35,819 nucleotides of DNA from a virus. Position numbers and translations under genes: made by a program. This document shows positions 1 through 35,819 of the stretch, in pieces. The stretch is from the IMG/VR virus record IMGVR_UViG_3300024062_000027, positions 1-35,819 of that record; one strand, given 5' to 3'. Each line of letters begins with the position of its first letter. Position 1 is the first letter of the stretch. The notes beneath the pieces were generated by a model that searched no databases, was not told where the DNA came from, and was given only the letters and a program-made list of their open reading frames with translations.

Positions 1-66
1 AAAGACCAAGTGTATGGCAATAATGTTAACGGTTTACCTTACTATGTCTCGGATATTGCGTCGTAA
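1..66 (+). CDS. possible 3' end of an upstream gene
   Basis: Frame 1 is open from the window edge to a TAA at 64-66 and would encode the last 21 residues of a protein ending in PYYVSDIAS. The composition looks protein-like, and the frame would overlap the start of the endonuclease gene by about 23 bases, as other genes here overlap. No family can be recognised from so short a fragment. It could equally be a chance open frame, because the endonuclease frame is also open to the edge. Confidence 0.3.
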   Translation, partial: KDQVYGNNVNGLPYYVSDIAS

Positions 67-496
67 AAAACGCGGTCCAGTTAGAGCTAAAAAGAAAGTT
101 GTAGATGGTATAGAGTTCAAGTCAGGGCTCGAAGCATATATGTATACAGCTTTGAAAGAAGCAGGTATACAAGCAGAGTACGAAGGGATTAGTTTTGAAT
201 TAATCCCTTCATTTGACTTTAATAATAAAAGTTATGAACGACAAGGAAATGGAAAAGGCGAGTATAAAAATAGATCAGGCAAGAGAATACGTTCGATCAA
301 TTACACACCTGATTTTACAGGAACAGGATTTATCATTGAGTGTAAAGGAAGAGCAAACGAATCTTTTCCTATCCGTTGGAAATTATTTAAGAAGTATGTT
401 GCTGAGAGACTACCGGCTGTTACTTTATATAAACCTCAAAATCAAAAAGAATGCGACGAAACCGTGAGCCAAATCATTGGGAGCAGAAAGCTTTAG
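44..496 (+). CDS. phage endonuclease I (T7 gp3-like Holliday junction resolvase)
   Basis: This is a PDDEXK-type nuclease of the T7 endonuclease I family, which cleaves branched DNA and clears replication intermediates before packaging. All four catalytic positions are visible: Glu in SGLEAYMYTAL (residue 30 counting from the start at 44), Asp in YTPDF (90), and Glu and Lys in IIECKG (99 and 101). A basic RWKLFKK segment follows. T7 gp3 places its first catalytic Glu at residue 20, which favours the internal ATG at 44 (MSRILRRKKRG) over the upstream ATG at 14. The latter would add the unlikely hydrophobic peptide MAIMLTVYLT. The frame is open to the window edge, so a longer protein is not excluded. 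It lies first in a nucleotide-metabolism cluster with the ribonucleotide reductase. Confidence 0.85.
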   Translation: MSRILRRKKRGPVRAKKKVVDGIEFKSGLEAYMYTALKEAGIQAEYEGISFELIPSFDFNNKSYERQGNGKGEYKNRSGKRIRSINYTPDFTGTGFIIECKGRANESFPIRWKLFKKYVAERLPAVTLYKPQNQKECDETVSQIIGSRKL

Positions 497-630
497 CTAG
501 AAAAAAATACTCTGAAAGACAACTTGAAAAGTTTATAAAATGGAGCGTTGAAACTAAAGGATATTTAAAATATAAAGAATTAATAGAATATGAAAGAAAA
601 TACTTTAATAGAAATGAAAAACAAAGTTGA
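451..630 (+). CDS. small basic protein of unknown function (59 aa)
   Basis: An ATG at 451 opens a 59-codon frame ending at TGA 628-630. It overlaps the last 46 bases of the endonuclease gene and the first 41 bases of the next gene. It fills what would otherwise be a 93-base gap in a genome with nearly none. The product is charged and aromatic-rich (HWEQKALARKKYSERQLEKF, then KYKELIEYERKYF), which looks like a compact helical protein rather than random translation. I do not recognise a family. If the next gene starts at its internal ATG (614), the overlap shrinks to 17 bases. A spurious frame remains possible. Confidence 0.5.
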   Translation: MRRNREPNHWEQKALARKKYSERQLEKFIKWSVETKGYLKYKELIEYERKYFNRNEKQS

Positions 631-814
631 AGCTCAAAATAGAGTTTTACAACAAGTTATAAATGAAATATCTCACTTAAGAGAATTAAGTGTAGGAACC
701 TTTGAAACAGTTAAACTTCTACCTGGTTATGATGAGGCTATTGAGACGCTTAAAAATAATATAATTGAATCCAATAAAGAGGGTAAAGAAAAAAAATTAG
801 AAGTTAACGATTAA
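590..814 (+). CDS. small coiled-coil protein, unknown function (74 aa)
   Basis: The product is almost wholly helical and charged. A heptad-like stretch at about residues 10-32 (NKVEAQNRVLQQVINEISHL) suggests a short coiled coil and probably oligomerisation. There is no signal peptide, membrane segment or catalytic motif. It sits 9 bases upstream of the ribonucleotide reductase gene and is probably co-transcribed with it. An internal ATG at 614 (MKNKVEAQ) is an alternative start that reduces overlap with the preceding small frame. Function unknown. Confidence 0.65.
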   Translation: MKENTLIEMKNKVEAQNRVLQQVINEISHLRELSVGTFETVKLLPGYDEAIETLKNNIIESNKEGKEKKLEVND

Positions 815-823
815 TAATTATAT

Positions 824-2686
824 ATGGAGATATCAAATAAAATATTATCTGACATAACAGTTTATATGAAATATGCAAAATACATCCCTAAATTAAACCG
901 TAGGGAGACATGGGACGAACTAGTAACACGTAACATGAATATGCATATCAAAAAATATCCTGATCTCACAGAAGACATTAAAACAACGTATAAATTAGTA
1001 TATGAAAAAAAGATTCTACCGTCTATGCGCTCACTTCAATTCGGAGGCAAACCGATTGAAATATCACCTAATCGTGTCTATAATTGCGCTTATCTACCTA
1101 TCGATCATATTGAGTCGTTTAATGAGGTAATGTTCTTACTTCTTGGTGGAACAGGTGTAGGTTATTCAGTACAAGAACATCATGTAGCTAAATTAGAACC
1201 TGTTAATAAGCCTTATGACAAGAGAACTAGAAGGTTTTTAATAGGTGATTCAATTGAAGGTTGGGCTGATGCTATTAAAGTTCTAATGAAATCATATCTT
1301 GGTGAAAAAAGAAGTTCACGTGTAGAGTTTGACTACTCTGATATACGCCCTAAGGGTGCAATGTTAGTAACGTCTGGTGGTAAAGCACCAGGACCTCAAC
1401 CACTTAAAGAATGTATAGTAAAGATAACAGGAGTTTTAGACTCAAAGGAGGATGGCGATATGCTCTCCACTATAGAAGTACACGATATAGTTTGCCATAT
1501 TGCAGACGCCGTCTTAGCTGGTGGAATACGTCGAGCAGCTTTGATAAGTCTGTTCTCAGCGGACGACGAGGAGATGATCTCTTGCAAGTCTGGAAACTGG
1601 TGGGAAACAAACCCACAAAGAGGTAGAGCTAATAACTCTGCTGTTCTTATGAGACATAAAATAACTAAAGAGTTTTTTATGGATATATGGAAACGTGTAG
1701 AACTATCAGGAGCAGGTGAACCTGGTATATACTTAAACAATGATAAAGACTGGGGTACAAACCCTTGTTGCGAAATAGCTTTACGCCCATATCAGTTTTG
1801 TAACTTATGTGAAGTAAATGCTAGTGATATTGAATCACAAGAAGATTTAAACAACAGAGTGAAAGCAGCTGCGTTCATAGGGACATTACAAGCTGGATAT
1901 ACGGACTTTCACTATTTAAGAGACGTATGGAAAGAAACAACAGAAAAAGATGCGTTGATCGGAGTGTCGATGACGGGGATAGGATCTGGCACGGTGTTAG
2001 GATACGACATGCAAAAAGCGGCTCAAGCAGTAAAAAGAGAAAACACAAGAGTAGCGAAGATGATTGGGATTAATCCTGCAGCACGATGCACAACCGTGAA
2101 GCCTGCTGGGACAACATCTCTGGCATTAGGAACTTCATCTGGTATTCATGCATGGCACAATGATTATTATGTCCGTAGAATTAGGGTTGGTAAAAACGAA
2201 AGTATATATAAGTACTTAGTAGATAACCACCCGTTACTTGTTGAAGATGAGTATTTCAGACCTCATGACACTGCTGTTATTAGTATACCTCAGAAAGCTC
2301 CGGCTGGATCTATACTAAGAACCGAATCACCTTTTCAATTACTTGAACGTATAAAAAAAGTAGCTCAAGAATGGGTTACACCTGGTCATAGAAAAGGATC
2401 TAACACTCACAATGTTTCTGCTACTGTTAGTTTAAAAGCTGAAGAGTGGGAAGATGCAGGAGAGTGGATGTGGACAAACAGAGAACATTACAATGGTTTA
2501 TCTGTATTACCTTATGACGGTGGAACTTATACACAAGCTCCTTTCGAGGATATTGATGAAGGAACTTATATAAATAAGTTACAACACTTAACTGATATAA
2601 ATTTAGAAAATGTTATCGAGACTGAAGACAACACAGATCTTAGTGGTGAGCTTGCTTGCGCTGGTGGCGCTTGTGAAATTACCTAG
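824..2686 (+). CDS. nrdJ: adenosylcobalamin-dependent (class II) ribonucleoside-triphosphate reductase
   Basis: It makes deoxynucleotides from ribonucleotides by a B12-generated thiyl radical and would supply phage DNA synthesis. The residues match monomeric RTPR of Lactobacillus leichmannii. NPCCE (residues 313-317) corresponds to the N-P-C-x-E active site, with C315 as the radical cysteine and E317 as the acid. C88 (VYNCAY) and C326, exactly 11 residues after C315, are the disulfide pair. C612 and C617 form the C-terminal CX4C shuttle that reloads electrons. GGTGVGYSVQ (108-117) and PAGTTSLALGTSSGIHAWH are further family signatures. At 620 aa it is shorter than the 739-aa Lactobacillus enzyme, and no N-terminal ATP cone is apparent. 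No separate small subunit is needed. The 3' end overlaps the next gene by 77 bases. Confidence 0.93.
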   Translation: MEISNKILSDITVYMKYAKYIPKLNRRETWDELVTRNMNMHIKKYPDLTEDIKTTYKLVYEKKILPSMRSLQFGGKPIEISPNRVYNCAYLPIDHIESFNEVMFLLLGGTGVGYSVQEHHVAKLEPVNKPYDKRTRRFLIGDSIEGWADAIKVLMKSYLGEKRSSRVEFDYSDIRPKGAMLVTSGGKAPGPQPLKECIVKITGVLDSKEDGDMLSTIEVHDIVCHIADAVLAGGIRRAALISLFSADDEEMISCKSGNWWETNPQRGRANNSAVLMRHKITKEFFMDIWKRVELSGAGEPGIYLNNDKDWGTNPCCEIALRPYQFCNLCEVNASDIESQEDLNNRVKAAAFIGTLQAGYTDFHYLRDVWKETTEKDALIGVSMTGIGSGTVLGYDMQKAAQAVKRENTRVAKMIGINPAARCTTVKPAGTTSLALGTSSGIHAWHNDYYVRRIRVGKNESIYKYLVDNHPLLVEDEYFRPHDTAVISIPQKAPAGSILRTESPFQLLERIKKVAQEWVTPGHRKGSNTHNVSATVSLKAEEWEDAGEWMWTNREHYNGLSVLPYDGGTYTQAPFEDIDEGTYINKLQHLTDINLENVIETEDNTDLSGELACAGGACEIT

Positions 2687-3185
2687 TTGTAAGAAAGTAA
2701 CAGACAATTATAAAACATTTACTATACGAGAGGGAAAACATAGGTCGACAAATGCCTTGAACTATAGTAAGGATACGGTGTTCGGTTGGGACATTGAATT
2801 TGATTCAAGTGCTATCTACAAAACTGTGGATAGCCTTAATCAATTAGATATTAATAAATTAATAGGATGGAGCGATTGTTCAAGTAGCCATACAGAGAAT
2901 TCTATAAGGTTTGGCTGGCGATGGTTAAACGATAGTTTAGAAATACACTGGTTTAAACATGAGCATGGAGAGTTTAGCTTTGATCTTATAAAAAGAGTTA
3001 GTATATGTGAAGAACATTACTACGAAATGACTATATCCACTTGGGACTATAAGTTATCTGTAGATGGTACTTACGTGCATGTACCTAAAAATTGTCCTAA
3101 TGAATATAGGCGATATCAGCTCTACCCATATTTCGGTGGAGATGAGACAGCACCTCATGATATAACAATTAAAATTAAGAAATAA
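2610..3185 (+). CDS. predicted lipoprotein of unknown function
   Basis: The product has a lipoprotein-type signal peptide: a basic start (MLSRLK), a hydrophobic core (ILVVSLLALVALV) and a lipobox-like LPSC with C27 as the modified cysteine. The mature part (about 165 aa) is rich in aromatic and beta-prone residues and ends with YPYFGGDETAPHDITIKIKK. That ending recalls beta-sandwich proteins I associate with Bacteroidota, but I cannot name a family. The first 77 bases overlap nrdJ in another frame. No ATG lies between the nrdJ stop and the lipobox; GTG codons at about 2643-2648 are alternatives but would shorten the signal peptide. It overlaps the following membrane-protein gene by one base (TAATG), so the two are probably translated together. 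Such a pair could alter the host envelope, for example in superinfection exclusion; this is inference only. Confidence 0.65.
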   Translation: MLSRLKTTQILVVSLLALVALVKLPSCKKVTDNYKTFTIREGKHRSTNALNYSKDTVFGWDIEFDSSAIYKTVDSLNQLDINKLIGWSDCSSSHTENSIRFGWRWLNDSLEIHWFKHEHGEFSFDLIKRVSICEEHYYEMTISTWDYKLSVDGTYVHVPKNCPNEYRRYQLYPYFGGDETAPHDITIKIKK

Positions 3186-3424
3186 TGGATTTTATTAAAT
3201 GGCTTTTTACAAATCATTACTTCAATAACAAGCAAGGTATTATAAAATTTTTAGGAACTATAATGTTTGTTTGTTTTGGGGTTTATGTACCTGGACCAGT
3301 ACTAGAAGAATACTACGGCGGATGGATACCTATTTGGCCGGTATTAGGCTGCTTTATAGCGATATACGGAGGTTTGATAGGTATAATATATCAACCTTAT
3401 CAAATATATAAAAGAGTTAAATAA
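3185..3424 (+). CDS. small two-helix inner-membrane protein
   Basis: This 79-aa product has two predicted membrane segments, about residues 19-40 (GIIKFLGTIMFVCFGVYVPG) and 48-70 (IPIWPVLGCFIAIYGGLIGI). They are separated by a short acidic, glycine-rich loop (EEYYGGW) and followed by a basic tail (YKRVK). It starts on the stop codon of the lipoprotein gene and is the last gene before the terminator. Size and topology fit a class II-like holin, but there is no endolysin nearby and its partner is a lipoprotein. An envelope-modifying or exclusion role is just as likely. No family recognised. Confidence 0.65.
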   Translation: MDFIKWLFTNHYFNNKQGIIKFLGTIMFVCFGVYVPGPVLEEYYGGWIPIWPVLGCFIAIYGGLIGIIYQPYQIYKRVK

Positions 3425-3426
3425 AT

Positions 3427-3454
3427 AAAAGGGAGGTCTTACGGCCTCCCTTTT
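3427..3454. terminator. bidirectional intrinsic terminator between converging units
   Basis: A 10-base-pair arm, AAAAGGGAGG with CCTCCCTTTT, can be extended by U-G and C-G pairs to leave a UUAC tetraloop. The + strand reading ends in TTTTT and the - strand reading in TTTTATTTATT, so both directions look functional. It lies 3 bases after the last + strand gene and about 40 bases beyond the last - strand gene. Confidence 0.9.
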
Positions 3455-3461
3455 TGGTTAC

Positions 3462-3498
3462 AGGAACTTTGGGTATGGTGCCCAGTTTTTTTGTTCCT
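3462..3498 (+). terminator. second + strand terminator-like hairpin
   Basis: TGGGT and GCCCA (3470-3484) form a short stem with a 5-base loop, followed by GTTTTTTT. An outer pair, AGGAAC (3462-3467) and GTTCCT (3493-3498), encloses stem and T run and reaches into the stop codon of the converging gene. The T run follows only in the + direction, so this would be a backup terminator for the left unit. Confidence 0.5.
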
Positions 3499-3763
3499 AA
3501 TTAAATCTACTACAACACCAGCGTTTTCTAGCTGCTTTACCTCTTTCTCCATCCCAGCTCTTAGATCTACTACAAAAAGCTTTCTGTCTTTTGTAGGCTT
3601 TTGTACCTTCTTTTGTATCGCATTTCGTAACAGCTGTTTGAAGTTTACTGCCTGGATTTTGAGACCTATATTTCTTAACTCCAGCAGTAGTCATACCCGC
3701 ACCATCTTTAGTTTTTCTAAAGTTAGGTTTTGGTCCTCTAGTACTTCTACTTAGCTTACTCAT
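3497..3763 (-). CDS. small basic cysteine-containing phage protein (DUF6321-like)
   Basis: This 88-aa, strongly basic product has the pattern GMTTAGVKKYRSQNPGSKLQ, then KRQKAFCSRSKSW, then ARKRWCC. That resembles the DUF6321 family of short phage proteins (GLTAxGRxxYN, RRKSFCARM and KW-C motifs). The family assignment is from memory. Function is unknown; the charge suggests nucleic-acid binding or packaging with DNA. It is the last gene of the morphogenesis unit, and its ATG overlaps the stop of the preceding 44-codon gene (ATGA). Confidence 0.75.
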   Translation of the reverse strand: MSKLSRSTRGPKPNFRKTKDGAGMTTAGVKKYRSQNPGSKLQTAVTKCDTKEGTKAYKRQKAFCSRSKSWDGERGKAARKRWCCSRFN

Positions 3764-3894
3764 TTTTTAACACCTTTTGGTTTACAACTTCCTTTAGCTC
3801 CAGCTTTTGTTCCTGGAACTCTTTCGTATCCTAATCCACCTGGACCACCTGTTTTCCAACAAGTGTTTTTTCTTTTTGTTTTTTTCTTTGCCAT
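3760..3894 (-). CDS. 44-aa basic peptide of unknown function
   Basis: A short frame starts at the ATG at 3892-3894, five bases after the giant gene's stop, and ends in a TGA (3760-3762) overlapping the next gene's ATG. The peptide begins MAKKKTKRKN, continues with CWKTGGPGGLGYERVPGTK and ends with GSCKPKGVKK. It has about 15 lysine or arginine residues and two cysteines 25 residues apart. Exact tiling between two genes and the ATGA coupling support it as real. The C...GYERVPGTK...GSC layout recalls other very short phage peptides, but I cannot name a family. Confidence 0.75.
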   Translation of the reverse strand: MAKKKTKRKNTCWKTGGPGGLGYERVPGTKAGAKGSCKPKGVKK

Positions 3895-3899
3895 GTTTT

Positions 3900-6800
3900 T
3901 TATTGAAATTGATCTGTATAATTTATATCATTTGCTAAAGAATCTACTTGTCCAGGCTGTTTTGCTAACTCTAATAATCTAGCAACTCTATCCGCTTCGT
4001 ATTTTAAACTTTTTATTTCTTGAGAACTTAATCCATAATTTTTTAAATGCCTTATTTGAGTGGCTTTAATCATTGATTTAAGTTTAGCAGGACTATCTAA
4101 AGCTTGATCTTTATCCGTGTTTTTTGCTTTATAATATATCTTTTTATCTTCGTCTTTAGGGAAATACTGCTTATCTTTTTCTTCTTGTATCTTTTTTATT
4201 TCCTCAACTCTCATATCACTGTTTTTAAGTTTTTTAATCTCATCATCAGTATAACCAAATTGACTTAATATAGACTTTTGTTCCCACGCGCCAAACTTAC
4301 TTGGATCATCTCTATATCCTTGCTTAACATCTGCTTCAGTACGAAGTTGCCATTCTGGCCATCCTAAAACCATTGCTACAGATTTCCATGTTTCAGTATC
4401 TTCTTGCATTGCTGCTTTCAAGTTATTAACTTTATTATATAATCTATCAAGAGGAACATTAGTAACTCCACTTATAACTTTAGCTACAGATTCATACGCG
4501 GGATTATCTAAACTAAATCCTTTTTCAAACACTTCTGCTCTACGTTTTTTGCTATCAAATGGATATGCAGCTCCTCTAAATCTAGATAACTTACTTTTAA
4601 TAGCCGGAGAGAATTCTAATAACTTAATCCAAGCATCTCCATATTCTGGCCTATCTCTTTCTGATCTATTATAAATGTCCATGCCTAAGTTTTTAAGAAC
4701 TTGCAGTGTTACTCCAGCCATACCTAAACCTCTTAATTGAGAATCAACCATACCGCTAATAGTATTAGTTATTTTCTTTTCTTCTTCTTCACCTATGTCT
4801 CCATCTCCAAAACCCATTGCAAACAGTCCTTGTTGTAAAGAGTTAAATATAACGTTTTGTAAAAACCCATAATAAGCTATTTTACTTAAGTTTTCTCTAT
4901 TGCTGCCTCTTCCATTAGCGATGTCTTGTATAGCTCTTTTCTGTATACGAGCATATTGCATTGGAGTATTAGCAAATGAAAGCACAACCCTACCTAAGTC
5001 ACTAGCTTGTTGAGAAGATATCTTACTTGGATCTGATGACTGTTGAGATTTTTCAGATGCTTGTATAAATTCTTCCATAGCTTTTTTCTTAGCATCTACT
5101 TCACTCATACCGTTCTTAACTAAATCATTCACCCTGTTTCTATAAAACATTGCTCCACCAGAAGCTATAGCAAAACTATCTGCAAATTTAGTAGGAGCAT
5201 AACCTTTTTCAAGTATATAAGATACAGCAGCTTTAGCTTTATTAGTACCAGTTGCAGCTGCGTCAGCTATTTCTGATTCACTTATGTTTAATTTAAGACC
5301 ATTTCTTCTATCTTTCAAATAGTCTGAGTTAATTAATTCTACAAAATCTTTCCAATATTGAGGTTGATTTGCAAAAGCTTTACCCATTTTAAGTGGATTA
5401 TTAAAAGTCCAGTTAGTAAAGTTAGCAGCAGATATGGTTTGTAGCACTGCTGATCTAGCGTTTAAGAACATTACAACACCAGTACTATTATTCACGTAGT
5501 CTAAAACCCTGTTGCTAAGTCTATTTCCTCCATTCGTTCTATTACTACCACTCTCCATTCTGTTTAAAGAGTTTTCTAAAGCTTCTCTATATTTTTTTCC
5601 AAACGCAGCTTCAAGCTTGTTAAGGTTTTCTTTAGAAAAAATAACATTCTTATTTTCCTTCCACTGCTCTAAATATTTAGCTCTTTTAGTTTTATTTAAT
5701 AGAGATATCAAATCAGTAGTGATTGTACCAGCATTCCAACTAGAGCTTGGAGTAGAGTAACCATCACCTTTTGTAAGTGTTAGTATTTGCTCAGCAAAAG
5801 CTTTAAGTTTAGGATTGTTTTCTACTATATCATTTAATTCTTTAAAGTCTGTTTTAGATATTCCAGGAATTTCTTTACCAGTTTTAGACCATAAGAAAAC
5901 TCTCACAGCTTGTTCATTAGTGAAACCTGAATCTGTTTTCTTTTTTAATTCTTTAGGAACATCTAGTTGTTTCTTTAACTCTTTAAAATCAGACATTAAA
6001 TTAACCCTGTCTTTAGATAAGTTTTCTTGAGCTCTTGTATAAGGATCTAAAAGATTTTCTTTATAGAATTCCATAGCTGCTTCTCCTTTTTTACCTTTAC
6101 CTAAAGTTCTATATAGTAAACCATTAAAATCTTCAGCAGATGGTGGTATAAAGAATTTTTGACGTCTAGCTTTATCTCCTCTAATTTCTGCTTTAATGTC
6201 AGAGAATATCTTCTCTTTACCTATTCCAGTAGAATTTTCTAATATCTCATTAAATCTTTCATTCATTTTATTGCTAGCATTCATTCTAGCTATTTGAGTT
6301 TGAGATTTAACATCTATAACTTCTAATGCATCTCTTACAGCTTTAACATTAGCAGTGTGATCATCAGCAAAGTAAAAGTCATTATAACCTTCAGAAGCTT
6401 TTTCAACTACCCAGTCTGACTTAGCAAAAGGAGAACTATCACCTAATCCTTTTATATTTTCAATAGGTATATCTAATCCCATTTCTTTTAAGAATTCATG
6501 AATAGCTTTAGCTGACTCTTGAGATCTTGCTGTTAATACAAACATGTCTCTTTCACCTGCAGCCTCTTTCATTTTCTTCATAACATCAAACAAAGGACCT
6601 TTTTTACCATCAACTACTTTGTTAAAATCTGAAAAATCCATATCCCAGCCTTCTGACTTAAGCTTCTCTCCTTGTTTAGCAAACTCTTCAGCTGTTAACA
6701 CTTTTCTTTTACCTTCTTTAGTAGCGAATACCTTACTTTTAGTTCTAGCTATAGTATCATCAAAGTCAAATACTCTAGCTTTTTTAATTGGTTTGTTAAT

Positions 6801-9800
6801 TTTATTAGCTAATCTTATCGCTTTATCTCTTTTGTTAAGCTCTTCTCTTACTTTTTCCGGAGATTTATTACTAGCAGACATACTAGCTTCTTTAGCAACT
6901 TCAATGTTTTGCTTTTGGACTTTAGCTTTTTCAGGTGCAAATTCTATAGCTTGTTTAGCTTCAACGGTTTCCACTGTGGGTTTCATTTTACTAAGAACTT
7001 CTAATGCTCTTTTTTTGCCCATATCCCTAAGAGCAACTTCTCCCATAGTTTTACCAGCATCTTTTCCTTTCATTATTATCTGATCAAAAGCTCTCTCTGG
7101 GATTACAAGAGTATTAGCTCTGTCAGAAGAAGATGTTCTTATGGTTTTTCCAGTAGCATCTTTATCACCTTGAAGTCTTTTGTCAATTAAATACTGCCCA
7201 CCAGTACGAGTCATCTTTTTATAATTTAAGTTCTTTTGAGCTTGACTTAAACTTTTATCAGCGTACGTAGCAAAAAACTCTTTAGACTCGTTTAGACGCT
7301 CTTTGACATGTTCATTATGAGACTCTACATTTTCCTCTTTTGTTCCTTGCTTTCTAGGATCTTTCTCTAATCTTTTAGATATAGACTCATAAGAAGTAGC
7401 TCCTCTTGGAATACCAGTACTAGAATTTGTTTGCAATCTTTCTATAACTAATGCAGCGTTAGGATTCATCTTATCAACTCTAGAGAAATACCAATCTTTT
7501 AAGTTTGTATTATGCTTAGATGTTAATTCATAAGCTTCTTGATGAGTCATTTCTCCTTCTTTAACTTTAGCTAATAAATCTTTACCAATTAATAACTCAT
7601 AATGCCTATTCATCCATTCAGTTGGATTTGTTTTATAATCAACTTCTCTATTTATTTTAGCTGAACTTTTTTTAAACGCACCTGGCTCAGGTAGTTTAGC
7701 ATATTTAACTTTTTCTACAAATTTTTCAGTTTTTGCTTTATCACCTTTTGCTAATTCAGGAACTTCAAATAATTTTTCTAAATAATTACCCGCTCCTTTA
7801 TAGCCTTTTTCTGTAGCACCTTTACCTGTAATATTTTTAGGATTAGCTCTAGTTCCATCTGAAAACCTTAAAGTAGTATTAGCCGTCAAACTAGACTGTA
7901 TAGCTCTTTCAATATTAGTAGGAAGATATTCAAAATCTATATCTTTTAACAAGGTCTCAACAGCGTCTTGCATTTTTGGTAAATGCTCTTCAGTTAATAT
8001 ATTTTTTTCTATACTAGGAAAATATTCTACATCAAGTCCAGATTTATTAAGTGCTGAAACCACATCTTTAAAGTTCTTTTCTGTTTTATTATATATATCT
8101 TTTGCTTCTTTAAAAGTTACATCAACACCATCTTCAATTTTTACTTGTTCTCTAAGATCTTCTATTATTTGTTTTTCAGTAGCTGCAGATCTTTCTTCTT
8201 CTAGTTTTATAGTCTCTTTATCTGTAAACTCAGCAGCTTTTTTATATTCTTCATTATAATGTTTAATTAACTCTGCTTGGATAGCTATATCTTTAGTAGC
8301 AAATTTTACAGCTGCTTCAAGTTCTGGTGCTCCCATAACTTTTTTCCTGTTTAAGTATTTACCAAGTCTTTCTATTATTATAGGATCAAACTTATTACTA
8401 GCCGCAAAATTTTCTACTACTTTGTTACTAGCTGAAAATTTACTAGATCCTTTATATAATTCCTGTATAGCTTTGTCAAGATTTTGCTGTATGTCTTTGT
8501 CTCCTATCTCTTGCTTTAACTCTTGCAGCGCTTCTCTTTGTATCTTGCCTTCAACCATTCTAATATAGTTTCTAGCAAGTGCAGTGTTTAATGTAGATTG
8601 ATTTCTTAAAGCATCTTTCTCCTTTTTAGTCTTAGCTTCGTTTTTACCTTTAAACTCTTTAGGATTAACTATACCTGCTTTATCTCTAAACGATTTAGCG
8701 TCAAAGTTTTTAGCTGTCTGAACATAAGGTTGACTACCTTTACCCATAGATCTTATATCAGTTTTATCATATAGCTTTTTTACAATAGATTTATCTATAT
8801 TTAAAGAAGTACCTTGCTTGCTTTGATCGCCAGTTCTTTGTCCATCTTGAGCACGCATCATTTCTTTTCTTTTCTGTAAAGTTTTTCTATCTTTTTCAGA
8901 ACCTGATTTTTTGTACTTTGCTTCTAGTTCAGCTATATCTCCTGCTACAATGTCTTTAGGTTGAAGTTGAGTAGTGTTTAAAAGTCTGGAGTATTCTTCA
9001 GATATATCATACAGCTTTTTATTTAAGTTATAAGCTTCACTACCTTGCTCACTTCTCATACCATCCTTAATCTTTATATCACCTTTGGTAGTATTTTTAG
9101 AATCAAGTGGATTTTTACCTGCTAATGTAGATTCACTTATGCCGAAAAACTCTGCAGCTTCTTTTGGAGACATGATCTTATTATCTGCGTAATCTAATTT
9201 ATCTAATTTTTCTAAGTCTATAGTTTTTTCTCCAGTTGCTTTATCTACTTTTACTATATCTTTTAATAGTTGATCTTTAACTGACGTATTGTATTTCTCT
9301 ACAGTCTTAGGATCCATTACTCTTCTAGGGTCTATACCTTTTGTAGCGGCTTTATCAGTAGATTCAGGTGTCGATGTTGATCTATCTACTTGTCTTTCCA
9401 TTACGGTCTTTACACCTTCTTGATTTTCACTAAGAGTCTTAGTTTTCTTTTCTGTTCTTTTTATATTATCTCCTGCTCTCCAATCTAGTTTTTTACCTAT
9501 GTATCCAGCTAAACTAAAAGATCCTTCAGTCTTTTTAACTTCAGGATTAAAAGCTTTAACTGTATTAAACAGTTCTGTCATAGCTGTTTCTGAAGCTGTA
9601 TCTTCAGGGTTTTCAACACCTTTTCTTCTATTTATATTAATTAAATCAGGTACGAAGCTGTAAGCCATTTTAAGAACTTCACCTGGATTTTCTTCCGTCC
9701 ATTTGTCCCAAGCTTCTTTAGATGTAGCATGCTCTTTTTCAATTCTACCTATAGTTTCATTTCTCTTCTTTTGATGCTCTTTTAATCGGACTTCATTTTC

Positions 9801-12800
9801 AGCAATTTTATTAGATTTATTTAAACTAACACTTGTTCCGTATTCTTCATTTAATTTATTAAGCTTATCTATACTTTCTTTTAATACTTCACTTTTAACT
9901 TTAGAAGATCTTGTTCCACCTCTTAATACAAAATCTACATATTCTTTAGGATTAGAAGAAAGCTCTAGACTAGTAACTTCTTTTATTTCTCTCTCAGTAC
10001 CTTTAACACCTTCAAATGCTTTTTGCTCTGCTAATTGAACAAACTCAGCTAAAAACTCTTTTTCTACGTTTATATCTCTAGCACCGTTGTTTTTTACGTT
10101 TTCTTTATATTCTCTATAAGCTTTAACTTTTTCCATTTCAGCTTCAACCTTTTCATAAGCGCCTGTTCCTCTTCTTTTAAGCTCTGATTTAACATTGTCT
10201 ATGTAATCAAGCTTTTCTTGTGTGGCGATTTCTTTGGCTTTTTCGCTACTTATATTTGGTTGTTCTGCACTTATTTCACTAGCTCTCTTGTTAATAGCCG
10301 CTTCACCTACCATGGCTTCTTGAGTTCCATGGCCTAAAATCTCGTGAGCTTCTAAACCTGTTTCTCTAACTTCTCTAGCTATATCTTTGTTAAATATAGC
10401 AATTGATTTACCTTTGTTAGGATTAGGTATAGTAGAAGAACCTGTCTCTGGATCAATTATTCTAACTCTAGTGTCCACTCCAAACAAACCAGATTCAGTA
10501 CCTACAAAAGTTCCCTCAGGAAACTGCTCTTGAAACTTATTAATCTCTGATTGATTACCTTCAAAAACTTCAAGTCCAGCTTCTTTAGCCATTTCAATAG
10601 TTCTTGGAGCTTCTTCTTTTAAAGCTCTTTCATATTCTTGTAAAGAAAGTTTTTCATTTAAACCTTCAATTACGTCTCTTTCTTTTTCAATAAACTCAAT
10701 TTGTTTTTCAGCATCTACTTTGTCGATTCCTGTTAACTTTTTTTCATTAATCTGCTTTTGTATATTGAATATTTCTCCATTCATGACTAGTACTTGAGAG
10801 TAGTTATTCATGAATGCCATTCCTTCTGCAGATGACAATCTTTTATTATTGTTGCTAAACTTATCTCTAGCTCTATTTACAACCTTATTAGACAAATCAG
10901 TTACGCCTTGGGCTTGTTTTTCGCTATAACCCAAAAGCATTATCTCATATTTAGGTACTAGATTTCCATTTGTTGCACCCGCATCAGCAAAGTTTAGAAA
11001 ATCTATCCCATCTAGTTCATTACCTTTTTCAAAAGATTTAATTGAAGACTGAAGACGTTCTCCTACTTCAAATAAAGGATCGTTTTTGTAATTATTGTCA
11101 ATATATTTTTTCTGTTTTAAGTCTAGATCTTTGTAACTTTTATCGTATACGCTAATAGCAACTTGTTCTTTAACGTTTTCAGGTTGCCAAGACTTTGACA
11201 ACTCTGTAAAAGATTTTTTTGTTTTTAATTTATTTCCTAATCTATAATAATGGCGCACCTGATTAGGTTTGTCAGCGGTAGGAATGCTAGGATCGTTTTT
11301 TATTTCTTTTATTTTTGCTCTAACAGCTTTATCAACATCAGCATCTACATGATATTCATCACCTTTAACTTTTTTTAGACCTATTTCTCTATAAGCAGAG
11401 TTCCAAGCTGGATTATCTCCATTAATTCTATCTACTTCTCTTTTAAATGTTTCAACAGATTTTTTAATTCCTTGAGAAGGATGAGACAATTGCATAGCTA
11501 ACATAGCTCCATAAGTTTCCATTAAAGCTTCACCATCTGTTAACTCATGAAAAATAGAAGCCATAGACTTTCCAGCTATTATATTTTCAATTGCTCCTTC
11601 AGCCTGTAATAAAGATGCAGCAGTCATAGGTTGCGCTACACCAAACTTAAATAATCCAGTTGTTGTTTCTATTCCTGGAGTTTTATTCATCCACTTTAAG
11701 GTTTTAAACAAACCTTTACTTCCATTTTTATATTGTGTCTTAGCTGTATTGTATATAGCTTTATTCATTTTGTCACCTACTTTAGTGACTCCAGCTCTAC
11801 CTGCTCCTAACGTCATTGCTAGTCTTAAGTTATGACCAGCGCCCATTGCTTCTTTGTCAAATACTTGTTCGTCCATTAAGCTAGCTCCTTCTAAAGCGTA
11901 GAATTCAGCACCAACACCCGCTGTGTATCTTGTTAAAGAACTAGCAACAGTAGGATTCATACCAAGTTTAACAGCACCACCAAATGCTTTGCCCATGATA
12001 AATCTAGACATATTAGCAACATTGCCTGCTCCACCAGTCAGTAAAAAAGTAGCTGCCATTTCTAAACCCATTCTACTTAAATCTCCTACTTGTCCTCCAC
12101 TTCGTTCCCAACTATCTACAGCTTCATTCATTTGAAACTTTTCTTTATCAGTAAGTTCAATACCTTCAGCTTGCATCTCTTCATACATTCTTCTTCTAGC
12201 TTCATTAGGGCTAATATTCTCCATGTCAAAAGCTGGTGCAAAAGAATAATAAGCCGCACCTCCAAACCCGTCTCTTTCTGTAGACGTCATGTCTACGTTT
12301 AAAACTTTAGCTAGTCCTAATACAGTTCTATCTTCAACAGCATTGTTCCAAGCTTTAACAAGAGGAGATTCACTATTAGGAATTGTAGTTAGTTTTAATG
12401 GTAACTCACCAGTGTTTGCAATTTCTTGCATTCTGGCTATATCAGCTGATAAAGCTTGATCAGAACCAACTGCGTCACCTACTATATTGTAAAACTTTTG
12501 AGCACTACTTCCTTCAAACAACCATTCTGCCTGCCTGTTATTTAATTGTTTTGCTAAATATATTAATTCAGAGTTATTAGAATGAATTCTTCTATTCAAA
12601 AAATCTTGACTGACAAATTTATATTCATCAACCTTGTTTTTCATATAATTTGATTCAGATCTTATTGCTGCATCACCTTCACTATAATGAACATTAGGAG
12701 TATTACCTTCAATATCTTTATATATATCAAATTCTCCATTGTCTAATAAATTAGAAACTGTTGATACATATCTATTTTCTAGTATTTCATCTTCTTTAGT

Positions 12801-14480
12801 TTTTGGAAACTTCTCTTTAGCTATTGCTTCAGCTTCCTCTTTAGTCTTACCTTCTTTTAAGCTTTCAATAAAAGAAGCTTGTCTATTATTAGCTAATTCT
12901 TCTGACCTTGATTGAAAACTAGTTCCAAGTTCTGCAAGTTTCTTTCTATCCTCCTCAGGTATACCTTCGTTGTAAGCGTTATCTATAAGTATGTCTACAT
13001 TCTTAGCGTTCTGAGCTTGTTCAATATTATAGCTAGCTAAATCTGCAACAGCATCAGTAGATGCTTCAGGACCTAATTCAATAGCTGCTTTTTTGTAACT
13101 TATATTGTATTCTTCTGTATCAATTTTTTTTACTTCTCTTTCTTCAATCTTGCTAGAAACCTCTAATCCAACAGGGTCGTTAGAAAACCATGTTCTTAAA
13201 TCTTCTTTTAAAGATTGCATTCTTTCACTAGCTAAAGAAGCATAAAGTGTTCTTATTTGATCTATCTCATATTCAGTTTTAGGTGTGTCACCAAACTCAA
13301 GTTCATCAAAAGCTTTTTTAGCAAGTTGATATTGTTCTTCGCCTGCGTAAGTAGGCAATCCTAATCGGTAATAATTATCTATTAAATCATCTTTAGCATA
13401 CATGTCATTTATCATGCCCGATCTTATAAACTGCTCTTGAAACTGCGCTTCACTAGCGTCTACCATTCCACCAGTCGCTTCACCTATACTCTTGAGCAAA
13501 AGTCCATCAAATGGGTTTACTACAACTTCTTCGTCTTCTACAATGGCGTCTATAGTATTACTTATTTTTTGAGATTCATCGTTTTCTAAGCCCATTAAAT
13601 TAGCTTGAAACCTTAAAGCACCTTGTATATATTCGTCTTCTTGTACTATACCTTGAACCGCTTCTTCTAAAGTTTCATATTTACCTGTAAAAAGTTCTTT
13701 TTTTGCTTTTTCAATTAAATATCCTTTTGCTTCTACTTCGACTTCTTCACCGTTTCTATTAGTGGTTTTAACTTTTATTGGGTTTACCATTCCACTATCG
13801 GATGTGAATCTTCTATCTTTTTCTACGTCTACTATATTACCTTCTTCGTCTACTTCTTTTTTTGTTACAACTTTTTTATCTTTTCCTGGCTGCGAGTCTA
13901 CATTTACTAAATCAATAAGAGTATTGTAAGATTTTCTACCTCCTTTAGCATGCTTTGCGTCTACCTTGTCTTGATCAACACTTTTACCGTAGTTGTTACT
14001 GTATTTAGTTCTATTGTAATCTGTATTAAGAGGTAAATAAGTGTATTCTTTTGTAACATTGTCATACACTTGCACTTGATCTAACCTTGCTTGATCCTCG
14101 TTGAATTCAAACCTAGTGCTACCATCTTCTGTTTTTATGTTATCATACTTGACTCTCAACATAGGAACTAATTCTTCCTCTGATACATTATCAAATTCTT
14201 CAAAAGAAATATTTTCAGAAGTATCAACAATTTGATCTTCTTCTTCTAATGCTTCTTGTGTTTCTTTCTGCAGAGCTCTATTTTCATGATTTAACACAAG
14301 ACTTCCAGGGATAAAAGCAGATTCTTCTTCTACTACTTCTTCTTCACCTTCTGCTACTTCGTCAGCAAACTGAGTTGTATAATCAACTTCATCTTCTGCT
14401 ACTTCATCTTCTGCTACTTCTGCTACTTCGTCATCAGCAAATTGAGCTGTATAGTCTATGATTTCGTCTTCGTCTTCCAT
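3900..14480 (-). CDS. giant polyvalent virion protein (T7 gp16 position): zincin-like, sigma-like and HAD domains
   Basis: The product is about 3526 aa. I chose the ATG at 14480 (MEDEDEII), 14 bases after the previous stop; an upstream ATG at 14543 would add 21 residues and overlap that gene by 49 bases. In order: acidic N-terminus with DYTxQFAD/DEVAE repeats (9-40); long helical region; glycine-rich hydrophobic stretch (804-990); HEILGH (1379-1384) with EFLAE (1475-1479), a zincin-like pattern; sigma-70 region 2-like segment (1596-1675) and helix-turn-helix-like stretch from 1770 (MSPKEAAEFFGISESTLAG); HAD phosphatase (DFDDT 2572-2576, LTARS 2649-2653, DD 2706-2707); FFIPPSAEDF helical region; conserved C-terminal module (about 2995-3220: MFLNARSAVLQT, ADSFAIASGGAMFYRNR, FANTPMQYAR) that I associate with large marine-phage proteins. 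Its position after gp14- and gp15-like genes suggests a packaged, ejected protein; enzymatic activities are untested inference. Confidence 0.85.
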   Translation of the reverse strand: MEDEDEIIDYTAQFADDEVAEVAEDEVAEDEVDYTTQFADEVAEGEEEVVEEESAFIPGSLVLNHENRALQKETQEALEEEDQIVDTSENISFEEFDNVSEEELVPMLRVKYDNIKTEDGSTRFEFNEDQARLDQVQVYDNVTKEYTYLPLNTDYNRTKYSNNYGKSVDQDKVDAKHAKGGRKSYNTLIDLVNVDSQPGKDKKVVTKKEVDEEGNIVDVEKDRRFTSDSGMVNPIKVKTTNRNGEEVEVEAKGYLIEKAKKELFTGKYETLEEAVQGIVQEDEYIQGALRFQANLMGLENDESQKISNTIDAIVEDEEVVVNPFDGLLLKSIGEATGGMVDASEAQFQEQFIRSGMINDMYAKDDLIDNYYRLGLPTYAGEEQYQLAKKAFDELEFGDTPKTEYEIDQIRTLYASLASERMQSLKEDLRTWFSNDPVGLEVSSKIEEREVKKIDTEEYNISYKKAAIELGPEASTDAVADLASYNIEQAQNAKNVDILIDNAYNEGIPEEDRKKLAELGTSFQSRSEELANNRQASFIESLKEGKTKEEAEAIAKEKFPKTKEDEILENRYVSTVSNLLDNGEFDIYKDIEGNTPNVHYSEGDAAIRSESNYMKNKVDEYKFVSQDFLNRRIHSNNSELIYLAKQLNNRQAEWLFEGSSAQKFYNIVGDAVGSDQALSADIARMQEIANTGELPLKLTTIPNSESPLVKAWNNAVEDRTVLGLAKVLNVDMTSTERDGFGGAAYYSFAPAFDMENISPNEARRRMYEEMQAEGIELTDKEKFQMNEAVDSWERSGGQVGDLSRMGLEMAATFLLTGGAGNVANMSRFIMGKAFGGAVKLGMNPTVASSLTRYTAGVGAEFYALEGASLMDEQVFDKEAMGAGHNLRLAMTLGAGRAGVTKVGDKMNKAIYNTAKTQYKNGSKGLFKTLKWMNKTPGIETTTGLFKFGVAQPMTAASLLQAEGAIENIIAGKSMASIFHELTDGEALMETYGAMLAMQLSHPSQGIKKSVETFKREVDRINGDNPAWNSAYREIGLKKVKGDEYHVDADVDKAVRAKIKEIKNDPSIPTADKPNQVRHYYRLGNKLKTKKSFTELSKSWQPENVKEQVAISVYDKSYKDLDLKQKKYIDNNYKNDPLFEVGERLQSSIKSFEKGNELDGIDFLNFADAGATNGNLVPKYEIMLLGYSEKQAQGVTDLSNKVVNRARDKFSNNNKRLSSAEGMAFMNNYSQVLVMNGEIFNIQKQINEKKLTGIDKVDAEKQIEFIEKERDVIEGLNEKLSLQEYERALKEEAPRTIEMAKEAGLEVFEGNQSEINKFQEQFPEGTFVGTESGLFGVDTRVRIIDPETGSSTIPNPNKGKSIAIFNKDIAREVRETGLEAHEILGHGTQEAMVGEAAINKRASEISAEQPNISSEKAKEIATQEKLDYIDNVKSELKRRGTGAYEKVEAEMEKVKAYREYKENVKNNGARDINVEKEFLAEFVQLAEQKAFEGVKGTEREIKEVTSLELSSNPKEYVDFVLRGGTRSSKVKSEVLKESIDKLNKLNEEYGTSVSLNKSNKIAENEVRLKEHQKKRNETIGRIEKEHATSKEAWDKWTEENPGEVLKMAYSFVPDLININRRKGVENPEDTASETAMTELFNTVKAFNPEVKKTEGSFSLAGYIGKKLDWRAGDNIKRTEKKTKTLSENQEGVKTVMERQVDRSTSTPESTDKAATKGIDPRRVMDPKTVEKYNTSVKDQLLKDIVKVDKATGEKTIDLEKLDKLDYADNKIMSPKEAAEFFGISESTLAGKNPLDSKNTTKGDIKIKDGMRSEQGSEAYNLNKKLYDISEEYSRLLNTTQLQPKDIVAGDIAELEAKYKKSGSEKDRKTLQKRKEMMRAQDGQRTGDQSKQGTSLNIDKSIVKKLYDKTDIRSMGKGSQPYVQTAKNFDAKSFRDKAGIVNPKEFKGKNEAKTKKEKDALRNQSTLNTALARNYIRMVEGKIQREALQELKQEIGDKDIQQNLDKAIQELYKGSSKFSASNKVVENFAASNKFDPIIIERLGKYLNRKKVMGAPELEAAVKFATKDIAIQAELIKHYNEEYKKAAEFTDKETIKLEEERSAATEKQIIEDLREQVKIEDGVDVTFKEAKDIYNKTEKNFKDVVSALNKSGLDVEYFPSIEKNILTEEHLPKMQDAVETLLKDIDFEYLPTNIERAIQSSLTANTTLRFSDGTRANPKNITGKGATEKGYKGAGNYLEKLFEVPELAKGDKAKTEKFVEKVKYAKLPEPGAFKKSSAKINREVDYKTNPTEWMNRHYELLIGKDLLAKVKEGEMTHQEAYELTSKHNTNLKDWYFSRVDKMNPNAALVIERLQTNSSTGIPRGATSYESISKRLEKDPRKQGTKEENVESHNEHVKERLNESKEFFATYADKSLSQAQKNLNYKKMTRTGGQYLIDKRLQGDKDATGKTIRTSSSDRANTLVIPERAFDQIIMKGKDAGKTMGEVALRDMGKKRALEVLSKMKPTVETVEAKQAIEFAPEKAKVQKQNIEVAKEASMSASNKSPEKVREELNKRDKAIRLANKINKPIKKARVFDFDDTIARTKSKVFATKEGKRKVLTAEEFAKQGEKLKSEGWDMDFSDFNKVVDGKKGPLFDVMKKMKEAAGERDMFVLTARSQESAKAIHEFLKEMGLDIPIENIKGLGDSSPFAKSDWVVEKASEGYNDFYFADDHTANVKAVRDALEVIDVKSQTQIARMNASNKMNERFNEILENSTGIGKEKIFSDIKAEIRGDKARRQKFFIPPSAEDFNGLLYRTLGKGKKGEAAMEFYKENLLDPYTRAQENLSKDRVNLMSDFKELKKQLDVPKELKKKTDSGFTNEQAVRVFLWSKTGKEIPGISKTDFKELNDIVENNPKLKAFAEQILTLTKGDGYSTPSSSWNAGTITTDLISLLNKTKRAKYLEQWKENKNVIFSKENLNKLEAAFGKKYREALENSLNRMESGSNRTNGGNRLSNRVLDYVNNSTGVVMFLNARSAVLQTISAANFTNWTFNNPLKMGKAFANQPQYWKDFVELINSDYLKDRRNGLKLNISESEIADAAATGTNKAKAAVSYILEKGYAPTKFADSFAIASGGAMFYRNRVNDLVKNGMSEVDAKKKAMEEFIQASEKSQQSSDPSKISSQQASDLGRVVLSFANTPMQYARIQKRAIQDIANGRGSNRENLSKIAYYGFLQNVIFNSLQQGLFAMGFGDGDIGEEEEKKITNTISGMVDSQLRGLGMAGVTLQVLKNLGMDIYNRSERDRPEYGDAWIKLLEFSPAIKSKLSRFRGAAYPFDSKKRRAEVFEKGFSLDNPAYESVAKVISGVTNVPLDRLYNKVNNLKAAMQEDTETWKSVAMVLGWPEWQLRTEADVKQGYRDDPSKFGAWEQKSILSQFGYTDDEIKKLKNSDMRVEEIKKIQEEKDKQYFPKDEDKKIYYKAKNTDKDQALDSPAKLKSMIKATQIRHLKNYGLSSQEIKSLKYEADRVARLLELAKQPGQVDSLANDINYTDQFQ
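14361..14456 (-). repeat. acidic peptide repeat at the N-terminus of the giant protein
   Basis: The coding sequence contains an imperfect duplication: DYTAQFADDEVAE, then further DEVAE copies, then DYTTQFADEVAE (residues 9-42). At DNA level it appears as repeated cttctgctacttc-type units. It probably arose by slippage in low-complexity coding DNA and gives a very acidic, disordered leader. Confidence 0.7.
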
Positions 14481-14494
14481 ATTGAATAAAAATT

Positions 14495-16006
14495 TTAAGC
14501 TGGGATAAAATCTCCTTGACCATTTTTCGCTGTTGGATCCCATTTCACTGTGACTACATTTCCTGCTTTTGTAACAACCTTAAATGGTGGTCCTTCTTTA
14601 GTTGGGTCAGTAGGTTTTTGGGCATTTAGTGCAGCATTATCATTTCCGTCTACAGCATTTGGATTAGCTTTAAAAGCATCAGTTCTTTTTATTTCAACTT
14701 TCTCTTTTGGAGTTTTAGCTGTATTCGCGTTTTGCTGTTGCAGTCTTCTTTGATTTGCAGTTAGTTGATCACCACCTATTGTTTGACTTTTCTTAATCAT
14801 GTCGTTTACATAGCTAGGTAATATACCACTGCTAGGATCATATGTATGATAAAACTTTTCTGCTAAACTTTTTTGTGCTTCATTTCCAGGTTGCCAAGCT
14901 CCCATAAGAGCATTAGCCTCAGCTCCAGTAAATTCATCTTTACTTATTAATCCATCTCCATTTTCATCTGTAACTCCAGAATCCATTAACATTTGTGCAA
15001 AAGGATTAGGTTCATCTCCATAACTTTCACTAGCATTAGTAGCCATTCTATCTACAATGTTAGTCCAATTTTTAGACATACCAGAATTGTCGCTTATAAT
15101 ACCACTAACATCCATTTGAGCTATATCGTTTTTAAAGTTTGTAAAAACTTCATTAAAATCTTTATAAGTATTAACATCGTTTAGATTTGTCATATCTTTA
15201 AACGCACTAAAATCTGGAGCGTAAACTTCGTATCTTTCAGACTGCATTTGATCTCTTGCCGGTGCGCCATCTCCATAAGTCATAATACCTATTTCACCAG
15301 ACTCTACACCTCTAACAAATTCCCCACCATCTCTAGTTTGTGCTGGCTCATCTTCATAAACAATGTTACCTTCGCTATCTTTCTCAGGAGTTCCATCAGC
15401 GTTTAACTTAGCGTTGTAAGTTTTATTCATTATCTTACCAGCTTTAGAATCCCATTCAGGAACTTGCTTAACAAAAGGTTTGAATAAACCTGTAGTTTCT
15501 TGATCTGTTCTAGGGTCTAAAGCTCCAGGCTTGCCTTCTTCAATAGATAGAGACGTCTGCACTTGGTCATTTACAGCTGCAAAAGCACCTTGCATTTGAG
15601 AGGTTGTCTTAACGCCTTTCATTAATTTATTCTTTTGCTCTGAAGCTCTCTTTATATCTTCTTCATATTCTCCTTCTATAGGATCTCCATTTTCATCTAA
15701 TTTAGGAACTTTATTTTGAAGTAAGTTATAATACTCATCCCGCATCTTACCCATCATTTCTTTGGTAGCATCATTGTATCCACTCTCTGGCTCATAAGAA
15801 TCTTGTAATTCTTGAAACTGAGCAGATCCCATGTCTAGCTTTTGTTGGTTTTGACTTAACCAACTTAAGTTAGCAGCTTGATTATCTCTTCGCCTATCAT
15901 TTAACCTATCAAACTCATAATTAGTTTGCTTTTGTAGTCTTTGAGTTTCTTGATTTAAGCTCTCTAAAGATTTATTTATAGTTGTTCTTTCCGATGTATA
16001 CCCCAT
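14495..16006 (-). CDS. putative internal virion protein (gp15 position) with an EF-hand-like loop
   Basis: A 503-aa hydrophilic protein without signal peptide or membrane segment. Residues 1-60 are coiled-coil-like and Asn/Gln/Arg-rich (SLESLNQETQRLQKQ). The middle is acidic. Residues 347-358 (DENGDGLISKDE) match a canonical EF-hand calcium loop, with Asp at 1, Asn at 3, Asp at 5, Gly at 6, Ile at 8 and Glu at 12. The C-terminus is a disordered NxNA/KTPKEK region and a small beta-like end (FKVVTKAGNVVTVKW). It lies between the gp14-like and giant genes, the place of gp15 in T7-type podoviruses, where internal proteins form the ejection channel. Sequence similarity to gp15 is not evident; the assignment is positional. 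Confidence 0.7.
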   Translation of the reverse strand: MGYTSERTTINKSLESLNQETQRLQKQTNYEFDRLNDRRRDNQAANLSWLSQNQQKLDMGSAQFQELQDSYEPESGYNDATKEMMGKMRDEYYNLLQNKVPKLDENGDPIEGEYEEDIKRASEQKNKLMKGVKTTSQMQGAFAAVNDQVQTSLSIEEGKPGALDPRTDQETTGLFKPFVKQVPEWDSKAGKIMNKTYNAKLNADGTPEKDSEGNIVYEDEPAQTRDGGEFVRGVESGEIGIMTYGDGAPARDQMQSERYEVYAPDFSAFKDMTNLNDVNTYKDFNEVFTNFKNDIAQMDVSGIISDNSGMSKNWTNIVDRMATNASESYGDEPNPFAQMLMDSGVTDENGDGLISKDEFTGAEANALMGAWQPGNEAQKSLAEKFYHTYDPSSGILPSYVNDMIKKSQTIGGDQLTANQRRLQQQNANTAKTPKEKVEIKRTDAFKANPNAVDGNDNAALNAQKPTDPTKEGPPFKVVTKAGNVVTVKWDPTAKNGQGDFIPA

Positions 16007-16015
16007 AACTTAAGC

Positions 16016-16738
16016 TTATTTTTTTGCCCCCATTAGTGCCTGAATTTTTGATAACATATCGAAGTCTAAATCTGGATTTTTAGCCATAAAGTCATCTAAC
16101 ATAGCTTGATTACTATCAGTGTCCATTCCTTCTGCTATATTTCCAAATCCACTAACAGCACTACTAGCTATATTACCAAACGCTGCCATTTTTTGAGCTT
16201 CGGCATTATACTCTTGAGCTTCAAATTTATCAATCTTATTTTGAGCTCTATCTAATTGCTGCATGTCTCTATTTTCTTGCTCTTCCCAAGCCCATTTATT
16301 ACCTTGTGCTTTTTGCTCATTTATTTTCATTTGGGTTGAAGCAACGTTTTTAGCGTTTTTAAGCTCTTGTTTTTGAATATCTACAGATATACCTTGTTTT
16401 GATTTTAAAGCCGCTTGAGCTAATGCTGTAGCACCACCTGAACCAGCACCTGTCTGCATTATAGTGTCTAAAGTGTTTGCTAAAGCCATATCTGCTTCTT
16501 CCGCTTGAATCTTTGTGGCTTGTGTAGCTACTCCAATTTTTTCAGCTTCGTTAGTTAATCCCTGCATAGGGTTTGAAATAGATTGTCTATTGGCTTCTAA
16601 CTGCTTCATTAAAGCTTGTTGCTCTTCTTTTTTTAATTGAAATTCTTTTTGTTGTTCGCTAGCTTTTACCGCTGTATAAACACCCATACCTGCGCCTACT
16701 AAAGAACCACCGGCCGCTGCTGCTGTTGACTTTCCCAT
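16016..16738 (-). CDS. putative internal virion protein (gp14-like)
   Basis: This 240-aa product opens with a small-residue hydrophobic segment (AAAAGGSLVGAGMGVYTAV, about residues 5-23) that could insert in a membrane. A long Gln/Lys/Glu/Ala-rich helical region follows (EQQKEFQLKKEEQQALMKQL and on), with a second small-residue patch (FGNIASSAVSGFGNIAEG). This layout matches T7 gp14-type internal proteins, which leave the virion and form the outer-membrane part of the ejection conduit. It is one base from the GNAT-like gene's stop and 9 bases from the next gene. The role rests on composition and gene order, not on a recognised motif. Confidence 0.7.
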   Translation of the reverse strand: MGKSTAAAAGGSLVGAGMGVYTAVKASEQQKEFQLKKEEQQALMKQLEANRQSISNPMQGLTNEAEKIGVATQATKIQAEEADMALANTLDTIMQTGAGSGGATALAQAALKSKQGISVDIQKQELKNAKNVASTQMKINEQKAQGNKWAWEEQENRDMQQLDRAQNKIDKFEAQEYNAEAQKMAAFGNIASSAVSGFGNIAEGMDTDSNQAMLDDFMAKNPDLDFDMLSKIQALMGAKK

Positions 16739-16739
16739 A

Positions 16740-17153
16740 TTATATTGTTTTTGTTATTAAACTATAACCACCATCTCCCTCTATAAAATCCATATCTTTT
16801 AGCTTATTTATATATTTTTTGTTATCACCGAAAAATTGTAAATACTTATACCCATGAGCTTTACAGACGTTTTCAACTCCTTTTATTAACAACTCTATAG
16901 CTTGTTCTTTATCTTTTTCTTTATAACTTTTATCTGACAATGGCCATTCAAATATAGCTACTTTAGAATTAGTAGTATAAATAAATGTAGAAACGACTGG
17001 CTTGTCATTTTTTTCAACAATTAATCCGCTTGTACCGTTGTCAGGTAAAAAATCTTTATTTGGTAAATCTTTAAATCCCCAATCTTTCCACCATGTTTCA
17101 AAAGTTTTCCAATCGCTTTCGTTTATTCTTCTTATATTAAATTTCATTTTCAT
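16740..17153 (-). CDS. GNAT-like acetyltransferase-fold protein in the tail/internal-protein block
   Basis: I chose the ATG at 17153, which makes a four-base ATGA overlap with the preceding tail gene and gives 137 aa; an ATG at 17171 would add six residues. The order of elements is that of small GNAT proteins: IRRINESDWKTFETWW (beta 1-alpha 1), SGLIVEKNDKPVVSTFIY (beta 2-3), an AIFEWPLSD strand, EKDKEQAIELLIKGVENVC in the place of the acetyl-CoA pyrophosphate loop and helix, then YKYLQFFGDNKKYINKLKDMDF. A clear Q/RxxGxG/A loop is missing, so catalysis is doubtful. I recall close relatives in marine phages next to structural genes, and T7 gp13 is a GNAT-like protein at the same relative position. 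Probably a virion-assembly factor. Confidence 0.75.
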   Translation of the reverse strand: MKMKFNIRRINESDWKTFETWWKDWGFKDLPNKDFLPDNGTSGLIVEKNDKPVVSTFIYTTNSKVAIFEWPLSDKSYKEKDKEQAIELLIKGVENVCKAHGYKYLQFFGDNKKYINKLKDMDFIEGDGGYSLITKTI

Positions 17154-19102
17154 TGTGATGATATTACCCACTTACTTGATACAGCATATAATTCCTTTAA
17201 TCCACCTATGTCTGTTTGATTGTCTGTGCTAAGCTTAACAGTAGCAAAGAAACCTTTTATACCACTCATAGAAGAACCAAAAACAACTTCACCGTCAAAT
17301 GGTTCACTGTTGTTTATTAAATTAGCTACGTATTTATTTTCTTTTAAATAAAATCCTGAGTATTCAGGCATTTGTGTGTTAGGATTTATATATGCTCCCT
17401 CTTGAAGACTAAATACAGGATTAGTAATATCTGCAGCTGCAAAATAAGTACCACTAAATACGTTAAATAATTGCTCTGTAGCATCAGATACAAAATGATT
17501 TACTCTCCACCCATTACTTCCTTCATAAGATACTGTTTGAAAGTTTTTAACTGTAGAAGGATTAGGATTAAATATAAACTCAATTTCCGATGAGTATTGT
17601 ACACCGTAAAAGTTACTATGAAGTGGTCCTTCGTAGTGTTTATATAACTTGTAACCATCCACACTAAAAAAGTCGTTTTTTAAACGAAGCATAACAGCTG
17701 GCTTGTAAGAAAAGAAACTAACCCAACCATTTATAGCTTCATCAAAACTTAATGTGTTGTAGTTGAAGCTTGGAGTACAAGCGTTAGTTGATCCCTCATA
17801 ATTCTGCAATGATATAACATAGTTTTTATTATGCGTATCAAATGCTCCTTGTATAGAATCATTGTCATTAAATACAAAGTTAACAAATTCTGGCCAATCA
17901 CCAAGTCCAAATTGAGAAGGGCTCCAAGGAATTGAAGTTGTTATAAAACATCTACCCGCAACGCTTGTTTCATCTACGTCTGTTACAAATAATCCAGGAA
18001 TAGTTTTACTATTTATTCTCAACAAAGAACCTATAGGTATATCAGCACTACAATCACAGTCATCACTATCAACATATAGAAAACTTATAAGTAATGAAGG
18101 ATCTAATCCTTCATCAAAATACGCATATGTAGAAGTAGTAATTATAGGGTTGTCATTTATTAATGATAATTCATCTCTAAAGTAATCAGTCATACCATAA
18201 TTAGATATTTCTGTTATGCCATCATTAGAAAGTCTTAAAATAGCATTTCTATATTTATCAGAAAAATACTGTCTAAAACCAAACTGAGCCCAAGACTCAG
18301 GGTTTCTACTAATACCATATTCACCTTTATAAGGAGTTATTTGACCTATTACAACTTTAGTGGAGCTTACTGCAGTTCCAGCTCCTTCAGCTGAATATAT
18401 AGCATCTTTATCTATTAAAGCTCTACTTACTTTGTTTTCTTGAAATACTGTTAAATTGGTGTCGTATGCGTAAAGCTTTTGTATGCTACCATTACTAGGA
18501 TCTAGTGAAACTGTAATAGATCCTTCAGAAGGATTAAATACATTTGTTTGGTTTAATCCTGTTTTAGAGTTGTAAACCCCTGAATATATAAGAGTGTTAA
18601 ATCTACGCTCTGATGAATTTTCATCTTCTACTAAATAAGCTTTAACCCCAAAATCGACTGTAGTATTGTTGTATCCACCTCTTATTCTAGCTTCTTCAAT
18701 TGCCCAGTTTCTTTCTCTTCCTTCTTCTAAGTTAGGAGTAGCATTAATTAAACTACCGCCACATGGTGGTAAATCATCTCCTATTACCCAACCGGATGCA
18801 AACCAATTTCTACCACCCCAAGGAAAACACGGATAAGCATTTTCTACTGCAGGGTTTCCAATATTAGGTTTAGCTAAATACTTGCCCCATGGAATACCTG
18901 GCCATGTTGGTAGTATATAAGGCAAAGCTTGTAAACTATTTCCAGTTCCACCACCAGTTGTAACACTAGTAGTTACTGTAGATTCATAATCCCACGTTCC
19001 TCCTTGTGATTCTATTTCATTTTTAGGATTTAGATTTGTATCTCCTACAACCTTCTTTAGCCAAAAAGAGTTAAAATATTTTACTGGTATTTGATAAGCC
19101 AT
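17150..19102 (-). CDS. tail protein with nozzle/hub-type segment (650 aa)
   Basis: The product is beta-rich, without signal peptide or membrane segments. Around residues 218-310 it has FQENKVSRALIDKDAIYS, ITPYKGEYGISRNPESWAQF, RNAILRLSNDGITEISNYGM and DYFRDEL. This string resembles the conserved core of tail nozzle/hub proteins in crAss-like and related podoviruses (T7 gp12/P22 gp10-type beta-propeller proteins). A tryptophan- and proline-rich N-terminal part (LPTWPGIPWGKYL, CFPWGGRNWFASGW) may contact the neighbouring giant tail protein. It lies 33 bases after that gene. Exact role is inference; structural tail component is likely. Confidence 0.75.
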   Translation of the reverse strand: MAYQIPVKYFNSFWLKKVVGDTNLNPKNEIESQGGTWDYESTVTTSVTTGGGTGNSLQALPYILPTWPGIPWGKYLAKPNIGNPAVENAYPCFPWGGRNWFASGWVIGDDLPPCGGSLINATPNLEEGRERNWAIEEARIRGGYNNTTVDFGVKAYLVEDENSSERRFNTLIYSGVYNSKTGLNQTNVFNPSEGSITVSLDPSNGSIQKLYAYDTNLTVFQENKVSRALIDKDAIYSAEGAGTAVSSTKVVIGQITPYKGEYGISRNPESWAQFGFRQYFSDKYRNAILRLSNDGITEISNYGMTDYFRDELSLINDNPIITTSTYAYFDEGLDPSLLISFLYVDSDDCDCSADIPIGSLLRINSKTIPGLFVTDVDETSVAGRCFITTSIPWSPSQFGLGDWPEFVNFVFNDNDSIQGAFDTHNKNYVISLQNYEGSTNACTPSFNYNTLSFDEAINGWVSFFSYKPAVMLRLKNDFFSVDGYKLYKHYEGPLHSNFYGVQYSSEIEFIFNPNPSTVKNFQTVSYEGSNGWRVNHFVSDATEQLFNVFSGTYFAAADITNPVFSLQEGAYINPNTQMPEYSGFYLKENKYVANLINNSEPFDGEVVFGSSMSGIKGFFATVKLSTDNQTDIGGLKELYAVSSKWVISSQ

Positions 19103-19135
19103 AATTTATAATCACTTTATTTTTTAATTAATTAC

Positions 19136-22100
19136 CTAGTCTTTATAAGCTAGCAATGGACAATTATTTCTAGTTGACCACCAAGGTAAGTATACTGGAA
19201 CTTCAAATTCGTAATATTCTCCTTCAGCTGAGCCATTTCTATCTGTAGCTCTAACTGTTACTATATAGCGACCACCTGGCATACCATTACCATAATTATT
19301 AGGACCATTCCACGGTTGAGAAGGCTGAGTAGAATCTCCAGCGTTTAATATAGCTTGTGCCGTAGAATTTCTATTTCCACTATTTGCTAAAGCCTCTGTA
19401 AAAAACCTTTGTAGATTACTCGTACTACCTAGTTTAGTAGTACTATCTATACCTCCTAAATAAAATAAATAATCTAATATATTCTTTTGCTCGTTACTAC
19501 CAAACAACATGTTTGAATTAACTTCCCAATAGCCAGTTCCAAAGTTTTTGCCTGAAGGATTTTCGTCGTCACCTGCATCGAATTCATATTTTTTCCATCT
19601 AGCATGATCATTGTTGAACTGATAAAAAGTATTCGCTCCGTTTTGCAGCTTCATGAACTCAGGTGCATCTGCTAAAGTTCCACTATTTCTAAAGTCACTA
19701 AAATCAGTTGATTGACTAAGTAACTTATTTAAATCAGGCCAGTAGTGATGTGGGTAAACTTCTATTGATCCAGGATCTGCTCTTTGATTATATCTTTTTC
19801 CAACAATTGATTCACCGTCAAATCCAGGACCATCAAGTAATTGATTAGCGTCATTAGCCCAATATATAGGTCCACTTGGCATATAGTTTAATATAGCATT
19901 TTTACCTAAAGCTGGTCCGGGTGTAGCTGTTCCTTTTAACGATTGATAAAGCCCAAAAACAACCTCACCTGCTGGTTGATAATCCATATAATAATCCGCA
20001 CCGCTTATTGCACCTGCTCCATAATTACCCATATATCCCACTACCGTTGGATTACTTATAGTTGCTTGTCTACCATTGCCTAAATCTATTTGATCTTTTC
20101 CAAAAGGAATCATCATACTTACTTGATACATTCTAGGAATAGACCATTCAACCTCTCCAAATGTTCCAGCACTATCACCTCCAATTGGAAATGTTTCTGC
20201 AGGTTGAACACTTCCATAAGCACCATTAGCTACTCTAAATACACCATCCCAGTTGTAAAAAGGATTATCTAATTTTTTCAAATCACAAGAAGGATGTATT
20301 GTTACTAAATCAGTTTTAAGTCCTACTTTTAACCCCATATATAGAGGCGCAATAACTTTAGTTGTATCGTGAATGTTAGGATATGGTAATGAGTTATATG
20401 GAGGGTTTGCATTAGGATTACTACCACCTGAAGTATTATCCCATTGTTCCACATCGTATAAATACTGTAGCTGTATACTAGGATTACACAATAAATTAGA
20501 TACATTAGGATCAAGGTCGAATAATGCAGTTTGATCATCAGGCCATCCATCAGGTTTGTTTGAACTAGGAGAGTAAGGTGCCGAACCTTCGTAATAATTT
20601 CTTAAACCAAAATAACCAAAGCTTCTAAAACCACTTGCTCCACCTGCAGCTCCATCTGGCGAGGCATCTTCAACACTGCCGCCACAATCTTCGATGTCTT
20701 CTGGATTACCAACAGCTGAATACCCTGGGTCTATTTGTCTATCGTAAAAAACAAACTTATCACTTGGTGATATTTTACCAAAGTTAACTTCAGCGTTAGG
20801 TATGTTAACTTCAGGCGCTAAAAACTGATCTAAAAATGTTTCTTGTGAACCACCAAAAAAGCTGAATCGTGAGTTGCTAGATAAACCAAACTTTTGACCA
20901 CCTTGCTCTGATCTTAACGTTACAACTTGAGCAGTTCTAGGATCATCAACGGCAAAATTAATAGTTGGACTACACGTAGTGTCTTTTAACCACGATGCTA
21001 GATTACTAGTTAAGTTTGATCCATCAACCGTTATACCACCTCTATCAATAGGCTCTCTATTGCTTACATAGCCTATGATTTCAGAATTAGTTATATTTCC
21101 TGTACTTAAATCAGTTAATGCAAAAGTAAAGAAATAAGTATTCCTAGCATCGTCCTCCCAGCATAAAAAACCTTCACCACCACCAAGATTTGATTGTGAT
21201 ATAGAAATATTATATTCTCCACTACCAATGGGGTTAATTTTAAATTTTCCAGTGCAAGGAGTATTTAATCCATCGACTACATTAACTAAGTCTATACTAA
21301 CACTAGCACCTAAAGGATTTCCAGTAGGACCAGCAGCTTGAAAGTCATTAGAAATAGTAGCCCCAAAATCATCCGCTTCACTCCATGTTATATCAACATT
21401 TGTTAATCCTGAAGGTATAGTATTATCACTGTTTTCAATATCATAATTCAATTGTTGAATTAGACCAGAAGTTGTTGTTTCCCAGAAAATATCTAACAAT
21501 GACTCAACCGGCTTAGTTTCAGCTACAGCTAGCGTTGGACCGTAGCTGTATTTAGTATTTCTCACAACTACTGATTCATCGTCAGGGTTATCATTGTTTC
21601 TAGCGTATTCAGGTACACATTCATTGCCACTTTCACCTTTATATATTCCAAATATATCTTCAGTTTCAATTCTTGCTATTAATGGATTTGTATCACCTTT
21701 GTAGAATAAATTAGGCACAACTGGAAATGCAGGACTAGTAGTTAAATCTCCTAGCTTGAACTTTTCCATAGAAGCTATAGATATAACTTTATCCCCTAAA
21801 ACATTAGGTTTGTATTGCTTGCTGGAGTAGGTGTCACCGCTTCCACTTCCACCATCTAATAGAATACTTTCTACTCTTATAAATAATTCTTCTCCACTTC
21901 TAAACTCATCTTGTAATGGTCCTAATTCTTGTAAATCTCTTGGAACTTTATTTATATTATCACTAAACAACACAACATGGGCAGTATTTCTAAACTGACC
22001 ATCTGGATAAATCAACTTAGGTATAGCACCATACTCTAGATCAACATTTATTGATGATGAAGAAGGTTCAGTAGGGTCATCCGATGTTAAAGTAGAGACA

Positions 22101-24532
22101 TTAAACGGAGGTTTATTGTCTGGATTTTGTTCACAAGGATATCCAGCTAACGAACCTGGTAAGTAAACATTGTAATATTCTTGTTGTTGTTGTTTTACAA
22201 CTATCTTATAACTATACCAACCTAATGGATTAGCTTTATTAGTAAAAACCACACCTTGAATATTAGGCAAAGGAGTAGGTTCAACGCATGGAGGTAGAAA
22301 AAATCCCCATGAATTTACAATGAAATTGTCTCCATCGTTCCATCCAGATCCACTATCAACTATCCCATTAAATACAGCTTCACCAGAAGCTCCTACAAGT
22401 ATACTTATTGTAGCTGTACCACCTGATCCATTTGTAATGTCAACAGTATAAGTACATCCAGCTAAAGAAACGTTAAATAACGGAGATGTTATATTTATAA
22501 CAGCTGAGCTTAAAGATCCGTCGTCTACAGAGTAAACTCCAGGGTATCCAGTATTGTTTTTTGCTTTTGGTATTGCATTTTCAAATGTCACGTTAAGCAT
22601 ATCACCAGGCCAGGTAGTTGGATCTTGTAGATTTGTATATCTTACTTGGTACTTATCTTCAATTATTTGATCCTCAGGATTTTTATAAGTATGAAAGATA
22701 GTAGATCCTAAAGCTTCTGGATCTTGATTATCTACTCTAACAGAGGACAAAATAACATTAGAAGATCTACCATATCTATCTGAAAGGATAACACCAACTT
22801 GATAAGTTCTATTCTGTTTTAGTGTATGGTTTTGATACTCTTTTCTTACGTTAGCAATTGATGTAAAAATATTACTTGGAATTGGACCTGGTCCAACAAT
22901 TTCTGGTATTTCAGGTTTGTCTCCAATTTGTAACGTATAATTTAAAGATAATGGAGTAGAATGTTTGTCTATAAAATTACCATAAATAATTCTATTGCCA
23001 GCGACTTCTTGAGATAGTGCTTTAACAGGAACCTTAGAATCAACCCAAGTTGTTTGATTAGGTGTCATAGTTTTCCAAGGCTTTCTACTTTGGTAATTAT
23101 AGTAAAGATTTTTAGTATTGTTTGAAGAAAAATTATCTACAGTTAAAGTGTCTAATATTGTTATTTTATTAGAATCAGCTTCCTTATATAGAATATCTAT
23201 TTCCTCTATTTTTAATTTATCAACAACCTGGTTCCAATTCATATAATTAGGTTGCTTACTTGAACCGTAACCTTGTGGAGCATTATTTAAGTTGTTTTCA
23301 GTAGGTGCTAATAATCTAAGATTTATATCAGTAATTTTATTTTGCATAAAATCAACAACGGTAGTATCAAATGTAGCGCTTTCTTGACCTACTAAAGGAG
23401 TTGCATCACTAGCATTAGGTGCTTTATCACCGATAAAATAACCATCTTGTCTTGGAACAAAAGCTATTTGAGTAAATGGTGCAGCTAAAGAATATTCTCC
23501 ATCATCAAACTTAAACCTATAGCTAAATCTAACAAATCTATTTTTTAAGTAGTCTGGATCACCTGGCCAAGCTGGCAAATAGTCTGGATTTAGAAATTGA
23601 AAATATAATATATCACCCGTATTTAAATCATTTAAAACGCTTTCTGCTAAAGAAGATTGTGTGGGTGTTGATATTTCAATATTTGTTAAATTATTATTGT
23701 AATCTACTGATATAGTCTTAACAACAACAGGTGAAGTGTTTACAGCTATACCAGTCACTAAATTACCATCACTCTCTCCAGATAATGGGGTATTTTGTTT
23801 TATATTATCGTAACATCCCGCTACTTTTATATATCTAGGGTTAGTTCCAGATGGTAAAATTGAAAGTATTTTAGCTGCAGTATGAATAGGTAGATACTCA
23901 GAAGTAGTATCTGACATGCTTGAAGCAAAAGGAGGTTGCAAAGCTGGATTAGCGCTAAAATTATTTTCATTTAATAATGAAATAGGTTCGTATGGATAAT
24001 ATTTTGAAACAGAAATTTGATCTTCATGGCTATAATAACCAGGTGTTGCTTTTGTTATATTTATTTTTCTAGGTTGATTTCTATTATCTGTCCAAAAAAG
24101 TAAATCTTCTAATAAATTTACGCCAGTTATTAAGTTAGTTGTAGAAAAATTAAGAAAATTCCCTTCAACTAAAACACTACCTATACCGTTTCTGACATCG
24201 TATTTTACTATGTAGCATGAAACACCAGCTACATTATACGTAGGATTACTTAATTGATCATAAGAACAATCTGTATAATTAGTTAAAAATAGATATATAC
24301 TATCAGTAGTATCATCTTCTAATTTTCCTATAGCTATTAGATTATCATCATCTAGCCCAAAATTAGTTTTATAATTGTTACCTAGTACAGTCTCTAATGC
24401 TCCTACGTCATCTCCTTCAGATCTACTAATTTGCACATTTTGTCCATCTCTATATTGACCGTTGGGTAGTATTCTTCCATCCTTGTCCTTGTTCATTTTG
24501 GACTGGATAAATGTATTTTTAACTTCTGGCAT
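19136..24532 (-). CDS. giant tail nozzle/fibre-type structural protein (1798 aa)
   Basis: The N-terminus (about residues 10-55) has LPNGQYRDGQNVQISRSEGD, then GALETVLGN, a start I associate with large virion proteins of marine phages. LLFWTDNRNQPRKINI (144-159) looks like a propeller blade of gp12/gp10-type nozzle proteins. Later signatures are GWYSYKIVVKQQQQEYYNVY (from 771) and VAETKPVESLLDIFWETTT (from 1003), both of which I recall in marine-phage structural proteins, followed by a glycine/asparagine-rich tract. The last 100 residues (GRYIVTVRATDRNGSAEGEY) look like an Ig- or cadherin-like beta-sandwich that could bind host surface glycan. It follows the two ring-protein genes, as tail proteins do in these phages. 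The combination suggests a nozzle fused to an adhesin. Confidence 0.8.
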   Translation of the reverse strand: MPEVKNTFIQSKMNKDKDGRILPNGQYRDGQNVQISRSEGDDVGALETVLGNNYKTNFGLDDDNLIAIGKLEDDTTDSIYLFLTNYTDCSYDQLSNPTYNVAGVSCYIVKYDVRNGIGSVLVEGNFLNFSTTNLITGVNLLEDLLFWTDNRNQPRKINITKATPGYYSHEDQISVSKYYPYEPISLLNENNFSANPALQPPFASSMSDTTSEYLPIHTAAKILSILPSGTNPRYIKVAGCYDNIKQNTPLSGESDGNLVTGIAVNTSPVVVKTISVDYNNNLTNIEISTPTQSSLAESVLNDLNTGDILYFQFLNPDYLPAWPGDPDYLKNRFVRFSYRFKFDDGEYSLAAPFTQIAFVPRQDGYFIGDKAPNASDATPLVGQESATFDTTVVDFMQNKITDINLRLLAPTENNLNNAPQGYGSSKQPNYMNWNQVVDKLKIEEIDILYKEADSNKITILDTLTVDNFSSNNTKNLYYNYQSRKPWKTMTPNQTTWVDSKVPVKALSQEVAGNRIIYGNFIDKHSTPLSLNYTLQIGDKPEIPEIVGPGPIPSNIFTSIANVRKEYQNHTLKQNRTYQVGVILSDRYGRSSNVILSSVRVDNQDPEALGSTIFHTYKNPEDQIIEDKYQVRYTNLQDPTTWPGDMLNVTFENAIPKAKNNTGYPGVYSVDDGSLSSAVINITSPLFNVSLAGCTYTVDITNGSGGTATISILVGASGEAVFNGIVDSGSGWNDGDNFIVNSWGFFLPPCVEPTPLPNIQGVVFTNKANPLGWYSYKIVVKQQQQEYYNVYLPGSLAGYPCEQNPDNKPPFNVSTLTSDDPTEPSSSSINVDLEYGAIPKLIYPDGQFRNTAHVVLFSDNINKVPRDLQELGPLQDEFRSGEELFIRVESILLDGGSGSGDTYSSKQYKPNVLGDKVISIASMEKFKLGDLTTSPAFPVVPNLFYKGDTNPLIARIETEDIFGIYKGESGNECVPEYARNNDNPDDESVVVRNTKYSYGPTLAVAETKPVESLLDIFWETTTSGLIQQLNYDIENSDNTIPSGLTNVDITWSEADDFGATISNDFQAAGPTGNPLGASVSIDLVNVVDGLNTPCTGKFKINPIGSGEYNISISQSNLGGGEGFLCWEDDARNTYFFTFALTDLSTGNITNSEIIGYVSNREPIDRGGITVDGSNLTSNLASWLKDTTCSPTINFAVDDPRTAQVVTLRSEQGGQKFGLSSNSRFSFFGGSQETFLDQFLAPEVNIPNAEVNFGKISPSDKFVFYDRQIDPGYSAVGNPEDIEDCGGSVEDASPDGAAGGASGFRSFGYFGLRNYYEGSAPYSPSSNKPDGWPDDQTALFDLDPNVSNLLCNPSIQLQYLYDVEQWDNTSGGSNPNANPPYNSLPYPNIHDTTKVIAPLYMGLKVGLKTDLVTIHPSCDLKKLDNPFYNWDGVFRVANGAYGSVQPAETFPIGGDSAGTFGEVEWSIPRMYQVSMMIPFGKDQIDLGNGRQATISNPTVVGYMGNYGAGAISGADYYMDYQPAGEVVFGLYQSLKGTATPGPALGKNAILNYMPSGPIYWANDANQLLDGPGFDGESIVGKRYNQRADPGSIEVYPHHYWPDLNKLLSQSTDFSDFRNSGTLADAPEFMKLQNGANTFYQFNNDHARWKKYEFDAGDDENPSGKNFGTGYWEVNSNMLFGSNEQKNILDYLFYLGGIDSTTKLGSTSNLQRFFTEALANSGNRNSTAQAILNAGDSTQPSQPWNGPNNYGNGMPGGRYIVTVRATDRNGSAEGEYYEFEVPVYLPWWSTRNNCPLLAYKD

Positions 24533-24536
24533 TTAA

Positions 24537-25868
24537 TTAATATTTAATCCATTTAGATTTTCCACGCATCACTTGTACAAACTCGTCGAGTTTAATATTA
24601 GACAATCTAATCTTTGCGTTTCTTAATTGTGCTCGTCTGTCTTTTTTATATCTTTGAACTATGTGTTCAGGTATGTTAACTCTTGAAGCTAGTATACTAT
24701 ACGCTATATGCATGTATAAAGCTTCTTCTGCTAATTTAGGAATCTTAGTGTCTTCTTCATAAGCTAAACCATCTGATATATATTCAAATAGTATTAATCG
24801 ACCAGCTAAGTTACTACTAAAAGATATTTTACCTTCTCTTTTGTTTATATTAAACCATCCATTGTACTGAGATAGCTCAGGTTCTAACCCGTAGCGTTGT
24901 CCTAGTAAACCTACTTCTCTTCTTGAGTAAACACTCTCTCCAATTCCTTGTGAAAAAAGAGGTTCTATAGAAGGTTGATTAAAAGGAGAAACGTTTTTCC
25001 ATCTTTCGTCAGTAAGAGATGTTCCTTCTAAATTCTCACCAAAATCATCTTGGACTGGAATACCGTAACCTTCTGAAGGAAAGTTAAAGCCAAAAGGGCT
25101 ATTAGTTATATTAGTATCTTGTATTGGTGTCTCTGTTGGACTACTAGTTAAAGTAGTAGGATATATTATATGCTTTATGCCTTGAGCATCTACCCAGGAA
25201 AAGTTAACATAATTCACATAGTCCTGCGGCATTATAACAGAAAGACTAGGTGGTATAGTTAGTTCTTGTGATTGAACTGATCTTAAGGTGTCATAAGAAA
25301 ACTCTTGTAATCCTCTTTTAGCGTAAAATAAGACGTCGCTTCTTTTAGCTCTAGGAATTATTTTATCCCTACCTACGTAGCCTATCATGAAATTATTGAC
25401 TAACTCAAATATGGATATGTATTGATAATCACCGTAATTCGGTGCTCCATCTACTAATTGAGATTTTAATCTAACTTGTATGTACCAACCTGTAGTTACA
25501 GCGTCAGCTGCTTGTAAATATGTTGGCGACAAAGGGTCAGCGTCAAAAAACTCTATAATACTAAATGGTTGTATATTAGAAAATTCTGAAACTCTAAATC
25601 CATAAATTCCAGCTATACCACCGTTTGTTCCATCCCATAAAACGTATGGGTCTAAACCTCCAGGACTTACTAGTAGTTCAAAATTGTTTAAATGATAATC
25701 AGGATCTGAATCTAACCACGAAGTAGCACTGCCTAAAGTTAAAGTTTCATTAAATGTATATTTATAAGATACACTACCGTCTGCTATAATAGACTCATGT
25801 CCTACATAGTATTGTTCGTTGGTTTCAGTTATTAATCCACCATTTGGAGTGTTTGTTAAAAACGACAT
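24537..25868 (-). CDS. ring/adaptor (head-tail connector) protein with beta-domain insertion
   Basis: The 443-aa product has a helical core typical of head-tail adaptors split around a beta domain. The C-terminal part (EDTKIPKLAEEALYMHIAYS, then RYKKDRRAQLRNAKIRLSNI and VMRGKSKWIKY) is a signature I associate with ring proteins of crAss-like and related phages. An upstream helix (RAKRSDVLFYAKRGLQEFSY, about residues 172-191) pairs with it. Residues 30-150 are beta-rich (FELLVSPGG, GWYIQVRLKS) and resemble a virion domain that may project outward. The gene lies four bases before the giant tail gene, between the other ring protein and the tail, which fits a connector role. Confidence 0.8.
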   Translation of the reverse strand: MSFLTNTPNGGLITETNEQYYVGHESIIADGSVSYKYTFNETLTLGSATSWLDSDPDYHLNNFELLVSPGGLDPYVLWDGTNGGIAGIYGFRVSEFSNIQPFSIIEFFDADPLSPTYLQAADAVTTGWYIQVRLKSQLVDGAPNYGDYQYISIFELVNNFMIGYVGRDKIIPRAKRSDVLFYAKRGLQEFSYDTLRSVQSQELTIPPSLSVIMPQDYVNYVNFSWVDAQGIKHIIYPTTLTSSPTETPIQDTNITNSPFGFNFPSEGYGIPVQDDFGENLEGTSLTDERWKNVSPFNQPSIEPLFSQGIGESVYSRREVGLLGQRYGLEPELSQYNGWFNINKREGKISFSSNLAGRLILFEYISDGLAYEEDTKIPKLAEEALYMHIAYSILASRVNIPEHIVQRYKKDRRAQLRNAKIRLSNIKLDEFVQVMRGKSKWIKY

Positions 25869-25874
25869 ATTTTA

Positions 25875-26678
25875 TTAGCTTTTTTGGTTTACTTCTGTTG
25901 CTTGATCTTGACTAGCTGCTGCTTGAACTATTTGAGGATCTCTAATAACAACACCAGCATACATTAATATTTTTATAATTACTTCTGTCTGTTCTGTAGA
26001 GTCTAATTCAAAGTCAACAGATCCAGTAGTGGGTATAATAACACCTGGAACACCAGAGGGACTTCCATCCCAAATATATTGACCTTGATTACCTATACCG
26101 TATCCCCAAATAACATTTTTTGGTTTTTTTATATATGATAAAGAAACTCCTTTTTTTATAGTGTCTGGATACACATAAGTTCTTATACAATCATCACACA
26201 ACAATACACCGGTAACTGGATCTATAGGTGAAACATTACCTTCTTGTATATACATAGGATAGTTAGTTGTAGGTCTAGTAAGTTTAGACATATTTAATTG
26301 TAAATACTCACCTCTATTAGTCATCTGCAAAGCTTGTTCTGCTTTATACATTATAGTACCTATCCTGTGCACATCCTCAGGTAGATAAAAATATGGCTCA
26401 TCTAAAGATCCTGCTGGATTACCATCAAAGTACCCTGCATTTCCATAAACTTTAAATATAGATATTTTTTCTTCAATATTATCTACTCTGTCTGCATATT
26501 CATCTTCCATACCAGGTAGTCTCAACTGTTGATTAAGGTCTTCAAAGTATTTTTCAAACACTTCAAGTTGCACCTGTGTAGCTAGTTTGTTAAACTCGTT
26601 TGGAGTAATATAACCTCTCTGTTCTTTATTAAGGATTAATAGAACTGTTTGATATACTGTGTTTACGTTTATAGCCAT
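25875..26678 (-). CDS. ring/adaptor (head-tail connector) protein
   Basis: This 267-aa product starts with a helical segment VNTVYQTVLLILNKEQRGYI and TPNEFNKLATQVQLEVFEKYF (residues 4-46). This is a very recognisable opening of Bacteroidota-phage connector proteins. The middle is beta-rich (YFYLPEDVHRIGTIMYK, IRTYVYPDTIKKGVSLSYIK) and the end is helical (EQTEVIIKILMYAGVVIRDP, AASQDQATEVNQKS), the usual adaptor layout. A terminator-like hairpin sits 17 bases before its start codon. Together with the next gene it probably builds the rings between portal and tail nozzle. Which ring it forms cannot be told from sequence. Confidence 0.8.
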   Translation of the reverse strand: MAINVNTVYQTVLLILNKEQRGYITPNEFNKLATQVQLEVFEKYFEDLNQQLRLPGMEDEYADRVDNIEEKISIFKVYGNAGYFDGNPAGSLDEPYFYLPEDVHRIGTIMYKAEQALQMTNRGEYLQLNMSKLTRPTTNYPMYIQEGNVSPIDPVTGVLLCDDCIRTYVYPDTIKKGVSLSYIKKPKNVIWGYGIGNQGQYIWDGSPSGVPGVIIPTTGSVDFELDSTEQTEVIIKILMYAGVVIRDPQIVQAAASQDQATEVNQKS

Positions 26679-26695
26679 CTTAATATTTTTGTAAT

Positions 26696-26721
26696 AAAAA
26701 AGGCGGCCGCATAGCCGCCTT
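26696..26721 (-). terminator. intrinsic terminator inside the morphogenesis unit
   Basis: On the - strand, AAGGCGGC and GCCGCCTT pair around a six-base loop and are followed by TTTTTT. The GC-rich arm stands out in this AT-rich genome. It is 15 bases after the stop of the 26737-27486 gene, and only 17 bases separate its T run from the next start codon, so no promoter fits between them. It is probably a partial terminator or an RNA-processing hairpin. Confidence 0.85.
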
Positions 26722-26736
26722 AATTATAATCACTTG

Positions 26737-27486
26737 TTATTTTGTTTTTTTCTCTATAGACTTGTAAATTTCAACGCCTTCATCAGTTTTTAAATATGCA
26801 GCAAATGCTGAATATGGATTTTCTTCAAAAGGAACTGTCATTAATTTTTTGTCATTACTTGCCCAAGAAAATGTTCTTTGATCTTGAGATAATTTTATAA
26901 TATTAGCTTCACTAGCTTTTATTGCAAAATTTCTTAACTCAACATTTTCGTCATTAGCTAATTCTAAGAACAAATAAGGTTTTCTTTTAGCAAATAATAG
27001 TAAGTCTCTTTTAAGTTCCTTAGAACTCATCTCACTAACACTTGATCCCATTTCTACTCTAAGAATTGCTTCAGCATGTTCTATAGGTAATTCTCTAGCT
27101 AGAGCAGAAGCTTGAAACTCAGCTTCTAAATAAGCAAGATCATCATTCGCTTCTTCAACTTGGTCAATTTCCTTATATCTTTTTCCTAAATGAGGATGGT
27201 AGATAGATAATAGTTTTTGTAAAGCCTGTTGCTCTTTAGGCACATGCAATGTTCCATTTTGAAAAATTATATGTTCTAAAGTAGCAGTACCTTTTTGTTC
27301 ATCTATAAAAGGACTGTTTTGATTAGACGCATATCTTAATTCTCTTTGAATTCCATGTTCTTTGTCAAAATATAATAAAGGAAATCTTCTACTATGTTTA
27401 GAAGCTATCGTATATGTCAAGGGAGATTTGTCATTTGTAAGATAATAGTTTCTATCTTTAAACTCCCACTCTGTATTTGTTTTCAT
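26737..27486 (-). CDS. conserved phage protein of unknown function (249 aa)
   Basis: The N-terminal 90 residues have a pattern I recall from many marine phages: YTIASKHSRRFPLLYFD, LRYASNQNSPFIDEQKG, IIFQNGTLHVPKEQQALQKL and HPHLGKRY. It looks like a small beta domain followed by a helical hairpin. The rest is helical and charged (EANDDLAYLEAEFQASALA, KRDLLLFAKRKPYLFLELAN). There is no signal peptide, membrane segment or enzyme motif. It lies between the capsid group and the ring proteins and is followed directly by a terminator. A role in head completion or decoration is possible but not demonstrated by the sequence. Confidence 0.7.
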   Translation of the reverse strand: MKTNTEWEFKDRNYYLTNDKSPLTYTIASKHSRRFPLLYFDKEHGIQRELRYASNQNSPFIDEQKGTATLEHIIFQNGTLHVPKEQQALQKLLSIYHPHLGKRYKEIDQVEEANDDLAYLEAEFQASALARELPIEHAEAILRVEMGSSVSEMSSKELKRDLLLFAKRKPYLFLELANDENVELRNFAIKASEANIIKLSQDQRTFSWASNDKKLMTVPFEENPYSAFAAYLKTDEGVEIYKSIEKKTK

Positions 27487-27505
27487 AATATAATATAATA
27501 TAATT
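27487..27505 (-). repeat. AATAT pentamer repeat in a leader
   Basis: The motif aatat is repeated nearly four times immediately upstream of the start codon of the 26737-27486 gene. It leaves the leader pure A/U, which would keep the start unstructured; Bacteroidota ribosomes favour A/U-rich leaders over Shine-Dalgarno sites. It may be simple slippage. Confidence 0.5.
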
Positions 27506-27523
27506 TATTTTTAATTCATAATC

Positions 27524-28252
27524 TTATGCTGGTGAATCCGCGGCTTTGTTTTGCGCTTCAACACATATATTGGCTAATTCTCCTAGTTCCTCTTCTACAT
27601 CTTCTATCGTGTCTTGACCTGCTCCAGTTATACAACACCAAAAAGCATTATATGAAGTTCCATCCCAATTTGATAATTGTGAATATTTATCATTAGGAGT
27701 TGTAAGATCATTTCCCGCGTCAGGTTGTAGGAATGGGTTAAAGAATGTGCTGTTATCAATAGCGTTAGTAGACATGATGTCAGACCAACTTAATTGATAG
27801 CTAAAATCTACATCTAAAGGTTCATCCCTATTCAACTTAGTGTTTAAATCTACTGCAGACCTAGATTGAGCAATAGCATATCTATTCAATTCTACATCCC
27901 AAAACGGCCCTTGGGTTGGTGAGCTTTTTGAAAGAACTTTATCTACTGCTAATGTTTTAAATTCATTAGAAATTTCACCATTGGCGACCTGTAGGGAAAA
28001 TAGTTTGGTATATTGTTCATTCACTTCTGTTATTTGTGCTAATAAAAAAACAACACCAAAAGGATATATTTTTCCATCTTCACAAGTAACTGCATATAAA
28101 GCTGATTTTGCAGCAAGACTTGCCTCGGGAAAAACAGCCTCAATCTTTGTAGGTTTTGAAGGAAAAGTGACAATCTCATAACTTGACGCCATATTTTCAC
28201 TATCAAACGACTCAAGATAAGGATTAGCTAATTTTACTTTTATTTTATCCAT
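27524..28252 (-). CDS. virion-associated protein of unknown function (242 aa)
   Basis: A soluble acidic protein without signal peptide. The N-terminal half is beta-prone (KVKLANPYLESFDSENMASS, YEIVTFPSKPTKIEAVFPEA, CEDGKIYPFGVVFLLAQI). The C-terminus has NAFWCCITGAG and an acidic helix (IEDVEEELGELANICVEAQN). Together with the next upstream gene it forms a pair of similar-sized proteins after the capsid gene that both end in a cysteine-containing helical tail. That position often holds capsid decoration or head-fibre proteins, but no family is recognised. Its start codon lies 12 bases after the T run of a terminator. Confidence 0.65.
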   Translation of the reverse strand: MDKIKVKLANPYLESFDSENMASSYEIVTFPSKPTKIEAVFPEASLAAKSALYAVTCEDGKIYPFGVVFLLAQITEVNEQYTKLFSLQVANGEISNEFKTLAVDKVLSKSSPTQGPFWDVELNRYAIAQSRSAVDLNTKLNRDEPLDVDFSYQLSWSDIMSTNAIDNSTFFNPFLQPDAGNDLTTPNDKYSQLSNWDGTSYNAFWCCITGAGQDTIEDVEEELGELANICVEAQNKAADSPA

Positions 28253-28264
28253 AGTTTTAATTTT

Positions 28265-28292
28265 AAAAAAGTCCCTAAATTAATAGGGACTT
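28265..28292 (-). terminator. intrinsic terminator after the capsid-protein genes
   Basis: On the - strand AAGTCCCTA and TAGGGACTT form a perfect nine-pair stem with a six-base loop, then TTTTTT. It follows the stop of the 28311-28994 gene by 18 bases and lies 12 bases before the next start codon, leaving no space for a new promoter. It corresponds in position to the leaky terminator T-phi behind T7 gene 10. Confidence 0.88.
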
Positions 28293-28310
28293 AAATTTTA
28301 AATACTTATT

Positions 28311-28994
28311 TTAAGCAGGTGACGTTACCGTTACCGACGCAAATATGTATTGATGTTTCTTAGTCACTAAAGGAATAGCCTCAGCAATAAGTTGATTTTG
28401 AAGTGCATTAGCTAGTTGCTCGCAACATGGGTCACCCCCGTCACAGTCACATGCTAATCCAGTAGCAGGATTGAAGAAATATCCTCCCTCACCCGCAGCT
28501 GCGCATTTGGATAAAGCATCCTCACACTGTTGATTAACCTGTGCAGCTGTTGCACCTGCTTCAGCTATTGCATCTTGAAACTTATCCCCTGCCTCAGGAT
28601 CACTTGAGTAAGCTAACCATTCACTATACTCTGCAGGTAAGTCATTACCTAAAGCGTTAGTTATGATGTTCTCAAACCCATCTCTAAGGTCTAAACAAAG
28701 ATAGTCTTGATCAGAAAAACCTGCGTACACTGGATAATCAAAATCCTGTGGTCGGGCAGCTATAGATCCATAACCTCCTTTAGTTGTTTTTTCCCACAAA
28801 GAGTTTGCATCAGCTGCTTCGTATTTGGTAATTGTTATAGTACTTAGTACACTCCCAGTAGAACTTGTTTCTTCTATTATAGTTTTATCAAACTCACTAC
28901 CACCTGGACCACATTTTACTTCGTAAGAAGAGCCTGGGGTTAAAGTAATAAACTGAGGTCCTGAACTTACCGTATTAATTTTTATTGTTGCCAT
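28311..28994 (-). CDS. cysteine-rich virion-associated protein of unknown function (227 aa)
   Basis: The first 75 residues are beta-prone (MATIKINTVSSGPQFITLTP, STGSVLSTITITKYEA). A helical central part carries single cysteines (QQCEDALSKCAAAGEGG). Then comes a tight cluster, ACDCDGGDPCCEQL, with four cysteines in eight residues, before a terminal beta segment (HQYIFASVTVTSPA). The gene lies 28 bases after the major capsid gene and before a terminator, so it should be transcribed as abundantly as the capsid gene. A decoration, cement or head-fibre role is a reasonable guess. The cysteines could form a metal site or disulfides outside the cell. No family recognised. Confidence 0.65.
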   Translation of the reverse strand: MATIKINTVSSGPQFITLTPGSSYEVKCGPGGSEFDKTIIEETSSTGSVLSTITITKYEAADANSLWEKTTKGGYGSIAARPQDFDYPVYAGFSDQDYLCLDLRDGFENIITNALGNDLPAEYSEWLAYSSDPEAGDKFQDAIAEAGATAAQVNQQCEDALSKCAAAGEGGYFFNPATGLACDCDGGDPCCEQLANALQNQLIAEAIPLVTKKHQYIFASVTVTSPA

Positions 28995-29022
28995 AATTTA
29001 TATGTTTTTAAAGGTTAATAAA

Positions 29023-30477
29023 TTACGCTACGAATAATACGAAATTGTTAGCAGCTTGTACACAAAGACATCTTTCAGAAAGATAGTGAACCTCCATAGC
29101 ATCTAAGCTAGAAGTATATGCACCACCAACAGAACCAGTGATCCATGATTTCATTCTTCTGTCATCTGTCTCAGAAGCTCTGTATCTTACATGTAAGAAA
29201 GGTCTTCTGATATTTGATCCTAACATTTGATCGTATACAGTTGAAGTACCTGCAGGTATTAAAACACCTTTGATATTATCAACCATTCCTCTTGTAGTAG
29301 CGTCATTTAGATATTTCCAGTCAGTTTTGTAGAAGTCATAAGAACCTCTTCTAAATCCTGAAAATCCAAAGTTAAGTGCCATTTCTGATTCATTATCAAA
29401 TAAACCATAAGAAGCAGCAGCAGTAGAAGCATAACCTCCACCAGCTTGAGCAGCAATCATATCGTCAAAATCAAGAGCTGTAGCTCTATCTAAGAATAAC
29501 ATGTTTTCTTCAATTGCTCCTTGTAAATCTAGTTGTGCAAGAATTTGATCGAAATCACCAAGTGCACCAGCACCAGGATTAGCAGCACCAGAAAAACCAG
29601 CATATACATTACCTCTATCATTTAAAGCAGCAAACATACCTTGTGTACCAGAACCAGCAGTTGCACCACCATTTACTTGAACACCAGAACCAGCAGCAGC
29701 TAATTCACCTTCAACCATCGCCATTTCAAGATAATCTTCATATCTTAATCTAGTTTCTGATTCAGCTTTCATATACCATAAGAATCCAGATGTTCCGTCT
29801 TCAGTAGCAACTTCAACCCAACCAATTTGAGCAGTATCAGATCCATTAACTTCGTACTTATCCTTGATAATGATAGGCTTGTTGTTAAATTGTGTGAAAG
29901 ATGGAGTAACTGATCCATCCATACCCAATGTTCCTTTAGCAAAATCAGAACCATAAACGAATAGTTTAAGGTTAGCATTTCCTAAAACACCAAAGTTAGC
30001 AGCAGTATAACATACAGCCGTAAAAGTGAAAGTACCTGGAGCGCCTGGGTTAGGTGCAGTAGTAATTAAACCTTTTAGTGTTTGTCCAGAAGCTGGATCA
30101 AAAACTACGATAGTTTGATTAACTCTTACAACTACTTGGTTTCCAGCTGGAACATTAACTGTAAATACAGCATCATTAGCATTATTAACTTTAGATACAT
30201 TATCATAACCGATATGTAATCTATTTTGTTCAGACCAAATTACTTGGTCAGACGTCATTGGCATTTCAGCGCCAACCATTCTTAAAAATCCAGATAACGT
30301 CCTGTTACCGAATCTTTCTACTTCTTGTTCGTACAATTCTGGTAGATATTGTTGAGCAAAGTCAGCAAAATCACCTGAGTTTGGATCAGTCCATTGTAAG
30401 TAATTACTTGACAAGATTGATTGATCTTGCGTTGGAGTGATTCCAGCATTTTGTACTGTAAAATTCCCTAAAGGCAT
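29023..30477 (-). CDS. major capsid protein (HK97-fold type)
   Basis: The 484-aa product resembles major capsid proteins of crAss-like and related Bacteroidota phages, which build the icosahedral shell with an HK97 fold. The clearest region is the C-terminal third: GFRRGSYDFYKTDWKYLND, VLIPAGTSTVYDQ, RRPFLHVRYRASETDDRRMK, then GSVGGAYTSSLDAMEVHYLS and a CLCVQAANNFVLF end. The N-terminal arm (LPELYEQEVERFGNRTLSGF) and an Ala/Gly-rich middle loop (AAGSGVQVNGGATAGSGTQG) fit the E-loop/insertion pattern. It follows the scaffold gene by 12 bases. No prohead protease is seen in this window. The third-position bias towards A/T-ending, easily read codons looks consistent with high expression. Confidence 0.9.
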   Translation of the reverse strand: MPLGNFTVQNAGITPTQDQSILSSNYLQWTDPNSGDFADFAQQYLPELYEQEVERFGNRTLSGFLRMVGAEMPMTSDQVIWSEQNRLHIGYDNVSKVNNANDAVFTVNVPAGNQVVVRVNQTIVVFDPASGQTLKGLITTAPNPGAPGTFTFTAVCYTAANFGVLGNANLKLFVYGSDFAKGTLGMDGSVTPSFTQFNNKPIIIKDKYEVNGSDTAQIGWVEVATEDGTSGFLWYMKAESETRLRYEDYLEMAMVEGELAAAGSGVQVNGGATAGSGTQGMFAALNDRGNVYAGFSGAANPGAGALGDFDQILAQLDLQGAIEENMLFLDRATALDFDDMIAAQAGGGYASTAAASYGLFDNESEMALNFGFSGFRRGSYDFYKTDWKYLNDATTRGMVDNIKGVLIPAGTSTVYDQMLGSNIRRPFLHVRYRASETDDRRMKSWITGSVGGAYTSSLDAMEVHYLSERCLCVQAANNFVLFVA

Positions 30478-30489
30478 AATTTTAAGTTT

Positions 30490-31647
30490 TTATTTGTTTC
30501 GTTTTATTTTTAATTTAGAACTATTTACACCACTGACTGCTTTAACTTTTAATCCGTTTAAATAAATATCATCAGAACCGCCTGTTTGTCTCGCTCCTGC
30601 GTCTATATTTTTAGATTTAGCAATTACATCTCTAGTAGCATCGGCTTTACCTTGCTCATAAAAATGATCTGCAATAGTGTCTGCGTTTCTAGCAGCATAC
30701 ATAGCTTTGTGATAACCTTTGTAATCAACAACTTCTCCTTTTTCGTTTAAGAACTTCTTAAGCACGTTAGAAATATCAGATTGGGCTTCAGCAACTTCAT
30801 TTGGATTATTTACAGAGTACCTAAATGCTTTTTCTCCTACAGCGAAATCAAAACCTTTGAATTCTTCAGAAAAATAATCTTTAGTTACGCTTTTAAAATC
30901 TTCATGACGTTTCTTAGCTATTTCTTGTTCTTGTTTGTGTCGGTTGAAAAATTCACTTGCTTTAGACATTTCATTGTTTACTGTGGGCCTCAACTTGATT
31001 TCCTCATAATACTCTGATTTTAAATCTTCAAGAAAGTTTTTTGCTTTTGCAACCTCTTCTTTTTTTGCGAGTTTTTTACGACGTACATCTCGCTCTTCGT
31101 CGTAGTCTTCATCTACTTTAAAATTCTCTTCCATAATGAAGCTAATTTCTTCATCATTTAAATGGGGTTTAGAATTTTTGTAATATTCTTTTAATAAAAC
31201 ATTTTCATCAACATTTTCATAGTCAGCGTTTAGTCTTATATAATCATTCATGTCACCTCCGGTGGTTTCCATAAATTTAACTAGCTTTTTAACACCTTCT
31301 GGAAGTTTTTCTTCTGCCTTTATAGCTTCAGCAACTGGTGTAGGATGTTCTTGTTTTTCTATTTCTTGGATTTGCGGCCTATCTTCAATTTTGTTTTCTT
31401 CTTTTTTAAGTTCTTTAACTGGCTGCAGTTCTGTTCTGGCTGTTCCTTCATCCACTTTTTCCACATCTCTTTTTTGTTTATCTGCATCCACCAACACTGG
31501 TTTTGACTCTGAAACGGCATCTTCTTCTTTTTTAATTTCTATTTTAGGCGTTACATTTTTTTGGTTAGATAGTTTTTTTGGCTTACCTACTTTTTTCTTC
31601 ATTTTGAAGTCGCCTTCTTGTTTTACTTCTTCTTTTTTTTCTTCCAT
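30490..31647 (-). CDS. capsid scaffolding protein
   Basis: A 385-aa highly charged, mostly helical protein between portal and capsid genes, the normal place for the scaffold that shapes the prohead and is later lost. Residues 1-110 are Lys/Glu-rich and probably disordered (MEEKKEEVKQEGDFKMKKKV). Residues 110-300 contain long amphipathic helices (EEISFIMEENFKVDEDYDEE, NFLEDLKSEYYEEIKLRP, FFNRHKQEQEIAKKRHEDF). The C-terminal end is small and basic (SSKLKIKRNK), as in scaffolds whose basic tail binds the capsid protein. The motif HFYEQGKADATRDVIAKSKN near residue 340 is a signature I recall in similar phages. No protease motif is seen. Confidence 0.82.
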   Translation of the reverse strand: MEEKKEEVKQEGDFKMKKKVGKPKKLSNQKNVTPKIEIKKEEDAVSESKPVLVDADKQKRDVEKVDEGTARTELQPVKELKKEENKIEDRPQIQEIEKQEHPTPVAEAIKAEEKLPEGVKKLVKFMETTGGDMNDYIRLNADYENVDENVLLKEYYKNSKPHLNDEEISFIMEENFKVDEDYDEERDVRRKKLAKKEEVAKAKNFLEDLKSEYYEEIKLRPTVNNEMSKASEFFNRHKQEQEIAKKRHEDFKSVTKDYFSEEFKGFDFAVGEKAFRYSVNNPNEVAEAQSDISNVLKKFLNEKGEVVDYKGYHKAMYAARNADTIADHFYEQGKADATRDVIAKSKNIDAGARQTGGSDDIYLNGLKVKAVSGVNSSKLKIKRNK

Positions 31648-31673
31648 GATATGATATTATATAATTGTTTCTC

Positions 31674-34070
31674 TTATTGAGATTGCATTGGACTGTCTAC
31701 TGGCGCCCCATTTGGTTGGTCGCTAAAATCAGTAGGTGTAAGATTGTATTCTCTTTGTTGTATTAATTGGCTTTGCTGTGTTGCTTCTAGTTTTGATCTT
31801 TGATCTTTTCTATTTTCTATCATTTGCTCTTTAGCAGTGCTTTTTTGAATATCTATTTGAGCTAATTGCATGTCATAGCCAAACTTTTGCTCAGCTAATT
31901 GAGTTTTTATTGCTAACTCTTTTTCCATTCTCTGCATTTCTAATTGAGACTTACCTTGTTCAATTTGCAGTTCTGTTTGAGCCATAGCTTCTTTTTTCTG
32001 AACCTCAGCCATTGCGGCTTTTTCAGCTGCGTCTGCTTGTGCTGCAGCTTGAGCTTGAACCATTTGCTGTTGTTGTTCTTGATCTTGCTTAGCTTTTTGC
32101 TTACGTTTAAGCTTTAATAATTGATTAGCTAATTTTAAATTGTGTATTTGTCTTATGTCAATAGCATCTTCAAGATTAATACCACCTTGTTGCATTGCTA
32201 TTTGAATGTTTTGTTCTAGTATTTGTTTCTCTTCTTCATCTGGTTCTAATTCTAGAAATATACCAAAATCGTATAAATGTAATTCTTTTATTTCCTCTAA
32301 AGTAGCTACATTATAAAGGCTAATGCTATTTACTAAAGCCTCGTTAGTTAAAGCAAATTCTAGTGAATCAGCAATTCTTAATGATATATTTTCACATGCC
32401 CTAAGAGTAAGATATAAACCAGCGTCTAGTATATGCCTAGTAGCTACATTTGATTGCGCTACAGCTAACTTCTGTAATCCTAGTAATGCATCTTTATCAG
32501 GGTTGCTACCGTCTCTAGCTTCATTTAAACCGGTTACATCTCTAATCATTTGTAAGTAGTATTGGTACGTTTGAATAAGGCTTTGTATTTTAGCCATACC
32601 ATTATTACTATTTAATTCTTGTATAGGAATTTTCCCTGGATTCATATCACCATCCTGAGTCATAGATCTACCTACGATAGAACCAGTTTGGAAATACATG
32701 TTTAAAGCTTCTTTTGGATTATAACTTGTTCCGCTTCCTAAATCAACTTCTGCCAAGCCATCAACATCTAAGTATACACCATCTGGAACCATTCTAGATA
32801 AAACTTGTTGAAGTTTAAGAGATGTAAGTTGAATCATATCGGCAAATGTAATCATTCGCTCTACTAACGATGTTATACGACCTTTATATAGATCTGGAGC
32901 ACAGATAGCATAGTTCATATTAACTTTACTTAAGTTAGACTTAGGTCTAGTCATATTAGTAGCAACTTTCCAGTCTAGCATAATAGGATGACCTAATACT
33001 TTAGCTCCGTGATACAATACTTCAATAGATCTAGAAACTCTATCAAAATTATCATTAGGTTCTGGGTTGAAAACATCTGGTTTTTCTAAAGCTTTTTCTA
33101 AACCTGTTGATGTTCTTTTTATTTTAAATACTTGTTCCGCAAAAGTTTTGTATTCGAAATACAATACTTGAACAGTATTATTATCTCTATTACCTGCATA
33201 ATTTCTTCTGTAATTAGTATTACCTGGAAACTTTTGTATTGTAGCTAGTTCTTGATCTGTTAAATTAGGAAATTCTTTTTTAAGCTCAGGTAAAGATATA
33301 TTTTTAACTTCACCTACATAATATATATCTTCAAAGTTTGGATCATCCGTGTATGAATAAACAATATTAGCTGGATCTACATAGTCAACAGTTACCCCGT
33401 TAGATTTGTTCCAATTAGTTTTTACACAGCCAATACCTAATTCTACTAAATCTTTATAAAACTTTCTTTTAGTTAACTCGTATTTATTTCTTGCTAAAGT
33501 ATTATTAATAGCTTCTTCCTCAGCAATTTCTATAGACTGTTTGTAATCTAACTGTAAGTGTATTTCTAACTCTTCCTCATTTTCAGGTACAGTTAACATA
33601 TCTTTTACTTCTGATATATCCATACCTAGTTGGGTCATTACCTCTTCTTGAAATTTTCTAGTAGCTATATTCTTATGAAGCATGGTAGCGTAATCAGTCC
33701 TTTTTTTCTGTGAAGCAGGATCTTGTGCATAAGCTTTAATGTCATATATCTTTTCAGACATACCATTTACTACTATATCTACAAACTTAGGAATAACAGG
33801 TATAGGCGTCCAATCTAAATTTAAATAAGATAAATCTCCATTGATAGACATTTCATCTTTATACTTTTGTATAGATTGCTCTCCTCTAGCATATAATCTT
33901 CTTCTATGAAAAATATTATAATTATTAGAATACCTTGCTCCGCCAACTCCGCTTTGCCACCATTCACCTTCTATTGCTCTAGCCACAGCCATACCATAGT
34001 CTAAAGACATTTTTTCTTCTTGTGAAACTACCTGATCAGGGAAAGAGCTTTGTGTATTAGTATAAATCAT
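31674..34070 (-). CDS. portal protein
   Basis: At 798 aa this is the size of portals in crAss-like phages, which form the twelve-subunit DNA gate of the capsid. The region SLIQTYQYYLQMIRDVTGLN, EARDGSNPDKDALLGLQKLA, VAQSNVATRHILDAG (about residues 497-551) is the most recognisable portal signature of that group. The clip and stem regions are suggested by LNLDWTPIPVIPKFVDIVVN and YVDPANIVYSYTDDPNFEDI. The last 170 residues are a Gln/Ala/Glu-rich long coiled coil (barrel/crown helix), ending in a flexible Pro/Ser/Gln tail. It starts three bases after the terminase gene. Confidence 0.92.
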   Translation of the reverse strand: MIYTNTQSSFPDQVVSQEEKMSLDYGMAVARAIEGEWWQSGVGGARYSNNYNIFHRRRLYARGEQSIQKYKDEMSINGDLSYLNLDWTPIPVIPKFVDIVVNGMSEKIYDIKAYAQDPASQKKRTDYATMLHKNIATRKFQEEVMTQLGMDISEVKDMLTVPENEEELEIHLQLDYKQSIEIAEEEAINNTLARNKYELTKRKFYKDLVELGIGCVKTNWNKSNGVTVDYVDPANIVYSYTDDPNFEDIYYVGEVKNISLPELKKEFPNLTDQELATIQKFPGNTNYRRNYAGNRDNNTVQVLYFEYKTFAEQVFKIKRTSTGLEKALEKPDVFNPEPNDNFDRVSRSIEVLYHGAKVLGHPIMLDWKVATNMTRPKSNLSKVNMNYAICAPDLYKGRITSLVERMITFADMIQLTSLKLQQVLSRMVPDGVYLDVDGLAEVDLGSGTSYNPKEALNMYFQTGSIVGRSMTQDGDMNPGKIPIQELNSNNGMAKIQSLIQTYQYYLQMIRDVTGLNEARDGSNPDKDALLGLQKLAVAQSNVATRHILDAGLYLTLRACENISLRIADSLEFALTNEALVNSISLYNVATLEEIKELHLYDFGIFLELEPDEEEKQILEQNIQIAMQQGGINLEDAIDIRQIHNLKLANQLLKLKRKQKAKQDQEQQQQMVQAQAAAQADAAEKAAMAEVQKKEAMAQTELQIEQGKSQLEMQRMEKELAIKTQLAEQKFGYDMQLAQIDIQKSTAKEQMIENRKDQRSKLEATQQSQLIQQREYNLTPTDFSDQPNGAPVDSPMQSQ

Positions 34071-34073
34071 TTA

Positions 34074-35819
34074 TTATATTATTTTTGAAATGAATCCGTT
34101 ATTGTCATATTTAGTAAATCCTAAATCAATTTTTTTAACTGTTCTATCTGCTATTGGTTTGTATTTATTTCTATTACAACCCATTATAGCTAATCCAGAA
34201 CTAATAGACGCATCATGCTTTGTTCTATTGTTTATATCAAAATGAGCCCAGTCTTCTAGAGTTCTTTGATGATACATGTCACCATAGGAATCGTCATAAA
34301 AACCTACATAAGAATCTATATAAGCCTCTATAGAAGCTGCATGAGCTTGTTTAATGTCTTCACTAGAGTTAGGTATTCCACCTATTTCTTTTTCTGACAC
34401 TGATAGTTTATTCCAAATTTTATCAGGTCTATTCATGCTAAATGCTCTATACCCTCTTCTTTTTAAATAATACAACAGTCTAGGTTTATTATTCTCACAT
34501 AGTATAGGCATACCATAAAAATGTAATGCCATTAAAACATCTTCGAAAAATATTTCTGCAGTTTGTGGTCTAGCCACATATTCTAAGAAAAAATGATTAG
34601 GTGGTGCATCTTCCATGCTAAATTTAGTAAGTCCATGAAGTGCTCCTTTAGAACCTTTACCATCTACTGTTCCTGAAATATCATAACTATCACATCCAAA
34701 GGCACCCATGTGTTCATTACCAGGTAGTTTGTGTCCATCCTTTAGTATTACATTGTTTTGGAGATTGTTAGGTGGTATCCATGAAATTTGAAATCTTCCT
34801 GAACTACTTGGGATAAAAACAACTTTAGTATCAGGTACTCCATCTTGCCATTGAAAGCTTCCTGTAGTAACATTAGCTTTGTTATTTAATTCCTCGTTAT
34901 AATCTATTTGTTGATATATTTTAGTAAGATTAAATAAACTAGATTTAGTTTCATCTCTAAAAGCATGCTTCTCAGTTCTTGGAAATTGCCTGTAGTATTC
35001 ATTTAAACTGTCTTGATCACTTTTTAATCCTTCAACCTCGTTGTCCCAATGCTCTATAACTCCGATTGTAATTCGAAGACCGTCAATTCCGACTGTTTTA
35101 TTTTTTGGCGTAGTGAATACAGGTAGTCCAAAAGTATCCATGAATCCTTCGTAGTTCCATTCCATAGGGATGAAAAGAGAATATAGTCCGCTAGAAGTTT
35201 GTCCGTTTCTATTTCTTGTTCTAACGTCTGAATTATTGTAGAGTTTTTTAAAGTTGTTTCCACCTTTATCTAATGCATTTGAAGTTGAGCCCATCATACA
35301 TTTACCAACAATCTTTCGTCCTAGTCTTAATGTAGTTTTTGTAACTCTCCAGTTGTTTAATATGTTATCAGGTCTTTCCCATTTACCGCTCTCATCGTGG
35401 GCTAATATCTTTAGCTTTTCACCATCGTAAGAGTTGTCTCCTGTGTTCTTCCAATCTATTGTTGTGTCTAGTCCTTCTAGTTCTGCTAGTTTGACATTGT
35501 CATCTAGTTTACGTCTAGTAAGCTTTGAAGCTGGGACTCTATATGCCAGTTCGGTCTTAGGACGATCCATACCATCCTGGATCGGCTTGAAGAAAAACGG
35601 ATAGTTAACGGATATCGGGACAACTTTATCTGTGAACATTTTTTTAGCATCTGCTCCAGATTTCGAAAGGATGCCGAATCTAGCGTCTGAAGATATTGTG
35701 GCTTGGTTGACAAGTTCAGCGGACGACATAAACGAAAATCCAGATCGTCTGTTTTTAAGATAACACATTCCGTAGCATCTATCGTCAGCTTTGCAAGCCT
35801 GCCAGAATATAAAAAATAA
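34074..35819 (-). CDS. terminase large subunit (5' end outside the window)
   Basis: This is the packaging motor that drives DNA into the prohead and cuts it. Numbering starts at the ATG at 35768, but the frame stays open to the window edge (LFFIFWQACKADDRCYG), so the N-terminus is missing. A degenerate P-loop, KNRRSGFS, is at residues 5-12. Walker B is LKILAHDES with D125 and E126, and GSTSNA follows as the coupling motif. The RNase H-like nuclease domain shows GCDSYD (D360, D363) and HDASISSGLAIMG (D519) as catalytic acid positions. The order ATPase then nuclease and the wording of these motifs match TerL of crAss-like and related phages. It heads the morphogenesis genes, directly before portal. 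Confidence 0.9.
   Translation of the reverse strand, partial: LFFIFWQACKADDRCYGMCYLKNRRSGFSFMSSAELVNQATISSDARFGILSKSGADAKKMFTDKVVPISVNYPFFFKPIQDGMDRPKTELAYRVPASKLTRRKLDDNVKLAELEGLDTTIDWKNTGDNSYDGEKLKILAHDESGKWERPDNILNNWRVTKTTLRLGRKIVGKCMMGSTSNALDKGGNNFKKLYNNSDVRTRNRNGQTSSGLYSLFIPMEWNYEGFMDTFGLPVFTTPKNKTVGIDGLRITIGVIEHWDNEVEGLKSDQDSLNEYYRQFPRTEKHAFRDETKSSLFNLTKIYQQIDYNEELNNKANVTTGSFQWQDGVPDTKVVFIPSSSGRFQISWIPPNNLQNNVILKDGHKLPGNEHMGAFGCDSYDISGTVDGKGSKGALHGLTKFSMEDAPPNHFFLEYVARPQTAEIFFEDVLMALHFYGMPILCENNKPRLLYYLKRRGYRAFSMNRPDKIWNKLSVSEKEIGGIPNSSEDIKQAHAASIEAYIDSYVGFYDDSYGDMYHQRTLEDWAHFDINNRTKHDASISSGLAIMGCNRNKYKPIADRTVKKIDLGFTKYDNNGFISKII

What the first reader, a model, noticed from the sequence alone, without database searches (positions are those of the whole stretch)
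3900..14480. Giant ~3.5-kaa protein combining zincin, sigma-like and HAD modules in the internal-protein position
One polypeptide with about 30% of the window's bases carries a metallopeptidase-like motif, a transcription-factor-like segment and a phosphatase domain. It sits where T7 places its ejected gp16 and is the size of the ejected N4 virion polymerase. Each module could act on a different host target at the moment of infection: a multi-effector 'cargo' delivered with the DNA. Modules seen directly; packaging and ejection inferred from order.
Basis: partly seen in the sequence, partly recalled or inferred. Interest (0 to 1): 0.85.

Follow-up and report, generated by a model that had tools for sequence, protein, structure and literature searches.

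The report
Self-cutting multi-effector protein of marine phage
A marine virus of Flavobacteria encodes one giant protein, probably carried in the particle and injected with its DNA, that joins a protease, a transcription-factor-like piece and a nucleic-acid phosphatase, and it carries matching short motifs at the joints that look like the protease's own cutting sites.

Summary
Window 3900-14543 (-) is one uninterrupted 3547-aa ORF next to the virion genes, in the position T7 gp16 occupies. All three modules are supported. (1) Zincin: HEILGH plus a downstream Glu, invariant in 64 relatives. (2) A likely sigma-70 region-2-like domain at aa ~1578-1700. (3) A HAD phosphatase closest to the T4 Pnkp 3'-phosphatase, with its catalytic motifs invariant. 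Hundreds of marine viral contigs carry relatives, with a conserved HAD plus ~700-aa C-terminal core and very variable N-terminal cargo. It fits best as a phage "polyvalent protein" (Iyer 2017), so the multi-effector cargo idea is already known. Two things look new. First, sigma-2 and Pnkp-like phosphatase modules are not mentioned in that survey. Second, each giant carries its own short motif (here xSNK) at four domain joints. The motif matches within a protein, differs between proteins, tracks the zincin, replicates in held-out genomes and is kept at protein, not codon, level. I infer that the zincin cuts its own polyprotein at these joints into separate effectors, one a possible sigma factor. 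Packaging, injection and cutting are not shown.

The parts
3900..14543 (-). Giant ORF, 3547 aa
   Evidence: relatives of 2240-3697 aa in the same family
10857..14543 (-). aa 1-1229: variable N-terminal region; acidic repeats at the start, a weakly hydrophobic Gly/Ala-rich stretch at aa ~820-1000
   Evidence: alignable in only 0-5 of 73 relatives; hydropathy peaks
10044..10571 (-). aa ~1325-1500: zincin-like metallopeptidase domain, HExxxH variant
   Evidence: invariant H1400, E1401, H1405, E1496 in 64 sequences; predicted strands plus HExxxH helix plus Glu helix
10329..10346 (-). HEILGH zinc-binding motif, aa 1400-1405
9804..9830 (-). Candidate processing site S1, aa 1572-1580 (VSLNKSNKI)
   Evidence: S1 window enriched in two independent sets; lies at a pLDDT<50 linker
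9414..9812 (-). aa ~1578-1710: sigma-70 region-2-like domain, starting at S1
9123..9173 (-). aa ~1791-1807: weak helix-turn-helix (possible region-4-like) segment
   Evidence: HTH_17 E 0.13, below cut-off
8391..8444 (-). Candidate processing site S2, aa 2034-2051, tandem SKFSASNK / ENFAASNK
   Evidence: S2 window enriched in both sets; pLDDT<50
6888..8390 (-). aa 2052-2552: module of unknown function between S2 and S3, with a nearly invariant EH pair in relatives
   Evidence: linked by sequence to a few relatives only
6864..6887 (-). Candidate processing site S3, aa 2553-2560 (ASMSASNK)
6294..6794 (-). aa 2584-2750: HAD phosphatase, Pnkp-3'-phosphatase-like
   Evidence: PHROG 415 E 4e-7; 5uj0_B Z 11.2; catalytic residues invariant
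6267..6290 (-). Candidate processing site S4, aa 2752-2759 (ARMNASNK)
   Evidence: sits in a predicted helix
3903..6266 (-). aa 2760-3547: conserved, mostly helical C-terminal core; the shared trunk of the family
   Evidence: present in nearly all of the 73 relatives; 56-sequence alignment, 51% mean column identity for HAD+core; fold matches parts of polyvalent and other giant phage proteins
14495..16006 (-). 503-aa protein just upstream, overlapping the giant's start; T7 gp15-like position
   Evidence: order kept in relatives
16016..16738 (-). 240-aa Gly/Ala-rich protein; T7 gp14-like position
   Evidence: order kept in relatives

Best explanation
This is the giant ejection (cargo) protein of a flavobacterial podophage: a phage polyvalent protein built as a polyprotein. 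The conserved C-terminal core (aa 2760-3547) most likely anchors it in the virion; the rest is exchangeable cargo. Its own zincin (aa ~1325-1500) most likely cuts the chain at short self-specific motifs (here xSNK; S1 ~1577, S2 ~2038/2048, S3 ~2557, S4 ~2756). That would give an N-terminal part with the protease (~1577 aa), a sigma-region-2-like protein (~460 aa), an unknown ~510-aa protein, a ~200-aa Pnkp-like 3'-phosphatase and the ~790-aa core. Once injected, the sigma-like part would steer host RNA polymerase to early phage promoters, and the phosphatase would heal 3'-phosphate ends left by host nucleases. Shown here: ORF, gene order, zincin ligands, HAD fold and catalytic residues, variable cargo on a conserved core, within-protein motif matching. 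Well supported but not proven: sigma-2 fold. Inferred: packaging, injection, cutting and by whom, and the targets.
For: Zincin ligands invariant. HAD model and residues; in three relatives a zeta-toxin/PNK-type P-loop kinase sits inside the HAD cap, and in a fourth an ART-PolyVal-like domain, so this spot receives polyvalent effectors. Sigma block. Sites: the S3 motif resembles the S4 motif of the same protein more than that of others (17.0 vs 14.0, 0/20000 permutations, n=61; 1/20000 with 20 representatives under 65% identity; shifted control windows mostly null). Replicated in 62 held-out giants (18/20000). S1 and S2 windows carry the same protein's S3/S4 motif more than other windows of that protein (p 4e-4 and 2e-9; held-out 5e-3 and 4e-8; controls null). 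S4 similarity tracks zincin similarity after control for core and HAD (partial r 0.20, p<0.0005; S3 r 0.10, p 0.012). Codons at matching residues are not more alike than codon usage predicts (44 vs 47.5 of 84), so the match is kept at protein level. S1 and S2 fall at unstructured linkers. Cassette order kept in reference phages. P1 DdrB, a polyvalent protein with a zincin, is processed before packaging (PMC5512222).
Against: No experiment shows cutting, packaging or injection. S4 lies in a confidently predicted helix joining HAD and core, a poor place for a cleavage site unless it unfolds. Many giants show no clear S3/S4 match (median rank 0.14 within the protein), and the held-out effect is weaker among distant representatives (760/20000 at <70% identity). 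The combined S3xS4 score itself tracks core at least as well as zincin. Repeats of the 4-mer alone are not rare by chance (205/1000 shuffles of this protein have some 4-mer four times). N4 vRNAP also has an HExxH domain, yet Iyer et al. state it is packaged unprocessed (PMC5512222). The sigma call is weak per sequence: no Pfam hit for this protein, best profile E 0.06, structural Z 5-6.7 in a helical region where such Z is common. The zincin was not recovered by fold search.
Confidence: 0.55

Rival explanations
1. Polyvalent ejection protein as above, but not cut: the zincin is an effector against host proteins (or inactive), and the repeated motifs are merely linkers or docking segments of similar composition.
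For: N4 vRNAP has a C-terminal HExxH domain and is reported packaged intact (PMC5512222; HExxH in C1 also noted in PMC12633501). S4 lies in a helix. The HExxxH variant may bend the active-site helix (PMC5512222).
Against: Motifs match within but not between proteins and sit at the same four joints in many giants, with mostly null control windows in the same proteins. S4 tracks the zincin.
Confidence: 0.25
2. The motifs are cut by another protease (a phage prohead protease elsewhere in the genome, or a host protease), during head maturation.
For: Processing of internal head proteins by prohead proteases is known from T4 and phiKZ (general knowledge). The window is a fragment, so other proteases may be missing from view.
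Against: A shared prohead protease would impose one motif on many virion proteins and change slowly. Here the motif differs between giants with very similar cores (example L089/L140: core 81% identical, zincin 12%).
Confidence: 0.12
3. The motifs are DNA-level recombination joints where modules are swapped, not protein signals.
For: Modules are clearly exchanged.
Against: Codons at matching residues agree no more than codon usage predicts (44 vs 47.5 of 84).
Confidence: 0.03
4. The sigma-like block is a generic helical bundle and the phage does not inject a sigma-like factor (compatible with the best explanation otherwise).
For: Weak per-sequence scores; helical folds give middling Z easily (note).
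Against: All seven PDB sequences hit by the profile are sigma factors; the held-out profile again has a sigma factor on top; position is fixed behind the protease.
Confidence: 0.3

Closest known systems
Phage polyvalent proteins (Iyer et al. 2017, PMC5512222)
   Same: Giant multidomain protein with disparate activities, zincin as hub (HExxxH variant described there), predicted injection with DNA, proposed autoproteolysis; C-core fold matches proteins named for polyvalent domains; ART-PolyVal-like insert in a relative
   Different: Sigma and phosphatase are not mentioned in that paper. No self-specific cleavage motifs were described there. No Pfam polyvalent domain is detected in this protein
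Coliphage N4 virion RNA polymerase gp50 (PMC12633501)
   Same: ~3500 aa, ejected, HExxH domain, large helical C-terminal part
   Different: No T7-type RNA polymerase detected here; sigma-like instead of polymerase; predicted to be cut, whereas N4 gp50 is reported intact
T7 gp14-gp15-gp16 ejection proteins
   Same: Order and size trend of three adjacent genes after the tail genes
   Different: No sequence relation shown; transglycosylase not found; membership not claimed
Phage P1 DdrB (darA operon)
   Same: Polyvalent protein with zincin; processed before packaging (PMC5512222)
   Different: Different domains; cleavage sites not reported in that source
T4 Pnkp 3'-phosphatase / polynucleotide kinase
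   Same: HAD fold and catalytic motifs (Z 11.2); some relatives add a P-loop kinase
   Different: Embedded in a giant protein; in three relatives the kinase lies inside the HAD cap, not N-terminal
Giant proteins of Elemovirus gp18, MW202828 and phi38:1 gp101
   Same: Same position after the same virion genes; zincin motif in the first two
   Different: No HAD motif, no detectable homology to this C-core by sequence; phi38:1 gp101 is half the size

Membership tests
Polyvalent protein (phage type) | Several disparate domains in one large polypeptide | tested here: met
   zincin, sigma-2-like, HAD
Polyvalent protein (phage type) | Zincin-like MPTase with HExxH/HExxxH and a downstream Glu ligand | tested here: met
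   invariant H, E, H, E in 64 sequences
Polyvalent protein (phage type) | Recognised polyvalent-associated Pfam domain (LPD, ART-PolyVal, etc.) | tested here: inconclusive
   none in this protein; ART-PolyVal below cut-off in relative L094; C-core fold matches polyvalent-named proteins
Polyvalent protein (phage type) | Delivered with the DNA | not testable with these tools
   gene order only
Sigma-70 factor | Region 2 fold | tested here: inconclusive
   profile hits only sigma factors but weakly; model Z 5-6.7; Sigma70_r2 in 3/25 relatives, best 2e-4, not in this protein
Sigma-70 factor | Region 4 helix-turn-helix | tested here: inconclusive
   HTH_17 E 0.13 at aa ~1791-1807
Sigma-70 factor | Binds core RNA polymerase and directs promoter use | not testable with these tools
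   needs biochemistry
Pnkp-like HAD 3'-phosphatase | HAD motifs I-IV and closest fold match to Pnkp phosphatase | tested here: met
Pnkp-like HAD 3'-phosphatase | 3'-phosphatase activity on nucleic acid | not testable with these tools
   needs assay
N4-type virion RNA polymerase | T7-type RNA polymerase domain | tested here: not met
   no Pfam or NCBIfam polymerase hit
T7 gp16 | Lytic transglycosylase domain | tested here: not met
   no such Pfam hit

The most novel reading that the evidence does not exclude
A self-processing, virion-injected phage polyprotein whose protease and its cleavage motifs co-evolve and are re-specified from phage to phage, so that a single chain releases a set of exchangeable effectors, among them an injected sigma-like factor that takes over host RNA polymerase at the first moment of infection. 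This would be a sigma-based counterpart to the injected polymerases of N4 and crAss-like phages.
Probability: 0.35. Interest if true: 0.88.

Novelty: new variant of a known kind. Interest (0 to 1): 0.72.

Why it matters
Autoproteolysis of polyvalent proteins by their zincins has been proposed, but the survey that proposed it reports no cleavage sites. Here candidate sites can be read from sequence, differ between phages and can be tested directly. If right, they define the fragment ends of injected effectors in several hundred marine viral contigs and give a rule to cut other giant phage proteins into functional units. An injected sigma-like domain would be another solution to the start-up transcription problem of phages that carry no polymerase in the virion, and the Pnkp-like phosphatase points to repair of host-inflicted nucleic-acid damage at entry.

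Tried and rejected
Whole-protein Pfam, NCBIfam and PHROG scans: only PHROG 415 (HAD) is meaningful. tblastn of both halves against isolated phages: no match. Scans for close relatives of the zincin and sigma segments of this very protein: none, and phmmer among relatives links neither segment; the window protein is divergent there. Pfam on 52 middle and 36 N-terminal segments: nothing recurrent except traces of Sigma70_r2. Foldseek of the zincin+sigma model in PDB: no significant hit; the VIA second look gives the sigma rows, zincin rows absent, which is inconclusive. ASNK as a family-wide motif: rejected, it is specific to this protein. ASNK repeats by count alone: not significant. DNA-level repeats: rejected by codon comparison. 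RNA polymerase fusion and transglycosylase: no evidence found. A first sigma regex was too strict. Papers: no virion proteomics found for a phage with this protein family; the Elemovirus paper I tried is not held.

Full report
What is there. Window 3900-14543 on the minus strand is a single 3547-aa ORF with an ATG start. It is the last gene of the virion cassette, which also holds the terminase, portal, a scaffold-like gene, capsid and tail-region genes. The capsid protein is 49% identical to an uncultured podovirus, 45% to Maribacter phage Panino, 42% to Elemovirus (Flavobacterium) and 37% to Cellulophaga phi38:1. In reference phages of this group a ~200-300 aa protein and a ~450-650 aa protein are followed by a giant of 1691 to 3859 aa. 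The same pair precedes most relatives' giants. This is the order of T7 gp14-15-16, though no homology to those proteins was shown. The host is most likely a flavobacterium: isolates in the group infect Flavobacteriia, and some MAG contigs with relatives are labelled Flavobacteriaceae or Flavobacteriales, although other labels occur that are probably binning errors.

The family. No isolated phage in the collection has a match to either half of the giant by tblastn. IMG/VR has hundreds: 267 from one query and 325 from another. Of 73 relatives aligned, nearly all share the HAD plus C-terminal core (aa ~2573-3400; 44-73% identity in the alignment), while aa 1-2500 align by BLAST in only a handful. 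This is a conserved C-terminal trunk with variable cargo N-terminal to it.

The modules. Zincin: almost every giant has exactly one HE(xx|xxx)H, at a regular distance before the HAD, where 0.02 per protein is expected from composition. H1400, E1401, H1405 and E1496 are invariant in 64 sequences. The HExxxH variant is described for polyvalent proteins (PMC5512222). Sigma-2-like domain: mostly 205-290 residues after HExxH in 43 of 75 proteins by a pattern. The profile's seven PDB hits are all sigma factors. A held-out set has the block at the same place, and its profile again puts a sigma factor first, although four of its six hits are not sigma factors. In the model of the window's own protein, aa 1578-1699 align to SigA, sigma-S, sigma-32 and sigma-70 at Z 5-6.7. 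Each line is weak alone; together they make the fold likely. HAD: best structural match T4 Pnkp 3'-phosphatase, Z 11.2, rmsd 2.5 A over 120 aa, then the Pnkp1 of an RNA-repair complex. The HAD catalytic residues are invariant. In L112, L125 and L136 a zeta-toxin/AAA_33 P-loop kinase is inserted in the HAD between its first two motifs; L094 has an ART-PolyVal-like domain at the same spot. C-core: mostly helical; its model matches parts of many phage giants, several named for polyvalent domains.

The joints. In this protein SNK occurs at 1577, 2039, 2049, 2558 and 2757, plus once at 1218, with 1.7 expected in all. The five lie just after the zincin, after the sigma module, before the HAD and after the HAD. 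Other giants have other motifs at the same joints: L131 ASKDL five times (1182, 1576, 2107, 2305, 2475), L152 RFAL at 1720, 2131 and 2841 with RLAL at 2627, L111 AKDI. Tests: (a) S3 versus S4, own pairs against shuffled pairs, 0/20000 and, with representatives under 65% identity, 1/20000; most shifted control windows give nothing, though one window that lies beside S3 (+30) reached 6/2000 in the full set. (b) S1 and S2 windows against other windows of the same protein, p 4e-4 and 2e-9, three control windows null. (c) Both repeated with the same settings on 76 held-out giants: 18/20000, 5e-3 and 4e-8. Among distant held-out representatives the pair test weakens to 760/20000 and 251/20000. (d) S4 similarity follows zincin similarity after removing core and HAD similarity, r 0.20, p<0.0005. 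(e) Codons at matching residues are not more alike than codon usage gives, 44 vs 47.5 of 84. The p-values of (a)-(c) treat related proteins as independent to some degree, so they should be read as strong but not exact.

Reading. The simplest account is a polyprotein with a built-in protease that cuts at its own motif. Iyer et al. proposed such autoproteolysis for polyvalent proteins and cite P1 DdrB as processed before packaging, while N4 vRNAP is reported intact. Their text does not contain the words sigma or phosphatase, and a word search found no cleavage-site analysis. A literature search for polyvalent proteins with cleavage sites returned nothing closer. The open-access library is incomplete, so novelty is provisional.

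Limits. Packaging, injection and cleavage are inferred. S4 sits in a predicted helix. The zincin fold was not recovered by the structure search, and the sigma assignment is below family cut-offs for this protein. The N-terminal ~1230 aa and the S2-S3 module remain unassigned.

Noticed in passing
L112, L125, L136 (after DFDDT) and L094: A zeta-toxin/PNK-type P-loop kinase, or an ART-PolyVal-like domain, is inserted inside the HAD between catalytic motifs I and II: an effector insertion hotspot, and a nested bifunctional kinase-phosphatase.
   Followed up: partly
window 19136-24532 and 17150-19102 (-): The 1798-aa and 650-aa structural proteins match different parts of one PHROG (14478, 1474 positions), so one virion protein of other phages may be split in two here.
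   Followed up: no
window 16740-17171 (-): A small, possibly GNAT-like gene sits between the tail-region gene and the internal-protein genes; an annotated acetyltransferase is in the same place in MW202828.
   Followed up: no
window 824-2686 (+): B12-dependent (class II) ribonucleotide reductase, on the strand opposite to the virion genes.
   Followed up: no
window 2-496 (+): DUF1064 protein with similarity to phage endonuclease I, at the contig end.
   Followed up: no
window 3497-3763 (-): 88-aa very basic, Cys-containing small protein just downstream of the giant.
   Followed up: no
L085 (MW202828 giant, 3859 aa): Two HEFGH motifs (aa 1615 and 2500), possibly two zincins, in the positional relative.
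   Followed up: no
aa 1218 of the giant (window ~10890): A further SNK upstream of the zincin, possibly a site freeing the protease from the N-terminal part; not supported across relatives (control window C not enriched).
   Followed up: partly
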